Of a stretch of DNA of 64,000 nucleotides, positions 1 to 64,000 are shown piece by piece. The position numbers and the translations under genes were made by a program. Source of the stretch: Paracoccaceae bacterium. GTDB lineage: Bacteria > Pseudomonadota > Alphaproteobacteria > Rhodobacterales > Rhodobacteraceae. The stretch covers positions 1 through 64,000 of the forward strand of contig JAFIEO010000067.1 in assembly GCA_020832445.1 (NCBI GenBank), in the 5' to 3' direction. Numbering within the stretch: the first letter of the stretch is position 1; each line of letters starts with the position of its first letter. The notes beneath the pieces were generated by a model. It saw nothing but the letters and a program-made list of their open reading frames with translations, was not told the DNA's origin and ran no database searches.

Positions 1-169
1 TGTGTCGATCGGGCTGACACCATTTGACAATGGCTGGCTGTCGCTGGGCTATAATTTCAAAGGCTTCCATGACCCCGACTTCTCGGCCCTGGGCCATACT
101 GATCGCGGCCCTTTCATCCAGTTCCGTCTGAAATTCGACGCGGACAGCCTGCGGGGGATGTTCAGATGA
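1..169 (+). CDS. C-terminal end of an outer-membrane/repeat protein (5' partial)
   Basis: An open frame enters from the left edge and stops at 167-169, leaving 55 visible residues that end ...GPFIQFRLKFDADSLRGMFR. Alternating hydrophobic residues, many aromatics and an almost terminal Phe look like the last strands of an outer-membrane beta-barrel. That is inference from composition only. The stop overlaps the start of the next gene (ATGA), so the two are translationally coupled. The next product is a secreted DUF11/glycine-rich protein, so this may be the barrel-bearing end of a large surface repeat protein. The N-terminal part is outside the window, so the family cannot be named. Confidence 0.6.
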   Translation, partial: VSIGLTPFDNGWLSLGYNFKGFHDPDFSALGHTDRGPFIQFRLKFDADSLRGMFR

Positions 170-1785
170 GGGTTGCATGGCTTTTGACGGTCGCGGCAGC
201 ACTGCAAGCCGTTTTGCTTGTTGCACTGCCTAGAACCGCATACGCGAATGAGTTATGCGACCCTTTCGCTGGGGGAGGTGAAGTATCGCTGATCACAGAT
301 GGAAATGAACAATACTGTGTTCACAGGTTCCTGACGACCGGGGCCACATCCTTTGTCGCGCAACAGTCACTTTCCGTCGAATACCTTGTCGTTGGTGGCG
401 GTGGTGGTGGCGGCAGTTCAGACTTGTTTAATGAGATTAACTTTATGTCAGGTGGGGGTGGCGGTGCTGGTGGGGTGCGTCAGGCAACTGATATTCCTGT
501 TCTGTCAGGGGCTCATACAGTTGTCGTTGGTACAGGCGGGACGGGTGGTACGCAAAACCGCGGGGCCAATGGCGGCAATAGCACTTTCAGCGATATCACT
601 GCGATAGGCGGCGGCGGCGGCGGCGGCAGCACATTTGATCCGGTATCCATCCCGCCGACATCCGGCGGAAGCGGGGGCGGTGGCGGTGGACGCCAAAGCT
701 GGAATGATGCCCCCGCCACGAATGGCGCTGATGGGACCACGGCCCAAGGCAACAGCGGCGGCGATGGTCGTAATGGGTCTACCGGAGGGACACAGGGTGC
801 CAACGCACCAGAACAGGCAGGCGGCGGCGGCGGCGGGGCGGGTGGCCCCGGTGGCAATGGGCTGACCAATCAAGGGGGCACTGGCGGTGCTGGTATCACA
901 TCGTTCATCACAGGACTGGCGCAGGGATATGGCGGCGGGGGCGGCGGTGGACATCGCGGCGATACGGGTAGTGGTGGCAGCGCCACTCATGGCGGGGGCA
1001 CAGGGGCAGGTGGTATCAGCACAGCCGCCGCAGGGAATGGCACAGCCAACACAGGCGGCGGGGGTGGTGGCGCAGGGCGCGGGCTGGATCAGGGCGGCAA
1101 TGGCGGTTCTGGCGTTGTGGTCATCCGCTACCTTGTCAACACGGCACCTAAAGCGGATGCTGGTGCGCCCCAAAGCGTCACGGCCTTCACCGCTGTGTCC
1201 CTCGATGGTAGTGCCTCGGTCGATGTGGATGACAATATCATTAGCTATCACTGGACCCAGTCTTCGGGCACTTCCGTTGCATTGCTTGATGGCGACACCG
1301 CCACACCCGGCTTTACTGCACCGCAACCCACAGGCAGCAGCGAAACGCTGGTGTTTCAACTGACCGTCACTGATGCTTTCGGTCTGACCTCGGTCGATAC
1401 TGTCACCATCACCTTGCAGGGCGTTGCAGAACTGACAGCCACCAAGCGCGTGGCCGTCTTTTCCGAGAATGGCAATGATTGCGCGGATCTGAATGCCACC
1501 GCCCCGCCTGAACCGATGACCCCGGCAGCAATTCCCGGGGCCTGCATCGAATATGAAATCGATGTTGAAAATACGGGTCCCGTCGCGGCACAGGGCATCA
1601 GTCTGGTAGATGAACTGCCCGCAAGCCTACGCTATCAAAATGCACAGCTTGGCGGCGACTGGGGTGCGGGCACAGCCCTTACAACACCAAATTGCCCTGA
1701 ACCGGGCTGCGAAATCAGGGTCGATGATGGTGTGCTTGCGGCAGGCGCGACCGCAACCATCACCATCCGCGCCACGATCAACTGA
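166..1785 (+). CDS. Secreted polyglycine-rich / Ig-like / DUF11-type surface protein
   Basis: This is a 539-residue exported protein. Residues 1-27 form a signal peptide ending at AYA. Residues about 70-325 are a glycine-rich domain that opens with VEYLVVGGGGGGG and closes with GVVVIRY, the pattern of polyglycine-II folds in phage-tail-tip adhesins and related bacterial surface proteins. Residues about 328-420 resemble a PKD/REJ Ig-like module (DAGAPQSV, LDGSAS, YHWTQ). The last 110 residues resemble a DUF11 repeat (CIEYEIDVENTG, LVDELPASL) with several cysteines. It overlaps the upstream gene by four bases and is followed by a strong hairpin. In-frame GGC runs at 607-627 and 820-834 could vary in length. 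An adhesin or cell-surface role is inferred. Confidence 0.75.
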   Translation: MRVAWLLTVAAALQAVLLVALPRTAYANELCDPFAGGGEVSLITDGNEQYCVHRFLTTGATSFVAQQSLSVEYLVVGGGGGGGSSDLFNEINFMSGGGGGAGGVRQATDIPVLSGAHTVVVGTGGTGGTQNRGANGGNSTFSDITAIGGGGGGGSTFDPVSIPPTSGGSGGGGGGRQSWNDAPATNGADGTTAQGNSGGDGRNGSTGGTQGANAPEQAGGGGGGAGGPGGNGLTNQGGTGGAGITSFITGLAQGYGGGGGGGHRGDTGSGGSATHGGGTGAGGISTAAAGNGTANTGGGGGGAGRGLDQGGNGGSGVVVIRYLVNTAPKADAGAPQSVTAFTAVSLDGSASVDVDDNIISYHWTQSSGTSVALLDGDTATPGFTAPQPTGSSETLVFQLTVTDAFGLTSVDTVTITLQGVAELTATKRVAVFSENGNDCADLNATAPPEPMTPAAIPGACIEYEIDVENTGPVAAQGISLVDELPASLRYQNAQLGGDWGAGTALTTPNCPEPGCEIRVDDGVLAAGATATITIRATIN

Positions 1786-1826
1786 CCAGATTGGCCGCAC
1801 CCGCAGCATGTGTCCGTCCTTATGTC

Positions 1827-1865
1827 GTGTCACTATGGGCGGCATTCCGCCGCCCATAGTGACAC
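1827..1865 (+). terminator. Perfect 17-bp stem-loop after the glycine-rich gene
   Basis: The arms GTGTCACTATGGGCGGC (1827-1843) and 1849-1865 are perfectly complementary around the loop ATTCC. It starts about 40 bases after the stop codon. No T-run follows, so it is either a U-less terminator or an mRNA 3'-end stabiliser. Confidence 0.6.
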
Positions 1866-1944
1866 GCCGGAACCATATGCCGGCCCAGATTGTTCTTAGT
1901 TCAATAGGTCTGACTGAGGACCGATTAAACGAAGGAAAAAGAAC

Positions 1945-2430
1945 ATGAAACTTTCCCGCATTCTTGCCCCTGCCATTTTTGCACTGGCATCCAGCACTGC
2001 ACTGGCCGGTGTCGACCAGGTGTCCGAGGTCACAGTCAAAGCAGACATCACTGCCATCAGCAACGAAGAGGCCGCGAAATTCTGGTCCACAATTGCCGAA
2101 GATCTGGAAAATGCCATTCTTGCGCGCATTGTGGAACGGATCGAAGATGAAGGTGCCCGTATTTCTGTGCGTCTGGAAGAAGTGGCACTTGCCAGTGCGT
2201 TCGAACGCAGCTTCGATCTGGAACAGTCGATTCTTGTGGGTCAGGTCAATGTGACCGATGAAACCAACAACGCCAATTTCAATTCCTATGAACTTAGCGT
2301 TTCATTGTCGGGCGTTACGGCGGTTGATGAAGGCGGCGATCCGCTGACATTTGAAAATGTCGATGCGGAACTTGCCTACCAGACCCTGATTACCGCGTTT
2401 GCAGATGGCGTGGTCACGCGTCTGGACTAA
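1945..2430 (+). CDS. Small exported protein of unknown function
   Basis: This 161-residue protein has a clear signal peptide (residues 1-21, ending STALA). The purine-rich stretch GAAGGAAAAAGAAC just before the ATG supports the start. The mature part is acidic and looks alpha/beta, with long amphipathic segments and the phrase TDETNNANFNSYELSVSLSGV. It contains no cysteine after the signal peptide and no lipobox. I do not recognise the family. It has its own terminator, so it is probably a single-gene unit. A periplasmic or surface location is inferred from the signal peptide, and the next-door surface protein suggests an envelope role. Confidence 0.7.
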   Translation: MKLSRILAPAIFALASSTALAGVDQVSEVTVKADITAISNEEAAKFWSTIAEDLENAILARIVERIEDEGARISVRLEEVALASAFERSFDLEQSILVGQVNVTDETNNANFNSYELSVSLSGVTAVDEGGDPLTFENVDAELAYQTLITAFADGVVTRLD

Positions 2431-2466
2431 GCCTAGTTGCGAAAATCCGCATAGGGAACAGATCAG

Positions 2467-2493
2467 GGGGGCCGTGCTTTCGGCCCCCTTTTT
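2467..2493 (+). terminator. Rho-independent terminator
   Basis: The stem GGGGGCCG / CGGCCCCC (2467-2474 and 2481-2488) has a 6-base loop and is followed by TTTTT. It ends the unit of the small exported protein. Nothing else is evident from 2494 to 2646 apart from an imperfect inverted repeat TGCGAAAT...ATTTTGCA just before the next start. Confidence 0.85.
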
Positions 2494-2646
2494 GTTTGTG
2501 TCTGCGCCACTTGCCGCATGATCAGGCGCGGACGTTTCCGTTGGTTCAATATCAGGCGTTAAAGGTCGTATTGTTTATTCATGGGCGGCCTTCATGCGGC
2601 GCCGGATTTCCTTGAATAATTTGCGAAATGGCAATATTTTGCACAT

Positions 2647-3699
2647 ATGAAAAAACCCGCATCCGCCCCCCTTGACGAACCACGCGGTCCCTATGACCGC
2701 GAAGGGGCGCAGGAAGATTTGTGGTTTCTGCCCGGCCCACCAGAAGATGAACCTGATTTCCTGTCACCGGGTCCCGAACACGAACCGACAGAAGCATCGG
2801 TTCTCGATGAATGGACCCGCGCCGAAGCCCGCCATGCCGCGCGGCTTGCGCGGGTTGCAGGCCGGCTGGGCGCGCTGGACGAGCGGCTGAAACGTGGCGC
2901 TTCAGGCTGGCGGCAGCGGCTGGCGCTGCTGGAAGCGGTGGAATTAAGCTGGGTCAATGGCAACAGGGTGGCCCCCGACAGGTTGGCGCTTTGGGTGGCG
3001 CTGCGTGTGTCCGGTGTGCAGGACGACACACAGGTGTTGTCTGCCCTTGGCTGGGCCGTGCGGCGGCTGGCGGGCGGGCCGGGGCCACAGGCGGGATTGC
3101 CGGAATTCCTTGGCCGCCATGATGCAGGCGCTTTGGATGATGCATCCGAACGCTTCACCGAACGCGCCAGCGCATGGCAGGAGTTGATGCAAGCGGGCGC
3201 ACATCTGCACCCTGTGACACGCGCCTGCATGGGGTATCATCTGTGGTCGCTGGCGGGGTTGGTTCATCAGGGCGGCGCGCTGGAAGCCGCAGTCACTGCC
3301 GCGCGTATTGCCGCAGGCGACGGGCAGGGCGCGGTTTTCGCGCCGCTGGCCATGGGCGGGGCTGCGGGCTTGCGTGCCCAAGGTCCCCCCGATGCGCGGC
3401 TGAAGCGGTGGTATGACAGCATGGACAGCGCCACGTTAAGTGCGCAGCGCCATCTGGACCAGATCGACGCTTGGGGGGCGCGCGCGGATGCCGCAATGGC
3501 GCGGCTGTCGGGGCGCACCCCCCCTGCCTTGCGGGTGGCGCTGGCGGATTGGCCGCTACTCTCCGCACCCATGGCCGAGGCCCTGACAGGGGCCAGCCGC
3601 GCGGCGGTGCAGCGCAACCTTGCATGGATGGAAGATCACGGGCTGATCCGCGAGATGACAGGGCAAGGGCGGTTTCGCATGTGGCGCGCGGCGGTGTGA
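2647..3699 (+). CDS. DUF1612 / RHE_PE00001-like protein with C-terminal helix-turn-helix
   Basis: This 350-residue protein has no signal peptide or membrane segment. Residues 20-50 are acidic and proline-rich (DLWFLPGPPEDEPDFLSPGP). Residues 60-150 are helical with the LDERLKRG...GWRQRLALLEA arrangement that I associate with the RHE_PE00001/DUF1612 family. The last 50 residues (ADWPLLSAPMAEALTGASRAAVQRNLAWMEDHGLI) form a winged-helix-like DNA-binding domain. Family members are best known from rhizobial plasmids, and their function is not established. No good Shine-Dalgarno precedes the ATG. It is transcribed alone and ends at its own terminator. The assignment rests on remembered motif similarity. 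Confidence 0.55.
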   Translation: MKKPASAPLDEPRGPYDREGAQEDLWFLPGPPEDEPDFLSPGPEHEPTEASVLDEWTRAEARHAARLARVAGRLGALDERLKRGASGWRQRLALLEAVELSWVNGNRVAPDRLALWVALRVSGVQDDTQVLSALGWAVRRLAGGPGPQAGLPEFLGRHDAGALDDASERFTERASAWQELMQAGAHLHPVTRACMGYHLWSLAGLVHQGGALEAAVTAARIAAGDGQGAVFAPLAMGGAAGLRAQGPPDARLKRWYDSMDSATLSAQRHLDQIDAWGARADAAMARLSGRTPPALRVALADWPLLSAPMAEALTGASRAAVQRNLAWMEDHGLIREMTGQGRFRMWRAAV

Positions 3700-3744
3700 G
3701 CGCGCGCGAAAAACCCTGTCGCCCTGCGTGATGATTGCGGCAGA

Positions 3745-3775
3745 CAGGGGGGCGTGCGAAGCCCCCCCTGTTTTT
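3745..3775 (+). terminator. Rho-independent terminator
   Basis: CAGGGGGGC pairs with GCCCCCCCTG (one bulged C) around a short GTGCGAA-type loop, then TTTTT at 3771-3775. It ends the DUF1612-like gene and separates it from the convergent dehydrogenase operon. Confidence 0.8.
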
Positions 3776-3778
3776 GTC

Positions 3779-5293
3779 TTATTTCAGATCGTCGGGTCGC
3801 AGTGCGGCTGGCAGGTTCTGGTAGCACACGGGGCGCAGGAAGCGGCGGATGGACAGGGTGCCCACGGATGTCGCGCCGAAATTGGTCGAGGCGGGGTAGG
3901 GGCCGCCATGAACCATGCTGTCGGCCACCTCGACCCCGGTGGGGAAGCCATTGGCCAGAATGCGCCCGGCCTTGCGTTCCAGCACCGGCATCAGGCGCTG
4001 GCCCAGGCCTGTGTCGGCGTCATCCAGATGCAGGGTGCAGGTCAGCTGGCCTTGCAGCGCGCGCGCCAGTTCCAGCATCTGCTCTTCATCCCGCGCGCGG
4101 ATGATCAGACCCAGCGGGCCGAACACCTCCTCGCCCAAGGCGTGGTTCTCCAGCCATGCATCGGCGGTGGTTTCATACAGATACGGCGTGGCTGCGCGCC
4201 CGTCGCAACTGGTGGCCAGCACTTCGCGCACGCCCGCGCTGGCGGCTATGCGGTCGCGGCCCGCGCGGTAGGCCTCGGCCATGCCATCCGTCAGCATGGT
4301 CTGCGCGGCCACGCCTGCCAGCGCGTCCTTGGCGGTGGCGGCAAACTCATCGGCCTGCGGCCCGTCCAGCACCACGGCAATGCCGGGATTGGTGCAGAAC
4401 TGGCCCGCGCCCATGCTCAGGCTGGCGGCCCAGCCTTTGGCGATGTCCGCCCCGCGTCCGCCCATGGCCGCAGGCAGGATGAACATGGGGTTCACGCTGC
4501 CCAATTCGCCAAAGAAGGGAATGGGATCAGCGCGTTGCGCACACAGATCAAACAGCGCGCGACCCCCGCCAAGCGAGCCGGTGAAGCCCACAGCGCGGAT
4601 CAGCGGGTGGGTGACCAATGCCGCGCCAACTTCGCGGTTGCCGCCCTGTATCAGCGAAAACACGCCCGGATGCAGCCCGCAGGTTTTGGCGGCTGCCGCA
4701 ATCGCATCGCCCACCAATTCGCCGGTGCCGGGATGGGCGGAATGGCCCTTGACGACGACGGGACAGCCTGCGGCGAGTGCGGCTGCCGTGTCGCCGCCGC
4801 CCACGGAAAAGGCCAATGGAAAGTTCGACGCACCAAACACCGCCACAGGGCCGATGGGGCGCTGGATCATGTGCAATTCGGGGCGCGGGGCGGGCTGGCG
4901 GTCGGGCAGGGCCGCGTCATGGCGGCGGTCCAGATAATCGCCCTTGCGGATATGGTCGGCAAACAGGCGCAACTGGCCTGTGGTGCGCCCCCGCTCGCCC
5001 ACCAGCCGCGCTTCCGGCAGGCCGGATTCGGCGCAACCCATCGCGGTGATGGCATCGCCGCGCGCGTCAATCTCATCGGCGATGGCGTCCAGAAACGCCG
5101 CGCGGTCCGCGCGGGCGGAGTAGCCATAGGTTTCAAACGCGTCTTCGGCGGCGCGACAGGCGCGGTCCACCAGATCCGGCGTGCCCACCGCAAATTCATG
5201 CGCAGGACCAGACGCCGGGCTGGACGCAAACCGCGCCCCACCATCAACCCGTTCACCTGCAATCAAATGCATCCCATGCGGAATATGCGTCAT
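3779..5293 (-). CDS. NADP-dependent alpha-ketoglutaric semialdehyde (2,5-dioxopentanoate) dehydrogenase
   Basis: It oxidises alpha-ketoglutaric semialdehyde to 2-oxoglutarate, the last step of oxidative pentose degradation. The protein is 504 residues in the aldehyde dehydrogenase superfamily. NAD(P) and catalytic motifs are visible: ASNFPLA (Asn157), the general-base Glu263 in FFGELGSVNP and the catalytic Cys300 in AGQFCTNPG. The segment VKGHSAHPGTGELV marks the NADP-type KGSADH subgroup known from sugar-acid and hydroxyproline pathways. I start at the second Met, because AAAGG lies seven bases upstream; the longer form would begin at 5314. It is the last gene of the lacI-xylD-xylX operon. 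It is the only such enzyme in the window, so it probably also serves the arabinose genes. Confidence 0.9.
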   Translation of the reverse strand: MTHIPHGMHLIAGERVDGGARFASSPASGPAHEFAVGTPDLVDRACRAAEDAFETYGYSARADRAAFLDAIADEIDARGDAITAMGCAESGLPEARLVGERGRTTGQLRLFADHIRKGDYLDRRHDAALPDRQPAPRPELHMIQRPIGPVAVFGASNFPLAFSVGGGDTAAALAAGCPVVVKGHSAHPGTGELVGDAIAAAAKTCGLHPGVFSLIQGGNREVGAALVTHPLIRAVGFTGSLGGGRALFDLCAQRADPIPFFGELGSVNPMFILPAAMGGRGADIAKGWAASLSMGAGQFCTNPGIAVVLDGPQADEFAATAKDALAGVAAQTMLTDGMAEAYRAGRDRIAASAGVREVLATSCDGRAATPYLYETTADAWLENHALGEEVFGPLGLIIRARDEEQMLELARALQGQLTCTLHLDDADTGLGQRLMPVLERKAGRILANGFPTGVEVADSMVHGGPYPASTNFGATSVGTLSIRRFLRPVCYQNLPAALRPDDLK

Positions 5294-5360
5294 ATCAGTG
5301 CCTTTCAGTTTCATATGTCAGTTGCGCGGCCAGCCGCGCGTTTGGGGGGGGCAATTCCAG

Positions 5361-6512
5361 CTATAGCAGGTCGCGCCCCGCAAGATTGCGCATCAATGCG
5401 GCCGTGCCGAAAGCCCAGTGCGGTGCTTTGGTGGAACACATAACAGTGTTGACCAGATTTCCCAACCCTGATGCAGAAATTGTCACGCGGTCGCCCATAT
5501 GATGGGTGAAGCCCGCGCCTTTGGCGTCGCGGTCGGCCACGGGGGCGAACATCGTGCCCAGATACAGCATGAACCCGTCGGGATACTGATGATGTGCCCC
5601 GCAGGTTTGCGCGGCCAGATCGGCAGGATCGCGGCTGATCTCGCGCATTGAAGAATGGCCAGACAACTGGAATCCGTCCGTGCCGTCAATGGTCATGTCA
5701 AGTTCGGCCTTGCGGATGTCATCCAGCCCGAAGCCTGCATCAAACAGGCGGATAAAGGGGCCAAGTGCAGCGGATGCGTTGTTATCCTTGGCCTTGCCAA
5801 GCAGCAATGCCGAGCGCCCTTCGATGTCACGCAGATTGACGTCATTGCCCAGACACGCGCCCAGAATGCGCCCGTCAGAGGCGCAGGCCAGCACGATTTC
5901 AGGTTCGGGGTTGTTCCAACTGCTGGACGGATGCAGGCCCACAGCCGCGCCGTGCCCGACCGCAGACATGGGTTGCGCCTTGGTGAACACCTCGGCATCG
6001 GGGCCAATGCCCACTTCCAGATATTGCGACCACAGGTTTTCGGCCTGCAAGACGGATTTCACACGCGCCGCTTCCGGCGATCCGGGCACAAGGTCGCGCA
6101 GGCTGTCGCCGATAACGCCTGAGACCTTGGTGCGGATTGCGTCGGCGCGCGCGGCATCGCCGCCTGCGCGTTCCTCGATCACCCGTTCCAGCATGGAGCG
6201 TGCGAAGGTCACGCCGCAGGCTTTGATAGCTTGCAGGTCGCACGGCGCAAGAAGGCGGAGATCATTCGCGCCCGCATCGGGGTTGCACGCGCTGTCAAGC
6301 GCATCCAACGCGCAAACCGGCACGCCCGTGGTGTTTTGCACATGTGTCAGCGGGTCGGGCAATTCCAGCACATCACGCATGGTGGGCGCGGTTTTGGTTG
6401 TGATGTCGATAATCTGGCCGTCGCGCAGGGTGACCGCGCTGGGGCCGATATCAGGACGCCAGATACGGCCAATATATATGCCGTTGTCGTCCAGATTCTG
6501 GTTCAGTGTCAT
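5361..6512 (-). CDS. xylX: 2-keto-3-deoxy-D-xylonate dehydratase (FAH family)
   Basis: It dehydrates 2-keto-3-deoxy-pentonate to alpha-ketoglutaric semialdehyde. The 383-residue protein belongs to the fumarylacetoacetate hydrolase fold. Characteristic stretches include LAPCDLQAIKACGVTFARSM, GPDAEVFTK, the metal-site motif WNNPEPEIVL, GNDVNLRDIEGRSALLLGKA and HHQYPDGFMLYLGTMFAP. These closely resemble Caulobacter XylX. It sits 17 bases after xylD and 67 bases before the semialdehyde dehydrogenase, the biochemical order of the Weimberg pathway. The alternative substrate L-2-keto-3-deoxyarabonate cannot be excluded, but a separate DapA-type enzyme for that compound lies at 13.4-14.4 kb. Confidence 0.9.
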   Translation of the reverse strand: MTLNQNLDDNGIYIGRIWRPDIGPSAVTLRDGQIIDITTKTAPTMRDVLELPDPLTHVQNTTGVPVCALDALDSACNPDAGANDLRLLAPCDLQAIKACGVTFARSMLERVIEERAGGDAARADAIRTKVSGVIGDSLRDLVPGSPEAARVKSVLQAENLWSQYLEVGIGPDAEVFTKAQPMSAVGHGAAVGLHPSSSWNNPEPEIVLACASDGRILGACLGNDVNLRDIEGRSALLLGKAKDNNASAALGPFIRLFDAGFGLDDIRKAELDMTIDGTDGFQLSGHSSMREISRDPADLAAQTCGAHHQYPDGFMLYLGTMFAPVADRDAKGAGFTHHMGDRVTISASGLGNLVNTVMCSTKAPHWAFGTAALMRNLAGRDLL

Positions 6513-6529
6513 ATTCCGGTCTTTCTGGT

Positions 6530-8311
6530 TCAGTGATTGTCGCGTGGCAGGTCATGGCGGATGCGCTGGTAGGCGGTGGCCAGTTCCAGACAGCCGCCGT
6601 CAGACAGCTGGCCGACATGAGTGCGGTAGATTTCCTGCCAGGGTGTCTGATGGTGAATTTCGGGCGCGGTCCATGCATCGCGACGGGCCTGCCATTCATC
6701 CGCATCGACAAGCGCGTCCAGTCGACTGGCATTCAGGTCCAGCCGCACGCGGTCGCCGGTTTGCAAAAGCGCAAGACCGCCGCCCACAACCGATTCAGGG
6801 CTGGCATTCAGGATCGACGGGGATTCCGATGTGCCCGATTGCCGCCCGTCGCCCACTGTGGGCAAATGGTTCACGCCCGCGCGCAGCAGCGCGTCTGGCG
6901 GCTGCATGTTCACCACCTCGGCCGAACCGGGATAGCCCACACAACCCACGCCGCGAATGAACAGGATGGTTTCTTCATCAATGCCAAGGGCGGGGTCGTT
7001 GATGCGGTCGTGGTAATCTTCGGGCCCTTCAAACACGACGGCGTGCGCTTCAAAAATGCCTTCCTGCCCCGGTTTGGACAGGAAGCGCGCACGAAAATCT
7101 GGCGATATGACAGATGTTTTCATCAGGGCCGAGTCGAACAGATTGCCCGACAGCACCAGAAAGCCCGCGTTTTCGCGCAAGGGGGCGCTGACAGGCAGGA
7201 TGACATCTGTATCAAGGCTGGCCCAATCGCCCAATGCCGCGCCCATTGTGGCCCCGCTGGCGGTCATGGCACTGTCATGCAACAATCCTGCCTTGCGCAA
7301 TTCGCCCATGACGGCGGGCACGCCGCCTGCACGGAAGAAACTTTCGCCAAGATACTTGCCTGCGGGCTGCATATTGACCAGCAGCGGCACATTGAAGCCG
7401 ATTTTCTGCCAGTCGGTGACATGCAGATCGACCCCCGCATGGCGGGCAATGGCCTGCAAATGGGGCGGTGCATTGGTGGACCCGCCAATCGCGGAATTCA
7501 CGATAATGGCGTTTTCAAACGCTTCGCGCGTCAGAATGTCGGATGGTTTCAGGTCTTCATGCACCATGGCCACGATGCGCCGTCCGGTTTCATAGGCCAT
7601 GGCCATACGTTCCCGAAACGGCGCGGGAATGGCGGAACTGCCGGTCAGGGTCATGCCAAGCGCTTCGGCCATGGCGTTCATTGTGCTGGCAGTGCCCATG
7701 GTGTTGCAATGCCCAAGGCTGGGCGCGGAGGCGCACACGCGAGAGATGAATTCATCATATTCGATCTTGCCTTCGCTAAGCAGGCGGCGGCTTTCCCAGA
7801 CAATCGTGCCCGACCCCGCGCGCTTGCCCTGCCACCAGCCGTCCAGCATTGGCCCGCCATTCAACGCAATCGCGGGCAGATCCACTGTGGCGGCCCCCAT
7901 CAGCATGGCAGGCGTGGTCTTGTCGCAGCCGGTGGTCAGCACGACCCCGTCGATGGGATAGCCGTGCAACACTTCGACCAGTGACAGATAGGCAAGGTTG
8001 CGGTCCAGCGCCGCTGTGGGCCGCTTGCCGGTTTCCTGAATGGGATGCACCGGAAATTCCATGGGAATGCCGCCTGCATCGCGAATGCCTGCCTTGATGC
8101 GGTCCATCAGGAACACATGGATCTTGTTGCACGGCGCCAGATCGCTGCCGGTCTGGGCAATGCCGATCACGGGCCGCCCGCCCTGCAATTCGTCGCGGGT
8201 GTATTCCTGATTCAGATACCGTTCCAGATACAGCGCGGTCATGCCGGGATTGTTGGGGTTGTCGAACCATTCCTGTGAACGGAATTTCTTGTGGGCGCGC
8301 GTGTCTGTCAT
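6530..8311 (-). CDS. xylD: D-xylonate dehydratase (IlvD/Edd family, Fe-S)
   Basis: It converts D-xylonate to 2-keto-3-deoxyxylonate. The 593-residue protein has the three cluster cysteines of the family: Cys61 (DLAPCN), Cys129 (TTGCDKTTPA) and Cys202 (GHCNTMGTAST). The phrases MTALYLERYLN, IGIAQTGSDLAPCN, MEFPVHPI and GDGRQSGTSESPSILNASPE match Caulobacter XylD closely and differ from the arabinonate dehydratase at 15.3-17.0 kb. The start at 8311 is chosen because AAAAGGCAG precedes it; an in-frame upstream Met (8350) would add 13 residues without family similarity. It is the first structural gene after lacI, with a 102-base gap. Confidence 0.92.
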   Translation of the reverse strand: MTDTRAHKKFRSQEWFDNPNNPGMTALYLERYLNQEYTRDELQGGRPVIGIAQTGSDLAPCNKIHVFLMDRIKAGIRDAGGIPMEFPVHPIQETGKRPTAALDRNLAYLSLVEVLHGYPIDGVVLTTGCDKTTPAMLMGAATVDLPAIALNGGPMLDGWWQGKRAGSGTIVWESRRLLSEGKIEYDEFISRVCASAPSLGHCNTMGTASTMNAMAEALGMTLTGSSAIPAPFRERMAMAYETGRRIVAMVHEDLKPSDILTREAFENAIIVNSAIGGSTNAPPHLQAIARHAGVDLHVTDWQKIGFNVPLLVNMQPAGKYLGESFFRAGGVPAVMGELRKAGLLHDSAMTASGATMGAALGDWASLDTDVILPVSAPLRENAGFLVLSGNLFDSALMKTSVISPDFRARFLSKPGQEGIFEAHAVVFEGPEDYHDRINDPALGIDEETILFIRGVGCVGYPGSAEVVNMQPPDALLRAGVNHLPTVGDGRQSGTSESPSILNASPESVVGGGLALLQTGDRVRLDLNASRLDALVDADEWQARRDAWTAPEIHHQTPWQEIYRTHVGQLSDGGCLELATAYQRIRHDLPRDNH

Positions 8312-8413
8312 GATATTCGGCTGCCTTTTCAAATATGGGTGCTCGGGCATTCAGGATGGCGCGGAACAGGCGTGATCCGCGCGGTTATACCGGAAGGGGC
8401 ATAGGAATTTACA

Positions 8414-9451
8414 TCAGCCCCCCTTTTGCTGGCGCGATGTGCTGCTTCGGATGCGCAGGTCATAGCCTGCGTCGATGATGCGGTGTTCAGGTGGGGACCC
8501 ATTTATCTGATCTATTATCATGTTAACAGCCTTCAGGCCGGTTTCATAACGGTGCGTGCGCACGGACGTGATGGTTGGCACTGAACACGACACCACATCC
8601 AGATCGTTGAAGCCCACGATCCCCATCTGTTCGGGAACGCGCAAGCCCCGCCGCTGGCATTCAAACAGCGCCCCCAATGCAACGTCGTCATTGTTGCAAA
8701 ACACGGCATCTGCGTCGGGCGCGCTGGCCAGCAGGTCGGCCATCAACTGCCCGCCTACGGAATAGGCGGACGGATGGGACGTGGTGACAACCAGCGCATC
8801 ATCGGACAGGCCATGTGCAGACATCACATCATTATAGCCTGCAAGACGGCGCTGCGCGCGCGGATCCATGCGCGCGCCCAGAAACCCGATGCGCCGGTAG
8901 CCCTGCTCGATCAGGTGGCGCACAGCGGCGCGCCCCGCATCGCGCTGGTCACAGCCGATCGCCATATCCACAGGGTCCGAATCGGTTTCCATGACCTGAA
9001 CGACAGGACAGCCCATCTGCTCCAACAAGCGGCGGGCGGCGGCGGACTGGTCAATGCCTGCAACAATCATGCCTGCGGGGCGCTGGGTGGCAAAGACGCG
9101 CAACAAATCTTCTTCGCGCGACAGCTTGTAGCGGGTGTTCACGAATTGGGGGGTGTAGGTCGTGCCCTCAACCCCGTCCATGACGCCGCGCAGAAGTTCC
9201 GCGAAGATCTGGTTGGTCAGGGACGGGATCACCACCCCGATAAGCCGCGAACGCGCCGAAGCAAGCGCCTGCGCCGCCGGATTGGGGACATATCCCAGCG
9301 CTTTCACAGCCTCTGACACCTTATCAAGCGTGTCCTGTGAAACCAGTTCAGGCTGGCGCAAGGCGCGTGAAACAGTGACAACGCTTACATTCGCATGCTG
9401 CGCAACATCAGAAAGCTTCATCGCCTTTCTTTGTAGAGATTTTTCCTTCAT
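8414..9451 (-). CDS. LacI-family transcriptional regulator of the xylonate operon
   Basis: This 345-residue protein has an N-terminal LacI helix-turn-helix (KLSDVAQHANVSVVTVSRAL, residues 12-31) and hinge helix (NPAAQALAS), followed by a periplasmic-binding-protein-like effector domain (IGVVIPSLTNQIFAELLRG, DAVFCNNDDVALGAL). It probably represses its own operon (xylD, xylX, dehydrogenase) and the divergent TRAP genes. A 17-base imperfect palindrome lies in the shared promoter region at 9495-9511. The effector is likely a pentonate or its keto-deoxy derivative, which is inferred from context. Met at 9421 is an alternative start just before the helix-turn-helix. Confidence 0.88.
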   Translation of the reverse strand: MKEKSLQRKAMKLSDVAQHANVSVVTVSRALRQPELVSQDTLDKVSEAVKALGYVPNPAAQALASARSRLIGVVIPSLTNQIFAELLRGVMDGVEGTTYTPQFVNTRYKLSREEDLLRVFATQRPAGMIVAGIDQSAAARRLLEQMGCPVVQVMETDSDPVDMAIGCDQRDAGRAAVRHLIEQGYRRIGFLGARMDPRAQRRLAGYNDVMSAHGLSDDALVVTTSHPSAYSVGGQLMADLLASAPDADAVFCNNDDVALGALFECQRRGLRVPEQMGIVGFNDLDVVSCSVPTITSVRTHRYETGLKAVNMIIDQINGSPPEHRIIDAGYDLRIRSSTSRQQKGG

Positions 9452-9488
9452 TCTAGGCGGCCTGCATCCAGAAAATCATAATTGGTAT

Positions 9489-9511
9489 TTGACAATGATA
9501 TACGCTTTCAT
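9489..9511 (+). promoter_or_regulatory. Candidate -35 (TTGACA) with overlapping LacI operator
   Basis: TTGACA at 9489-9494 is immediately followed by ATGATATACGCTTTCAT (9495-9511), an imperfect odd-centred palindrome (ATGAxA...TxTCAT). It sits 38 bases from the lacI start and 64 bases from the TRAP start, so a repressor bound here would cover the core promoter spacer. The -10 near 9512-9517 is weak. Confidence 0.4.
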
Positions 9512-9574
9512 TTAGGAAATCACAACCGCTTATTGGCCCAAATGGCCATTGGTGAATCAATCCGGGAGGGGCTT

Positions 9575-10114
9575 GTGAAGAATTTGGCGCGACTCGAACT
9601 GATTGCTGTCAGGTTGGGTGAATTTGCATTGGTCGCCTTGCTTGCGGGCATGACCGTCATGGTGTTTGGCAATGTCGTGCTGCGCTATGCGTTCAATAGC
9701 GGTTGGAACTTCTCCGAGGAGATGTCGCGCTATTTCTTCGTCTGGCTAACATTTATCGGGGCCATTCTGGCATTCCGTGAATATAACCATATCGGGGTTG
9801 AAACCGTGGTGCGACTGTTCGGGCCGATCGGGCGCAGGGTGTGTCTGGTGCTGACCAATCTTGTGATTCTGGTATGCGCCAGCGTGCTGTTCTGGGGAAC
9901 ATGGGTGCAGCACCCGATTAATGCGTCGATGACGGCGCCGGTGGTCGGGCTGTCAATGATCTGGGTGTATGGGATCACATATGTGACCGGCGGATGCATC
10001 GCGCTTATGGCTTTTTTGCGGATAATCCGCGCGCTTCTGGGCCGCACGCCGGTGAATGAAATGGCGCGCTTCACGGGTGATTTTGACCTGCTTGATCAGA
10101 AGGACCGGCATTAA
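9575..10114 (+). CDS. dctQ: TRAP transporter small membrane subunit (DctQ type)
   Basis: This is the four-helix small permease of a TRAP transporter (179 residues). Helices span approximately 16-37, 52-69 (FFVWLTFIGAILAF), 90-110 and 130-152. The conserved SEEMSRYFFVWLTFIGA segment is diagnostic for DctQ. I choose a GTG start because GGGAGGGG lies at the right distance before it; an ATG at 9542 would add 11 residues without a ribosome site. The stop overlaps the next ATG by one base. Divergence from the xylonate operon and the shared LacI control region suggest a pentonate or related sugar acid as cargo, which is inferred. Confidence 0.85.
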   Translation: MKNLARLELIAVRLGEFALVALLAGMTVMVFGNVVLRYAFNSGWNFSEEMSRYFFVWLTFIGAILAFREYNHIGVETVVRLFGPIGRRVCLVLTNLVILVCASVLFWGTWVQHPINASMTAPVVGLSMIWVYGITYVTGGCIALMAFLRIIRALLGRTPVNEMARFTGDFDLLDQKDRH

Positions 10115-11391
10115 TGGTACTTCTGGTTTTTCTGGGAACGCTGTTTTCCGCTTTGGCAATAGGCGTTCCGGTGGCCTTCGCGCTGATGTTCTGCGCGGTC
10201 GTGCTGATGACATGGATGGGGATTTTCAACCCGCAGATCATCAGCCAGCAAATGGTAACAGGGGCCAATTCCTTTACACTGCTGGCGATCCCGTTCTTTT
10301 TGCTGGCGGGCGAGTTGATGAACGCAGGCGGGTTGTCCAAGCGGATTGTGGCGTTTGCCGTGTCCTGCGTGGGCCATATTCGCGGGGGCCTTGGCATTGT
10401 CGCAGTAATTGCGGCGGTGGTGATGGCTTCGCTTTCCGGCTCGGCCGCGGCGGATTCGGCGGCCTTGGCGGCAATCCTGATCCCGATGATGCGCGAGGCG
10501 GGCTATAACGTGCCGCGTGCGGCGGGCTTGATGGCTGCGGGTGGCGTGATTGCGCCGGTGATTCCGCCATCCATTGCGTTTATCATCTTTGGTGTCGCGG
10601 CCAATGTGTCGATCACGGCGCTGTTCATGGGCGGCATTGTGCCCGGTATCCTGATGGCGGCGTCGCTGATCATTGCATGGCTGATTGTCGCGCGGCGCGA
10701 AAACGTCAAACCCCTGCCGCGCGCCACAGGGCGCGAGCGGCTGCGCGCAACGGCAGCGGCCGGCTGGGCGCTGGTAATGCCGCTGATTATTCTGGGCGGC
10801 ATCCGTTTTGGTATTTTCACACCCACAGAAGCGGCTGTGATTGCGGCTGTCTATGCGTTCTTCGTGGGTATGTTTATCTACCGCGAACTGAAGATCACGG
10901 ATCTGTATCAGGTGCTGTTGAACGCGGCCAAAACCACATCTGTTGTGCTGTTTCTGGTTGCGGGTGCGCTTGTCACATCGTGGCTGATCACGCGGGCCAA
11001 TATTCCGGCAGAAGTGACGCGCTTTCTGGCACCGGTGCTGGATAACCCGAAATTGCTGATGCTGGTGATTGTGCTGCTGGTTCTGTTGGTGGGCACGGTT
11101 CTGGACCTTGCACCGACGATCCTGATTCTGGTGCCGGTTCTGATGCCCGTCATCCGCGCGGCGGGGATTGATCCGGTATATTTCGGGATCATTTTTGTGA
11201 TGACCACCTGTGTGGGCCTTCTGACCCCGCCAGTGGGTGTTGTTCTGAACGTCGTCAGCGGGGTGGCACGCGTGCCATTGGGCAAGGTGATATGGGGCGT
11301 GTTGCCCTTTCTTGCGGCCCAGGTGGGTGTGTTGATGTTGCTGATTGCGTTCCCCGAACTTGTTCTGGTGCCGCTGCAATGGCTGCGCTGA
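10114..11391 (+). CDS. dctM: TRAP transporter large permease (DctM type)
   Basis: This is the ion-driven transport subunit of a TRAP system, with 425 residues and about twelve hydrophobic segments. Family signatures include IPFFLLAGELMNAGG, the SGSAAADSAALAAILIPMM loop, AAGGVIAPVIPPSIAFIIFG and TTCVGLLTPPVGVVLNVVSG. It is translationally coupled to dctQ by a one-base overlap and followed by dctP. It works with DctQ and the periplasmic DctP below, using a sodium or proton gradient. Gene order Q-M-P, with the binding protein last, differs from the P-Q-M order of the set at 52-55 kb. Confidence 0.93.
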   Translation: MVLLVFLGTLFSALAIGVPVAFALMFCAVVLMTWMGIFNPQIISQQMVTGANSFTLLAIPFFLLAGELMNAGGLSKRIVAFAVSCVGHIRGGLGIVAVIAAVVMASLSGSAAADSAALAAILIPMMREAGYNVPRAAGLMAAGGVIAPVIPPSIAFIIFGVAANVSITALFMGGIVPGILMAASLIIAWLIVARRENVKPLPRATGRERLRATAAAGWALVMPLIILGGIRFGIFTPTEAAVIAAVYAFFVGMFIYRELKITDLYQVLLNAAKTTSVVLFLVAGALVTSWLITRANIPAEVTRFLAPVLDNPKLLMLVIVLLVLLVGTVLDLAPTILILVPVLMPVIRAAGIDPVYFGIIFVMTTCVGLLTPPVGVVLNVVSGVARVPLGKVIWGVLPFLAAQVGVLMLLIAFPELVLVPLQWLR

Positions 11392-11428
11392 GAAGAAGAA
11401 ATCTGTTTTCAATCTGGGAGGAAAGACC

Positions 11429-12436
11429 ATGAAAACGCTGACCAAACTAACGATGACAACCGCGCTTGTTGCAGGCATCGCATTGCCTGCGGTGGCCGAG
11501 ATCAGCACACGCACCATAACCGTGTCCAATGGTGTTGCTGAATCCCACCCTGTGGGCAACGGTGTTGAAGCCATGCGCGAATGCATCACCGAGCGCACTG
11601 ACGGGGCGTGGACGCTGAACGCGTTCTGGTCCTCGGCGCTTGGCGATGACCTGACAGCCACGCAGGCGCTGCGTTCGGGCACGCAGGAAATGGTGGTGAC
11701 GTCATCTTCGCCACTGGTGGGTATTGAACCGGCGCTGGGGGTCTTCGACCTGCCGTTCCTGTTTTCCGACGCGGATGAGGCCGATGCCATCCTTGACGGT
11801 GCTTTCGGTGATTTCATTTCCGAAAAGATGCAGGATTCCGGGTTGGTCAATCTGGCCTATTGGGAAAACGGGTTCCGCAACCTGACCAATTCAGTGCGGC
11901 CCATCACCCGGCTGGAAGATTTTGACGGAATGCGCGTGCGCGTGATGCAAAACAACATCTTCCTGGACACGTTCCAGGCGCTTGGCACCAATGCCACGCC
12001 CATGGCCTTTGGTGAGGTGTTCACCGCGCTGGAAACCCGTGCCATTGATGCGCAGGAAAACCCATATGTGACAATCGACACGTCGCAATTCTACGAAGTG
12101 CAGGATTATCTGTCGGCCACGCAGCATGCCTATACGCCGTTCATGGTGCTGTTCTCTGGCCCGATCTTCAACACCTATTCGGAAACCGAGCAGGAAATCC
12201 TGCGTGATTGTGCTGTTGTGGGCCGTGATGTGCAGCGCAGCGTCAGCCGCGAATTGTCCGACATCTCGCTGGGTAATGTGCAGGAAGCGGGCATGGCGTT
12301 CAACGAACTGGACGGGGCCGAGTTGAACCGCATTCGTGCCGCTGTCGAAGGTGTGTATGAAAAACACGCCGAGTCGATCGGCGTCGAGGTCATTGACCTG
12401 ATGCAGGCAGAACTTGCCACACTGCGCGGCGAATAA
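11429..12436 (+). CDS. dctP: TRAP transporter periplasmic substrate-binding protein (DctP type)
   Basis: This 335-residue protein has a signal peptide (residues 1-23, ...PAVAE). The strong ribosome site GGGAGGAAA precedes this ATG, so the longer upstream reading is discarded. Family features are WTLNAFWSSALGDDLTATQALRSG, the carboxylate-binding Arg region MRVRVMQNNIFLDTFQALGTNATPMAF and the EVFTALETRAIDAQENP helix. It captures the cargo in the periplasm for the DctQM permease. The likely ligand is a sugar acid, inferred from neighbours. A perfect stem-loop follows 14 bases after the stop. Confidence 0.92.
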   Translation: MKTLTKLTMTTALVAGIALPAVAEISTRTITVSNGVAESHPVGNGVEAMRECITERTDGAWTLNAFWSSALGDDLTATQALRSGTQEMVVTSSSPLVGIEPALGVFDLPFLFSDADEADAILDGAFGDFISEKMQDSGLVNLAYWENGFRNLTNSVRPITRLEDFDGMRVRVMQNNIFLDTFQALGTNATPMAFGEVFTALETRAIDAQENPYVTIDTSQFYEVQDYLSATQHAYTPFMVLFSGPIFNTYSETEQEILRDCAVVGRDVQRSVSRELSDISLGNVQEAGMAFNELDGAELNRIRAAVEGVYEKHAESIGVEVIDLMQAELATLRGE

Positions 12437-12450
12437 GTCGCGTTGATCTG

Positions 12451-12478
12451 CATATGGGGGGCGCAGTCCCCCCATATG
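12451..12478 (+). terminator. Perfect 11-bp stem-loop after dctP
   Basis: CATATGGGGGG (12451-12461) pairs perfectly with CCCCCCATATG (12468-12478), with loop CGCAGT. Only two T residues follow. It may end the TRAP transcript or protect its 3' end. Confidence 0.6.
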
Positions 12479-12511
12479 TTCCGGTATATTCTTCGAAAAT
12501 GATGTGATGCA

Positions 12512-13411
12512 ATGACGCGCATGACCCCGACCCTTGCAGGTCTGGCCCTGATGCTGCTTGGCATGTTCCTGTTTGCGTCCAATGACGCATTGGGCAAATG
12601 GCTGGTCAGCAGTTATTCGGTAGGTCAGGTTCTGGCCATCCGCAGCCTTGCGGCTTTGGCGGTGTTGCTGCCATTTCTGTATGCGTTCGGGTTTCGCAGG
12701 CTGTTTCATGTTGAACGCCCGGGCATCCAGTTTGCCCGCGTTGTGCTGTCCACCGCCGAGGTGTTCTGCTTTTACTTCGCAGTGCGTCACATGCCGCTTG
12801 CCGACACAATGACCTTCTGGCTGGCCGCGCCCATTTATGTGGCCGTGCTGTCGCCCTTATTGTTGCGCGAAACTGTCAGCCCCTTGCGCTGGGGTGCGGT
12901 TATTTTCGGGTTTGTGGGGGTGTTGATTGCACTGAAACCAAGTGGCGAAGGGGCCGCGCTTGCCAGCCTTGTGGCCATCATCGGGTCACTGTGTTTCGCG
13001 CTGATGATGATTACAGGGCGCTATCTGCGCGGCACACCCGACATGACGCTGGTATTCTGGCAATTGATTGGCGCAGGCGTCGCAGGTGTTATTGCAGCCC
13101 CTGTGGGCTGGTCCATGCCGGGGTCGTTTGACTGGGGCTTGCTGGCGCTGGTCGGTGTGGTGGCAATGGGGGCGCATCTGTGTGTCAACCGCGCGCTGAA
13201 ACTGGCCGATGCTGCCCTGATTGCGCCGTTGCAATATACATTGCTGCTGTGGGCCGTGATCCTGGGCTGGATATTCTTTGGTGATATTCCACGTTTGGCC
13301 ATGCTGGCGGGGGCGGTTGTGATTGTCCTGTCCGGTCTGGTTCTGGTGCTGCCCGAACAGCGGATCAAGGCCGGATTTACGCGCCGCTGGGGCAAAGAAA
13401 AAGCCCCCTGA
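12512..13411 (+). CDS. EamA/DMT-superfamily transporter
   Basis: This 299-residue membrane protein has ten predicted hydrophobic helices in two repeats of five, the layout of the drug/metabolite transporter superfamily. The motif ASNDALGKWLVSSYSVGQVLAIRS opens repeat one, and VVAMGAHLCVNRALKLADAALIAPLQYT lies in repeat two. The tail is basic (GFTRRWGKEK). It probably exports a metabolite, but the substrate is unknown. It lies 75 bases after the TRAP binding protein, with the dctP hairpin between, so co-transcription is uncertain. No strong ribosome site is visible; ATG at 12521 is an alternative. It is convergent with the arabinose operon. Confidence 0.85.
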   Translation: MTRMTPTLAGLALMLLGMFLFASNDALGKWLVSSYSVGQVLAIRSLAALAVLLPFLYAFGFRRLFHVERPGIQFARVVLSTAEVFCFYFAVRHMPLADTMTFWLAAPIYVAVLSPLLLRETVSPLRWGAVIFGFVGVLIALKPSGEGAALASLVAIIGSLCFALMMITGRYLRGTPDMTLVFWQLIGAGVAGVIAAPVGWSMPGSFDWGLLALVGVVAMGAHLCVNRALKLADAALIAPLQYTLLLWAVILGWIFFGDIPRLAMLAGAVVIVLSGLVLVLPEQRIKAGFTRRWGKEKAP

Positions 13412-13455
13412 CCGTGCGGGCCAAGGGGCGTTTGTGTCTGTGCCTGTGGCGGGGG

Positions 13456-14373
13456 TCATTTGCCCCAGCGCAGGGCAATCAGGTCCAGTTCGCGCGACAG
13501 CTGCAACAGCCGTTCTTCGGTGCGTGCGCTTAGCGGCTTCAGCGGGTGGCGCACATGGTCGGACCGGATGACGCCGCCGTGTTTCATGACAGTCTTGGCC
13601 GCGCGCAACCCGCATTGGCGGTTTTCATGGTTGATCAGCGGCAGGCACAGTTTCCATTGGTCCAGTGCGGCATCTGTCGCGCCATCCAGATACTGTGTGA
13701 CAATGGGCCGGATATGTTCGGGCAAAAGCGCGGATGTCATGGTGCCTGTGCAGCCCGCATCCAGATCGGCCAGCAGTGTGACGGCTTCTTCGCCATCAAA
13801 CGGCCCTATAATGTCCTTGCCGCCCGTTTCAATCAATGCCGCCAGCTTGTCGGCGGCAAACGGCATTTCCAGCTTGAAATAGCTGACCTGTTCCAATTCG
13901 TGTGCCATGCGTGCCAGAAACGGAACCGATAGCTGACAGCCCGACAGGGGCGCGTCCTGCACCATGATGGGGATGGTGATGGCGTCGGACACGGCCTTGA
14001 AATGCTCGAATATCATCCCCTCGGCGGGGACCAGCCCGACACCGTGATAGGGCGGCATCATCATGACCATGGCCGCGCCCATGGATTGTGCAGCCTGCGC
14101 GCGTGCCACCACAAGATCGGTGGAAAAATGGCTGATGGTCACAATCACCGGCACGCGGCCCGCGACATGTTCCAGCGAAACACGCATCATGGCGGTGCGT
14201 TCATCATCGGACAGGACAAACTGTTCGGAATAATTCGCCAGAATGCAGATCGCATCAACACCTTGATCAATCATGCAATCCAGCACACGGCGCATGCCGT
14301 CATGATCCAGACTGCCATCATCAAGAAACGGGGTAGGGGCTACGGGCAGAATGCCCTTGAGTGGGGTTTGCAT
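13456..14373 (-). CDS. L-2-keto-3-deoxyarabonate dehydratase (DapA/DHDPS family)
   Basis: It dehydrates L-2-keto-3-deoxyarabonate to alpha-ketoglutaric semialdehyde. The 305-residue protein is a class I aldolase-type TIM barrel. The Schiff-base Lys167 lies in SYFKLEMP. The segments ILANYSEQFVLSDDER, HVAGRVPVIVT, MPPYHG, GPFDGEEAVTLLADLDAG and LPLINHENRQCGLRAAKTVMK closely match the Azospirillum enzyme called AraD there (not the E. coli epimerase of the same name). It is the last gene of the chvE-led operon, directly after the arabinose dehydrogenase. Its product is the substrate of the dehydrogenase at 3.8-5.3 kb, encoded in another operon. Confidence 0.92.
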   Translation of the reverse strand: MQTPLKGILPVAPTPFLDDGSLDHDGMRRVLDCMIDQGVDAICILANYSEQFVLSDDERTAMMRVSLEHVAGRVPVIVTISHFSTDLVVARAQAAQSMGAAMVMMMPPYHGVGLVPAEGMIFEHFKAVSDAITIPIMVQDAPLSGCQLSVPFLARMAHELEQVSYFKLEMPFAADKLAALIETGGKDIIGPFDGEEAVTLLADLDAGCTGTMTSALLPEHIRPIVTQYLDGATDAALDQWKLCLPLINHENRQCGLRAAKTVMKHGGVIRSDHVRHPLKPLSARTEERLLQLSRELDLIALRWGK

Positions 14374-14382
14374 TTGGGTTCC

Positions 14383-15297
14383 TTAGAAGTGGAAGGGGTC
14401 AACACTGACACGCGTGCCAGTCATGAAGGCATCGGCAACCAGTGTCAGGGGGCGGGTGTCCATGTCAGACTCCCCCGCGCGCACAAGCTGCGCCATACGC
14501 TGATACAATCGCGGATATTCGCCCGACAGCGCATCGGTGGGGGTGTTGCAGGGCGCGCCGTTCAGCAGCATACGCGCGCCGCCATCATGCAATTCCAGCG
14601 TGCCCTGATCAGTTTCAAGGGTAATCGACCATGTTTGCGGGCCGGTCTGGCGCCAGTCAAAATCAGCGCTGATGTTGTTGGTGAAGTCCAGTTGTGCGGC
14701 AATCGGCATCTGGCGGTTTTGCGGCACTTCCAGCGCGGCCGCGCGCAAATGCACAGCAAAGGGCAGGATTTCGGTCAGGATGGACAGCGCGTTTATGCCG
14801 GGGTCGAACACGCCCATGCCACCTGCATCGAACACCCAGTCCTGACCGGGGTGCCATTTGCGCACATCCTCGCGCCATGTGATGCGCCCTGATGTCACGG
14901 TTTTGCCCGCCAGCCATGCTTTCGCGGGGGCGACCATCGCGGCCTCGCGGCTGTGCCATGTGGCGAAAACCCCAAGGCGCGCGCTTTGGGCCATGGCCTG
15001 CAATGTGGCGCATTCGGACAGCGTGGCACCGGGCGGTTTTTCCAGCATGACATAGCGCCCCGCCTGCAACGCTTTCGCGGCCAGATCAAACCGGGGCACA
15101 GGCGGCACGCATAACGAGATGACACGAATATCACTGCGCGCGGCCAGCATGGCATCCAGATCACGCCACGCCTCGACCCCGTCAACGCTGCCATTGCGCG
15201 ACACTGTCGCGGCCAGTTCCCAATCCGGCGATGCGCGCAAGGCTGGCACATGCTGGTCGAGGGCGATTTTTCCAATTCCGACAAGGGCTATATTCAT
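14383..15297 (-). CDS. L-arabinose (D-galactose) 1-dehydrogenase, Gfo/Idh family
   Basis: It oxidises L-arabinose at C1 to the lactone using NAD(P). The 304-residue protein has an N-terminal Rossmann fold (IALVGIGKIALDQHVPAL, residues 3-20), the EKPPGATLSE motif with the catalytic-domain Lys, and the substrate-domain segments ATWHSREA, WREDVRKWHPGQDW and GMGVFDPGINALSILT. These match the Azospirillum enzyme (AraA in that species). The start at 15297 is set by a TGATG overlap with the upstream arabinonate dehydratase, implying translational coupling. No lactonase gene is present in the operon, so lactone opening must be spontaneous or encoded elsewhere. Confidence 0.92.
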   Translation of the reverse strand: MNIALVGIGKIALDQHVPALRASPDWELAATVSRNGSVDGVEAWRDLDAMLAARSDIRVISLCVPPVPRFDLAAKALQAGRYVMLEKPPGATLSECATLQAMAQSARLGVFATWHSREAAMVAPAKAWLAGKTVTSGRITWREDVRKWHPGQDWVFDAGGMGVFDPGINALSILTEILPFAVHLRAAALEVPQNRQMPIAAQLDFTNNISADFDWRQTGPQTWSITLETDQGTLELHDGGARMLLNGAPCNTPTDALSGEYPRLYQRMAQLVRAGESDMDTRPLTLVADAFMTGTRVSVDPFHF

Positions 15298-17039
15298 CAG
15301 TGACTGTCCCTTCCGACAGGGGCGCCACGGCACCCTTTCAGAAAATCAAGATCCGCGCCTGTATCGGCCCCTTCGACATGGTGCGCGTGCAGCCATGCGT
15401 AACCGGATGCGGGCGGGGGCGCAGGCGGGGTCCAGCCGTCCAGCCGCGCGGCCAGTTCGGCGTCAGATATATCCAGATGCAGACGGCGCGCAGTCACGTC
15501 CAGTTCGATCATGTCGCCGCTTTGCACCACGGCCAGCGGGCCGCCTGCCGCCGCTTCGGGCGAGGTGTGCAGAACAACCGTGCCATAGGCCGTGCCGGAC
15601 ATGCGTGCGTCTGATATGCGCACCATATCAGTGATGCCCTTTTTCAATATTTTCGGGGGCAGGCCCATATTGCCCACTTCGGCCATGCCGGGGTAACCCT
15701 TGGGGCCGCAATTTTTCAGCACCATGATGCAGTGCTCGTCAATGTCCAGATCGGGGTCGTTGATGCGGGCCTTGTAATCGTCGATATCTTCAAAAACCAC
15801 CGCGCGGCCACGATGGTGCAACAAATGTGCTGACGCGGCGGATGGTTTCAGCACAGCGCCTTTCGGGGCAAGATTGCCGCGCAGCACGACAATCCCGCCT
15901 TCTTGGGTCAAGGCGCGTTCAAAGGGCAGGATGACATCGGGGTTGTGGTTTACCACATGCTGCAATTCATCCCAGATCGGCCCGCCGGAAACGGTCAGCG
16001 CGTCCTTGTGCAGCATCCCAGCCTCTCCCAGGCGGCGCAGCACGACCGGCAGGCCACCGGCGTAGAAGAATTCCTCCATCAGGTATTTGCCCGATGGCAT
16101 CAGGTTGACAATGGTGGGCACGCCGCGCCCGCAGCGGTCCCAGTCATCAAGGCCAAGGTCAATGCCCACACGCCCCGCAACTGCCATCATATGGATCACG
16201 GCATTGGTGGACCCGCCGATTGCGGCATTGGTGCGGATGGCATTTTCAAACGCCTGCTTGGTCAGAATGTCGGACGGTTTCAGATCATCCTTGACCATCT
16301 GGACAATGAGCCGCCCCGACAGCTGCGCCATGACACGGCGGCGCGCATCCACGGCGGGGATCGCGGCATTGCCCGACAAGGCCATGCCCAACGCCTCGGC
16401 CATCGACGCCATGGTGGACGCCGTGCCCATGGTATTGCACGACCCGGGCGAGCGGGACATGGACGCTTCCGCTTCCAAAAACTCCTCCGGTGTCATCTCG
16501 CCTGCTTTGACCGCCTCGGAGAATTTCCACAAATGCGTGCCGGACCCCACGCGTTCCCCGCGAAAATGCCCGTTCAGCATTGGCCCGCCACTGACAAGGA
16601 TCGACGGCAGGTCACTGGACGCCGCCGCCATCAGCAAGCTGGGCGTGGTCTTGTCGCAGCCCGCCAGCAACACGCAGCCATCCATGGGCAAGCCGCGCAT
16701 CTGTTCCTCGATGGACATGGCGGCAAGGTTGCGAAACATCATCGCCGTGGGCCGGAATCCCGATTCCGACGCCGAGAAGGCAGGCACTTCGACAGGCAGC
16801 CCACCCGCTTCATAGATGCCTGCGCGTACTTTTTGCGCCAGATCGGCCAGATGGGCGTTACAGGGTGTCAGTTCCGACCATGTATTCAGAATGGCAATGA
16901 CAGGGCGGCCATCGAACATGTCATGCGGAATGCCCTGATTTTTCATCCAGCCGCGATGATAGATCGCGTCGCGCCCTGTGCCCCCGAACCATTCCTGTGA
17001 TCGCAGTTTTCGGGGCCATTTTGCCGGTGTGAAAGTCAT
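15297..17039 (-). CDS. L-arabinonate dehydratase (IlvD/Edd family, Fe-S)
   Basis: It dehydrates L-arabinonate to L-2-keto-3-deoxyarabonate. The 580-residue protein matches the well-studied Rhizobium leguminosarum enzyme almost phrase for phrase: KWPRKLRSQEWFGGT, AILNTWSELTPCNAHL, ASESGFRPTAMM and the ending EGADTGADLDFLKGCRG. The 2Fe-2S ligands are Cys60, Cys128 (AGCDKTTPS) and Cys201 (GSCNTMGTAST). The gene lies 19 bases after gguB and overlaps the arabinose dehydrogenase gene by one base. It is clearly distinct from xylD upstream; the two represent the pentonate- and xylonate-specific branches of one family. Confidence 0.94.
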   Translation of the reverse strand: MTFTPAKWPRKLRSQEWFGGTGRDAIYHRGWMKNQGIPHDMFDGRPVIAILNTWSELTPCNAHLADLAQKVRAGIYEAGGLPVEVPAFSASESGFRPTAMMFRNLAAMSIEEQMRGLPMDGCVLLAGCDKTTPSLLMAAASSDLPSILVSGGPMLNGHFRGERVGSGTHLWKFSEAVKAGEMTPEEFLEAEASMSRSPGSCNTMGTASTMASMAEALGMALSGNAAIPAVDARRRVMAQLSGRLIVQMVKDDLKPSDILTKQAFENAIRTNAAIGGSTNAVIHMMAVAGRVGIDLGLDDWDRCGRGVPTIVNLMPSGKYLMEEFFYAGGLPVVLRRLGEAGMLHKDALTVSGGPIWDELQHVVNHNPDVILPFERALTQEGGIVVLRGNLAPKGAVLKPSAASAHLLHHRGRAVVFEDIDDYKARINDPDLDIDEHCIMVLKNCGPKGYPGMAEVGNMGLPPKILKKGITDMVRISDARMSGTAYGTVVLHTSPEAAAGGPLAVVQSGDMIELDVTARRLHLDISDAELAARLDGWTPPAPPPASGYAWLHAHHVEGADTGADLDFLKGCRGAPVGRDSH

Positions 17040-17058
17040 ATCTTATCCTTTGCCCGCA

Positions 17059-18288
17059 TCAGACGCGTTTGCTTTTGTTGTAGACATCAAAAATCACGGC
17101 AGCCAGCAGCACCAGGCCCTTGATCATCTGTTGATAATCAATGCCGATCCCCATGATGGACATGCCGTTGTTCAAAACACCCATCAGGAATGCGCCAACG
17201 ACCGCACCCACGATCTTGCCGACACCGCCCGACATGGATGCCCCCCCGATGAAGGCTGCGGCAATCACGTCAAGTTCCAGCGCGAAGCCCGCCTTGGGGG
17301 TGGCCGTGTTCAGCCGTGCCGCGAAAACCAGCCCCGCCGCGGCGGCCAGAACACCCATGTTCACAAAGGCCAGAAAGGTCAGCCGTTCGGTCTTGATGCC
17401 GGACAGTTTCGCGGCCTTTTCATTGCCACCAACTGCATAAATCTGGCGGCCTATGACGGTATTTTCGGTCAGAAACGCATAGATGATGGTCAGTATACCC
17501 ATGGTCAGCAACACATTGGGCAACCCGCGAAAACTGGACAGTTTATAGGTAATGAACACCAGCGCCGCCGCCACAATGATATTGCGGACCACAAAGAACG
17601 CAAATGGTTCACCCACAACGCCGAATGTTTTGTTGCGCGCGCGTTTGTTGATGCCCATCCAGACGATAACAGCGGCCGCAACCACGCCGGTCAGCAGGGC
17701 CAGAATATTGACATTGCGTTCACCAAACATGACCGCCAGCGACTGGCCCCATGCAGCGGGAAACGGGTCGGCCACGAACCCTGTGGCGATAACCTGAAAT
17801 TCACGCGGGAAGGGGCCGACCGACTGGCCTTGCAGCAGCCACAGCGACAGCCCGCGAAACACCAGCATACCCGCAAGTGTCACAATAAAGGACGGTATCT
17901 TCCAATAGGCAATCCAATAACCCTGCGCCGCCCCGATCAAACCGCCGGTAATCAGGCATATGACAACTGCCACCATCAACGGCAGGCCCATCGATACGAT
18001 CAGCACTGCCGCCAGCGCCCCGATGAAGCCCATGACCGACCCTACCGACAAATCGATATTGCCAGACACGATGACAATCAGCATGCCAAGCGCCATGATA
18101 ACGATATAGCTGTTTTGCAACAGCAGGTTGGTAATGTTCACGGGCCGCATAAGCGTGCCGTTGGTGGTGATCTGGAAAAACACCATCACCGCAATCAGCG
18201 CGAACAAAAGACCATATTCGCGCAGGTGGTTCACCAGATATTCGCGCATGGATTGCGCCGTTCCTGCTTGTGCATTTGCCTGTTGCAT
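17059..18288 (-). CDS. gguB: Sugar ABC transporter permease (GguB/XylH type)
   Basis: This is the membrane subunit of a CUT2 monosaccharide importer, 409 residues with about ten helices. Signatures are NSYIVIMALGMLIVIVSGNIDLSVGSVMGF, IPSFIVTLAGMLVFRG, IYAVGGNEKAAKLSGI and FIGGASMSGGVGKIVGAVVGA. The start at 18288 leaves one base after the gguA stop and has GGAGAAAG at a suitable distance; an in-frame Met at 18315 would overlap gguA. It works with ChvE and GguA to take up L-arabinose, D-xylose or D-galactose-type sugars. The arabinose catabolic genes follow in the same transcript. Confidence 0.93.
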   Translation of the reverse strand: MQQANAQAGTAQSMREYLVNHLREYGLLFALIAVMVFFQITTNGTLMRPVNITNLLLQNSYIVIMALGMLIVIVSGNIDLSVGSVMGFIGALAAVLIVSMGLPLMVAVVICLITGGLIGAAQGYWIAYWKIPSFIVTLAGMLVFRGLSLWLLQGQSVGPFPREFQVIATGFVADPFPAAWGQSLAVMFGERNVNILALLTGVVAAAVIVWMGINKRARNKTFGVVGEPFAFFVVRNIIVAAALVFITYKLSSFRGLPNVLLTMGILTIIYAFLTENTVIGRQIYAVGGNEKAAKLSGIKTERLTFLAFVNMGVLAAAAGLVFAARLNTATPKAGFALELDVIAAAFIGGASMSGGVGKIVGAVVGAFLMGVLNNGMSIMGIGIDYQQMIKGLVLLAAVIFDVYNKSKRV

Positions 18289-18289
18289 T

Positions 18290-19822
18290 TCAGACTTTCT
18301 CCGATCTGGTGACAATCATGGACATAATGCGTTCCTGACTGGCATCTTCTGCCGTCAATTCGCCCATGAAGGCCCCTTCATTCATGACATAAATCCTGTC
18401 GCACATGCCCAGCAGCTCCGGCATTTCAGAGGAGATAATGACAACCCCCTTGCCTTGTGCGGACAATTCATTGATCAGGCCGTAAATTTCGAATTTTGCA
18501 CCCACATCGATGCCGCGTGTCGGTTCATCAAGGATCAGAACCTCTGGCCCTGAAAACAGCCATTTCGACAAAACCACCTTTTGCTGGTTGCCGCCCGACA
18601 GGTTTCCAACAACCTGATGAACGCCCGGCGTGCGGATATTCATGCTTTTGCGGTAGCCTTCGGCCACTTGCGCTTCGCGCGCTTCATTCAGCAGGCCACG
18701 GCTGGATACAGCGTGCAGATTGGCCAGTGTGATATTGCGCTGGATGGTGTCTTCCAAAATCAGGCCCAGCGACTTGCGGTCCTCGGTGACATAGGCCAGC
18801 CCTGCGGCAATTGCATCGCTGACGGTGTTCAGCTTGACGGGGGCGCCGCGCATGCGCACCTCGCCCTGAATGTCGCGCCCATAGGACCGCCCGAACACGC
18901 TCATGGCCAGTTCGGTGCGTCCCGCGCCCATAAGGCCCGCGATGCCCACCACCTCGCCTTCGCGGACATTGAAGGACACGTCCTTGATGGCCATGCGTTC
19001 GGGGAAATCGGGGTGGCGTACCGACCAGTTTGCCACATCCAGCAACACAGGCCCCGCGCGGCGCGTGCGCGGCGGATAGCGCTGCGCCATGTCACGGCCA
19101 ACCATGTCGCGCACAATGCGGTCTTCGGTAATTTCATCGCGGCCCGCGCGCAGACTGGACACCGTGCTTCCGTCGCGGATAACCGTGATGCTGTCCGCCA
19201 CCTTGCGGATTTCATTCAGCTTATGGCTGATGATGATCTGCGTCATCCCGCGCGATTTCAGTTCCAGCATAAGATCCAGCAGCGCATCGCTGTCGGATTC
19301 CGACAAGGCAGCAGTGGGTTCGTCAAGGATCAGCAGGCGCACATCCTTGGCCAGCGCTTTCGCAATCTCGACCAGTTGCTGTTTGCCCACGCCCAGTTTT
19401 TCGACCAGCATGTTCGGCGGATCGCTTAGCCCCACGCGCGCCAGCAATTCGCGGGTGCGGCGTGTTGTTTCGTGCCATTGGATATATCCGTTGCGGCTGA
19501 TTTCATTGCCCAGAAACAGGTTCTCGGCAATCGAAAGCAACGGCACAAGGGCAAGTTCCTGATGGATGATGATGATCCCGCGCGCTTCGCTGTCCTGAAT
19601 GGACCGGAATTCCGCCAAAGCGCCGTCATAATGGATTTCGCCCTCATATCTGCCCGCCGGATAGACGCCTGACAGCACCTTCATCAGGGTTGATTTGCCG
19701 GCCCCGTTTTCGCCGACGATGGCATGGATTTCCCCTTCGGCCACCGACAGGCTTACGTCGTCCAGTGCCTTGACGCCGGGAAATGACTTGGAAATCCCGC
19801 GCATTTCTAGCAGCGGCTGCAT
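18290..19822 (-). CDS. gguA: Sugar ABC transporter ATP-binding protein, two cassettes (GguA type)
   Basis: It powers the ChvE/GguAB importer. The 510-residue protein carries two ABC cassettes in tandem, as usual for CUT2 ATPases. The first has Walker [10 protein letters not shown], signature [15 protein letters not shown] and Walker [12 protein letters not shown]. The second has the degenerate Walker A-like [10 protein letters not shown], signature LSGGNQQKV and Walker [16 protein letters not shown] start at [16 protein letters not shown], where the family normally begins; the longer reading (19873) adds 17 unrelated residues. A perfect stem-loop separates it from chvE upstream. Confidence 0.94.
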
Positions 19823-19850
19823 GGTGTCCCGCCCTTCGTTCCAATTATGC

Positions 19851-19880
19851 GCATGCCTTGAGGACTGCCCCAAGGCATGC
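19851..19880 (-). ncRNA. Intercistronic stem-loop between chvE and gguA
   Basis: GCATGCCTTG (19851-19860) pairs perfectly with CAAGGCATGC (19871-19880) around a 10-base loop. It begins 24 bases after the chvE stop. No T-run follows in the minus direction, so it is more likely an mRNA stabiliser or processing barrier than a full terminator. Confidence 0.6.
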
Positions 19881-19904
19881 GGTTGCAGGGTGAATGAACA
19901 GGGC

Positions 19905-20954
19905 TTAGCGCAGTTGCTCTTCGGTGTAGTAGCCCGACCCGATCAGGATTTCTTCCCAGTTCGAGGCATCAACCGATACCGGTTCCAGCAAGAAGCTGGG
20001 CACAACCTTGACACCGTTATCATAGGTTTCGGTGTCGTTGATTTCCGGCTCGTCCCCGCCAAGAAGCGCGTTGACCATACCAACTGTTACCCGCGCCAGT
20101 TCGCGCGTGTCCTTGAACACGGTTGAATACTGCTCGCCCGCCAGAATGGACTTGATGGAGGGGACTTCAGCATCCTGCCCTGTCACAATGGGCATTTCCT
20201 GATCATCCGACCCGTAGCCAACCCCCTTGAGCGAGGACAGAATGCCAATCGACAGCCCGTCATAAGGCGACAGAACGCCATGGATTTCTGCATCGGTGTA
20301 ATGCGCGGACAGCAGGTTATCCATGCGCGCCTGTGCAACGGCACCATCCCAGCGCAGTGTGCCCACACGGTCCATGCCCATCTGGCCGGACACAATGTTG
20401 ATCGATCCATCATCAATCAGGGGCTGGATTACGGACATTGCGCCATTATAGAAGAAAAACGCGTTGTTATCGTCGGGGGACCCGCCGAACAGTTCCACAT
20501 TCCATGGCCCGGACCCGAAGCGCGATTCCAGCCCCGAAATCAGCGATTCCGCCTGTTGCACACCAACCTGAAAATTGTCGAAGGTCGCGTAATAGCTGAC
20601 ATGTTCGCTGTCGCGGATAAGCCGGTCATAGGCGATGATGTCAATTCCCGCGAAATGCGCGTTTTCCAGCGCATTGGACAATGTGGTCCCGTCAATCGCC
20701 GCGATGACCAGAACATCAACCCCGTTGGTGACCATGTTTTCAATCTGGGCCAGCTGGTTGGGAATGTCATCTTCGGCATATTGCAGAATTGTGGAATAGC
20801 CGGCGTCCTCGAACAGGCCAACCATGGATTCGCCATCTGATATCCAGCGGGCGGATGATTGCGTTGGCATGGCAATGCCGATCAGCCCTTCGGCCATGGC
20901 GCCGGTGGCCAGCGTCAGTCCGACCGCTGATGCGGTCACTAGTTTATAGTTCAT
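19905..20954 (-). CDS. chvE: Periplasmic sugar-binding protein ChvE
   Basis: This is the high-affinity periplasmic receptor for L-arabinose, D-galactose and D-xylose-type sugars, and in plant-associated relatives also for chemotaxis or virulence signalling. The 349-residue precursor has a signal peptide (residues 1-21) and type I binding-protein features: [48 protein letters not shown] and [27 protein letters not shown] precedes this ATG. Gene order chvE-gguA-gguB and the divergent LysR gene reproduce the chvE/gbpR arrangement of Agrobacterium and Azospirillum. Confidence 0.92.
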
Positions 20955-21024
20955 GATTTGCGCCTCCCAGAGAAATGCTGCGGCGCGGTCGGGTTCATGC
21001 CCGACTATTGACACCGGAGATGCC

Positions 21025-21053
21025 ATAATAGGGATGCACGGCATTGCCATCAA
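21025..21053 (-). promoter_or_regulatory. chvE: Sigma-70-type promoter of the chvE-arabinose operon
   Basis: On the minus strand, TTGATG (21053-21048) and TATTAT (21030-21025) are separated by exactly 17 bases. The predicted start lies about 65 bases before the chvE ATG. The AT-rich stretch 21054-21088 just upstream, between promoter and gbpR, is the natural place for activator binding. Confidence 0.55.
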
Positions 21054-21088
21054 ATCATATTAATTGAAGTATCCATATCATTTATTGT

Positions 21089-22018
21089 ATGTCTTTTGCC
21101 ATGCTGTCCTTGTCCCGCCTGAAACCCACTCATCTGAAGCTGCTTTTGCGGATTGCCGAAACCGGCAAGCTGCAACTTGCGGCGGACCAGTTGGCCATTT
21201 CGCAACCCGCCGCATCACGGATCCTGGCCGATATCGAGGCAGATATTGGCGCGCCGATATTTGAACGCTTGCCGCGCGGTATGCTGCCAACCGAAATTGG
21301 GCGTTCCATCCTGCGGCGTGTGGGAATGATCCTTGCGGAATTTGACGGGCTGGAACAGGAACTGGGCATGCTTCGGTCCGGGCAATCGGGCCGTGTGCGC
21401 ATCGGGGCCGTCACCGGGCCTGCGGTGGGATATGTTGTGCCCGCGATCGCCCATATCCGCGAACAATCCCGCGATATTGACGTGACAATCCATGTCGCAC
21501 CGTCGGCTGAACTGATCCGCGGGCTGGAAGAACGCCATTTTGATTTCATCATCGCGCGCCCGCCGCCGGGGTATGACACCACCGATCTGGAAATGAACCC
21601 GGCGCGCACGGAACGTGTGGTGCTGCTGGTGAATAACCAGCATCCGCTGGCGGGCAAACCTGCCTGCGCCCTGTCGGATTTGCGGCAGTATGAATGGGTC
21701 ATGCAGGAACGGGGGGCACCCATCCGGCAGGCGGTTGAAAACGTGTTTCGGACATCAGACCTGCCATTGCCCGATCAGGTGTCAAACAGTTCATCCCTGC
21801 TGGTCGCATTAACCATGCTTGCAGCCGGAAATGCCATCACCCCGCAAGCGCAAGAAGTCGCGGACCTGCTGGGCGCAAACGGCATTGGCGCGCGCCTGGC
21901 CGTGCTGGACATAGCCCAGACCATCAGCGTGGAGCCTTATTTTATTATCCGCCACAGGCATCATGCCAGCACAGCGGCGGTTATGCGGGTTTATCAACGG
22001 GTTCTTGAAATTCTGTAG
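21089..22018 (+). CDS. gbpR: LysR-family regulator (GbpR-like)
   Basis: This 309-residue protein has an N-terminal winged helix-turn-helix (LKLLLRIAETGKLQLAADQLAISQPAASRILADIE, about residues 12-48) and a C-terminal LysR effector-binding domain (VRIGAVTGPAVGYVVPAI, HFDFIIARPP). Divergence from chvE points to GbpR, the galactose-binding-protein regulator that activates chvE in response to sugars. The first ATG has no ribosome site and the protein could start at 21101. Its 3' end overlaps the convergent LacI gene by 38 bases. Confidence 0.82.
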   Translation: MSFAMLSLSRLKPTHLKLLLRIAETGKLQLAADQLAISQPAASRILADIEADIGAPIFERLPRGMLPTEIGRSILRRVGMILAEFDGLEQELGMLRSGQSGRVRIGAVTGPAVGYVVPAIAHIREQSRDIDVTIHVAPSAELIRGLEERHFDFIIARPPPGYDTTDLEMNPARTERVVLLVNNQHPLAGKPACALSDLRQYEWVMQERGAPIRQAVENVFRTSDLPLPDQVSNSSSLLVALTMLAAGNAITPQAQEVADLLGANGIGARLAVLDIAQTISVEPYFIIRHRHHASTAAVMRVYQRVLEIL

Positions 22019-23090
22019 GCTTGGACGGGGGCGTGCGGCCATTTGCGGGGCTGTCTGCGCTGTTGTCCAGTGGCGGGGCGGTGGTTCCCCGTTCAATCAG
22101 CGCGACAGGGGAATAGATGACATGCGCGCCTTCGGTTTTTTGTTCACCGCGCAGCCGCGCCAGCAATTCCTGCGCGGCCAGCCTGCCAAGGCCGGACCGG
22201 TCCTGCCGGATGGTTGTCAGGCCCGGTTCCGAAAAAGCAGCCATTTCGATATCATCAAAACCGATAACGGACATATCTTCAGGCACGCGAACACCGCGCT
22301 GTCTGCACCGAGCAACAAAGCTTAATGCCATCGCATCAGACGCGCAAAACACGCCTGTAGGACGCGAGTTCACTGCCAGAATACGGTCGGCCGCCAGCGC
22401 GCCAGCCCCCAACGAGAAATCCCCCTGAACAATCCAGTCCGGCGCGATGTCCAGCCCGTGCGCGGCACAGCGGTCAATATACGCGGATTTACGCATCTGG
22501 GCCAGAATGTTGCAGTCCGGTCCGGTCACATGCGCAATGCGCCGATGCCCCAGCGCCACAAGGTGATCCACCGCCAGCCTTGCCCCCAATCCGTTATTGC
22601 TGCGGATCGAAGGCAGCGGCCACTGGTCGGACCATTCGCAGCAAAACACGACATTTTGCATCATATTGGCGCTGCGCAGGGCCTTCGCGGTGATGGTCGA
22701 CATATTGCCATCAAGGGTGATCATGCCATCCACACTGCCGTTCAGAAAACAATCTGCGACCGCCTGTTCGGATGCGCCGGGTTGCTGGCTGTCAAATACC
22801 AGCACGGAATACCCGTTCGCGGACAACACGTCATTCATGCTGGACAGGATCGCCGAAAAGAACGGGTTGCCCAGATTGGGGACCAGCACCAGCACAGCCC
22901 CCGCGCGACGCGTGCGCAGATTGCGCGCCGCCTGATTGACACGGTAGCCCGTGGCCTCAATAGCATCAAAAACCTTTGCGCGCGTAGCTTCGCTCAGGCG
23001 GTCGGGCTGGGTCAGGGCGCGGCTGACGGTCGCGGTTGATACACCGGCGACTTGCGCGACATCCTTGATCTTTGGCGGGGCCTTTTGCAT
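21981..23090 (-). CDS. LacI-family regulator of the pentoside ABC operon
   Basis: This 369-residue protein has the LacI helix-turn-helix IKDVAQVAGVSTATVSRAL (residues 8-26), the hinge NQAARNLRTRR and the effector domain (VLVLVPNLGNPFFSAILSSM, GVFCASDAMALSF, MSVIGFDDIEMAAFSEPGLTT). Its proline-rich tail extends past the usual family end and overlaps the end of gbpR. Two perfect TGTAATCGATTACA palindromes lie between it and the divergent ABC operon, each about 75 bases from one of the two starts. It is therefore the likely repressor of both, released by a sugar or disaccharide taken up by that transporter. Confidence 0.9.
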   Translation of the reverse strand: MQKAPPKIKDVAQVAGVSTATVSRALTQPDRLSEATRAKVFDAIEATGYRVNQAARNLRTRRAGAVLVLVPNLGNPFFSAILSSMNDVLSANGYSVLVFDSQQPGASEQAVADCFLNGSVDGMITLDGNMSTITAKALRSANMMQNVVFCCEWSDQWPLPSIRSNNGLGARLAVDHLVALGHRRIAHVTGPDCNILAQMRKSAYIDRCAAHGLDIAPDWIVQGDFSLGAGALAADRILAVNSRPTGVFCASDAMALSFVARCRQRGVRVPEDMSVIGFDDIEMAAFSEPGLTTIRQDRSGLGRLAAQELLARLRGEQKTEGAHVIYSPVALIERGTTAPPLDNSADSPANGRTPPSKPTEFQEPVDKPA

Positions 23091-23163
23091 CCGTGATACC
23101 GGAACCTTGTTGTCAGAGTGGTTACAAATTTCTTGACAGATAGTTTCGACTGATTGAAGGTGG

Positions 23164-23177
23164 TGTAATCGATTACA
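23164..23177. promoter_or_regulatory. LacI-family operator O1 (TGTAATCGATTACA)
   Basis: A perfect 14-base palindrome with the central CG typical of LacI operators, 73 bases upstream of the lacI start. It is identical to the second copy at 23218. Confidence 0.85.
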
Positions 23178-23217
23178 TGGTGATTCATCCTTGGAGGGGG
23201 TGACTTTTTACCAATAG

Positions 23218-23231
23218 TGTAATCGATTACA
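23218..23231. promoter_or_regulatory. LacI-family operator O2 (TGTAATCGATTACA)
   Basis: Second perfect copy, 77 bases before the binding-protein start and 54 bases from O1 (close to five helical turns). It overlaps a weak candidate -10 (AATAGT, 23213-23218) preceded by TTGGAG at 23191. Confidence 0.85.
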
Positions 23232-23308
23232 TAGCGCGGGCAAGTCATTCTTGAAAAAACCGCGCAGCACCGTGACATACGCGGCTTATGCCGTTCAGGG
23301 AGGAACGC

Positions 23309-24544
23309 ATGAAAAAAACATTCGCATTGCTGGCATCAACCAGTTTGATTTCCGTTGGCACATCGGCGCTGGCCGTTGATCTGGAAGTGACGCATTGGTG
23401 GACATCGGGCGGGGAAGCGGCGGCAGTCGCCGAATTCGCACGCCTGTTCAATGAAAACACCGAACACACCTGGGTCGATGGTGCCATCGCAGGTGCCGGC
23501 GGCACGGCGCGCCCGATCATGATTGGCCGTATCACCGGCGGTGACCCGATGGGCGCAACCCAGTTCAACCATGGCCGTCAGGCCGAAGAACTGGCCGAAG
23601 CGGGCCTGATGCTGGATTTGACCGACCTGGCCGAGGCCGAGGGCTGGCATGATTTCGTGAACCCCACATCGCTGCTGGACAGCTGCACGATTGACGGGCG
23701 GCTTTACTGTGTGCCTATCAATATCCACTCCTGGCAATGGCTGTGGCTAAGCCATCAGGCCTATGAAGATGTAGGCCTGCCCGTTCCCACCAACTGGGAT
23801 GAATTCATCGAAGCGGCCCCCGCGCTGCAAGAAGCGGGAAAAATCCCGCTGGCGATGGGCGGACAACCCTGGCAGGCCGTGGGCGCTTTCGGGGTGATGG
23901 CCATTGCGCTGGCCGGAAAAGACGCATGGTCGGCGGTGCATATCGACCATGATGCAGAAGTGGCCGCCGGGCCGGAATTTGCCCGCGTGTTCGAAGCCGC
24001 AGCACAAGCGCGCGCCTTTTCCGCGCGGTCCAATGTGCAGGACTGGAATCAGGCCACCAATATGGTCATTTCCGGTCAGGCTGGCGGGCAGATCATGGGT
24101 GACTGGGCGCAGGGCGAATTTCAGGTCGCCGGTCTTGTCGCAGGCGAGGATTATTCCTGCCTGCCCGGACTTGGTGTCACTGAAATCATCTCGACGGGCG
24201 GGGATGCGTTCTATTTCCCCAAGATCAACGACCCCGAAGTAGAGGCAGCACAGCTTGAACTGGCCTCGTTGATGATTTCGCCTGAAGCGCAGGTGGCTTT
24301 CAACCTGAAGAAAGGGTCGCTGCCGGTGCGTGGTGATGTCGATCTGGAAGCCGCGAATGACTGCATGCAGAAGGGGCTGGAAATTCTGGCGACGGGCAAC
24401 ATTCTGCCTGATGCAAACCAGACATTTTCGCCCGATACGCAAGGCCAGATCGAGGATCTGATGGTCGAATTCTGGAACGATCCCAACTACACCCCAGAAG
24501 AAGCCCAACGTCTGTACGCCGAGATTGTTGCGCGCGCGGATTAA
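23309..24544 (+). CDS. CUT1 ABC transporter sugar-binding protein
   Basis: This 411-residue precursor has a signal peptide ending TSALA (residues 1-21). It is an extracellular solute-binding protein of the oligosaccharide (family 1) type: VTHWWTSGGEAAAVAEFARLF, INIHSWQWLWLSHQAYEDVGL, PTNWDEFIEAAPALQEAGKIPLAMGG and IMGDWAQGEFQ. These segments recall the glucose/oligosaccharide-binding proteins of the GtsA group. GGGAGGAACGC precedes this ATG, so the upstream in-frame Met (23288) is not used. It feeds the two permeases and ATPase downstream. With a cytoplasmic GH43 xylosidase in the operon, xylo- or arabino-oligosaccharides are the likely cargo. Confidence 0.88.
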   Translation: MKKTFALLASTSLISVGTSALAVDLEVTHWWTSGGEAAAVAEFARLFNENTEHTWVDGAIAGAGGTARPIMIGRITGGDPMGATQFNHGRQAEELAEAGLMLDLTDLAEAEGWHDFVNPTSLLDSCTIDGRLYCVPINIHSWQWLWLSHQAYEDVGLPVPTNWDEFIEAAPALQEAGKIPLAMGGQPWQAVGAFGVMAIALAGKDAWSAVHIDHDAEVAAGPEFARVFEAAAQARAFSARSNVQDWNQATNMVISGQAGGQIMGDWAQGEFQVAGLVAGEDYSCLPGLGVTEIISTGGDAFYFPKINDPEVEAAQLELASLMISPEAQVAFNLKKGSLPVRGDVDLEAANDCMQKGLEILATGNILPDANQTFSPDTQGQIEDLMVEFWNDPNYTPEEAQRLYAEIVARAD

Positions 24545-24552
24545 GCAGGTGG

Positions 24553-24581
24553 CCGGGGTTCCCTGCATAAGGGAACCCCGG
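24553..24581 (+). ncRNA. Intercistronic stem-loop after the CUT1 binding protein gene
   Basis: CCGGGGTTCCC (24553-24563) pairs perfectly with GGGAACCCCGG (24571-24581) around TGCATAA. It begins nine bases after the stop and has no T-run, so read-through into the permease genes is expected. Confidence 0.65.
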
Positions 24582-24618
24582 ATATTCAAAAGAATTTTCC
24601 ACATACCGGAGGATCAAG

Positions 24619-25530
24619 ATGTCAAGCGCAAGACGCGCTCGTGATGGCGCACGCCCGCCAATCCGCCTGCTGCGCAATCTGTCGTCCAAACTGGCGGCCA
24701 TTCCGATGGTGCTGGTGGGGCTTGGCGTATTCGTGGGGGGCACGATCTGGACGATTGTTCATTCCTTCACCGACTCGCGCCTGCTGCCACGGCTGAACTG
24801 GGTTGGTTTTGATCAGTATGAACGTTTGTGGAGCACCCGCCGGTGGCTGGTATCCATTGAAAACCTTGCTGTTTACGGCATTGTGTCACTTGTGTTGACC
24901 ATGTGTCTGGGGTTTTTTCTGGCGGCCCTGCTGGACCGGAAAATCCGGTTCGAAGATACATTCCGCACGATCTTTCTGTATCCATTTGCCCTGTCCTTCA
25001 TTGTGACCGGCCTTGTCTGGCAATGGATCCTGAACCCTGATTTCGGTATTCAGTCGGTCATTCGCGGGCTTGGGTTTTCAGGGTTCAATTTTGATCCGCT
25101 GTATAATCCTGATCTGGTGATCATCGGGCTGTTGATTGCGGGGTTATGGCAGGGAACGGGCCTGATCATGGTCATCATGTTGGCGGGCCTGCGCGGCATT
25201 GACGAAGACATATGGAAGGCCACCCGCGTGGACGGAATTCCGATATGGAAAACCTATATCGTGGTCATTATTCCCATGATGAAGCCGGTTTTTGTAACCG
25301 CGCTGGTGCTGGTGACCAGTGGCATTGTGAAACTTTACGATCTGGTCGTGGCAATGACATCGGGCGGTCCCGGCATCTCGTCCGAAGTGCCGGCGAAATT
25401 TGTGTATGACACGTTGTTCACACGCCAGAATCTGGGGCAGGGCTTTGCCGCATCAACGATGATGCTGGTAACCGTCGCCATTATCCTGATCCCATGGGCC
25501 TATATGCAATATCGGGAGAAGCGCCAATGA
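24619..25530 (+). CDS. CUT1 ABC transporter permease 1
   Basis: This is the first membrane subunit of the oligosaccharide importer, 303 residues with six predicted helices. The cytoplasmic EAA loop EDIWKATRVDGIPIWKTYIVVIIPM contacts the ATPase. The N-terminus is basic (SSARRARDGARPP) and the first helix contains MVLVGLGVFVGGTIWTIVHSF. ACCGGAGGATCAAG provides a strong ribosome site. The stop overlaps the next start (ATGA), so the two permeases are made in equal amounts as a heterodimer. Confidence 0.93.
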   Translation: MSSARRARDGARPPIRLLRNLSSKLAAIPMVLVGLGVFVGGTIWTIVHSFTDSRLLPRLNWVGFDQYERLWSTRRWLVSIENLAVYGIVSLVLTMCLGFFLAALLDRKIRFEDTFRTIFLYPFALSFIVTGLVWQWILNPDFGIQSVIRGLGFSGFNFDPLYNPDLVIIGLLIAGLWQGTGLIMVIMLAGLRGIDEDIWKATRVDGIPIWKTYIVVIIPMMKPVFVTALVLVTSGIVKLYDLVVAMTSGGPGISSEVPAKFVYDTLFTRQNLGQGFAASTMMLVTVAIILIPWAYMQYREKRQ

Positions 25531-26414
25531 CCGCTGTTACCCCCCGCGGTGCGAAGCCGCAAAAGGCCTTGTCGCCGCGCAATATCATGCTGTATGGCGC
25601 GCTGGTCATCTTCAGCCTGTATTACCTGCTGCCACTTTATGTGATGATCGTCACATCGCTGAAGGACATGGCCGAAATCCGTGTGGGCAACATTTTTTCG
25701 GCGCCTGTGGAAATTACATTCCAGCCATGGGTCAAGGCGTGGTCGCAGGCCTGCACCGGTATCAATTGCGACGGGTTGTCGCGCGGGTTCTGGAATTCGG
25801 TCCGCATTCTGATCCCGTCGCTGATCATCTCGGTGTCAGTGGCGGCGCTGACGGGCTATGTGCTGGCCTGCTGGCGGTTCAAAGGGTCGGAAGTGTTCTT
25901 TGGCATCTTGCTGCTTGGGGCGTTCATTCCCTATCAGGTGCTGCTGTATCCGCTGGTCATCATCTTGCGCGAACTGGGTCTGTTCGGGTCGCTGTGGGGG
26001 CTGGTACTGGTGCATACGGTCTTTGCCATGCCCATCAATGTGCTGTTGTTCCGCAACTATTTTGTGGCCTTGCCGGAGGAGTTGTTCAAGGCCGCGCGCG
26101 TTGATGGCGCAGGGTTCTGGGGCATTTTCTTTCGCATCGTAATCCCCATGTCGCTGCCGATTTTCGTGGTGTCGGGGATTATTCAGGTCACCGGCATCTG
26201 GAACGACTTCTTGTTCGGGGTGGTTTACACGCGGCCAGAAAATTACCCGATGACAGTGCAACTGAACAACATCGTCAATTCGGTTCAGGGGGTAAAGGAA
26301 TACAATGTCAACATGGCAGCCACACTGCTGACAGGGCTGGTGCCGCTGGTGGTGTATTTCTTCTCTGGGAAACTATTCATTCGCGGCATCGCTGCGGGCG
26401 CGGTCAAAGGCTAG
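25527..26414 (+). CDS. CUT1 ABC transporter permease 2
   Basis: This is the second membrane subunit, 295 residues of the MalG type. Six helices, the first at YGALVIFSLYYLLPLYVMIVTSL. The EAA loop EELFKAARVDGAGFWGIFFRIVIPMSLPIF is present, and the family-typical GIWNDFLFGVVYTRPENYPMTVQLNNIV lies near the end. The start follows from the four-base overlap with permease 1. The extracytoplasmic loop has a cysteine pair (QACTGINCDG) not general in the family, which might form a disulfide. Confidence 0.93.
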   Translation: MTAVTPRGAKPQKALSPRNIMLYGALVIFSLYYLLPLYVMIVTSLKDMAEIRVGNIFSAPVEITFQPWVKAWSQACTGINCDGLSRGFWNSVRILIPSLIISVSVAALTGYVLACWRFKGSEVFFGILLLGAFIPYQVLLYPLVIILRELGLFGSLWGLVLVHTVFAMPINVLLFRNYFVALPEELFKAARVDGAGFWGIFFRIVIPMSLPIFVVSGIIQVTGIWNDFLFGVVYTRPENYPMTVQLNNIVNSVQGVKEYNVNMAATLLTGLVPLVVYFFSGKLFIRGIAAGAVKG

Positions 26415-26423
26415 GGCGAAACC

Positions 26424-27509
26424 ATGACACATTCAATTTCGATCAAGGATCTGACACTTTCCTTCGGGGCAGTCACGGTTCTGGAAGACCTGAACCTAGA
26501 TGTGGGGCAGGGGGAGTTTCTGGTGCTGCTGGGGTCGTCCGGGTGCGGAAAATCGACGTTGCTGAACTGCATCGCGGGGTTGCTGGACATCACAGATGGT
26601 GAAATTCACATTCAGGGCAAGAATGTCACATGGGAAGAACCGTCCAAGCGCGGCATCGGCATGGTGTTCCAAAGCTATGCGCTGTATCCGCAAATGACGG
26701 TCGAGGGGAATCTGGCCTTCGGGTTGAAAAACGCCCGTGTTCCCAAGGCCGAGATTGCAACCCGTATTGCCCGCGCGGCGGACGTGTTGCAGATCGAACC
26801 GCTGCTGAAACGAAAACCAGCCGCATTGTCGGGCGGTCAGCGCCAGCGGGTTGCCATCGGGCGCGCATTGGTGCGCGATGTGGATGTGTTCCTGTTTGAC
26901 GAACCGCTGTCCAATCTGGACGCCAAGCTGCGGGCCAATCTGCGGGTTGAAATCAAGCGTCTGCACCACACGCTGAAAAACACCATGATCTATGTGACCC
27001 ATGATCAGGTCGAGGCCATGACACTGGCCGACCGCATTGCCATCATGCGCGACGGGCAGATCATGCAGCTTGCCCCGCCTGCGGAAATCTACAACCGCCC
27101 CGTGAACAAATATGTCGCAGGATTTATCGGGTCACCTGCAATGAACCTTATTCCCGGCCAGCTGGATGCTGCGGACCAGCAGTTTGACACAGGGCTTGGA
27201 ATGTCGATTTCGGTTCAGGGGTATGAATTTACGTCCGCCCCCATTACCGGCCCTGTCTGGCTGGGGTTGCGCCCTGAACATGTGCTTTCCGGCCAGATGG
27301 CGCAAACCCAGCCGGTGCAACTGGATGCCTATGTCGACATGGTCGAACCCATGGGGTCGGATACGCAAGTCTGGGCCAAGATCGGCAAACAGGAATTGCG
27401 GTTCCGCATGGACGGGCAGGCAGAAGTGGCCATTGGCGACACGGTGCCAATCGGGTTCGATCCCGCGCGCCTGTCGCTGTTTGACAAGAAAAGCGAAGCG
27501 CGCCTGTAG
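26424..27509 (+). CDS. CUT1 ABC transporter ATP-binding protein (MalK/UgpC type)
   Basis: This 361-residue ATPase has Walker A GSSGCGKST, Q-loop VFQSYALYPQMTVEGN, signature LSGGQRQRVAIGRAL, Walker B VFLFDEPLSNLDAKLR and H-loop YVTHDQVEAMTLA. The C-terminal about 120 residues form the OB-fold TOBE domain common to MalK-like proteins, with GLRPEHVL. It energises the two permeases above. It completes the importer, and the catabolic genes follow after 35 bases on the same strand. Confidence 0.95.
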   Translation: MTHSISIKDLTLSFGAVTVLEDLNLDVGQGEFLVLLGSSGCGKSTLLNCIAGLLDITDGEIHIQGKNVTWEEPSKRGIGMVFQSYALYPQMTVEGNLAFGLKNARVPKAEIATRIARAADVLQIEPLLKRKPAALSGGQRQRVAIGRALVRDVDVFLFDEPLSNLDAKLRANLRVEIKRLHHTLKNTMIYVTHDQVEAMTLADRIAIMRDGQIMQLAPPAEIYNRPVNKYVAGFIGSPAMNLIPGQLDAADQQFDTGLGMSISVQGYEFTSAPITGPVWLGLRPEHVLSGQMAQTQPVQLDAYVDMVEPMGSDTQVWAKIGKQELRFRMDGQAEVAIGDTVPIGFDPARLSLFDKKSEARL

Positions 27510-27544
27510 CGTTTCAACACGAACTCCAAGAAGGAAAACACACC

Positions 27545-28294
27545 ATGGATGTTTCATTCCAGCTTTATTCTGCGCGCAATTTCACCCCATGGGACAAGGT
27601 TCTGGACCAGCTGGCCGAACTTGGCTACACGCAGGTCGAAGGGTTTGGTGGCGTTTATGAGGACGCGGCCGCATTCCGTGCGGCGCTTGATACGCGCGGG
27701 CTGACCATGCCATCGGGGCATTTCTTCCCGCTTGCCAATTTTGAATCGGATTTCGACAAAACCATCGCCAATGCCAAAGCGCTTGGCATTGGCCAGCTTT
27801 ACTGCCCCGCCCCTGATGATGTCTACCGCGACGGGGCAGATGCGCAGGCATGGCGCGATCTGGCCGCACGGCTGGAAGTCGCAGCCAAGCGTGTGCAGGA
27901 TGCGGGCCTGCGCTTTGGCTGGCATAACCACCATTGGGAATTCATGCCGCTGACCGGCGGTGAAATTCCCATGGCGCTGCTGCTGGAAGGGGCACCATCC
28001 ATGGAATGGGAAGCTGACATTGCGTGGATCGTGCGCGGCGGGGGTGACCCACTGGCGTGGATTGCGCAGCACGGGTCGCGCATTACTGCCGCCCATGTCA
28101 AGGACATCGCCCCTGAAGGGCAATGCGCGGACGAAGACGGCTGGGCCGATGTGGGACACGGCACCATGGACTGGCCTGCCATCATGGCCGCATTGCGCAG
28201 CAACGGTGTCAGCCTGTTCGTGATGGAACATGACAACCCCAATGATCTGGCCCGTTTCGCGCGCCGTTCAATCACCAATTACCGCCAATTCTAA
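27545..28294 (+). CDS. Sugar (3-keto sugar?) epimerase/isomerase, xylose-isomerase-like TIM barrel, copy 1
   Basis: This 249-residue protein belongs to the sugar phosphate isomerase/epimerase (AP endonuclease 2-like) TIM barrels. It opens with VSFQLYSARNFTPWDKVLDQLAELGYTQVEGFG. Metal-binding and catalytic positions are visible in GWHNHHWEF, MEWEADIAW, AAHVKDIA and FVMEHDN. Family members include YcjR, which epimerises 3-keto-glucosides made by the Gfo/Idh enzyme YcjS. The immediately following gene is a Gfo/Idh protein, so a two-step oxidation/epimerisation is plausible. Substrate unknown. No signal peptide, so it is cytoplasmic. Confidence 0.8.
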   Translation: MDVSFQLYSARNFTPWDKVLDQLAELGYTQVEGFGGVYEDAAAFRAALDTRGLTMPSGHFFPLANFESDFDKTIANAKALGIGQLYCPAPDDVYRDGADAQAWRDLAARLEVAAKRVQDAGLRFGWHNHHWEFMPLTGGEIPMALLLEGAPSMEWEADIAWIVRGGGDPLAWIAQHGSRITAAHVKDIAPEGQCADEDGWADVGHGTMDWPAIMAALRSNGVSLFVMEHDNPNDLARFARRSITNYRQF

Positions 28295-28304
28295 GGGGCA
28301 CAGC

Positions 28305-29426
28305 ATGACTAAAACACTGGGTATCGGCGTTCTTGGCTGCGGCAACATCTCGGCCGCATATATGCGCCTTGCACCGCTGTTTCGCGGCATTGAAATGCGG
28401 GCTTGCGCCGATCTGAATGCAGATGCGGCCAAGGCGCGCGCCGCGGAATTCGGCCTGCGTGCTGAAACCGTTGACGGGCTTTTAGGCGCAGATGACATTG
28501 ACATCATCGTCAACCTGACCGTGCCAGCCGCGCATTTCGATGTGTCCATGCAAATTCTGGACGCGGGCAAACATGTCTATTCCGAAAAGCCGTTTGTGCT
28601 GTCGCTGGAAGAAGGGCAGAAACTGGCCGCAAAAGCCGCCGAAAAGGGCCTGCGCGTAGGGTCCGCGCCCGACACGTTCATGGGCGGCGCGCATCAGCTT
28701 GCGCGTCATCTGGTGGATTCCGGGCGCGTGGGCAAGGTCAGTTCCGGCACCTGTTTTGTCCAAAGCCCGGGCATGGAAATGTGGCACCCCAATCCGGACT
28801 TCTTCTTCAAGCCCGGTGGCGGGCCGATCCTTGATCTGGGGCCATACTACATTTCCAACCTTGTGCAGCTTCTGGGGCCGGTCAAGCGTGTGACAGCCAT
28901 GAGCATGAGCGCGCAATCCGAACGCACGATCACATCCCAACCCCGCCATGGCGACAAGATCACCGTGGAAACGCCCACCACCATCCACGCAATCTTGCAG
29001 TTCCAGTCGGGCGCGCAGGTGACCTATTGCGCCAGTTGGGACGTGTGGCAGCATGGGCATGCGCCGATGGAACTTTATGGCGCGGATGGCACACTGCATG
29101 TGCCCGACCCCAATTTCTTCGGGGGGGAAGTGCGCATGACATCCAAGGCCGCGTTCACATCGGCAGGGGTGGCATGGGATCACCCGTTCGGGCGCGCGAA
29201 TGACGGCACAAACGCCAATTACCGCGCGGCGGGGCTGGCCGATATGGCGTTGGCCATTGTGGACGGGCGCGCGCATCGGTGTTCGCTGGAATTTGCGTTG
29301 CATGTGGTGGATGTGATGACCGCAATCCTGAACGCGGCTGAAGGGGGGCAGGTTCTGGACATCACCACCACCTGCGACCGCCCTGACGCCCTGTCGCCCG
29401 AAGGTGCGCAGGCGTTGCTGGCATGA
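28305..29426 (+). CDS. Gfo/Idh/MocA oxidoreductase, copy 1
   Basis: This 373-residue NAD(P)-dependent sugar dehydrogenase has the Rossmann motif IGVLGCGNISAAY (residues 6-18), the EKPF motif (HVYSEKPFVLSLEEG) and substrate-domain segments GGGPILDLGPYYISNLVQLLGPV and YCASWDVWQHGHAPMELYGADGTL. The His-containing GPYY segment corresponds to the active site. It starts ten bases after the TIM-barrel gene. It could oxidise a sugar or glycoside at C3 (as in YcjS or ThuB-like enzymes) or act as the missing D-xylose 1-dehydrogenase; sequence alone does not decide. It overlaps the next gene by four bases. Confidence 0.85.
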   Translation: MTKTLGIGVLGCGNISAAYMRLAPLFRGIEMRACADLNADAAKARAAEFGLRAETVDGLLGADDIDIIVNLTVPAAHFDVSMQILDAGKHVYSEKPFVLSLEEGQKLAAKAAEKGLRVGSAPDTFMGGAHQLARHLVDSGRVGKVSSGTCFVQSPGMEMWHPNPDFFFKPGGGPILDLGPYYISNLVQLLGPVKRVTAMSMSAQSERTITSQPRHGDKITVETPTTIHAILQFQSGAQVTYCASWDVWQHGHAPMELYGADGTLHVPDPNFFGGEVRMTSKAAFTSAGVAWDHPFGRANDGTNANYRAAGLADMALAIVDGRAHRCSLEFALHVVDVMTAILNAAEGGQVLDITTTCDRPDALSPEGAQALLA

Positions 29427-30472
29427 GTGTGTATTGCGCAGCAGACGACCGCTACGCGCGGATGCAATACCGCCGTTGCGGCGCATCGGGGTTGATGCTG
29501 CCTGCAATCTCACTGGGTCTGTGGCACAATTTCGGCGATGACACCCCGCATGAAGTCAAACGCAGCATTTGCCAGACTGCGTTTGACCATGGCATCACGC
29601 ATTTTGATCTGGCCAATAATTATGGCCCGCGTCCAGGTGCTGCGGAATCCGCGTTCGGGGAAATCCTGCGCAGTGATTTCGCGCCATACCGCGACGAGAT
29701 GGTGATTTCCACCAAGGCAGGCTACCGCATGTGGCCGGGGCCATATGGTGAATGGGGCAGCCGCAAATATCTGGTGTCATCTTGTGATGCGTCCCTGAAA
29801 CGGATGGGCTTGGATTATGTGGATATTTTCTATTCACACCGGTTCGACCCCGACACGCCGCTGGAAGAAACCATGGGCGCGCTGGACTATATCGTGCGGT
29901 CAGGCCGCGCGCTATATGCGGGGATATCCAGCTATAATTCCGAACGCACCCGTCAGGCGGTGGCCATTCTGAAGGATCTGGGCACGCCTTGCGTCATCCA
30001 CCAGCCAAGCTACAACATGATCAACCGCTGGGTGGAACGCGACGGGCTGAAGGACACTTTGCACGAACTGGGCGTTGGCTCCATCGCGTTCACGCCATTG
30101 GCGCAAGGGATGCTGACCACGAAATACCTGAACGGCATTCCCGACGGCAGCCGCGCCAGCCAGGGCAAATCGCTGGCCACCGGCATGATCAGCGAGCGCG
30201 CGATTGAAAATATCCGCAAGCTGAATGACATTGCATCCGCGCGCGGGCAGACACTGGCACAAATGGCCATTGCATGGGTGCTACGCGGCGGCGGGATTAC
30301 CACAGCGCTGATCGGGGCCTCTAGCCCCTCGCAAGTGATTGATTGCGCAGGCGCAGTGGACAATCTGGATTTTACCGATGCGGAACTGGCGCAGATTGAT
30401 CGCTGGGCCGATGAGGAAAACATCAACCTTTGGGCGCAATCATCAGAATTGGACAAGGACGCAACCCCATGA
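29423..30472 (+). CDS. Aldo/keto reductase (YghZ-like, AKR14 group)
   Basis: This 349-residue NADPH-dependent reductase resembles YghZ (L-glyceraldehyde 3-phosphate reductase) and potassium-channel beta subunits. MQYRRCGASGLMLPAISLGLWHNFGDD is characteristic. The catalytic tetrad is readable: Asp in HFDLANNYGP, Tyr in the same loop, Lys in VISTKAGYRMWPGP and His in DIFYSHRFDP. The cofactor-binding end is LIGASSPSQVIDCAGA. In this operon it may reduce a keto- or aldehyde sugar from the neighbouring dehydrogenases. It overlaps both neighbours by four bases. Confidence 0.87.
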   Translation: MSVYCAADDRYARMQYRRCGASGLMLPAISLGLWHNFGDDTPHEVKRSICQTAFDHGITHFDLANNYGPRPGAAESAFGEILRSDFAPYRDEMVISTKAGYRMWPGPYGEWGSRKYLVSSCDASLKRMGLDYVDIFYSHRFDPDTPLEETMGALDYIVRSGRALYAGISSYNSERTRQAVAILKDLGTPCVIHQPSYNMINRWVERDGLKDTLHELGVGSIAFTPLAQGMLTTKYLNGIPDGSRASQGKSLATGMISERAIENIRKLNDIASARGQTLAQMAIAWVLRGGGITTALIGASSPSQVIDCAGAVDNLDFTDAELAQIDRWADEENINLWAQSSELDKDATP

Positions 30473-32070
30473 TCCGCAACCCCATTCTGCCCGGTTTCAA
30501 CCCCGACCCGTCGATTTGCCGCGTGGGCGACGACTATTTCATCGCTACATCGACCTTTGAATGGTTCCCCGGCGTGCAAATCCACCACTCCACCGATCTG
30601 GTGAACTGGGATCTGGCATGCAGGCCATTGACGCGCGCCAGCCAGCTGGACATGCGCGGCAACCCGGACAGTTGCGGTGTCTGGGCGCCGTGCCTGTCCT
30701 ATGCCGACGGGCTATTCTGGCTGGTCTACACGGATGTCAAACGGCTGGATGGCAATTTCAAGGACGCGCATAACTACATCGTCACCGCGCCAGCGATTGA
30801 AGGGCCGTGGTCGGACCCGATTTATGTGAATTCATCAGGGTTTGACCCGTCGCTGTTTCATGATGATGACGGGCGCAAGTGGTTTGTGAACATGCAATGG
30901 AACCATCGCGGCCGGTCTGTGGGTGGACAGCCCCAAAGCCCCGCCTTTGACGGGATTTTGTTGCAGGAATGGCACCCCGAACGCGGGCTGACAGGTCCGG
31001 TGCGCAATATCTTTCCGGGCAGTCCACTGGGGTTGGTCGAAGGGCCGCATCTGTTCAGGCGGGGGGGCTATTATTACCTGACCACCGCCGAAGGGGGCAC
31101 GGGCTATGGCCATGCGGTCACCATGGCGCGGGCGCGCCAGATTGATGGTCCGTATGAGTTGCACCCCGACACGCATCTGATCACATCCAAGGACCACCCC
31201 GACGCGCCCTTGCAACGCGCAGGCCACGGCCAGATCGTGGAAACCCCGCAAGGCGACGTGTATCATACGCATTTATGTTCGCGCCCGCTGCCGGGACGGT
31301 TTTCACCATTGGGGCGCGAAACCGCGATACAGAAATGTGTCTGGGCCGATGATGGCTGGCTGTATCTGGCGCAGGGTGGGCCGGTGCCCGCGCGGGACGT
31401 GCCCGCCCCTGTCGATGTGGCCCCAAGGCCCGCGACCGCAATACGCCGCATATTCGACGGGCCGGACCTGCCGCCGGAATTCCAGTGGTTACGCAGCCCG
31501 CAACCTGAACGCCTGTTTACCCTGACAGGCGACGCGCTGTGCCTGCATGCGCGCGAAAGCATAGGCAGCTGGTTTGAACAGGCACTTGTCGCGCGCAGGC
31601 AGGAACATCTGCAATACCGCGCGGAAACCGCGCTGGCCGAATTTGCGCCCGACACCTACCAACAGGCGGCGGGGCTGGTGACGTATTACAACCGCACCAA
31701 GTTCCATTTCGCTGCCGTCACATGGGACGAAAAACTGGGCCGGTGCCTGACACTCATGTCCTGCGCCGGTGACTGGCCCGATGGCGCGCTGCACTGGCCG
31801 TGCGATCCGGTGGCACTGGACGCCGGCCCTGTATGGCTGGCGGTCAAGGTCAGCCGTGCGGTGCAGCAATTCTACTGGCATCAGGGCGGCGACTGGGTGG
31901 CCCTTGGGCCTGCGCTGGATGCATCCGTCATTTCTGACGAAGGCGGGCGGGGCGAGCATGGCTCTTTCACCGGTGCGTTCGTGGGCATGGCGGCCTTTGA
32001 CATTACCGGACGCGCGCTGCCTGCGCATTTCCGCAGTTTCGACTACACTCCCGAACCTGGGCAAGCCTGA
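30469..32070 (+). CDS. xynB: Glycoside hydrolase family 43 beta-xylosidase / alpha-L-arabinofuranosidase
   Basis: It releases terminal xylose (or arabinofuranose) from short oligosaccharides. The 533-residue protein has no signal peptide, so it acts on imported substrates in the cytoplasm. The five-blade propeller carries the three GH43 acidic residues: base Asp13 (NPDPSICRVGDDYF), Asp126 (SSGFDPSLFHDDDG) and acid Glu191 (GLVEGPHLFRR). The C-terminal about 200 residues form the beta-sandwich found in subfamily 11 enzymes such as the Selenomonas beta-xylosidase. It starts within the stop of the aldo-keto reductase gene (ATGA). It explains why a CUT1 oligosaccharide importer leads the operon. 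Confidence 0.9.
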   Translation: MIRNPILPGFNPDPSICRVGDDYFIATSTFEWFPGVQIHHSTDLVNWDLACRPLTRASQLDMRGNPDSCGVWAPCLSYADGLFWLVYTDVKRLDGNFKDAHNYIVTAPAIEGPWSDPIYVNSSGFDPSLFHDDDGRKWFVNMQWNHRGRSVGGQPQSPAFDGILLQEWHPERGLTGPVRNIFPGSPLGLVEGPHLFRRGGYYYLTTAEGGTGYGHAVTMARARQIDGPYELHPDTHLITSKDHPDAPLQRAGHGQIVETPQGDVYHTHLCSRPLPGRFSPLGRETAIQKCVWADDGWLYLAQGGPVPARDVPAPVDVAPRPATAIRRIFDGPDLPPEFQWLRSPQPERLFTLTGDALCLHARESIGSWFEQALVARRQEHLQYRAETALAEFAPDTYQQAAGLVTYYNRTKFHFAAVTWDEKLGRCLTLMSCAGDWPDGALHWPCDPVALDAGPVWLAVKVSRAVQQFYWHQGGDWVALGPALDASVISDEGGRGEHGSFTGAFVGMAAFDITGRALPAHFRSFDYTPEPGQA

Positions 32071-32110
32071 ATGGCCTGCCCGGAAAAACACCAAACCACG
32101 AGGAAGACCA

Positions 32111-33172
32111 ATGCCCGCAAAAATTAAAGGACCAGCCCTGTTTCTGGCGCAATTCGCAGGCGACGAAGCCCCTTTCAACTCGTTGGAAAACATCACCAAA
32201 TGGGCGGCATCGCTGGGTTACAAAGGCGTGCAGATCCCGACATTCGACCCGCGCCTGTTCGATCTGGACCGCGCCGCAGACAGCAAGGATTACTGCGATG
32301 AAATCGCGGGTATCTGCGCCGCATCGGCGGTGGAAATCACCGAATTGTCCACCCATTTGCAGGGCCAGCTTGTTGCCGTGAACCCTGTCTTTGACACGGC
32401 GTTTGACGGGTTTGCCCCCGCTGCGCTGCATGGCAAACCAGCGGCACGGCAGGAATGGGCCGTGGATCAGGTCAAGAAAGCCGCGCGCGCCAGCCGTCAT
32501 CTGGGGCTGGACACATCGGTCAGTTTTACGGGATCACTGGCGTTTCCGTTCCTGTATCCATGGCCGCAGCGCCCCGCTGGCCTGATTGAAGAGGCGTTTT
32601 CCGAACTGGCCCGCCGCTGGCGTCCGATCCTTGATGTCTATGACGAATACGGCGTTGATATCGGCTATGAAATTCACCCCGGCGAAGATGTCTTTGACGG
32701 GGCGACATGGGAAATGTTTCTGGATGCGCTGGACGGCCACACCCGCGCGCGCATCAATTACGACCCGTCGCATTTCCTGCTGCAACAGATGGATTATCTG
32801 GCCTTTATCGACATCTATCATGACCGTATCTGCGCTTTTCACGTCAAGGATGCAGAATTCAACCCCGACGGGCGACAAGGCGTTTATTCCGGCTATCAGC
32901 CATGGCTGAACCGCGCGGGGCGCTTCCGCAGCCTTGGCGACGGTCAGGTCGATTTTGCTGCGATATTTTCCAAGCTGTCGCAATATGATTACGACAGCTG
33001 GGCCGTGCTGGAATGGGAATGCTGCCTGAAATCCCCCGAACAAGGCGCGGCCGAAGGGGCACCTTTCATCGCGCAACATATCATTGATGTGACCGACAAG
33101 GCGTTTGATGATTTCGCAGGCGCAAAAACCGATATCGCGCAAATTCGCGCAATGCTGGGGATTGATCAATGA
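32111..33172 (+). CDS. Sugar epimerase/isomerase, xylose-isomerase-like TIM barrel, copy 2
   Basis: This 353-residue TIM-barrel protein, longer than copy 1, has metal-site candidates in GYEIHPGEDVFDG, RINYDPSHFLLQQMD, CAFHVKDAEFNPDG and AVLEWECCLKS. The start has GAGGAAGACCA upstream; a long upstream in-frame extension overlapping the GH43 gene is rejected. The four-base overlap with the Gfo/Idh gene behind it mirrors the first TIM/Gfo pair at 27.5-29.4 kb. A role in epimerising a keto-sugar intermediate is inferred from this pairing. Confidence 0.82.
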   Translation: MPAKIKGPALFLAQFAGDEAPFNSLENITKWAASLGYKGVQIPTFDPRLFDLDRAADSKDYCDEIAGICAASAVEITELSTHLQGQLVAVNPVFDTAFDGFAPAALHGKPAARQEWAVDQVKKAARASRHLGLDTSVSFTGSLAFPFLYPWPQRPAGLIEEAFSELARRWRPILDVYDEYGVDIGYEIHPGEDVFDGATWEMFLDALDGHTRARINYDPSHFLLQQMDYLAFIDIYHDRICAFHVKDAEFNPDGRQGVYSGYQPWLNRAGRFRSLGDGQVDFAAIFSKLSQYDYDSWAVLEWECCLKSPEQGAAEGAPFIAQHIIDVTDKAFDDFAGAKTDIAQIRAMLGIDQ

Positions 33173-34311
33173 GTGTACGTTTGAAACTGGGCATGGTAGG
33201 CGGCGGCGAAGGCGCGTTCATAGGCGGCGTTCACCGCATTGCGGCACGCATTGACGGGCAATGGGATCTGGTCGCGGGGGCGCTGTCGTCGGACCCTGCG
33301 CGCGCGCATGCATCAGCCGCAGCGCTTGGGATTGCGCCGGACCGCAGCTATGACAGCTTCGCGCAGATGGCCGCAGCGGAGGCCGCACGCGATGATGGCA
33401 TTGACGCGGTCGCGATTGTCACGCCCAACCATATGCATGTGCCCGCCGCGCTGGCCTTTTTGCGCGCCGGTATCCATGTGATTTGCGACAAGCCACTTGC
33501 GTCCAGACTGGAGGACGCGCTGGAACTGGAACAGGCGCTTGCGCAATCGGGCAAGCTGTTTGTGCTGACGCATAATTATTCTGGCTATCCGCTGATCCGG
33601 CAGGCGCGCGATATGGTGGCGCGGGGCGAACTGGGCCGTTTGCGGCTGGTGCATGTCGAATATGTGCAGGACTGGCTAACTGAGGCGGCAACCGGCAAAC
33701 AGGCCGAATGGCGCACAGACCCTGCACGGTCCGGCGCTGGCGGGGCGATTGGCGATATTGGCACCCATGCATGGCAACTGGCCGAATTTGTCACGGGCCA
33801 GTCCCCCGATGCACTGGCCGCTGATCTGTCCAGTTTTGTGGACGGGCGCGCGGTGGATGACAACGCCCATGTGATGCTGCGCTATGCCAGCGGGGCCAAG
33901 GGCATGCTATGGGCATCGCAAGTGGCGGTCGGCAATGAAAACGGCTTGCGGCTGCGCATCCATGGCGACAAGGGGGGTCTGGACTGGGCGCAGGAAAACC
34001 CCAACCAGATGGCGTTCACCCGCTTTGGCCAGCCGACACAAATCCTGACGCGCGGGGGTGCCGGGGCCAATGATGCGGGCTTAGCCACCACACGCATTCC
34101 CGCAGGCCATCCCGAAGGGTATCTTGAAGGGTTTGCCACCCTTTACCGCGAAGCAGCCGATGCCATCCGCGCCCATGATGCAGGCAGCGCACTTGAGGGC
34201 GGGGTTTTGCCGGGCCTGGCGGACGGGTTGTCAGGCATGCGCTTCATTGATGCCTGCCTGCGGTCGTCAAAGGCGGACGGGGCGTGGATGCGGGTTGTCC
34301 CGCAAGCTTGA
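33169..34311 (+). CDS. Gfo/Idh/MocA oxidoreductase, copy 2
   Basis: This 380-residue protein has the nucleotide-binding motif LGMVGGGEGAFIGGVHRIA and the CDKPLAS motif (HVICDKPLASRLEDA). Active-site segments include THNYSGYPLIRQARDMV, GAIGDIGTHAWQLAEFVTG and GEN-type LLWASQVAVGNENGLRLRIHG. It is only distantly similar to copy 1, so it is not a recent duplication. It is the last gene of the operon, which runs for eleven kilobases from 23.3 kb. Its job is likely oxidation or re-reduction of a glycoside or sugar ring together with the TIM-barrel protein. Confidence 0.87.
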   Translation: MSVRLKLGMVGGGEGAFIGGVHRIAARIDGQWDLVAGALSSDPARAHASAAALGIAPDRSYDSFAQMAAAEAARDDGIDAVAIVTPNHMHVPAALAFLRAGIHVICDKPLASRLEDALELEQALAQSGKLFVLTHNYSGYPLIRQARDMVARGELGRLRLVHVEYVQDWLTEAATGKQAEWRTDPARSGAGGAIGDIGTHAWQLAEFVTGQSPDALAADLSSFVDGRAVDDNAHVMLRYASGAKGMLWASQVAVGNENGLRLRIHGDKGGLDWAQENPNQMAFTRFGQPTQILTRGGAGANDAGLATTRIPAGHPEGYLEGFATLYREAADAIRAHDAGSALEGGVLPGLADGLSGMRFIDACLRSSKADGAWMRVVPQA

Positions 34312-34397
34312 TCGCGGTGCCCCTAGCCGCAAACCCCCTTGCCGCCGCCCCCGTTGATGCGCCATTCTGTGCCGTAGTGACGGGGCAGGGGGGCAGG

Positions 34398-35729
34398 ATG
34401 CGCGGTATCGCTATGGGGCTGGTGGCAGTTGCCGGTTTGGGGTGCGGCAGCGCGCTGGCCGAATTGCCCTTGCCCGCTGCGGTAAGTGATGCCGATTTTG
34501 CCAGCCACCCGCCCGATCTGGTGCGGCTTGGCTGGCATTTGTTTTACGACCCCATCCTGTCGGGGAACCGCGAAGTGGCGTGCGCGACATGCCACCACCC
34601 CGCCTTTGGCACATCTGACGGGGTGTCGCTGGGTCTGGGCGACGGGGGCAAGGGCCTTGGCCCTGCGCGCGTGGCCGATGCGGACAATATGCCAAAACAA
34701 CGCATTCCCAGAAATTCGCCCGCGCTGTGGAATTTGGGCGCCTATGAATTCACCCGCATGTTCCATGATGGCCGCATCGAGGTTGACCCAACCCGCGAAA
34801 CCGGACTGCGCACACCGCTGGAAGGGGACATGATGGCGGGGTTTGCCTCGCTTCTGTCGGCGCAGAACATGTTTCCTGTCCTTAGCCCCGATGAAATGGC
34901 GGGCCATTACAGCGAGAATGAAATTGCACAAGCCGTGCGCCAGGGGCGCATTACCGGCGCAGGGGGCGCATGGGATCTGATTGCGCAGCGGGTGCGTGAC
35001 ATTCCCGACTATGCCGCGCGTTTTATTGCCACAGATGACACGATCACATCGCCCGATGACATTGCATTCACGCATATATCAGATGCCATCGCGGCCTTTG
35101 TCGCGGTCGAATTCCGGTCCGATACCAGTCCGTTTGATGCATATCTGCGCGGTCAGGGCGATCTGGCGGAGGGGGCCGCGCGCGGGATGGGCCTGTTTTA
35201 CGGGCGCGCCACCTGTTCCAGTTGCCATTCCGGCCCGTTCCAGACCGATCACGGGTTTCATGCGCGCGGCGTGCCGCAACTGGGACCGGGCAAGGCCGCG
35301 CGGTTTGAATCGCACCGCCGCGACACAGGGCGCATGCGCGTAACAGGGCGCGATGAAGACGCATTTGCCTTTCGCACGCCGTCCCTGCGCAATGTGGCGC
35401 ATACAGCGCCCTACGGTCATGCGGGGTCGCATGCCACGCTTGAAGGCTTCATCCGCGACCACGCCGACCCTGTGGCGGGCCTTATGCGCTATGACCGCGC
35501 GCAAGTCATCTTGCCGGATCTGGCCGTGGATGACTGGCAGATCATGGACGACCCTGCCGAGCTTGCCGCCATCGCAGATGCCGTGCAAACCCCGCCCATT
35601 GCCCTGAGTGTCCGTGACATTGAAGATATCGTGGCCTTTCTGGACAGTTTAAGCGATGCGCAGGCACTGGCGGGGCGGTTGGGCGTGCCCCCTGATGTGC
35701 CCAGCGGGCTGGTTGTGCCAAACCCGTGA
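34398..35729 (+). CDS. Diheme cytochrome c peroxidase / MauG-family protein
   Basis: This 443-residue exported protein has a signal peptide (residues 1-21, ...GSALA). Two c-type heme sites are present: Cys62-x-x-Cys65-His66 (CATCH) and Cys273-x-x-Cys276-His277 (CSSCH), as in CcpA peroxidases and MauG. Further landmarks are NSPALWNLGAYEFTRMFHDGRIEVDP and FAFRTPSLRNVAHTAPYGHAGSHATLEGF. It acts in the periplasm on hydrogen peroxide or in oxidative protein modification. I start at 34398 behind GGGGGGCAGG; the longer reading overlaps the previous gene and lacks a proper signal. The stop faces the CRTAC1 gene across a repeat element. Confidence 0.88.
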   Translation: MRGIAMGLVAVAGLGCGSALAELPLPAAVSDADFASHPPDLVRLGWHLFYDPILSGNREVACATCHHPAFGTSDGVSLGLGDGGKGLGPARVADADNMPKQRIPRNSPALWNLGAYEFTRMFHDGRIEVDPTRETGLRTPLEGDMMAGFASLLSAQNMFPVLSPDEMAGHYSENEIAQAVRQGRITGAGGAWDLIAQRVRDIPDYAARFIATDDTITSPDDIAFTHISDAIAAFVAVEFRSDTSPFDAYLRGQGDLAEGAARGMGLFYGRATCSSCHSGPFQTDHGFHARGVPQLGPGKAARFESHRRDTGRMRVTGRDEDAFAFRTPSLRNVAHTAPYGHAGSHATLEGFIRDHADPVAGLMRYDRAQVILPDLAVDDWQIMDDPAELAAIADAVQTPPIALSVRDIEDIVAFLDSLSDAQALAGRLGVPPDVPSGLVVPNP

Positions 35730-35760
35730 TGTGTGACGGGCTGACAATCCGTTGGGAAAG

Positions 35761-35938
35761 CCCCAAGGCGCGGGGCAAAGGGCGCAGCCCGCCGCGCCAT
35801 CGGCGGGCCGTCCCGCGGCCTGCCGATTTGGCTGATGGCAGGCCAAGCCTTTGATCACCGGAGTATGCCGCTTGGATAAAGTGCTTCCCCTATAGCGCCG
35901 GATCGGCAGACCCCGGCCCACCGATAGCGCGGGCTTTA
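35761..35938. repeat. MITE-like dispersed repeat, copy 1
   Basis: About 175 bases are shared, inverted, with 59616-59790. The best-conserved blocks are GGGCCGTCCCGCGGCCTGCC with flanks (35793-35850) and ATCGGCAGACCCCGGCCCAC (35902-35921), while the middle differs. Both blocks are approximate inverted repeats of each other (35793-35827 against 35902-35931), giving the element terminal inverted repeats. It fills the gap between two convergent genes. A reading frame through it encodes a QPNRQAAGRPADGAA peptide that I do not regard as a gene. Confidence 0.75.
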
Positions 35939-35945
35939 TCCAAGC
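35870..35945. repeat. 12-bp perfect inverted repeat nested in repeat copy 1
   Basis: GCTTGGATAAAG (35870-35881) and CTTTATCCAAGC (35934-35945) are exact complements enclosing 52 bases that hold the right-hand block of the element. The outer arms are not conserved in sequence in copy 2, though an imperfect GAAG...GGATA / TATCC...CTTC arrangement occupies the same place there. Confidence 0.6.
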
Positions 35946-36007
35946 GCGAATGACCGCAAAAGGCCGGTTTCACCCCCGTTCGCGGTTTCGTCTGACAAGA
36001 CCATCCG

Positions 36008-37495
36008 CTACTCAGGTCGCAGCGTGACATGCTGATTGACCGCGCCAATGCTGTGGCGGGTCTCCTCCCCGTCGGGCCAGCGCACATGCACATCCGCGCC
36101 CGTCGCATCGCCCAGCCCGAAATGCAGCGGCACCAACTGCCCGCCCGCATGCCCGCCCCCGATGGTGATATCCTGCCATTGACTGGCCGTTTCAGTGTCC
36201 ACCGTCACACGCGCGCCAATGGCAAAACGGTTGACCCCGCCCTGACGCAGATCAACCGCCAGCCAGTTGCCAACCCCTTCGGTGACGTTGCGATACAGCC
36301 TTGCGGGCGCGCGCCGGTTGATGACCACCAGATCAAGCCGCCCGTCACCATCCAGATCCACCAGCGCCGCACCGCGCGAACGTGCCGGATCTGCCAGTCC
36401 CGCCAGATGCGCGGCCTCGGAAAATGTGCCATCCGGCCCTTGCAGCAGCAGATTATTGGGGTCGGCCATGGCCAGATCGGGCATCTGGTCCACATTGCCC
36501 TTGGCCACGAACAGATCGACCCGCCCGTTATTCGTCACATCGCCCCATTGGGCATGCCAGCCCGTCGACGGGCGCCCGTCATCGCCTGTAAACGGGCGGT
36601 GTGCGGTGTGGCCCATGCTGAAGGGGGCCGCGCGGTAGGTGCCATCCCTTTGTGCCAGTTGCAGCATCTGGTCGGCCATCGATGTCAGATACACATCCGC
36701 CAGCCCGTTGCCGGTTATATCGCGGCTGGCAATGCCCATGCCCCACAGCATCAACTCCGGCCAGCCATCATCGGCCCCCAGAAAGCGCCCGTCTTCAATA
36801 TCCCACATCTGTTCATGTCCGCCGCGCACATAATAATGCCTGTCATTGGACAAGCGCAGCGTCATGCGGTCACGGGCATCGGGGGCGGCCAGTGCCGATA
36901 GCGGGCAAAATCCCGGACCGAAGGGGGCGGACGTCCAGCCCTTGCCGTAGGCGCGCAGCATCTGGTTGTCGTCGCAGGCAAAGAATGGGCCTTTGGGGTC
37001 GTCGCGGTCCACATAATTGCCGACAAACATGCTGGGCCGGTTCGCGCCCGCATCCCACCACGCGCTGAACGCGGTGGACCAGCCCGCGCCCGCATCTATC
37101 CCAAGTGCTTCGGTCGCGTCTTCAAACTGGCAATCCCCAAGGCCGCGCAGCACCACATTCGGCCCGACGCGCAACACAAACACATCCAGCACCCCGTCGC
37201 CGTCAATATCCAGCGGATAGGCCCCCGTCACACCCGTCAGGCCGGTATCGTGCGGCGCAAACGCCATCCCGCCCATGTTGCGCAACAACAGCGCAGGCCC
37301 TTCGCCGCCCGCCAGAAACAGATCGGGCAGGCCATTGTCGCTGCAATCAAATGCGGCCACACCCCCGCCCACAAAATATTCCCAGCCGCCGCTATAGTGA
37401 TGCTCGGGTATGGTGTTGCTCAGGTCCGCAAATTGCGGGGATTGCGCCACGGCAGGGCTGGCCATCAAAAGGGCCGCGAAAAACACACCCTTCAT
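36008..37495 (-). CDS. CRTAC1-family protein with FG-GAP/VCBS repeats and ASPIC/UnbV domain
   Basis: This 495-residue exported protein has a signal peptide (residues 1-17, ...PAVAQ). Repeated calcium-binding FG-GAP-like blades are visible: VAAFDCSDNGLPDLFLAGG, YPLDIDGDGVLDVFVL, RDITGNGLADVYLTS and LVDLDGDGRLDLVVINRR. The C-terminal 90 residues form an ASPIC/UnbV domain (GNWLAVDLRQ, IGARVTV, GLGDATGADVHVRWPDGEE). Such proteins are secreted beta-propellers of poorly known role. The start overlaps the ROK regulator stop by four bases (ATGA), which is unusual for an exported protein. Confidence 0.85.
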   Translation of the reverse strand: MKGVFFAALLMASPAVAQSPQFADLSNTIPEHHYSGGWEYFVGGGVAAFDCSDNGLPDLFLAGGEGPALLLRNMGGMAFAPHDTGLTGVTGAYPLDIDGDGVLDVFVLRVGPNVVLRGLGDCQFEDATEALGIDAGAGWSTAFSAWWDAGANRPSMFVGNYVDRDDPKGPFFACDDNQMLRAYGKGWTSAPFGPGFCPLSALAAPDARDRMTLRLSNDRHYYVRGGHEQMWDIEDGRFLGADDGWPELMLWGMGIASRDITGNGLADVYLTSMADQMLQLAQRDGTYRAAPFSMGHTAHRPFTGDDGRPSTGWHAQWGDVTNNGRVDLFVAKGNVDQMPDLAMADPNNLLLQGPDGTFSEAAHLAGLADPARSRGAALVDLDGDGRLDLVVINRRAPARLYRNVTEGVGNWLAVDLRQGGVNRFAIGARVTVDTETASQWQDITIGGGHAGGQLVPLHFGLGDATGADVHVRWPDGEETRHSIGAVNQHVTLRPE

Positions 37496-38793
37496 GCGGC
37501 GCTGCCGCGCGTGGCTGTGCCGCCCAGCAGGTTTTCGGTCAAGGCCCCCAATGCCAGCGCGACCGCGCCCTGCGCCCAGACCAGATCACCCCATGCATGA
37601 ATTTCCACGCGCGCAGGTGTGCGCGCACCAATCAGTGTCATGGCCTGCATTTCGGCCATCACTTCGCGGGCATACAGGTAATCATACTGCATGCGCCCGC
37701 CCGATAGAATGACCACTTCGGGGTCAAACATCTGCACGACATTTGACAGCCCAAGCGCCAGATACCGCCCCGCGCGCCGGAAAATGGACAAGGCCGCTTC
37801 ATTGCCGCGGCGGGCTTCAGAAAACAGGTCTTCCAGCAAGGCAAGCGGGCTTTCGGACAGGCTGGCATGCTGGTCCAGTGCGGTGGCCGCTTCGCGCGCC
37901 AATGCGTAATCGGCAACATAGGCTTCCAGACAGCCACGCTTGCCACAGCGGCACAAGGCCCCGTCAAGTTGCACCTTGGTATGGCCCAATTCCAGCCCGA
38001 CACCGCGCACCCCGCGATAAAGCTGGTTGAACAACACCAACCCCATGCCGACCCCGTGTTCAATGGTGACAACCGCAAAATCCGATTTACGCCGCCCGCC
38101 GCCAAACCATAATTCCGCCAGCGTCAACAGGTTGGCGTCATTGTCCAGATAGGTGGGCACCCCGAACGCGTCCTGAAACTGCGTGCTCAGGGCGGTTCCG
38201 GGCGAATCGAGCATTGGTGACCATGGCACATTGCCTGTTGCGTGTTCCACCATGCCCGCCATGCCCACGCCGATGGAATCGATGTCACGCACCTGCATGC
38301 CTTGGGACGACAGCAATTTGTCCATAAGCGCGCGGGCTTCGGCGACCAGAATGGCAGGGCTTTTGCGGTTGGGGCGGGTGGGCACATCGGCTTCGGCAAT
38401 CCTGCGGCCCGCAAAATCGCTTAGAACGGCTGTGTGGCGCTGGTCACCCAGCTTCATGCCGACAACATGATACGCTTCGGCCACCACCTCCAACTCCACC
38501 GGGGGGCGGCCACGCCCTGTGCGGGGCTGGTCGGTGTCCAGCGGCGGCGGGGTGGTGGTTTCGCGCAAGAACCCTTCGGCAATCAATTCGGCGGTGACGG
38601 CACTGATGGATGCAGCACTTAGCCCAAGCGCGCGCACCATATCGGCGCGCGTGGTCTTGCCATGGGCGCGGGCATAGTCAAACAATGTCTGTCGCAGCGG
38701 GCGGGGAATAGGCGCAATATTGGCCAGAACCGGACCGCAACCGGCCTGTTCTTCCGCATCAGATGTAATAGCCCCGACAAGATGCGGCGTCAT
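37492..38793 (-). CDS. xylR: ROK-family transcriptional regulator (XylR-like)
   Basis: This 433-residue protein has an N-terminal winged helix (LRQTLFDYARAHGKTTRADMVRALGLSAASISAVTAEL, about residues 33-70) and a ROK sugar-binding domain. The ROK zinc site is present: GLELGHTKV followed by CRCGKRGCLEAYV. The ATP-site phrase of true kinases is weak, as expected for a regulator. It is divergent from xylFHGBA and so most likely the D-xylose-responsive repressor XylR. The operator candidate at 38899-38934 supports this. It is co-translated with the downstream CRTAC1 gene. Confidence 0.87.
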   Translation of the reverse strand: MTPHLVGAITSDAEEQAGCGPVLANIAPIPRPLRQTLFDYARAHGKTTRADMVRALGLSAASISAVTAELIAEGFLRETTTPPPLDTDQPRTGRGRPPVELEVVAEAYHVVGMKLGDQRHTAVLSDFAGRRIAEADVPTRPNRKSPAILVAEARALMDKLLSSQGMQVRDIDSIGVGMAGMVEHATGNVPWSPMLDSPGTALSTQFQDAFGVPTYLDNDANLLTLAELWFGGGRRKSDFAVVTIEHGVGMGLVLFNQLYRGVRGVGLELGHTKVQLDGALCRCGKRGCLEAYVADYALAREAATALDQHASLSESPLALLEDLFSEARRGNEAALSIFRRAGRYLALGLSNVVQMFDPEVVILSGGRMQYDYLYAREVMAEMQAMTLIGARTPARVEIHAWGDLVWAQGAVALALGALTENLLGGTATRGSAA

Positions 38794-38898
38794 TTACGTG
38801 CCCTCCCCAGCGCAGCAATAACTTCACAGAATAAATTAATAACACTGGATGTCGGGGAAAACATCAAGAAAAAACGACATATCGACAGAAATTTGCGG

Positions 38899-38934
38899 AA
38901 TAAAGTCAGGAATCCTGACGCAGTTTACTTTATT
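38899..38934. promoter_or_regulatory. Nested palindromic operator candidate for the ROK regulator
   Basis: GTCAGGAATCCTGAC (38905-38919) is a perfect 15-base palindrome. It is framed by the perfect inverted pair AATAAAGT (38899-38906) and ACTTTATT (38927-38934). It lies directly upstream of the xylF -35 box. Confidence 0.55.
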
Positions 38935-38938
38935 TTGT

Positions 38939-38966
38939 TTGACAGACGAAAAATATATGGCATTAT
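38939..38966 (+). promoter_or_regulatory. xylF: Sigma-70-type promoter of xylFHGBA
   Basis: TTGACA (38939-38944), a 16-base spacer, then CATTAT (38961-38966). The predicted transcript leader is about 50 bases. The -35 hexamer is perfect and the -10 is partial, as expected for a regulated promoter. Confidence 0.55.
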
Positions 38967-39022
38967 TTCGCTGTCCGGACGCGCCTCGACGCGCGTGCCG
39001 CGATTTGTTCAGGGAGGAACGC

Positions 39023-40048
39023 ATGCAAAAAATTATGACTGCGGCTATTGTCGCAACGCTTGGCTTCAGCACATCTGCATTGGCCCAGTCGCTGACTGTC
39101 GGTGTAAGCTGGTCGAACTTTCAGGAAGAACGCTGGCAGACGGATGAGGCCGCTATTCGCGCAGCTTTGGACGCCGCTGGCGCCACTTATATTTCGACGG
39201 ATGCACAATCATCATCATCCAAACAGCTGTCCGATATCGAAAGTCTGGTGTCGCAGGGCGCGAATGCGCTGATCGTTCTGGCGCAAGACGCAGCAGCTAT
39301 TGGCCCGGCCGTTCAAGCCGCAGCTGACGAGGGCATCCCCGTTGTTGCCTATGACCGCTTGATCGAAGACAACCGCGCCTTCTACCTGACCTTCGACAAT
39401 GTCGAAGTGGGCCGCATGCAGGCGCGCGCCGTGCTGGAGCAGGCACCAAGCGGCAATTACGTCATGATCAAAGGCTCGCCCACTGACCCCAACGCAGACT
39501 TCCTGCGCGGTGGCCAGCAGGAGATTCTGCAAGCTGCGATTGATGCAGGCGATATCACCATCGTCGGCGAAGCCTATACCGATGCGTGGCTGCCCGCCAA
39601 TGCGCAGCGCAACATGGAGCAGATTCTGACAGCGCAGGACAACAATGTCGACGCCGTCGTGGCATCCAATGACGGCACCGCCGGTGGCGTTGTTGCGGCA
39701 CTGACCGCGCAGGGCATGGACGGGATTCCCGTATCCGGCCAGGATGGCGACCACGCGGCGCTGAACCGGATCGCACAGGGCACGCAAACCGTTTCCGTGT
39801 GGAAAGACGCGCGGGATCTGGGCCGTGCTGCGGCTGAAATCGCGGTGCAACTGGCCGCAGGCACCGAAATGGCCGATATTGACGGTGCAGGCATGTGGAC
39901 ATCGCCCGCAGGCACCGAAATGGTGTCCATGTTCCTGGAACCTGTTCCGGTGACCGCAGACAACCTGTCGCTGGTCGTCGATGCTGGCTGGATCAGCCTT
40001 GAAGCACTGTGTCAGGGTGTCAGCAGTGGCCCCGCGCCCTGTGATTGA
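39023..40048 (+). CDS. xylF: D-xylose ABC transporter periplasmic binding protein
   Basis: This is the periplasmic D-xylose receptor, a 341-residue precursor with a signal peptide (residues 1-20, ...SALAQ). Type I sugar-binding-protein landmarks of XylF are present: [96 protein letters not shown] and [28 protein letters not shown] precedes the ATG; the earlier in-frame Met at 38849 lies in the operator region and is rejected. A stem-loop lies between it and xylH. Confidence 0.95.
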
Positions 40049-40069
40049 TCACGACTAGCCCTATCACAT

Positions 40070-40095
40070 ATGGGGCGGCATGCGTGCCGCCCCAT
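40070..40095 (+). ncRNA. Intercistronic stem-loop between xylF and xylH
   Basis: ATGGGGCGGCA (40070-40080) and TGCCGCCCCAT (40085-40095) form a perfect 11-bp stem with a TGCG loop, 21 bases after the xylF stop. No T-run follows, and xylH begins 80 bases later. Confidence 0.65.
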
Positions 40096-40175
40096 CGTCG
40101 AGCGCTGCGCTTGCGCGCAGATTGGTCCTTGCCTGTGCAGCATCCGCACAGCCACGACATTCAGGACATTTCCCC

Positions 40176-41489
40176 ATGAGCACCCCCGACACTGCCAACC
40201 GCACATCATCCGGCGGCCAGAAGGCCAATAAGAAAAGCCTGATGGATGCACTGGAACTGGATACCCGCCTGCTGGGCATGATTGGCGCCTTTATTCTGGT
40301 GGCCATTGTGTTCAATGTCCTGACGGACGGGCGTTTTCTGACGCCGCGCAACATATTCAACCTGACCATCCAGACCGTCAGCGTGGCGATCATGGCCACC
40401 GGCATGGTGTTTGTGATTGTCACGCGCCACATTGACCTGTCAGTGGGCGCGTTGCTGGCCACCTGTTCGGCGGTCATGGCGATGATGCAGACCGCGTGGT
40501 TGCCGCAGTTTCTGGACCTGCCGCTGGGCCACCCGCTTATTCCGTGGCTGGCAATTGCTGCGGGCATTATTACAGGCGGGGTGATTGGCGCGTTTCAGGG
40601 CTGGTTGACCGGATATTTGCTGATACCCGCGTTCATTGTCACACTTGGGGGCTTGCTGGTGTGGCGCAATGCGGCGTGGTATCTGACCAACGGGCAGACC
40701 ATTGGCCCGCTGGATTCAACATTCCAGATGTTCGGCGGCATCAACGGCACCATGGGCGAATTCTGGTCATGGGTCGTGGGCATTGTTGCCACATTGGCTG
40801 CGCTGGCCGCACTTTGGGCCAAACGGCGCGACAAGTTGCGCCATGAATTTCCGGTAAAGCCGCTTTGGGCTGAAATGGCGCTGGGGGCTATAATTGCCGG
40901 TGCAATTCTGGGCCTGATCGCGGTGCTGAATTCCTATCAGGTGCCGGCTGCACGGCTGCAACGCGAATTCACCGCGCGCGGTGAAACCATGCCCGAGGGG
41001 TATACCGCAGCCTATGGCCTGCCACTGTCGGTGCTGTTGCTGATTGTTGTGGCCATTGTCATGACGGTTATTGCGCGGCGCACTGCATTGGGGCGCTATA
41101 TCTTTGCAACCGGCGGCAACCCGCAAGCGGCAGAACTGTCGGGCATCAACACGCGCCTGCTGACCGTCAAGGTGTTCGCCATCATGGGCGCGCTTTGTGC
41201 AATTTCCGCGGTCGTGGCGTCGGCGCGGCTGACCAACCATTCCAACGATATCGGCACACTGGACGAATTGCGCGTGATCGCCGCCGCCGTGATTGGCGGC
41301 ACTGCACTGGCGGGCGGGATTGGCACGATTTATGGCGCAATTCTGGGCGCGCTGATCATGCAATCGCTGCAATCAGGCATGGCCATGGTGGGCGTTGACG
41401 CGCCCTTGCAAAATATCGTCGTGGGCAGCGTGCTGGTTCTGGCTGTGCTGATCGACATCATCTATCGCCGCCGCACAGGAAAGGGCTGA
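40176..41489 (+). CDS. xylH: D-xylose ABC transporter permease
   Basis: This membrane subunit of the CUT2 xylose importer has 437 residues and about ten helices. Signatures are [68 protein letters not shown] and [32 protein letters not shown] central cytoplasmic segment ([16 protein letters not shown]) splits the helices. The start at 40176 is supported by AGGACA a few bases upstream and by family length. The xylG start follows after two bases. Confidence 0.94.
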
Positions 41490-41491
41490 AC

Positions 41492-42244
41492 ATGACCCGC
41501 ACACCACTTGTCGATATGCGCAATATCTCGATTGCTTTTGGCGGCGTGCAGGCCGTTGATGATGTATCAATCGACCTGTATCCCGGCGAAGTTGTGGGCC
41601 TGTTGGGCCATAACGGGGCAGGTAAATCAACGCTGATCAAGATCCTGTCGGGGGCCTATAAGGCTGATAGCGGCGAAATCTGGATCGAGGGCGAGAAAGC
41701 TACGATCAACAGCCCCCGCGATGCGCGCGCCTATAATATAGAAACCATCCACCAGACACTTGCGCTGGCGGACAATCTGCCCGCGCCTGCAAACCTGTTT
41801 CTGGGGCGCGAATTGCGCACCATGTTCGGGTTTCTGGATGACAGCCGCATGGAAGCTGAAACCACCAAAATCATGGCGCGGCTGAACCCCAACTTCAAGA
41901 AAATCGCAGATCCCGTCAGCGCCCTGTCGGGTGGCCAGCGCCAGTCAGTGGCGATTGCGCGCGCCGTCTATTTCAACGCGCGCATTCTTATCATGGACGA
42001 ACCGACAGCCGCGCTTGGCGTGCATGAAACCAAAATGGTGGCCGACCTGATCATGGAGTTGAAGGCCCAGGGGCTTGGCATTTTCCTGATCAGCCATGAC
42101 ACCCGTGAAATGATGGACCTGTGCGACCGCGTCAGCGTCATGAAGAACGGCCAGCTTATCGGCACCGAACGGGTCGAGGATGTGACCGAAGATGACATCT
42201 TGTCGATGATCATCATGGGCAAGAAGGCAGAACAGGCAGCATGA
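41492..42244 (+). CDS. xylG: D-xylose ABC transporter ATP-binding protein, single-cassette
   Basis: This 250-residue ATPase has Walker [10 protein letters not shown], signature [15 protein letters not shown], Walker [15 protein letters not shown] and H-loop [12 protein letters not shown]. It holds only one ABC cassette, unlike E. coli XylG or GguA above, which have two. It should therefore act as a homodimer, as do FrcA-type ATPases of alphaproteobacteria. It is not a truncated pseudogene: the ends are complete, it begins right after xylH and overlaps xylB by four bases. Confidence 0.92.
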
Positions 42245-43683
42245 TGTATCTGGGACTGGATCTTGGCACCTCCAGCCTGAAAGGGTTGGTGATTGATGAT
42301 ACCGGCGCGGTTCTGACCGAAGCCACAGCCCCGTTAAGCGTTTCGCGCCCCGCCCCCGGCTGGTCCGAGCAAGACCCCGCAGACTGGATCACGGCGGCGG
42401 GAACGGTGCTGCGCGCCCTGTCGGACAAGGTGGATCTGGGCGCGGTTGCGGGCATTGGCCTGTCGGGGCATATGCATGGCGCAACTGTGTTGGATGCATC
42501 TGACAATGTGCTGCGCCCGTGCATATTGTGGAATGACACCCGCGCCAGTGTGCAGGCCGCGGCGCTGGACGCAGACCCGCAATTTCGGGCCATAAGTGGC
42601 AATATCGTCTTTCCGGGCTTTACCGCACCCAAACTGGTCTGGATGGCAGATGAAGAACCCGACCTGTTTGCACAAGTGGCCAAGGTGTTGTTGCCAAAGG
42701 ACTATCTGCGCCTGTGGCTGACGGGGGCGCATGTGGCCGAAATGTCAGATGCGGCGGGCACAAGCTGGCTGGATGTGGGCGCGCGCGACTGGTCCGACGG
42801 GTTGCTGAATGCCACGGGACTGACACGCGACCACATGCCCGCCCTTGTCGAAGGGTCCGCGCAATCAGGCGGGCTGCGCGCTGCACTTGCGCAGGAATTC
42901 GGGCTGCGCGCGGGTATTCCCGTCGCTGGCGGGGCGGGCGACAATGCCGCAACCGCCATCGGGCTGGGGATCGCGCGGGGCGGGCAGGGTTTCGTCAGCC
43001 TTGGCACATCGGGCGTGCTATTTGCGGCAACCGACGGCTACGCGCCAGCGCCCGAAACCGCAGTGCATACATTCTGTCACGCGTTGCCGGATACATGGCA
43101 CCAGATGGGTGTTATTCTGGCGGCCACCGATGCGCTGAACTGGTTTGCAGGCATCGCGGGGGCAAGTCCAGCAGAACTGACAGCCAATCTGGGCACCTTG
43201 CAGGCCCCCGGCCGCGCGCTGTTTTTGCCCTATCTGGGCGGCGAACGCACACCGCTGAATGACGCGGGCATTCGCGGCGCGTTCATCGGGCTGGAACATG
43301 CGACCGACCGCGCTGCCGCCACCCGCGCGGTGATGGAAGGCGTGGTTTACGCCTTGGTCGATTGCCAGCAGGCATTGGCGGCCACGGGCACACGGCTGGA
43401 TACGCTACTGGCCGCAGGCGGGGGCGCGCGGTCGGAATACTGGCTTTCGGCCTTGGCCACCGCGCTGGACCTGCCAATCCATGTGCCGCAAGCGGGCGAT
43501 TATGGCGCGGCCCTTGGGGCTGCGCGGCTGGGGTTGATGGCGGCAACCGGGGCAGGGGCAGACGCCATGCCACTGCCACCCATTGCCCGCAGCTTTGACC
43601 CCGTCGCCGATACAACACAGGCCTTTCAGGACGGGTATGCCCGCTACCGCAAGGCGCAATCTGCAATAAAGGATCTGACATGA
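42241..43683 (+). CDS. xylB: Xylulokinase
   Basis: It phosphorylates D-xylulose to D-xylulose 5-phosphate for the pentose phosphate pathway. The 480-residue protein is an FGGY-family kinase. It opens with [20 protein letters not shown] and contains [15 protein letters not shown], the substrate-site phrase [29 protein letters not shown] and [28 protein letters not shown]-binding residues lie in [13 protein letters not shown]. It is translationally coupled to both xylG and xylA by ATGA overlaps. Confidence 0.95.
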
Positions 43684-44981
43684 CCGATTTCTTCCAAGGT
43701 ATCCCGCAAATCACCTATGAGGGACCGGACAGCGACAATGATTTCGCGTTCCGCCATTACAACCCGGATGAAATTGTTCTGGGCCGCAGGATGGAAGATC
43801 ACCTGCGCTTCGCCATCTGCTATTGGCACAGCTTCGCATGGCAGGGGGGCGATCCGTTCGGCGGCCAGACATTCCTGCGCCCATGGTTTGGCGACAGCAT
43901 GCAAAACGCCAAGCTGAAGGCCGATGTCGCGTTTGAGATGTTCCGCATTCTGAACGCCCCCTATTACTGTTTCCATGATGCCGACATGCGCCCCGAAGGC
44001 GACAGCTTTGCCGAAACCACCCGCAATCTTGAAGAAATTACAGACTATTTCGCCGCCAAAATGGAAGCGGGCGGGCCGAAACTGCTATGGGGCACGGCCA
44101 ATCTGTTCAGCCACCGGCGTTTCATGTCAGGGGCCGCAACCAATCCCGACCCTGATGTGTTTGCGTTTTCCGCCGCAACGGTGAAAACCTGCATGGATGC
44201 GACCCAGCGTCTGGGGGGCGAAAACTATGTGCTATGGGGCGGGCGCGAAGGGTATGAAACCCTGCTGAACACCGACCTTAGCAAAGAGCTGGACCATATG
44301 GGCCGTTTCCTGTCGATGGTGGTGGATTACAAGCACAAGATCGGTTTCAAAGGGGCCATCCTGATCGAACCAAAACCGCAGGAACCCACAAAGCACCAGT
44401 ATGATTATGATGTGGCTACAGTCTATGGCTTCCTGAAGCGCTTCGGGCTGGAAAAAGAAGTAAAGGTCAATATCGAGCAGGGCCATGCCATTCTTGCAGG
44501 CCACAGCTTCGAGCATGAACTGGCGCTGGCGTCCAGCCTTGGGATTTTCGGGTCCATCGACATGAACCGCAATGATTATCAATCCGGTTGGGACACGGAC
44601 CAGTTCCCCAATAATGTGCCTGAAATCGCGCTGGCCTATTATGAAATTCTGCGCGCAGGCGGGTTCACATCCGGTGGCACGAATTTCGATTCCAAACTGC
44701 GCCGCCAGTCGCTGGACCCCGAAGACCTGATCGTGTCGCATGCAGGCGCAATGGATGTCTGCGCGCGCGGGCTGAAGGCAGCCGCCGCAATGCTGGAAGA
44801 TGGCAGGTTGGAATCCGCACGCGCCGCACGTTACGCAGGCTGGGCCAAACCCGAAGCGCAGGCGCTATTGACCAGCGATCTGGACAGTATCGCAGCCGAC
44901 GTTCTGGCCCGTGGCATCGACCCGCAGCCCTGTTCCGGCAAACAGGAAAAGCTGGAAAATCTGGTCAACCGCTTCATGTAA
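43680..44981 (+). CDS. xylA: D-xylose isomerase
   Basis: It isomerises D-xylose to D-xylulose. The 433-residue TIM barrel is of the class II xylose isomerase length. Landmarks are [19 protein letters not shown] (catalytic His region), [87 protein letters not shown] and the metal-binding loop [18 protein letters not shown]. It is the last gene of the xylose operon and is followed by a GC-rich hairpin. Together with XylB it gives the isomerase route, which coexists here with the oxidative route at 3.8-8.3 kb. Confidence 0.97.
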
Positions 44982-44988
44982 GCATTTG

Positions 44989-45020
44989 GCGGGCTTGCCC
45001 TGAAACGGGGGCAAGTCCGC
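44989..45020 (+). terminator. Stem-loop at the end of the xyl operon
   Basis: GCGGGCTTGCCC (44989-45000) pairs with GGGCAAGTCCGC (45009-45020), with one G-T wobble, eight bases after the xylA stop. No T-run follows. The next 75 bases are AT-rich with no evident gene. Confidence 0.55.
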
Positions 45021-45095
45021 GATGCGCAAGGATTAAACTCATAATCAATGTTATGTTAATGATGGATTGAGCCACGCCGCGCGATCATCATCTGC

Positions 45096-46427
45096 TCAGC
45101 GCAGCAGCCGCACGATCTGCCCCTGGGGCTGCGCGGGACAGAATTCCAGCCGCCAGCCAAGTTTGTTCAGCGCTGCGGCGGCAATGGCAAGGCCCAGACC
45201 GCTGCCTTTTTCGCGCGCGCCTGCGCCTGTGAAAAAACGCTGTGTCACATGCGGCAGGTCGTCTGCCGCAATACCAGCGCCTTGGTCCTGCACCTCTAGG
45301 CCGGTATCGGACACCAGAACGGAAACAACACTGCCTGCGGGCGCGGCGTGCAGCGCGTTTTCCACCACATTGCGCAGCGCGACCCCCAGTTGAACGGGAT
45401 CTGTGCAAACGCCCCCCGCGCTGCCCTTCAGGCGCAGTGTGACACCCTTGCGCTGTGCCAAATCCTGCGCATCGTCGCAGGCCCTTCGGGCAATACTGTC
45501 CAAATGCTCGGACCGGACGCTTAACGCGTCCCCGTCTTCGGCGCGCGCCAGATCAAGCAACTGGCCCACCAGCCTGCCGGTCCTGTCGACAGCGCCGGTC
45601 AGTTTTTCCAGCGCATTATCCTGAACCACCCCCGGCGGGGCCGATCGCGCGACCTGTGCCTGTGTCTTTATGCCTGCAAGCGGTGTTTTCAGTTCATGTG
45701 CGGCATAGGCGATAAAGTCGCGCTCGCGGCTGCGGGCCTGTGCCAGTCGCGCCAGCAACCCGTCAAGCGCGGCGCCAACCGGGCGCATTTCCGGTGGCAA
45801 CGGGGTTTCGGCAACAGGGTCAAGGTTGCCTTCATCACGCGCAGCAAGGGCCGAGGCAAATTGTTGCAACGGGCGCAACCCGCGCCCCGCACTTAGCCAG
45901 ATGGCCGCCGCCAGCAGCGGCGCAATCACAAGTATCGGCCAGATCAAGCCCGCGCGCACATCTGCGACAAGATTTTCGCGCATGGCATAGCTTTCGCCCA
46001 CAACGATTTCCACGCCAAGCGCTTCATTGACGACAGTATAGACACGCCATTTGCCCCCATCCATTTCGGATGCGCTGAACCCCGGTTCGGATTGCGCCAG
46101 CCGTTGCGCAGGCCCCCCGCCCGATTGCCCCAGCAACGTGCCGCGCATGGACCAGACCTGACAATGTAGCTGCCGTTCAATGCCGCCGTCGATGACACGG
46201 AAATCCGGCAGGCTAAGGCTGCCTTCGGCATCCAGACTGACGGCATGCGCCAGCCCCTGATCCGACAGCAATGACGACACCATATGCCCCGCTTCGGCCA
46301 GCCGCGAATCCAGCACGCGTTCAATTTGCGCCTTGGTGGAATATTGCAGCCAGACAACCGCCGACAGCCAGATCAGCCCCGTGGCCAGCAGCAGCAGCGC
46401 AAACAGACGCATTCTAAGGGATGTCAT
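45096..46427 (-). CDS. Two-component sensor histidine kinase (QseC/TctE-like)
   Basis: This 443-residue inner-membrane kinase has one helix at residues 7-28, a periplasmic sensor region at about 29-158 with one cysteine (LHCQVWSMRG), a second helix at 161-180 and a HAMP-like linker. The phospho-acceptor His244 lies in AYAAHELKTPLAGIKTQAQVA. The ATPase domain has VENALHAAPAG, DQGAGIAADDLPHV and KGSGLGLAIA. It overlaps the response-regulator gene by four bases, so the pair is cognate. The lone periplasmic cysteine is interesting beside a thiol-redox cluster, but a redox-sensing role is speculative. Confidence 0.9.
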   Translation of the reverse strand: MTSLRMRLFALLLLATGLIWLSAVVWLQYSTKAQIERVLDSRLAEAGHMVSSLLSDQGLAHAVSLDAEGSLSLPDFRVIDGGIERQLHCQVWSMRGTLLGQSGGGPAQRLAQSEPGFSASEMDGGKWRVYTVVNEALGVEIVVGESYAMRENLVADVRAGLIWPILVIAPLLAAAIWLSAGRGLRPLQQFASALAARDEGNLDPVAETPLPPEMRPVGAALDGLLARLAQARSRERDFIAYAAHELKTPLAGIKTQAQVARSAPPGVVQDNALEKLTGAVDRTGRLVGQLLDLARAEDGDALSVRSEHLDSIARRACDDAQDLAQRKGVTLRLKGSAGGVCTDPVQLGVALRNVVENALHAAPAGSVVSVLVSDTGLEVQDQGAGIAADDLPHVTQRFFTGAGAREKGSGLGLAIAAAALNKLGWRLEFCPAQPQGQIVRLLR

Positions 46428-47089
46428 GACGCCCCCTTTTGCAATTGATAGCCCACGCCGCGCACTGTGCGAATAACCTGCGGCCCCAGTTTGGCGCGCA
46501 GCTTGTGGACATGCACTTCCAATGCATTGCTTTCAACACCATCATGCCAACCATACAGCCGTTCTTCCAGCGTGGCGCGCGCGACAATCGCGCCGGGCCG
46601 GTCCATCAAGGCCGCAAGCAAGGCATATTCGCGCCGCGACAGTGTAATCTGTGTCTCCCCCCACCATGCGGTTTGTTGCGCAGGATCAAGCGACAGCGCG
46701 CCATAGCGCGCCAGCGGCTCCGCCCGCCCTTCGCCCCTGCGCCCGATGGCGCGCAACCGCGCGGCCAGTTCATCCAGATCAAACGGCTTGCCCAGATAGT
46801 CATCCGCCCCGCGATCCAGCCCGGCAATCCTGTCGGCCACAGCATCCAGCGCAGTCAGCAAGATCACTGGTATGTGATGGCCTGCCTTGCGCCAGCGGGC
46901 CAGCAAATCCAGCCCTGATTCGTCGGGCAACATCAAATCCAGCACCACTGCGGCAAATCCGCCTTGCTGAAATGCCAGATCGGCATCTGCGCAAGTTGTT
47001 GTAACTTCGGTGGAAAATCCGTTCAGCAGCAATCCGGCGGCCAAGCCGTCAGCAAGGGTTTCATCATCTTCAACAATCAGGATACGCAT
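46424..47089 (-). CDS. OmpR-family response regulator (QseB/PmrA-like)
   Basis: This 221-residue regulator has a receiver domain with acidic pocket EDDE (residues 7-10), phospho-acceptor Asp51 (VVLDLMLPDESG) and Lys101 (LGKPFDLDEL). The C-terminal winged helix has LSRREYALLAALM and YGWHDGVESNALEVHVHKLRAKLG, typical of the QseB/PmrA/TctD subgroup. A textbook box for that subgroup, CTTAAG-N5-CTTAAG, lies 52 bases upstream of the start in the region shared with dsbD. It is therefore likely to regulate itself and the dsbD operon. Confidence 0.92.
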   Translation of the reverse strand: MRILIVEDDETLADGLAAGLLLNGFSTEVTTTCADADLAFQQGGFAAVVLDLMLPDESGLDLLARWRKAGHHIPVILLTALDAVADRIAGLDRGADDYLGKPFDLDELAARLRAIGRRGEGRAEPLARYGALSLDPAQQTAWWGETQITLSRREYALLAALMDRPGAIVARATLEERLYGWHDGVESNALEVHVHKLRAKLGPQVIRTVRGVGYQLQKGAS

Positions 47090-47140
47090 ATATGATGCCT
47101 ATAGGGGTTTTGCCGCACTGGCCAGTGGTGCGGTGGGCGC

Positions 47141-47157
47141 CTTAAGCCTGCCTTAAG
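47141..47157. promoter_or_regulatory. QseB/PmrA-type box CTTAAG-N5-CTTAAG
   Basis: CTTAAG at 47141-47146 and again at 47152-47157 form an 11-base-spaced direct repeat (full identity extends to CCTTAAGC). This matches the known YTTAAK-N5-YTTAAK binding pattern of PmrA/QseB-type regulators. It ends 22 bases before the dsbD start. A 12-base palindrome CACTGGCCAGTG lies nearby at 47116-47127. Confidence 0.7.
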
Positions 47158-47179
47158 CTGGACCGCGTGAAAGGACAAA

Positions 47180-48973
47180 ATGATTAAACCTGCCCCCTCC
47201 TGCGTTCATATGCGCATTGCCCGCCTTGTCATACCAGTGATCGCGCTGGTGATGCTTGCATCTGTTGCCGTGGCGCAGTCCATTCAGTGGTCCACGCCCG
47301 CAGGCGATGCGCCCCTGCCCGCTGATCAGGCATTTGTGCTGTATCATGAGGTGGCCGCTGACGGGCGCGTAACGCTGACATGGCAGGTGACGCCCGGATA
47401 TTACCTGTATCAGGACAAGTTGCAGGTGGACGCCCCCGATGGCCCCGTTGCACTTGACCTGCCACAGGCAGAGTTGACGGATGATCTGACATTCGGCACG
47501 GTCTATATCTACCGCGATGATATAAGCATAGACCTGCCACCCGTGGCGGGCACGATTGCCGTGACATGGCAGGGCTGTCAGGATGGCGGGATCTGCTATG
47601 CCCCGCAAAGCCGGACAATCAGCATTGATGCAGGCGGATCACCTGCCGCCACAACACCCCCTGTTGCGGACGGCACAGGCGCGCAACTTACGCTTGCGGG
47701 TAACACCGGCCTTGTGGACCGGCTGGGCGCGTATGGCGTGCCGGTTTTGTTGCTGGCGTTTTTCGGGTTCGGGCTGGCGCTGGCCTTCACCCCGTGCGTT
47801 TTGCCGATGGTGCCCATCCTTGGCGGGTATCTGGCCCGCGACGGGGCCGCCATGACGCGCAGGCGCGGTTTTGCACTGTCTTCGTCCTATGTGCTGGCGA
47901 TGGCGCTGGCTTTTGGTGCCTTGGGCCTTGCGGCGGCGGCCACGGGGCAGAACCTGCAAATGGTGCTGCAATCACCAGTGGTGTTGTCGGTTATAATTGC
48001 GCTGTTTGTGGTGCTGGCTGCGTCCATGTTCGGCATGTTTGAAATCAGCCTGCCTGCAAGCTGGACCGCGCGCTTGCAAGGCGCGGGTGCGGGGCGGCGC
48101 GGCACCGTAACAGGGGCGGCGGCGCTGGGGTTCACATCAGCGCTGGTGGTCGGGCCATGCGTGACCGCCCCGCTGGCGGCTGCACTTTTGTATATCGCGC
48201 AGACGGGCGACATGATGCTGGGATCGGCTGCGTTGTTCGCGCTGGGGTTGGGCAAAGGAACGCCGCTGGTTGTTTTCGGCACATTGGGTCCGAAATACCT
48301 GCCACGTTCGGGGCCATGGATGGTGCGGGTGAAACAGGCTTTCGGCTTTGTCTTTCTGGGGCTTGCGCTGTGGCTGGCCGACCGCATGGGCACAGGGCCT
48401 TGGGGTGTGGCCGGTTGGGGGCTTTTGTTTCTGGCGTTCAGTGTGTTTGTCTGGCGTGCGCTGCTGCGCGATGTTCAGAACCCGCGAAGCCGTGTCTGGG
48501 TGCGCGCAGTTGCAATCGTGGCCCTGCTGCCCGCATTGGTGCTGGTGGTGGGCGCATCGCGCGGGGCCGATGACCCGCTGCGCCCCTTCCAGACAGGCCA
48601 TGCCGATAAGGTCGCCGCGCTGGACTGGCAGGTGGTCAGTGACAAGCGCGGGCTGGATTCGGCACTGGGGCAGGCAGATGGCGCAAGTGTCATCTATCTG
48701 ACTGCCGATTGGTGCGTGAGCTGCCGCACGATTGACAGGCGTGTCATGCCCGACCCTGATGTGGTGGCCGCGCTTGACCCGCTGACGCGCATCAAACTGG
48801 ATCTCAGCACCTTTGATGCGGCGGCGCAGGCGTTGTTGCAGGAACTGGGCGCGGCCGGTCCCCCCACGATGATTTTCCTGGATGACATGCTGCAAGAAGC
48901 GGGCGGCACCCGTCTGGTGGGCGAAACCCGCGCGGCCCCTGTCATCGCCTCCGCCGCGCAGGTGCAACCATGA
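47180..48973 (+). CDS. dsbD: Thiol:disulfide interchange protein DsbD
   Basis: It carries electrons from cytoplasmic thioredoxin to the periplasm. The 597-residue protein has all three DsbD parts. The N-terminal periplasmic domain bears Cys133 and Cys139 (QGCQDGGICY). The transmembrane domain of about eight helices bears Cys206 (FTPCVLPMVP) and Cys327 (GPCVTAPL). The C-terminal thioredoxin domain bears the CVSC motif (Cys512, Cys515). AAAGGAC is placed for the ATG at 47180; a signal peptide lies at 11-33. It overlaps the TlpA-like gene by four bases and so leads a periplasmic reductant operon. Confidence 0.93.
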   Translation: MIKPAPSCVHMRIARLVIPVIALVMLASVAVAQSIQWSTPAGDAPLPADQAFVLYHEVAADGRVTLTWQVTPGYYLYQDKLQVDAPDGPVALDLPQAELTDDLTFGTVYIYRDDISIDLPPVAGTIAVTWQGCQDGGICYAPQSRTISIDAGGSPAATTPPVADGTGAQLTLAGNTGLVDRLGAYGVPVLLLAFFGFGLALAFTPCVLPMVPILGGYLARDGAAMTRRRGFALSSSYVLAMALAFGALGLAAAATGQNLQMVLQSPVVLSVIIALFVVLAASMFGMFEISLPASWTARLQGAGAGRRGTVTGAAALGFTSALVVGPCVTAPLAAALLYIAQTGDMMLGSAALFALGLGKGTPLVVFGTLGPKYLPRSGPWMVRVKQAFGFVFLGLALWLADRMGTGPWGVAGWGLLFLAFSVFVWRALLRDVQNPRSRVWVRAVAIVALLPALVLVVGASRGADDPLRPFQTGHADKVAALDWQVVSDKRGLDSALGQADGASVIYLTADWCVSCRTIDRRVMPDPDVVAALDPLTRIKLDLSTFDAAAQALLQELGAAGPPTMIFLDDMLQEAGGTRLVGETRAAPVIASAAQVQP

Positions 48974-49773
48974 CCGGCATTTCCCTTGGGCCGATTGTCC
49001 TGTCCGTGGACCGGTTTGCGTTTATCGCGGGCATCGCGGCCTTTCTGGTGCTGGTTGCCCTGATCCGGCGCTTTGGCCAGCCACCTGCCACACTGGACAC
49101 ATGGGCCACGCGCCTGCTGGTTCTGGGGCTGGTGGGCGGCAGGCTTGGCTATGTGGCGCTGCATCTGGACATATACGCGCAGTCGCCCTTGTCGGTGCTG
49201 GCCATCTGGCAGGGCGGGTTCAATGCGGCCGCTGGTTTTGGCGCGGTGGCAGCAGGGCTTGGCTGGATGGCGCTGCGCAGACAGGGACAGGCCGCAGGCG
49301 TGTTGCTGGGCGCTGTGATGGCGGCGGCACTGGTCTGGCAGGGCAGTCTTATGGCCTTTCCCGCGCCGCGCATGGATTTGCCGGATGTCACATTCACAGC
49401 CCTTGACGGGCCGGATGTGACCCTTGGCCAGTCAGGGGGCAGGCCCGTGGTCATCAACCTGTGGGCGACATGGTGCCCGCCCTGCCGGCGCGAATTGCCC
49501 ATGATGATGGAACTGGCTGAAAACACACCGGATGTTGACGTCATCTTCCTGAATCAGGGGGAATACGGCCCTGCCATACGCGCATATCTGCACGATGAAG
49601 GGCTGGCCACAGACCGCGTGGCACTTGATCCGGCGGCCACGGCAATGGCGCTGTTTGACACGCCCGGCCTGCCTGCAACCCTTTTCTTTTCATCATCGGG
49701 CCAAATGGAAGGCGTGCACTTGGGCGAAATATCCCGCGCCGCGTTCCGGTCCCAACTGCAAGCCCTGAGGTAG
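48970..49773 (+). CDS. Membrane-anchored TlpA-like thioredoxin fused to an Lgt-like domain
   Basis: This 267-residue protein has two halves. Residues 1-128 carry four hydrophobic helices and resemble part of prolipoprotein diacylglyceryl transferase (GGRLGYV, then LSVLAIWQGGFNAAAGFG). Lgt normally has a catalytic His in the second motif; here that stretch reads GFNAAAG, so enzyme activity is unlikely. Residues 135-267 form a TlpA/ResA thioredoxin with the CPPC site at Cys169 and Cys172 (NLWATWCPPCRREL). It most likely accepts electrons from DsbD and reduces periplasmic disulfides. Four bases separate the stop from the lipoprotein gene. Confidence 0.85.
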   Translation: MTGISLGPIVLSVDRFAFIAGIAAFLVLVALIRRFGQPPATLDTWATRLLVLGLVGGRLGYVALHLDIYAQSPLSVLAIWQGGFNAAAGFGAVAAGLGWMALRRQGQAAGVLLGAVMAAALVWQGSLMAFPAPRMDLPDVTFTALDGPDVTLGQSGGRPVVINLWATWCPPCRRELPMMMELAENTPDVDVIFLNQGEYGPAIRAYLHDEGLATDRVALDPAATAMALFDTPGLPATLFFSSSGQMEGVHLGEISRAAFRSQLQALR

Positions 49774-49776
49774 CAC

Positions 49777-50589
49777 ATGAAAATTGCACATCTGGTGTCC
49801 GGCCTGTTTCTGGCCGGGCTTGTTGGCGCGTGCGCGCCCATCCCTTCGCAACAACACGCGGCCCCCGACGCCCCCGCCCCCGAACCGCTACCGCCCGAAG
49901 TGCTGCAAATGTATGCTGGTATGCACGATGGCGATGTCTGGATTGATGCGGTGGAACCGCGCCACCTGTCCATGGACACCATCCGGCAGGAAGTGGATTA
50001 CTGGACTGACGAACGCCCCGGCACCATCATCGTGGACCCGTGGGATCGCTATTTGTATCTGGTTATGGCCGGGAACCGCGCCATGCGCTACACCGTCGGC
50101 GTAGGCGAGGCGGGCCGCGACTTTTCCGGCGATGCGATTATTCCTTATGGTCGGGAATGGCCGCGCTGGACACCCACCCCGAACATGCTGCGCGAAGACC
50201 CCGAAACCTATGCCCCCCATCGCAGTGGCATGAAGGGCGGGACTGAAAACCCGCTTGGTGCGCGGGCGCTGTATCTGCATCGCGGTGGCAAGGACACGCT
50301 GTATCGCATTCACGGCACGCCCTATCCCTGGTCCATTGGCGAGGCAAGCTCGTCCGGGTGCATCCGAATGTTCCAGCAAGATGTCATCGACCTGTATGAC
50401 CGCGTTGAAAAAGGGCGCACCCGCGTGACCGTACTGCGCGAAGATCAGGCCGGTCAGGGCACATATCCCCCCGGCACCGCGCGCGACCACAACAACGCAG
50501 CCCCCATCCCCATGGCCGAGGCGCAAACCTTGCAGCGTATGGCCGATGATGACGGGCTGACACTGGACATGCTGCTGGGCGGCAGTTGA
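49777..50589 (+). CDS. L,D-transpeptidase (YkuD) lipoprotein
   Basis: This 270-residue lipoprotein has a lipobox at LVGAC (Cys19) and a proline-rich linker (residues 25-42). The YkuD domain spans roughly 82-220, with active-site residues in RIHGTPYPWSIGEASSSGCI: His179 and nucleophile Cys195. Such enzymes attach or cross-link peptidoglycan by 3-3 bonds or anchor outer-membrane lipoproteins. The catalytic cysteine must be kept reduced in the periplasm, which fits its place directly behind dsbD and the TlpA-like gene. The C-terminal 50 residues (PMAEAQTLQRMADDDGLTLDML) are helical and outside the domain. Confidence 0.92.
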   Translation: MKIAHLVSGLFLAGLVGACAPIPSQQHAAPDAPAPEPLPPEVLQMYAGMHDGDVWIDAVEPRHLSMDTIRQEVDYWTDERPGTIIVDPWDRYLYLVMAGNRAMRYTVGVGEAGRDFSGDAIIPYGREWPRWTPTPNMLREDPETYAPHRSGMKGGTENPLGARALYLHRGGKDTLYRIHGTPYPWSIGEASSSGCIRMFQQDVIDLYDRVEKGRTRVTVLREDQAGQGTYPPGTARDHNNAAPIPMAEAQTLQRMADDDGLTLDMLLGGS

Positions 50590-50617
50590 CACACAGACAC
50601 CAAGCAAAGGAATTCCC

Positions 50618-51226
50618 ATGCTGACAAGACGTTTTTTCACCCAAGGGCTGGGCGTGCTGGTTGCATCGCAGGCGCTGGCATTCGGCACTCAGGCTGAAAA
50701 CGGGCCAAGCATTGAAGATGTGCTGTTTGACCCTGACCAGCCGGTGCTGGGCAACCCCGATGGTGACCTGAGCATCGTTGAATATTTCGACTATCAATGC
50801 CCGTTTTGCAAACGCAACCATCCTGACCTGATGCGCGCGGTGGAACGTGATGGAAATATTCGCCTGCTGATGAAGGACTGGCCGATTTTCGGGGGCACTT
50901 CTACGCGCGCGGCGCAGCTTGCGCTTGGGGGGCTTGCGGATGGCAGTTATGCCCGTGCGCATGCGGCCCTGATGGCAACACAAGGCCGGTTGAGTGACAG
51001 TGACATCGACACTGCCCTGACGGATGCGGGCTTGTCGGTGGACATCTTGCAGGCAGGCTACCGATCGCTGCGCGACCGGCTGGACGGGCTTATGGTGCGC
51101 AATGGCAGGCAAGCGGCGGCTTTCGGGCTGTCGGGGACGCCTGCGTTCATCATTGGCACCGTCATTTATCCCGGTGCACTGAATGCCGATGATCTGGATG
51201 CCGCTATCCGGCGGGCGCGGGGCTGA
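50618..51226 (+). CDS. DsbA-family periplasmic thiol oxidoreductase (ScsC/BdbD-like)
   Basis: This 202-residue exported protein has a thioredoxin fold with inserted helices and the CPFC active site (Cys61, Cys64) in EYFDYQCPFCKRNHPDL, plus the cis-proline loop SGTPAFIIG. The signal region TRRFFTQGLGVLVAS contains a twin-arginine-like motif, so Tat export is possible. It is the last gene of the redox cluster, 28 bases behind the transpeptidase. Together with the DsbD-like and TlpA-like proteins it resembles the ScsBCD set known for copper and redox stress. It may act as isomerase or reductant carrier instead of an oxidase, which is inferred. Confidence 0.9.
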   Translation: MLTRRFFTQGLGVLVASQALAFGTQAENGPSIEDVLFDPDQPVLGNPDGDLSIVEYFDYQCPFCKRNHPDLMRAVERDGNIRLLMKDWPIFGGTSTRAAQLALGGLADGSYARAHAALMATQGRLSDSDIDTALTDAGLSVDILQAGYRSLRDRLDGLMVRNGRQAAAFGLSGTPAFIIGTVIYPGALNADDLDAAIRRARG

Positions 51227-51234
51227 CGCTTGGT

Positions 51235-51262
51235 GCCAGCAGAAAACCGGTTCTCTGCTGGC
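51235..51262. terminator. Hairpin between convergent dsbA-like and SDR genes
   Basis: GCCAGCAGA (51235-51243) and TCTGCTGGC (51254-51262) are exact complements. The loop itself contains the palindrome AACCGGTT. Placed nine bases after one gene's stop and about 20 from the other's, it could terminate both strands. Confidence 0.55.
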
Positions 51263-51281
51263 CCTGTGCCTGAACCGCAGG

Positions 51282-52040
51282 TCACTGTGTCGCGCGCAGG
51301 GCAGGCAAGCCCACGCCCACAGCATCAAACCCGCCATCAGCCGCAATTGTCTGGCCGGTTACATAGCTGGCCTTGTCCGAGCACAGGAATGTAATCACCT
51401 CGGCAATCTCGGTCTCGCGCCCGTAGCGGTTCAGCGGGATCGCATCATGATAGGCCGCGCGTATTTCGGGCGAATGCACCGCGAGCGCCAGTTTCGTGTC
51501 CACAGGCCCCGGTGCCACGCAATTGGCGCGGATGCCCCATTCGCCCAGTTCTGCCGCCTGTTGCATGGTCAGGTGAATGACCGCCGCCTTGGATGTGCCA
51601 TAGGCCACGCGCAAGGTGCTGGCGCGCAGCCCTGAAATGGACGCAATGTTCACAATCGCGCCGCCCTGTTTTTTCAGATGCGGAATGACCGCTTGCGATG
51701 TCAGGAAAACCCCGTCCAGATTGGTCGCCATCACCTGCCGCCAGATGGCCAGATCAGTGTCTTGCAATGGCCGGAAATCCGCAACGCCCGCGTTATTGAC
51801 CAGCGCATCAATGCGCCCGAAGCGCGCCAGAACCTGCGTGACCATTGCATTAACCTGACCTGGCAGGGACACATCGCAGTCAAACGCCTGCGCGCCATCA
51901 CAGCCCTGCGCGGCGTCATGCAGCGCAGGCGCATCGCGGTCAATCATCGCCACATGCCAGCCCTGCGCCAGAAACAGGCGCGTGGTGGCCAGCCCTATAC
52001 CGCGCGCCGCACCCGTTACGATTGCTGTTTTCACAGTCAT
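51282..52040 (-). CDS. Short-chain dehydrogenase/reductase (SDR)
   Basis: This 252-residue classical SDR has the cofactor motif TGAARGIG (residues 9-16), NNAGV, the catalytic Ser in NIASISGLRAS, and Tyr-x-x-x-Lys in AYGTSKAAVIHL. The ending SDKASYVTGQTIAADGG is usual for beta-ketoacyl-reductase-like SDRs. It is 36 bases downstream of the TRAP permease gene and probably oxidises or reduces the compound that transporter brings in. The substrate is unknown. Confidence 0.88.
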   Translation of the reverse strand: MTVKTAIVTGAARGIGLATTRLFLAQGWHVAMIDRDAPALHDAAQGCDGAQAFDCDVSLPGQVNAMVTQVLARFGRIDALVNNAGVADFRPLQDTDLAIWRQVMATNLDGVFLTSQAVIPHLKKQGGAIVNIASISGLRASTLRVAYGTSKAAVIHLTMQQAAELGEWGIRANCVAPGPVDTKLALAVHSPEIRAAYHDAIPLNRYGRETEIAEVITFLCSDKASYVTGQTIAADGGFDAVGVGLPALRATQ

Positions 52041-52076
52041 TCAACTTGCCTTTCTCTATCGGATTTTGCCCTGCGG

Positions 52077-53411
52077 CTATCGCAGCCAGTGCAGCAGGAT
52101 TTGCGACATGGATGGCACTGCCGCCACAATCGCAATCCCCACAAGTGACGCCAGCAGGAAGGGCATTGTGCCGCGTGCAACCTGTTCAATCTTCATACGC
52201 GTGACATTGGCCGCCACATACAGGTTTATGCCCACAGGCGGGGTGATCAGCCCGATGGCCAGATTGACCATGACCAGCACCCCGAACCACACCGGGTCCC
52301 ATCCCATTTCCCGCGCAACCGGCAAGAAGATGGGCAGCGCAATGAACATCACAGTCACCGGGTCCATGAACATACCGGCAATCAGCAGGATCACCATGAT
52401 CACCAGCAAAATGACCCATTCATTCTGGCTAAGCCCCAAAAGCGCGCCGGAATAGCTGCGCACCAGATCATCGACTGTCACCACCCAGCCAAACAGGCTG
52501 GCATAGGCCACAATCAGCATCACCACCGCAGACGACGCGGCCGCTGTGCCCAAGGCATCGTATAAATTGCGCAGGCTTAATGTGCGGTAGGCCAGCGCGC
52601 CCACGGCCAGCGCATAGACAGTGGCTACCAGCGCGGCCTCGGTCGGGGTGAAAATGCCGGAATAGATACCCCCCAGAATGACCACAGGTGTCATCAGGCC
52701 CCAGAAACTATCACGAAAACTTAGCCACAAGCGGCGCCCGCGCGGCGCATCCGCATAGGGTTCTGGCATCAGCGCGGCAAGGCTGGGGCTTGTCTTGGGC
52801 GCTGTGCGCCGCCGCGCGAAGGGCAGCACCGCAACCATGGTCAGCGCCATGAATATGCCCGGAATAATGGCGGCAATGAACAACCGCGAGATCGAGGTTT
52901 CCGCGATCACCCCGTAAATCACCAACCCGATGGATGGCGGTATCACAATGGAAAACGCAGCCCCCGTGCACACCAGCCCCGCAGCAAACGCGCGGTCATA
53001 TCCATCTTCTTCCATACCTTTGATGATCATGGGGCCGATCGCTGCAACCGATGCGGGGCCGGACCCGCTGACCGCACCCCAGAACAGGCACACCACCGTG
53101 CCCACAACCCCCATGCCACCGGGCAGCCCGCCCACCGCCACGCGGAAAAACCGGATCATACGTTCGGCAATCCCCAGGCTTCCCATCAGCGTGCCCGCCA
53201 GAATGAAGAACGGAATCGCCAGAAGTGAAAACTTGGTAATACCCGTGGCAATCAGATCGCCCGCAAGTTCCAGCCCGAACCCGATTTTCCACATGGCATA
53301 CATGGCCGACAGCCCCAGCGCAAAGGCCACAGGCAGGCGCAAGGCCATCAGCACAAAGAAGATAATTATCATCTGTGTGCCTGCGGATGATATGCCAAGC
53401 AGTTCAAACAT
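52077..53411 (-). CDS. dctM: TRAP transporter large permease (DctM type), second set
   Basis: This 444-residue permease has about twelve helices and the DctM landmarks AIPFFILAGTLMGSLGIAERMIRF, VVCLFWGAVSGSGPASVAAIGPMI, IPPSIGLVIYGVIAETS and AIGLITPPVGINLYVAANVTRM. The start is set at 53411 because it lies within the dctQ end (8-base overlap); the longer reading has no support. It is part of a dctP-dctQ-dctM-SDR operon divergent from iclR and the acyl-CoA genes, suggesting an organic acid as cargo. Confidence 0.93.
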   Translation of the reverse strand: MFELLGISSAGTQMIIIFFVLMALRLPVAFALGLSAMYAMWKIGFGLELAGDLIATGITKFSLLAIPFFILAGTLMGSLGIAERMIRFFRVAVGGLPGGMGVVGTVVCLFWGAVSGSGPASVAAIGPMIIKGMEEDGYDRAFAAGLVCTGAAFSIVIPPSIGLVIYGVIAETSISRLFIAAIIPGIFMALTMVAVLPFARRRTAPKTSPSLAALMPEPYADAPRGRRLWLSFRDSFWGLMTPVVILGGIYSGIFTPTEAALVATVYALAVGALAYRTLSLRNLYDALGTAAASSAVVMLIVAYASLFGWVVTVDDLVRSYSGALLGLSQNEWVILLVIMVILLIAGMFMDPVTVMFIALPIFLPVAREMGWDPVWFGVLVMVNLAIGLITPPVGINLYVAANVTRMKIEQVARGTMPFLLASLVGIAIVAAVPSMSQILLHWLR

Positions 53412-53898
53412 CGTGCATGCCCAAGCTGTCCTTGCCGCGCAAAACATCCCATGCGTGCTGCAAATACCGTAAAATGATCAACCCGAACCCGAACGGCAAT
53501 GCGGCCTGATAATACCATGCCGGGAGTCCTAGCGCATAAGACCGCATGCCGACGCGTTTGATATTCATCATCGCGTCCCATGAAAACCATGCCGACAGCG
53601 CCAGCAACCCCACCGACAGCAGCACCGACAGCAAAAAGACCGGCACCCAGAACGGGCGCGGCAACAGGTCATGCACCAGTGTCACGGCCAGATGTTCGCC
53701 CCTGCGCGCGGCAAGGGCTGCGCCGAAAATGGTCAGCAACAAAAAACCGTTGACCAGCAATTCCTCGCTGGCGGCAAAAGACAGATTGGTGCCATAGCGC
53801 ACGACAACATTGGCAAACCCCAACAATGTCATGCCCAGAAACAGGATTGCGCAGATGATTTTTTCAGCGTCGCGCAAAAGGAAACGTATCATCTGCAT
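53404..53898 (-). CDS. dctQ: TRAP transporter small membrane subunit (DctQ type), second set
   Basis: This 164-residue protein has four predicted helices (about 14-34, 47-63, 85-110 and 128-150). SEELLVNGFLLLTIFGAALAARRGEHLAV is the characteristic DctQ segment. It bridges the periplasmic receptor and the large permease. It lies 57 bases downstream of dctP, with a perfect stem-loop in the gap, and overlaps dctM by eight bases. Confidence 0.9.
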   Translation of the reverse strand: MQMIRFLLRDAEKIICAILFLGMTLLGFANVVVRYGTNLSFAASEELLVNGFLLLTIFGAALAARRGEHLAVTLVHDLLPRPFWVPVFLLSVLLSVGLLALSAWFSWDAMMNIKRVGMRSYALGLPAWYYQAALPFGFGLIILRYLQHAWDVLRGKDSLGMHDV

Positions 53899-53915
53899 TG
53901 TCCCGCAATTAGTTA

Positions 53916-53943
53916 TCCCATGGCCCGATACAGGGCCATGGGA
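53916..53943 (-). ncRNA. Intercistronic stem-loop between dctP and dctQ (second TRAP set)
   Basis: TCCCATGGCCC (53916-53926) and GGGCCATGGGA (53933-53943) form a perfect 11-bp stem with a GATACA-type loop. It starts about 12 bases after the dctP stop and lacks a T-run in the direction of transcription. Confidence 0.65.
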
Positions 53944-53955
53944 CAGATTTAAACC

Positions 53956-54960
53956 TTAGTTTGCAGCGGCAATCGCGTCCTGAAATGCGCCTACAATTTC
54001 CGGCCCTACACGTTCGGCCCATTGATCGAATGCGGGCTGTGTGGCGGTGCGGAACGCATCCAGTTCTTCTACGCTGGGTTCATAGACTTCCATGCCCTGC
54101 TCGCGCAGGAATTCGATCCCTTGCGCCGTGCCTTCGCGGGTGATTTCGCGCTGATAGGCCATGGCTTCCTGTGCGGTTTCACGCAGGATTGTCTGCATGT
54201 CGGCATCATAGCTGTCCCATTTCGCCTTGGAAATGCCAAGGAAGATAGGGTCATAGGAATAATGCCACGCGGTCAGGTATTTCTGCACCTCATAGACCTG
54301 CTGGGGAATGATCACCGCGCCAATCGGGTTTTCCTGACCATCGACAACACCCTGTTGCAGCGCCGACATGGTTTCGCCCCACTGCATTTGCTGCGGGTTT
54401 GCGCCCAATGCATTCATCACGTCAATATACATCGGCCCTGCCACGCGCATGTTCAGACCGCGCAGGTCTTCTGGGCTGCGGATGGGACGGACATTGTTGG
54501 TCACTTCGCGGAAACCGTTTTCGCCCCATGCCAGCACCACAATGCCCTTGTCCAGCAAGATGTCAGACAGCATTTCGCCGGGCGCGCCTTGCGTGGTGGC
54601 GTCCACCTGCTCATAGCTGGAATACAGATACGGCAGTGAGAAGACGGCCATTTCCGGCACTAGGGGCGTCACGTTGATGGCCGATGTTACCACCAGATCC
54701 AGCGCGCCACGCCCGACCATTTCGGCCTGACGCATCTGGTCGCCCCCCGAAAGCTGGGCATTGGGGAAAACCCGCACATCCAGCGCGCCATCAGTGCGTT
54801 CAGCCAGCAATTCGCCGAATTTTTCTGCGCCCTGCTGCCATGTTGTCGTGTCGCCGGTATTGTGTGACAGGCGCAGGGTTTCCGCGCCCGCCGCGCCAAG
54901 GCCAAGCATGCCGACCAATGCGGCAGCAAGTGCTGTCCCGCTTACGCGTGCAAATGTCAT
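53956..54960 (-). CDS. dctP: TRAP transporter substrate-binding protein (DctP type), second set
   Basis: This 334-residue precursor has a signal peptide (residues 1-25, ...GAAGA). Family landmarks include LRLSHNTGDTTTWQQGAEKFGELLAERTDG, VRVFPNAQLSGGDQMRQAEMVGRGALDLV, the carboxylate-site region GLNMRVAGPMYIDVMNALGANPQQMQW and ALQQGVVDGQENP. GAGGAGGAGAAC precedes this ATG, so the longer in-frame reading back to 55074 is not used. It is the first gene of the operon and binds the unknown, probably carboxylated, substrate. Confidence 0.93.
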   Translation of the reverse strand: MTFARVSGTALAAALVGMLGLGAAGAETLRLSHNTGDTTTWQQGAEKFGELLAERTDGALDVRVFPNAQLSGGDQMRQAEMVGRGALDLVVTSAINVTPLVPEMAVFSLPYLYSSYEQVDATTQGAPGEMLSDILLDKGIVVLAWGENGFREVTNNVRPIRSPEDLRGLNMRVAGPMYIDVMNALGANPQQMQWGETMSALQQGVVDGQENPIGAVIIPQQVYEVQKYLTAWHYSYDPIFLGISKAKWDSYDADMQTILRETAQEAMAYQREITREGTAQGIEFLREQGMEVYEPSVEELDAFRTATQPAFDQWAERVGPEIVGAFQDAIAAAN

Positions 54961-55024
54961 GTTCTCCTCCTCTTGGTGTCCAGCGGTCTGCGCCATGACG
55001 GTGCACAGACCGAACCCTGAATAA

Positions 55025-55047
55025 CGTTCATATAGTGGACCGTTCAT
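55025..55047. promoter_or_regulatory. Direct repeat CGTTCAT, candidate IclR-family site
   Basis: CGTTCAT occurs at 55025-55031 and 55041-55047, 16 bases apart, in the region shared by dctP and iclR. A TATAGTGGAC stretch lies between. Nearby, TTGCAAG-AAAAA-CTTGCAA (55056-55074) is a perfect inverted repeat. Confidence 0.35.
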
Positions 55048-55151
55048 TTTCATGATTGCAAGAAAAACTTGCAACCTTGATCAGAAAAAATAACAATACC
55101 CGAAACGGACGGGTATCTACTGCGGTGTGTCCGCAATCACAGGTTCATATT

Positions 55152-55955
55152 ATGAAACATGACATGGCAGAACCCGCAATGGGCGGCGCGCAAAGCGTTG
55201 ATCGTGCGCTGGCCCTGCTGGGACTGATCGGGCGGCATTCGGCGCAGGGGGTGACCCTGTCGGCGCTGGTTGCCCAATCAGGGCTGAACAAGGCCACCGT
55301 GCGCCGCCTGCTGCTGGCCCTGATGCGCGCGGGGCTGGTGGAACAGGCCGCCGAATCGCGCGCCTATCATCTGGGCGAGGAAGCCTATCTTCTGGGATTG
55401 ATGGCGCAGGGGCGGCATGGGTTGCTATCGCTGGCCATGGACAGTTTGCAACGCCTTGCGCGCAGCACGGGGGATGCGGCGTTTTTGTCCGTGCGGCGGG
55501 GGCTGTATGCTGTGTGCCTGCACCGCGAGGATGGCGCGCACCCCATCCGCACCTATGCGCTGATGCCCGGCGCGCATCACCCCCTTGGTGTGGGTGCCGG
55601 GTCGCTGGCAATGCTGGCCGCGCTGCCCGACGCGGAAGTGGACGCCGTTATTGCCGCCACTGCGGATGAGTTGCGCGACAGCTATCCCCGCCTTGGTGCG
55701 GATGATCTGCGCGCCCATGTCGCGCGCACGCGCGCTGATGGCTATTCCATAAATCCCGGCCTGATATTTGAGGATTCATGGGGCCTTGGCGTGGCGCTGC
55801 ACGGGCCGGACGGGCGGCTTGTGGGCGCGCTGTCGCTTGCGGCCATCGAAAGCCGGATGCGCGCCCCCCGCCGCGACGAGTTGCTGCACGCGCTGCGATC
55901 CGAGGCGGGCAAAATCGAGAACCGACTGGCGCAGGGCAGCGCCAGTCAGCCATGA
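55152..55955 (+). CDS. IclR-family transcriptional regulator
   Basis: This 267-residue regulator has the IclR winged helix (SVDRALALLGLIGRHSAQGVTLSALVAQSGLNKATVRRLLLAL, about residues 15-58) and the effector domain (FLSVRRGLYAVCLHREDGAHPIR, HHPLGVGAGSLAMLAALPD, DGYSINPGLIFEDSWGLGVAL). It lies between a TRAP operon and the acyl-CoA genes that follow it on the same strand, and likely controls both. An earlier Met (55056) falls in the control region and is rejected; 55164 is another possible start. Confidence 0.88.
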   Translation: MKHDMAEPAMGGAQSVDRALALLGLIGRHSAQGVTLSALVAQSGLNKATVRRLLLALMRAGLVEQAAESRAYHLGEEAYLLGLMAQGRHGLLSLAMDSLQRLARSTGDAAFLSVRRGLYAVCLHREDGAHPIRTYALMPGAHHPLGVGAGSLAMLAALPDAEVDAVIAATADELRDSYPRLGADDLRAHVARTRADGYSINPGLIFEDSWGLGVALHGPDGRLVGALSLAAIESRMRAPRRDELLHALRSEAGKIENRLAQGSASQP

Positions 55956-55973
55956 CAGCAAGGAACAGATAAC

Positions 55974-57143
55974 ATGACACGCGCGCAGATTATTGGCTGG
56001 GGCCATACGCCTTTTGGCAAATCGGACCACCCCGACACGGAAACCCTGATGGCCGCAGCCATTGCCCCCGCGCTGGAACATGCAGGCATTGATGCGGGTG
56101 ATGTGGATGGTATTTTTGCAGGCGTTTTCAATAACGGCTTTGCCAAGCAGGATTTTCAGGGTGCACTGGTGGCCATGGGCGACGCGCGCTTTGCCCACAC
56201 GCCTGCGACACGGTTCGAAAATGCCTGTGCAACAGGATCAGCTGCGCTGCATGGTGCTATGGACTTTATCGAAGCAGGGCGCGGGAATATCGCGCTGGTT
56301 GTGGGTGCCGAGAAGATGACCGCCACCCCCACCGGAGATGTGGGCGACATTTTGCTGGGCGCCAGTTACCGCGCGGAAGAAGCCGATATTGACGGCGGGT
56401 TTGCGGGGCTGTTTGGCACCATCGCCAATGCGTATTTCCAGCGTTACGGCGACCGGTCCGAAGAACTGGCCATGATTGCGGCCAAGAACCACGCCAATGG
56501 CATGGCCAACCCTTACGCCCATATGCGCAAGGATTTTGGCGTAGATTTTTGCAACACTGTGTCGGACCGCAACCCGCGTGTGGCCGGTCCCCTGCGCCGC
56601 ACCGATTGCTCGCTTATCTCGGACGGGGCGGCGGTGCTGGTGCTGGCCAGTGCAGAAGTTGCGGCCACGATGCCCCGCGCAATCGGGTTTCGTGCGCGCG
56701 AACAGGCAAATGACATCATGGCGCTGTCGCGCCGTGATGTGCTGGAATTTCGCGGCGCACGCATGGCATGGACCCGCGCACTGGCGGCGGCGGGCATTGC
56801 CTTGCAGGATCTGGACCTTGTCGAAAGCCATGATTGTTTCACCATCGCCGAAATGCTGGAATATGAAGCCATGGGTTTGGCCGAACACGGGCAGGGCCAC
56901 CGTGTCATCCGCGATGGCGTTACCCGCAAAGACGGGCGACTGCCCGTCAACCCGTCCGGCGGGCTGAAATCCAAGGGCCACCCGATTGGCGCAACCGGTG
57001 TGTCCATGCATGTCATGGCCGCGATGCAGCTGATGGAGGATGCTGGCGACATGCAGATCAAGGGCGCAAACCTTGCGGGCGTGTTCAATATGGGCGGTGC
57101 GGCAGTGGCCAATTATGTGTCCATCATGGAGCGCGTGAAATGA
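55974..57143 (+). CDS. Thiolase-family protein (SCP2/acetyl-CoA acetyltransferase-like)
   Basis: This 389-residue thiolase superfamily enzyme carries the nucleophile Cys85 (ENACATGSAALHGAMDFI), the His of ESHDCFTIAEMLEYEAMGL and the end motif NPSGGLKSKGHPIGATGVSM. The HDCFT motif and lack of a second CxG cysteine place it with SCP-x-like thiolases, which cleave branched or steroid-type beta-ketoacyl-CoAs. These often need a DUF35 OB-fold partner; none is adjacent here. It begins 18 bases after iclR and overlaps the acyl-CoA synthetase gene by four bases. Confidence 0.88.
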   Translation: MTRAQIIGWGHTPFGKSDHPDTETLMAAAIAPALEHAGIDAGDVDGIFAGVFNNGFAKQDFQGALVAMGDARFAHTPATRFENACATGSAALHGAMDFIEAGRGNIALVVGAEKMTATPTGDVGDILLGASYRAEEADIDGGFAGLFGTIANAYFQRYGDRSEELAMIAAKNHANGMANPYAHMRKDFGVDFCNTVSDRNPRVAGPLRRTDCSLISDGAAVLVLASAEVAATMPRAIGFRAREQANDIMALSRRDVLEFRGARMAWTRALAAAGIALQDLDLVESHDCFTIAEMLEYEAMGLAEHGQGHRVIRDGVTRKDGRLPVNPSGGLKSKGHPIGATGVSMHVMAAMQLMEDAGDMQIKGANLAGVFNMGGAAVANYVSIMERVK

Positions 57144-58744
57144 AGATGGACCTTTCGGCGGGCATGACCCCTTATTCCACGCGGGTTATGAACCTGTCGC
57201 ATTTCCTGACCGAAAGCGCGCGCAGGCTGGGCGATGGCGTGGGTTTCGTGTGGGGCGCGCGCACATGGTCATGGGCTGAAATGGACGCCCGCGCAGGTGC
57301 CTTTGCCCATGCGCTGGCCCATGAATACGGCGTGACCAGGGGCGAGCGCATTCTGGTGCAATCGGCCAACTGCAACCAGATGCTGGAAGCCATGTTTGCA
57401 TGTTGGCGTATTGGCGCGGTCTGGGTGCCCGCCAATTACCGCCTGTCGCCGGATGATCTGGCAGGGCTTGCGCAGTCATCGGGCGCGCGCGGGCTGATTT
57501 GTGGCGCACAGTTCGCGGATCATGCGCAGGCCTGCGCCGGTCTGGTGGATTTCACCATCGCCATCGGTCCCGCCGGTTTCGCGCAGGATTATGACGCGCT
57601 GGTTGCGCGACATATGGGCCATAGCCCCACCCCGATTGCCGTGCAACGCGATGATCCGGCGTGGTTTTTCTTCACCTCTGGCACAACGGGAAAACCCAAG
57701 GCGGCGGTGCTGACACATGGGCAACTGGCCTTTGTGGTGACAAACCATTTGTGCGACCTGATGCCAGATACTGGCCCTGATGACGCATCGCTTGTGGTCG
57801 CACCCCTGTCGCATGGTGCGGGCATTCACCAGCTTGCGCAGGTTGCGCATGGGGTCAAAACGATCCTGCCCGCCAGTGACGGTTTTGACCCTGCGGAAAT
57901 ATGGTCCTTGGTGGCGCAATGGCGCGTGACCAACATGTTCACTGTGCCCACCATCGTCAAACTGCTGGTCGAACATGACGCCGTGGACCAGTATGACCAT
58001 TCCAGTTTGCGCCATATGATCTATGCGGGCGCGCCGATGTACCGCGCCGATCAGCTGCGCGCGTTGCAAAAACTGGGGCCGGTTCTGGTGCAATATTTCG
58101 GACTGGGCGAGGTGACGGGAAATATCACCGTATTGCCGCCCTGCCACCATCATTTAAATGATGACGCCATGCGCATCGGCACTTGCGGGTTTGCCCGCAC
58201 CGGCATGCAGGTGCAGATACAGGATGCGCAGGGCACGGAACTGCCGTTTGGCCAAACCGGCGAGATTGCGGTGATAGGCCCCGCCGTGTTCGCAGGTTAT
58301 TTCAACAACCCTGACGCCAATGAAAAAAGCTTTCGCAACGGCTGGTTCCTGACTGGTGATCTGGGCCATATGGATGCACAGGGGTTTGTCTATCTGACAG
58401 GGCGCGCGTCTGATATGTATATTTCCGGCGGGTCAAACATTTACCCGCGCGAGATTGAGGAAAAACTGCTGCTGCACCCCGACCTGTCGGAAGTGGCGGT
58501 TCTGGGCATCCCCGATCCTGTCTGGGGCGAGGTGGGCATGGCGGTTTGCGTGCCGCGCACAGGGGCCGCGCCATCACCTGAATCCCTGCTGGAATGGCTG
58601 GGGCCAAGACTGCCGCGCTACAAGATGCCGCGCCATATGGTGTTCTGGGACGCGCTGCCAAAATCCGGCTATGGCAAGATCACCAAAAAAATGATCCATG
58701 AGGAATTGCTGATGCGCGGGGAATTGCCCGCACTGCCCACATGA
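57140..58744 (+). CDS. Acyl-CoA synthetase (AMP-forming, class I adenylate enzyme)
   Basis: It activates a carboxylic acid to its CoA ester. The 534-residue protein has the P-loop FFTSGTTGKPKAAVLTH, the adenine-site motif VQYFGLGEVTGNITVLPP, the hinge region TGDLGHMDAQGFVYLTGRASDMYISGGSNIYP and the catalytic Lys in PKSGYGKITKKM. No membrane anchor or signal is visible. Overlaps with thiolase before and PPC gene after indicate a tight operon. The substrate is probably the acid imported by the divergent TRAP system. Confidence 0.92.
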   Translation: MKMDLSAGMTPYSTRVMNLSHFLTESARRLGDGVGFVWGARTWSWAEMDARAGAFAHALAHEYGVTRGERILVQSANCNQMLEAMFACWRIGAVWVPANYRLSPDDLAGLAQSSGARGLICGAQFADHAQACAGLVDFTIAIGPAGFAQDYDALVARHMGHSPTPIAVQRDDPAWFFFTSGTTGKPKAAVLTHGQLAFVVTNHLCDLMPDTGPDDASLVVAPLSHGAGIHQLAQVAHGVKTILPASDGFDPAEIWSLVAQWRVTNMFTVPTIVKLLVEHDAVDQYDHSSLRHMIYAGAPMYRADQLRALQKLGPVLVQYFGLGEVTGNITVLPPCHHHLNDDAMRIGTCGFARTGMQVQIQDAQGTELPFGQTGEIAVIGPAVFAGYFNNPDANEKSFRNGWFLTGDLGHMDAQGFVYLTGRASDMYISGGSNIYPREIEEKLLLHPDLSEVAVLGIPDPVWGEVGMAVCVPRTGAAPSPESLLEWLGPRLPRYKMPRHMVFWDALPKSGYGKITKKMIHEELLMRGELPALPT

Positions 58745-59592
58745 CGCAGCCCCCTGCCCTGCGCCACATCGCCCATCCGGGCCAGCCCGCGCAGGCGCGC
58801 GATGCGGCGCTGCCCTGCCATGCGCGGCCTGTCACGCTGACATTGCGCGCGGGCGCGACTGTCGCGCAGGCCATCACCGACGCGCTGGCGCAGGCGGGCA
58901 TACAGGCGGCCTATCTGCGGCTGGACGGGGCCATGCTGTCTGCGCTGCGTTTCGTTATACCCGCGCCTGCGCCGGGGGACGGGCATGCGGCATGGTACAG
59001 CCGGACATATGCCCCCGCACAGCCCGTGCGCCTGTTGCATGCAGGCGTGCATGCGGGCTGGCGCGAAGGCGCGCGGTTTCTGCATTGCCACGGGCTGTGG
59101 GACGGGACCGCGCCCGCGCCTGCCATGGGCCATGTTCTGTGCCCCGAGTCCATTCTTGCAGCACCGTATCAGGCAAAGGGCTGGGCTATCGAGGGCGCAG
59201 GGCTGCATGTGGAACATGACCCCGAAACTGAATTTTCCCTGTTCCAGCCGCATTCCATGCCCCATGATGCAACCCCAAATGCCGTATTGGCGACCCTACG
59301 CCCCAATCGCGATATCGAGCAGGCATTGGCAGGCATAGCGGCCCGCCATGGCATGCAGAATGGCCGCATTCACGGCATTGGCAGTCTGGTTGGCACTTGT
59401 TTTCAGGGCGGCGGGTATATTGACAGCTACGCCACCGAAATCCTGATCCGTGATGGCAGGTTGCAGGCGGGCAAGGTCGCGCTGGATGTGGCCTCGGTCG
59501 GGTTTGACGGGCGCGCGCTTGCAGGATGGCTAAAGCCCGATGCGAATGCGGTCTGTGTCACCGCAGAGGTTTTGTTGATCGCGACCGCCTGA
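58741..59592 (+). CDS. Tandem PPC/DUF296-domain protein
   Basis: This 283-residue protein seems to contain two PPC (DUF296) modules. The first is about residues 30-140 (LRAGATVAQAITDALAQAGIQAAYLRLDGAM ... FLHCHGLWDG). The second is about residues 183-283 (LRPNRDIEQALAGIAARHGMQNGRIHGIGSLVGTCF). Single-module relatives bind DNA in plants and bacteria, but their metabolic role next to acyl-CoA genes is not known. The HCH motif of the first module could bind a metal. It is coupled to the synthetase gene by a four-base overlap and ends the operon. Confidence 0.7.
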   Translation: MTQPPALRHIAHPGQPAQARDAALPCHARPVTLTLRAGATVAQAITDALAQAGIQAAYLRLDGAMLSALRFVIPAPAPGDGHAAWYSRTYAPAQPVRLLHAGVHAGWREGARFLHCHGLWDGTAPAPAMGHVLCPESILAAPYQAKGWAIEGAGLHVEHDPETEFSLFQPHSMPHDATPNAVLATLRPNRDIEQALAGIAARHGMQNGRIHGIGSLVGTCFQGGGYIDSYATEILIRDGRLQAGKVALDVASVGFDGRALAGWLKPDANAVCVTAEVLLIATA

Positions 59593-59615
59593 AGCGGATA
59601 CTTAAGGCAATGCAC

Positions 59616-59790
59616 AAAGCCCGCGCCAGCGGTGGGCCGGGGTCTGCCGATCCGACATTATAAGAATGCAGTTTATGCGGGCTGCATATCCTTACTTCAA
59701 TGGCTTGGATTGCCGTCAGCCAAATCGGCAGGCCGCGGGACGGCCCACCGATGGTGCGGCGGCCTGCGGCCTTGATTCCGCACCTTGGGG
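59616..59790. repeat. MITE-like dispersed repeat, copy 2 (inverted relative to copy 1)
   Basis: Its conserved blocks are GGTGGGCCGGGGTCTGCCGA (59631-59650) and CAAATCGGCAGGCCGCGGGA (59721-59740) with flanks out to about 59790. The remaining part differs from copy 1 and includes ATGCAG...CTGCAT complementary arms (59666-59688). It lies between convergent genes, as does copy 1. No other feature is visible between 59593 and 59832. Confidence 0.75.
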
Positions 59791-59832
59791 TGTCAGATCA
59801 GGCCAATCATGCCCCGCCACCCTTAGCCCCGG

Positions 59833-62202
59833 TCAATTCCGAATGCTGAAGAATTCCCCATGCGCCACAGCCGCGCCGCCTATGCGCACGGGTTCCCGCG
59901 CGGCTTCAGGCAGCACCAGCCGCAGCTTTTCGGGCGCGAACGCCGACTGACCCGTCAACGTCACCGAAAGGCCAAACCCTGCACCATCGCGCGACAGTTC
60001 AAACCGCGTGACGCAATGATTGCCCGACAGCGCATCCGCGTTATCACCGCCGTCGTCATAGCTTTGCGATACATGCACGCCGTGATCCGGCGCAGGGAAC
60101 ACGGCCGCCACGCTGGCCGCGTCACCGGATCGCGCGCCGGGCTGCGCCATTGTCAAAACCGCGCCCGCCCGCACAAACAGCGGAATGCTGTCCAGCGACA
60201 CAGCAAGTTTCAGCCATTGCCCGCCCGCGTGCCATGTGCCTGCGTGGAAATCCCACCAACCAGTTGCGTTGCGCGGCAGATACACACAGCGCTGCTGCGC
60301 GCCCTGTTCAACCACACTGGCCACCAGCAAATCACGCCCCAGCATGAAATCATCGGTATCTGCCAGACATTCGGCATCATCTTCATGATCAAGGAATGTG
60401 GGGCGCAGCATCGGTTCGCCCTTGGTCACGGCCTGCCACAGGCAGGTGTACAGATAGGGCAGGAACCGGTAGCGCAGCGCAAACGCATCGCGGATCAACG
60501 GCAACACGTCAGGGTGCGTCCAGGGTTCGGTTACCGACCCGTCATCATTCCAGCTGTGGATCACGAAACGCGGATGGAAAATGCCGTTCTGGACCCAGCG
60601 CAGCAGCAATTCGCCATCAGGCTGCGGACCGGCAAAACCGCCCACATCATGCCCGATATTGGAAATGCCCGACATGGCCAGGCCCAGCCCCATGCGGATA
60701 TTCCAACGCAGGCTGTGCCAGTTGGTGCGGTTGTCGCCGGTCCATGTCTGGGCATGGCGTTGCAGGCCCGCACAGCCCGCACGCGTAATCAGATAGGGGC
60801 GTTTGTCGGGCGCGTGGGCTTTTTGCGCGGCCTCGGACGCTTGGGTCATCAACAACGCATGCAGGGGACGGATCAACCCCATATCGATGGGCGCGCCGAA
60901 GCCGTGGCATTGCGCGCGGTCGTCCCAGACCTCGAATTCATTGTTGTCGTTCCATGTGCAGTCCAAACCGTAGTCCAGCAATGCGGTTGTCACATTCCCC
61001 TGCCACCAGTCCAGCGTGTCGGGGTTGGTGAAATCCAGATGTGACCCTTTTGCGTCCCAGAACATGGATATTTCGGGCGCATCCGTGTCGCTGTCGCGAA
61101 TGAACAGGCCCTGCCCTGCCGCCTCATCATAGCGGGGGTGATCTTGCAGCAGGCAGGGTTTGATATTGGCCACAATGTGAATGCCCGCATCGGCATAAGC
61201 GCGCGCAAACCCCGCGATGTCGGGGAATTTATCGGTGTTCCAGTTGAACACATAGCGTTTCCCGTCAATCGAGGTGTAGCCCGACGACAGGTGAAAACTG
61301 TCGCATGGGATCTCATGGGTGCGCAACGCATCCAGAAAGCCCAGCATCTGCGCCTGTGCGTCGGGCGCGTCGGTATAGGCCATGGTCGACCCCGAATACC
61401 CCAGCGACCAGCGCGGCGGGAATGCCATGCCACCTGTCAGATGTTGCTGCGCCTTGACCAGCGCCAGCATGTCGGGCGCCCATGTGAAGTAATAGTCAAG
61501 ATCGCCATCTTCGGCGCGGAAACTGCGGTAAGGGGCGTGATAATTGTCCAGTTCATTCCCAAGATCCAGCCAGCAGCCCGCAAGCGTGTCATAAAACAGG
61601 CTGAAACTTCCTGCATCCGGTGTGCGCGTCAGGGTAAATGGGATGTGTTTGTATAGGGGATCTGTTGCCTCTGCGTTATAGCCCATGGCATCCAGATTGC
61701 GCATCTCATAGCGGCGGCCAGTGCGGTCCAGCGGTCCCGTCTTTTCGCCCAGCCCGAAGACATGTTCGCGCCGGTCGCGGGCCATGAAATGGGCGTTGCG
61801 GTGGTCGCGCCGCCCCAGCATATAAGCCCCTGTCGGGCGGTCCTGCGCCACATCGCGCCATTGCCCGCCAATCATGGCCTGCCAGCAAATATGCAAGGGC
61901 GTGCGGATGACGGCGCGCACATGGTCGGTGGCAATGGTGATTGTGCCATCTTCTTGCGTCACTTCCACCGGCGGGCAGCTAAAGCCCTCGCGCGCATCAC
62001 GCGCACGCCCTTCGCGCGGCAGTGGGCCGTCAGGGGCCACGGTCCAGCTGCGCGCAAGCCGCCACTGCCCGTCCTTGCGCAGACGGACACGAAACTGCGC
62101 ATTCTCCAATGCCTCAATGCTCAGGATGTGTTGGCCTTCGACCTGCAAGGTCACGGAACAGTCATCGCGCGACAAAAGGCACCAGTTTCCCAGTGTTTTC
62201 AT
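59833..62202 (-). CDS. Glycoside hydrolase family 31 alpha-glycosidase
   Basis: This 789-residue cytoplasmic enzyme (no signal peptide) has the GH31 layout: N-terminal beta-sandwich with FGLGEKTGPLDRTGRRYEMRN (149-169), catalytic barrel with nucleophile Asp419 in CTWNDNNEFEVWDD and acid/base Asp490 in QTWTGDNRTNW, then C-terminal beta domains. The nucleophile motif W-N-D-N-N-E differs from the WIDMNE of alpha-glucosidases and the KTDFGE of YicI-type alpha-xylosidases, so substrate specificity is open. It lies four bases behind a TRAP permease gene, an uncommon pairing that suggests an acidic alpha-glycoside. Confidence 0.9.
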   Translation of the reverse strand: MKTLGNWCLLSRDDCSVTLQVEGQHILSIEALENAQFRVRLRKDGQWRLARSWTVAPDGPLPREGRARDAREGFSCPPVEVTQEDGTITIATDHVRAVIRTPLHICWQAMIGGQWRDVAQDRPTGAYMLGRRDHRNAHFMARDRREHVFGLGEKTGPLDRTGRRYEMRNLDAMGYNAEATDPLYKHIPFTLTRTPDAGSFSLFYDTLAGCWLDLGNELDNYHAPYRSFRAEDGDLDYYFTWAPDMLALVKAQQHLTGGMAFPPRWSLGYSGSTMAYTDAPDAQAQMLGFLDALRTHEIPCDSFHLSSGYTSIDGKRYVFNWNTDKFPDIAGFARAYADAGIHIVANIKPCLLQDHPRYDEAAGQGLFIRDSDTDAPEISMFWDAKGSHLDFTNPDTLDWWQGNVTTALLDYGLDCTWNDNNEFEVWDDRAQCHGFGAPIDMGLIRPLHALLMTQASEAAQKAHAPDKRPYLITRAGCAGLQRHAQTWTGDNRTNWHSLRWNIRMGLGLAMSGISNIGHDVGGFAGPQPDGELLLRWVQNGIFHPRFVIHSWNDDGSVTEPWTHPDVLPLIRDAFALRYRFLPYLYTCLWQAVTKGEPMLRPTFLDHEDDAECLADTDDFMLGRDLLVASVVEQGAQQRCVYLPRNATGWWDFHAGTWHAGGQWLKLAVSLDSIPLFVRAGAVLTMAQPGARSGDAASVAAVFPAPDHGVHVSQSYDDGGDNADALSGNHCVTRFELSRDGAGFGLSVTLTGQSAFAPEKLRLVLPEAAREPVRIGGAAVAHGEFFSIRN

Positions 62203-62206
62203 TTAG

Positions 62207-63505
62207 TTAGTATCCCAGCAATAGGCGTGGCAAGAACAGGCTGATTTCCGGCACGAACGTGACCAGCAGCACAATCGCAATCAACACCGCGTAGAATGGC
62301 ATCATCGGGCGCAGCACTTTGGCGATGGACACGCCACTGATGGAACAGCCCACAAACAACGCAGACCCCACAGGCGGCGTGCAGATACCCACACACAGGT
62401 TGATGGTCATGATGATCCCGAAATGCACCGGATCAATGCCCAGATCATTCATGATCGGCATGAAGATAGGCGTGAAAATCAACAGCGCGGGCGTCATGTC
62501 CATAAATGTGCCTATCACCAGCAGGACAACAACGACCACCAGCAAGATCATATAGGGGTTGTCCGTCAGCCCCAGCATGAAGCCTGAAATTGCACCGGGA
62601 ATGCCGCCAAACGCCATGACCCGCGACATGGCAATCGAACAGCCGATCATCAGCAGCACAATCGACGTGGTGATCGCGGAATCGATCAGGATGCGCGGCA
62701 GGTCGCGCAGGCGGATTTCACGGTACCACACCAGCGCCAGCAACAACGCATAGGCCACCGCAATGGCAGACGCTTCGGTCGCGGTGAAAATACCGCCCAC
62801 AATGCCGCCCATGATAATGACAATCAGCCCCAAGGGTAAAATAGCATCGCGCGCGGCAACCAGCGCTTCGGTCATCGTGGGTTTGGGGGACACCGGATAG
62901 CCGCGTTTCTTGGAAATGATACCGGCCACCACCATCAGCGACAGCCCCATCAGAATGCCGGGCAAATAACCCGCCAGAAACAGCGCGGCAATCGATGTGC
63001 CGCCGGTAATCAGCGAATAGACAATCAGCGTTGTGCTGGGCGGGATCAGCAACCCTGTCGGGCAGGACGCCACATTGGCCGCTGTGGTAAAGGCGGGGTC
63101 ATAGCCTTCGCGTTTTTGCACAGGCGCCATAACGCCCCCCACCGCCGCTGCGGACGCCACCGCCGACCCCGAAATGGACCCGAACAGCATGTTTGCGATG
63201 ATGTTCACATGCACCAGCGCGCCCGGCAACCGCCCGCCCAGCACCTTGGCCAATTCGATCAGCCGCCGCGCAATACCGCCGCGATTCATGATATTGCCCG
63301 CAAGGATGAACAGCGGAATGGCCAGCAACGTGAAACTGTCCAGCCCTGATGCCATTTGCTGCGCGACAATGAACATGGACTGGTCGAACCCCATGAACAA
63401 CAAAAATGTCAGCGCCGCCGCGATACCGATGGCAAAGGCAATCGGCACGCCAATCAGCATCATCAGCCCGAAAGAGCCGAACAGAACAAAAATAGCGGTG
63501 GTCAT
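62207..63505 (-). CDS. dctM: TRAP transporter large permease (DctM type), third set
   Basis: This 432-residue permease has about twelve helices. DctM landmarks are LAIPLFILAGNIMNRGGIARRLIELA, LFGSISGSAVASAAAVGGVM, CPTGLLIPPSTTLIVYSLITGG and INLCVGICTPPVGSALFVGCSISG. It overlaps the dctQ gene by four bases and is followed after four bases by the GH31 gene, so transport and hydrolysis are co-expressed. The binding-protein gene must lie beyond the right edge. Confidence 0.93.
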   Translation of the reverse strand: MTTAIFVLFGSFGLMMLIGVPIAFAIGIAAALTFLLFMGFDQSMFIVAQQMASGLDSFTLLAIPLFILAGNIMNRGGIARRLIELAKVLGGRLPGALVHVNIIANMLFGSISGSAVASAAAVGGVMAPVQKREGYDPAFTTAANVASCPTGLLIPPSTTLIVYSLITGGTSIAALFLAGYLPGILMGLSLMVVAGIISKKRGYPVSPKPTMTEALVAARDAILPLGLIVIIMGGIVGGIFTATEASAIAVAYALLLALVWYREIRLRDLPRILIDSAITTSIVLLMIGCSIAMSRVMAFGGIPGAISGFMLGLTDNPYMILLVVVVVLLVIGTFMDMTPALLIFTPIFMPIMNDLGIDPVHFGIIMTINLCVGICTPPVGSALFVGCSISGVSIAKVLRPMMPFYAVLIAIVLLVTFVPEISLFLPRLLLGY

Positions 63506-64000
63506 GGCTGCACCTCGATCTGGGATTCGGTTCGGCCGACCAGCACATCATCAGGGTCACGCCACAGGCGGAGCAGAAAATGCCCGCAATAAAAGACAAT
63601 CACGCCGCCGGAAAAGGGAATGGCACCATAAACATAGCCCATGGGAAACCGCAGCGTCGGCGTGATCTGGCCCGATGCCAGCGTGCGCGCCGTCAGCATC
63701 CAGCCGCCCTTGATCATGACAAAAATCGCAAAACCCGCGACAAGCGCCAGAATCACCACATTCATCAGCGCGCGGATGCGGCTTGGCAACAGCATGGGCA
63801 CAATATCAATGGCCAGATGTTTCGCGCGCCCGAACGTATAGGCCCCGCCAATCAGCGCCAGCCACATGAACAATAGCCGCGCAAATTCGCCGGTGACAGT
63901 GCTGGGGGCCTGCAATACATAACGGGAAAAGACCTGCCAGACGATGCTGGCCACAATGATCGCAAAGATCACGACAATGATGACTTCCAGCACAGTATCG
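63502..64000 (-). CDS. dctQ: TRAP transporter small membrane subunit (DctQ type), third set (5' partial)
   Basis: About 163 residues are visible with four helices. The segment TGEFARLLFMWLALIGGAYTFGRAKHLAIDIV is diagnostic for DctQ. A GTG at 63993 could start translation, but the frame stays open to the window edge and the visible sequence begins in a hydrophobic helix (VLEVIIVVIFAIIVASIV). The true start is therefore probably a few codons outside. It is followed by dctM with an ATGA overlap. Confidence 0.85.
   Translation of the reverse strand, partial: DTVLEVIIVVIFAIIVASIVWQVFSRYVLQAPSTVTGEFARLLFMWLALIGGAYTFGRAKHLAIDIVPMLLPSRIRALMNVVILALVAGFAIFVMIKGGWMLTARTLASGQITPTLRFPMGYVYGAIPFSGGVIVFYCGHFLLRLWRDPDDVLVGRTESQIEVQP

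Follow-up and report, generated by a model that had tools for sequence, protein, structure and literature searches.

A xylosidase-containing operon of a Paracoccaceae bacterium with the predicted enzymes of an oxidation-elimination route for beta-glycosides

Why would one operon carry a sugar importer, a GH43 xylosidase and two pairs of TIM-barrel and Gfo/Idh genes? Such an operon is found at positions 23309-34311 of a 64,000 nucleotide stretch of DNA from a Paracoccaceae bacterium (the whole stretch is referred to here as the window). The first-pass annotation described one operon consisting of a CUT1 importer, two TIM/Gfo pairs, an aldo-keto reductase (AKR) and a GH43 protein. This description holds, as the genes are collinear, every one is open and the families are those claimed. 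Neighbouring genes are separated by −4 to 74 nt; overlaps of 4 nt occur between the two permeases (P1/P2), Gfo1/AKR, AKR/GH43 and TIM2/Gfo2. Roseinatronobacter sp. S2 displays the same gene order and gene lengths in its RefSeq annotation. The domain scan covers permease 1 only of the two permeases, and permease 2 comes from the open reading frame call and the RefSeq homologue. The features are as follows.

21981..23090, minus strand: LacI-family regulator, divergent from the operon (Pfam LacI and Peripla_BP_3); predicted local repressor
23164..23177: palindrome TGTAATCGATTACA, predicted LacI operator 1 (exact repeat, conserved before SBP)
23218..23231: palindrome TGTAATCGATTACA, predicted LacI operator 2 (second exact copy)
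23309-24544, plus strand: solute-binding protein (SBP) of the CUT1 importer (domain scan; nearest solved relatives 5xpj, 5dvf)
24619-25530, plus strand: ABC permease 1 (domain scan)
25527-26414, plus strand: ABC permease 2 (open reading frame; start and name from the RefSeq homologue)
26424-27509, plus strand: UgpC/MalK-type ATPase (NF008653 above cut-off)
27545-28294, plus strand: TIM1, predicted 3-keto-beta-glycoside 1,2-lyase (beta-eliminase, AtOGE type; 8bvk, residues, fold)
28305-29426, plus strand: Gfo1, predicted NAD-linked glycoside 3-dehydrogenase, C3 putative (Gfo/Idh domains, invariant residues, folds)
29423-30472, plus strand: AKR, YghZ/MgrA type (NF007388, 479 bits, cut-off 448 bits)
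30469-32070, plus strand: GH43 beta-xylosidase with C-terminal concanavalin-like domain (PF04616 and PF17851; 1yrz)
32111-33172, plus strand: TIM2, predicted 2-hydroxy-3-keto-glycal hydratase (AtHYD type; 8ro4)
33169-34311, plus strand: Gfo2, predicted 3-keto-sugar reductase, LgdC/AtGfo role (61-62% identity with the HYD-adjacent Gfo; 3v5n)
42241-44981: XylB/XylA genes, ~8 kb downstream of the operon

No Rfam or tRNA match was found in the window, and a tRNA scan of L197 gave none. Scans for sigma-70 promoters and terminators gave 5 and 15 sites vs 5.7 and 13.4 in shuffles.

TIM1 is predicted to be a 3-keto-beta-glycoside 1,2-lyase, as it shows a lyase fold and keeps the metal and catalytic residues. 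The predicted model (pLDDT 96.1) has as its best folds the 3-keto-beta-glucopyranoside-1,2-lyases 8tcr, 8tcd and 8tct, with AtOGE (8bvk) at rank 7. These three structures are of the AL1 (Alistipes) and BT1 (Bacteroides) lyases; they are the closest folds, at 22–23% identity. By sequence the best PDB match is AtOGE (E=1.7e-31), with only 31% identity (72/231). AtOGE positions E39, H66, H132, N133, H134, E161, D163, H189, K191 and E233 are identical in TIM1 (10/10) and in 48/48 relatives. The nine positions other than N133 were rechecked and are identical in 79/79 named relatives aligned (79 of 80, one having been removed by the length filter), and the counterpart of N133 is nearly, not fully, invariant in alignment A2. 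PMC10628242 gives roles for E39, H66, H132, H134, E161, D163, H189 and E233.

TIM2 matches 8ro4 over its whole length (residues 4–351, E=9e-167, 557.8 bits). This structure is AtHYD, a 2-hydroxy-3-keto-glucal hydratase, and TIM2 is a predicted 2-hydroxy-3-keto-glycal hydratase. Gfo2 shows 60.5% and 62.2% identity to the HYD-adjacent Gfo proteins of two GMC-dehydrogenase/OGE operons, together with a PDB match to 3v5n (E=1e-145), and is predicted to be a 3-keto-sugar reductase in the LgdC/AtGfo role. Because TIM1 resembles AtOGE, TIM2 resembles AtHYD and Gfo2 resembles the AtHYD-adjacent reductase, the set would encode oxidation, beta-elimination, hydration and reduction, not epimerisation. The two TIM-Gfo pairs look like two halves of one pathway and not like duplicates of one step. 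The 3-keto-glycoside chemistry of the first-pass annotation is upheld. By sequence and model, the nearest functional relatives are the beta-eliminases 8bvk, 8tcr and 8tct and the hydratase 8ro4. Its two epimerase/dehydrogenase pairs and its 'stereochemical editing' give way to a beta-eliminase type and a hydratase type.

The candidate for the first step is Gfo1, an intact Gfo/Idh protein by domain scan in which K95, D177 and Y181 are invariant across 44 alignment rows. Levoglucosan dehydrogenase, scyllo-inositol/L-glucose dehydrogenase and 1,5-anhydrofructose reductase match its fold about equally, and the top PDB sequence match is a scyllo-inositol dehydrogenase. Gfo1 is without a close characterised relative, which counts against the explanation preferred here. 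It may be an NAD-linked glycoside 3-dehydrogenase, with C3 as the putative position of oxidation. Membership of the LgdA, IolG/IolE and Gfo6-type C1 xylose dehydrogenase families was rejected, as all scores are far under the curated cut-offs; the Gfo proteins thus do not group with the ordinary C1 xylose or inositol dehydrogenases that the first pass had named as refuting its idea. For NF041392 (C1 xylose dehydrogenase, Gfo6 type; cut-off 350 bits) the scores are 30.3 and 83.8 bits, low values that leave C1 activity of another family possible. For NF052479 (LgdA; cut-off 650 bits) they are 50.6 and 120.2 bits. TIGR04380 (IolG; cut-off 355 bits) gives 57.6 and 67.9 bits for the two Gfo proteins, and TIGR04379 (IolE; cut-off 290 bits) gives 46.2 and 60.3 bits for the two TIM proteins.

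The GH43 protein consists of catalytic domain PF04616 and C2 domain PF17851, with whole-length matches to xylosidases 1yrz (E=2e-167) and 2exh (E=6e-151); here it is encoded inside a 3-keto-glycoside operon. Its three catalytic acids align with the xylosidase motifs. It is a member of the beta-xylosidase family and may hydrolyse xylobiose. No signal peptide is seen by eye in the N-terminus, MIRNPILPGFNPDPS, and its earlier placement in the cytoplasm stands for that reason. The idea of an importer-fed cytoplasmic route is upheld as well. The nearest solved relatives of the SBP are the ABC sugar-binding proteins 5xpj and 5dvf, Pseudomonas glucose binders, and also 2b3b, a glucose binder by title. 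The SBP is closer to glucose binders than to xylo-oligosaccharide binders, a point against the preferred explanation.

The divergent LacI protein is the predicted local repressor. The palindrome TGTAATCGATTACA occurs in exactly two copies genome-wide, both preceding this operon, and these are predicted to be its operators. Within 2 mismatches the sequence is found before the SBP gene in 51/56 loci with this LacI type vs 0/35 with another.

The reading preferred here is that the CUT1 ABC transporter imports beta-linked glycosides, beta-xylosides (short xylo-oligosaccharides or xylosides) included, and that two parallel cytoplasmic routes free the sugar. In one, GH43 would hydrolyse the non-reducing xylose. 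In the other, Gfo1 would oxidise the glycoside at C3 with NAD+, TIM1 would release the aglycone by a Mn-dependent beta-elimination to give a 2-hydroxy-3-keto-glycal, TIM2 would hydrate this to a 3-keto sugar and Gfo2 would reduce the latter with NADH, the net of the four steps being a redox-neutral hydrolysis. Released xylose would pass to XylB/XylA, and a dedicated LacI repressor on the two palindromes would control the operon. Taken alone, the four-step chemistry is well favoured; the whole explanation is given a probability of roughly 0.6, lower because xylosides are counted among the substrates. The low identity of TIM1 to AtOGE, the GH43 genes distant from TIM1 and the TIM1 genomes that lack TIM2 all speak against it.

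Similar routes are known. In the Agrobacterium tumefaciens GlycDH-AtOGE-AtHYD-Gfo glucoside pathway (PMC10628242), the eliminase, hydratase and reductase belong to the protein families seen here. It opens with a flavin dehydrogenase, whereas the window operon opens with a Gfo/Idh protein and has a CUT1 importer, GH43 and AKR built in. The hydratase-reductase pair is 60–64% identical between the window and two OGE-type operons, while TIM1 and the OGE proteins share about 31–34%. The levoglucosan set lgdA-B1-B2-C of Bacillus smithii (PMC7676230; see also the network paper PMC10066097) likewise consists of two Gfo/Idh proteins, two TIM barrels and an ABC importer, with NAD-linked oxidation, elimination, hydration and reduction as proposed here. 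However, Gfo1 (51 bits) and Gfo2 (120 bits) stay below the LgdA cut-off of 650 bits, and the window operon carries GH43.

A survey of 345 family genomes, with gene maps of relatives resting on tblastn with the window proteins because automatic open reading frame picking was contaminated by antisense frames, found TIM1 in 103/345. TIM1 and Gfo1 are less than 300 bp apart in 130/131 loci holding both (some genomes counted twice), therefore the gene set is not chance; TIM2 and Gfo2 are equally close in 68/68. TIM2 is found in 94/103 TIM1 genomes vs 72/242 genomes without TIM1, and is missing in the other 9/103 at E<=1e-60. GH43 genomes also carry TIM1 in 61/63 cases. For 39/64 GH43 genes TIM1 is no more than 8 kb away, the other 25/64 being farther or on another contig. 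This rules out GH43 as a chance insert. The pentoside interpretation gains from this link, and from 14 genomes in which no more than 5 kb separates TIM2 from xylA; activity on xylosides would remain its conjectural part.

The same four steps might instead act on beta-glucosides only, such as cellobiose or plant phenolic glucosides, with GH43 merely co-regulated and one importer bringing both glucose- and xylose-containing beta-glycosides. The glucose-binder relatives of the SBP are consistent with this, as is the genome itself, with 0 GH1 and 2 GH3 matches. TIM1 loci without GH43 also exist. Against the preferred explanation, no nearby GH43 is found in 45/80 named TIM1 loci, 9/80 contain a GH2 mannosidase-type gene replacing or alongside GH43, Phaeobacter plasmids carry the gene set without GH43, and the TIM1 tree shows a scattered distribution of GH43 (23 changes in 125 rows, AtOGE left out). 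The cleavage of 3'-keto-cellobiose by AtOGE, reported in PMC10628242, fits the glucoside reading as well. However, the tie from GH43 to TIM1 is strong and nearly one-way. Among xylA-positive genomes TIM1 is found in 60/62 with GH43 vs 30/151 without. Together with TIM2 beside xylA this points to xylose as a product, and a restriction to glucosides is judged unlikely.

Far less probable is that the operon degrades inositol or some rare free sugar through a C1 or ring dehydrogenase and an IolE-like dehydratase, with GH43 incidental. It would account for the weak IolE/IolG matches and the scyllo-inositol dehydrogenase match of Gfo1, but the scores (46 vs 290 bits, 58 vs 355) are far too low, TIM2 matches AtHYD at 558 bits and GH43 is not incidental. 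Least probable of all is the ycj-like route of the first-pass annotation (C3 oxidation, TIM-barrel epimerisation and re-reduction, the altered sugar then being cut by GH43), which shares superfamilies and a YcjS match (Gfo1 23% over 241 residues, Gfo2 25% over 216) with the window, but fails on an insignificant YcjR match (BLASTP E=0.11 for TIM1, 0.002 for TIM2), the lyase-type fold and residues of TIM1, the hydratase match of TIM2 and the lack of a phosphorylase/phosphomutase in the operon. MAFFT misplaced YcjR in the TIM1 alignment, and its residues were left out of the comparison. A disaccharide phosphorylase and phosphoglucomutase are absent among the operon genes scanned, and RefSeq annotates neither in the S2 homologue. 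The E. coli ycj system (PMC11543891) does share an ABC importer, a Gfo/Idh protein, a TIM barrel and the keto-sugar logic, whereas TIM homology is undetectable and the net reaction is different. The first interpretation is thus kept in part, for the keto chemistry, the importer and the pentoside link, and is abandoned for ycj and epimerisation.

The oxidation-elimination reading with xylosides among the substrates is therefore preferred. A narrower form, somewhat short of even odds, is a dedicated NAD-linked cytoplasmic pathway for beta-pentosides. Gfo1 and TIM1 would act on xylosides or decorated xylosides closed to GH43, and xylose would be made from 2-hydroxy-3-keto-xylal by TIM2 and Gfo2. 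Together with the lyase route, GH43 would form a two-pronged xyloside system in Rhodobacterales, Hyphomicrobiales and some Gammaproteobacteria. A search of a library of open-access papers for 3-keto-xylo and xylal compounds found nothing; in PMC8954004 the sole '3-keto' mention is a reagent name. The route is of a known kind; what seems new is how closely it is linked to xylose sugars.

The non-hydrolytic cleavage of glycosides has become known recently and has been described for glucosides, levoglucosan and C-glycosides. A very conserved cluster that links such cleavage with a xylosidase and with xylose operons would bring hemicellulose sugars within its scope. It would also provide a function for many proteins now named 'sugar phosphate isomerase/epimerase', with at least 567 TIM1 relatives among the matches listed. 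It raises the question of why one cell keeps two enzymes for the same bond, one a hydrolase and the other an oxidative lyase.

Ten closely packed genes on the + strand (23309-34311) make up a single operon, preceded by a LacI gene that runs in the opposite direction, and the gene set is as the first-pass annotation had placed it. The operon encodes a CUT1 importer (SBP, two permeases and an ATPase), the TIM-barrel protein TIM1, the Gfo/Idh protein Gfo1, an AKR, a GH43 of the beta-xylosidase type, and a second TIM-barrel and Gfo/Idh pair, TIM2 and Gfo2. TIM1, TIM2 and GH43 are each present in one copy in the window's genome at the thresholds used. Roseinatronobacter sp. S2, isolated from an alkaline spring, has a TIM1 that is 97% identical to that of the window. 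A 612,909-base plasmid of this strain shows identical gene order and gene lengths (RefSeq annotation). The region is a pentose island, plasmid-borne in Roseinatronobacter sp. S2, with these features around the operon genes:

within 15297-23090, left of the operon and directly upstream: L-arabinonate dehydratase and a chvE-gguAB type monosaccharide importer
23164-23177 and 23218-23231, 54 bp apart, between LacI and SBP: perfect palindrome TGTAATCGATTACA
34398-35729, just behind the operon: di-haem cytochrome c peroxidase/MauG-like protein, also present in Roseinatronobacter sp. S2
36008-37495, strand opposite to the operon: FG-GAP/ASPIC-UnbV (CRTAC1) protein, kept in Roseinatronobacter sp. S2
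also right of the operon: ROK regulator and xylF-H-G-B-A

No other copy of the palindrome at ≤2 mismatches occurs in the window (0.05 expected), nor any further exact copy in the whole 4.08-Mb assembly; both copies precede the operon. Relatives were examined in two locus sets that share some genomes. Where the LacI is of the window's type, 51 of 56 loci carry the palindrome at ≤2 mismatches no more than 450 bases ahead of the SBP match; the corresponding counts are 0 of 35 loci with a second LacI type (sought in the later set only) and 7 of 25 with neither type recognised. Shuffled regions give a best match of about 5.5 mismatches. Since exact copies of the palindrome stand only before this operon and the palindrome is kept with the window's LacI type, the operon seems to form a separate regulon. 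The second LacI type heads the same enzyme set elsewhere, where the palindrome was not found.

The top solved-structure sequence match of TIM1 is 8bvk (E = 1.7e-31), the structure of the A. tumefaciens O-glycoside beta-eliminase AtOGE (PMC10628242). In AtOGE the metal ligands are His132, Asp163, His189 and a weakly bound Glu233, His134 is catalytic (H134A is inactive), and a shifted metal position is surrounded by His132, His66, Glu39 and Glu161 (PMC10628242). In the alignment, His132, Asp163, His189, Glu233, His134, His66, Glu39 and Glu161 correspond to H127, D158, H184, E228, H129, H59, E32 and E156 of TIM1, all identical, and these eight positions are identical in 48 of 48 full-length TIM1 relatives. 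So are Asn133 and Lys191 of AtOGE, two positions chosen here beyond the paper's list. Nine rechecked positions are identical in 79 named TIM1 relatives (79 of 80 aligned, one removed by a length filter). The TIM1 structure model (mean pLDDT 96.1, built from 45 natural sequences) has the 3-keto-beta-glucopyranoside-1,2-lyases 8tcr, 8tcd and 8tct as nearest PDB folds; further matches include 3obe and 3l23, two Parabacteroides proteins annotated as function-unknown, and AtOGE at rank 7. For TIM1 the likeness to the E. coli ycj system proposed in the first-pass annotation is not supported, as YcjR gives no significant BLASTP match with it and is absent among the 50 fold matches listed.

TIM2 matches 8ro4 over residues 4-351 with 557.8 bits; the PDB title of that entry (2024) names AtHYD as the hydratase. 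PMC10628242 gives no more than preliminary evidence that AtHYD acts as the hydratase and that the Gfo protein reduces 3-keto-glucose. A Ketogulonicigenium and a Palleronia plasmid carry operons like the published one, in which HYD, Gfo and OGE are joined by a GMC dehydrogenase whose small subunit is of the gluconate-2-dehydrogenase type. Their HYD is 64% identical to TIM2 and their OGE 33-34% identical to TIM1; their Gfo proteins, used here as reference in place of that of A. tumefaciens, are 61% and 62% identical to Gfo2. The Palleronia sp. LCG004 plasmid operon (L195) additionally encodes another TIM barrel plus a DUF1080 protein, a family linked to 3-keto-glycoside hydrolysis (PMC9007349), and perhaps joins two cleavage modes. 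The levoglucosan pathway likewise runs through four steps, oxidation, elimination, hydration and reduction; it employs a pair of Gfo/Idh and a pair of TIM-barrel enzymes, with an ABC importer encoded alongside (PMC7676230).

Gfo1 occupies the slot of the GMC dehydrogenase in the A. tumefaciens operon and of LgdA in the levoglucosan operon. It carries Gfo/Idh domains, and Asp177, Tyr181 and the Lys95 of its EKP motif are invariant in 44 aligned rows. Four folds fit the Gfo1 model (pLDDT 90.9) to much the same degree: levoglucosan dehydrogenase, scyllo-inositol/L-glucose dehydrogenase, 1,5-anhydrofructose reductase and DgpA1. Its top match is 4gqa, an oxidoreductase without known function. The predicted oxidation at C3 is thus drawn from gene company. 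The AKR might, at a guess, clean up keto by-products.

A survey of 345 family genomes, representing 344 genera, found TIM1 in 103 (E ≤ 1e-20), TIM2 in 166 (E ≤ 1e-60), GH43 in 63 (E ≤ 1e-90) and xylA in 213 (E ≤ 1e-100). TIM1 accompanies GH43 in 61 of 63 genomes, and 39 of 64 GH43 genes lie ≤8 kb from a TIM1 gene; the other 25 do not, some contigs being broken in drafts. To control for general sugar use, the 213 xylA genomes were taken by themselves: TIM1 is present in 60 of 62 with GH43 vs 30 of 151 without, and its association with xylA itself is far looser (90/213). TIM2 occurs in 94 of 103 TIM1 genomes vs 72 of 242 others; all these tests assume that genera are independent of one another, a rough approximation. 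The GH43 match contains one in-frame stop, inside or at the gene end, in six genomes (G154, G363, G140, G201, G318, G346).

The best 80 of at least 567 TIM1 relatives in one scan come from Rhodobacterales, Roseibium, Hoeflea, Mesorhizobium, Sinorhizobium, Thiothrix, Leucothrix, Granulosicoccus and others. Gfo1 is present at all 80 loci, the ATPase at 77, SBP at 73, AKR at 46 (at L184 just a 25% match), GH43 and TIM2 at 35 each, Gfo2 at 30, a TolB-like propeller at 13 and a GH2 mannosidase-type gene at 9; absences are upper bounds because contig ends cut some loci. The propeller, of the PD40 type and about 290 aa, lies before TIM2 or behind GH43 (e.g. L118 11934-12794, L135 14567-15457). In a TIM1 protein tree with 125 rows, 59 of them with GH43, GH43 requires 23 changes vs 42.0 with shuffled labels (0/500 as low); a tree in which the window row was unlabelled gives 24 vs 41.8. 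GH43 is clustered on the tree, yet gained or lost often, and so is a frequent partner of TIM1 and no fixed part.

TIM2 lies ≤5 kb from xylA in 14 genomes regardless of TIM1 (at least 89 genomes have both among the matches listed). Of 18 loci inspected (L197-L210 among them), most picked for TIM2 near xylA, 14 have xylA with TIM2 and Gfo2 close by (e.g. L198, L203, L204, L206); a XylG-like ATPase is present at 9 of these and a XylB-like kinase at 4, and their stretches contain no TIM1, OGE or GMC match. In L205 Gfo2 is on the far side of xylA. Judged by these neighbours, xylose would fit as product of the hydratase-reductase pair. The pair occurs in more than one setting, so its adjacency to xylA is only a weak pointer to what TIM1 itself acts on.

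Xylose and glucose have identical configuration at C2 to C4. AtOGE splits 3'-keto-cellobiose and not 3'-keto-maltose (PMC10628242). On both counts a beta-1,4-xyloside would be a chemically reasonable substrate of the oxidative branch. According to the main rival, beta-glucosides are the substrates of the oxidative branch and xylosides those of GH43. A strictly pentoside pathway is opposed by an SBP akin to glucose binders, by loci without GH43 (Phaeobacter plasmids) and by the loci with a GH2 gene, two of nine assigned by Pfam and the rest by similarity. This gene, which has an Ig_mannosidase domain at L167 (7609-9981) and L179 (7408-9879), stands between ATPase and TIM1 at these and the seven other named loci, hinting that some cluster versions handle other beta-glycosides. 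The earlier pentoside interpretation is supported in part, by TIM2 near xylA and the tie of GH43 to TIM1; its YcjR component is not supported.

On the favoured reading, which counts xylosides among the substrates, the glycoside would be imported first and the sugar then freed by two parallel ways, hydrolytic (GH43) and oxidative, with NAD(H) balanced across the route. No report of a xyloside version was found in the open-access literature searched. The kind of pathway is already known, having been recently described, and the present set is a variant of it.
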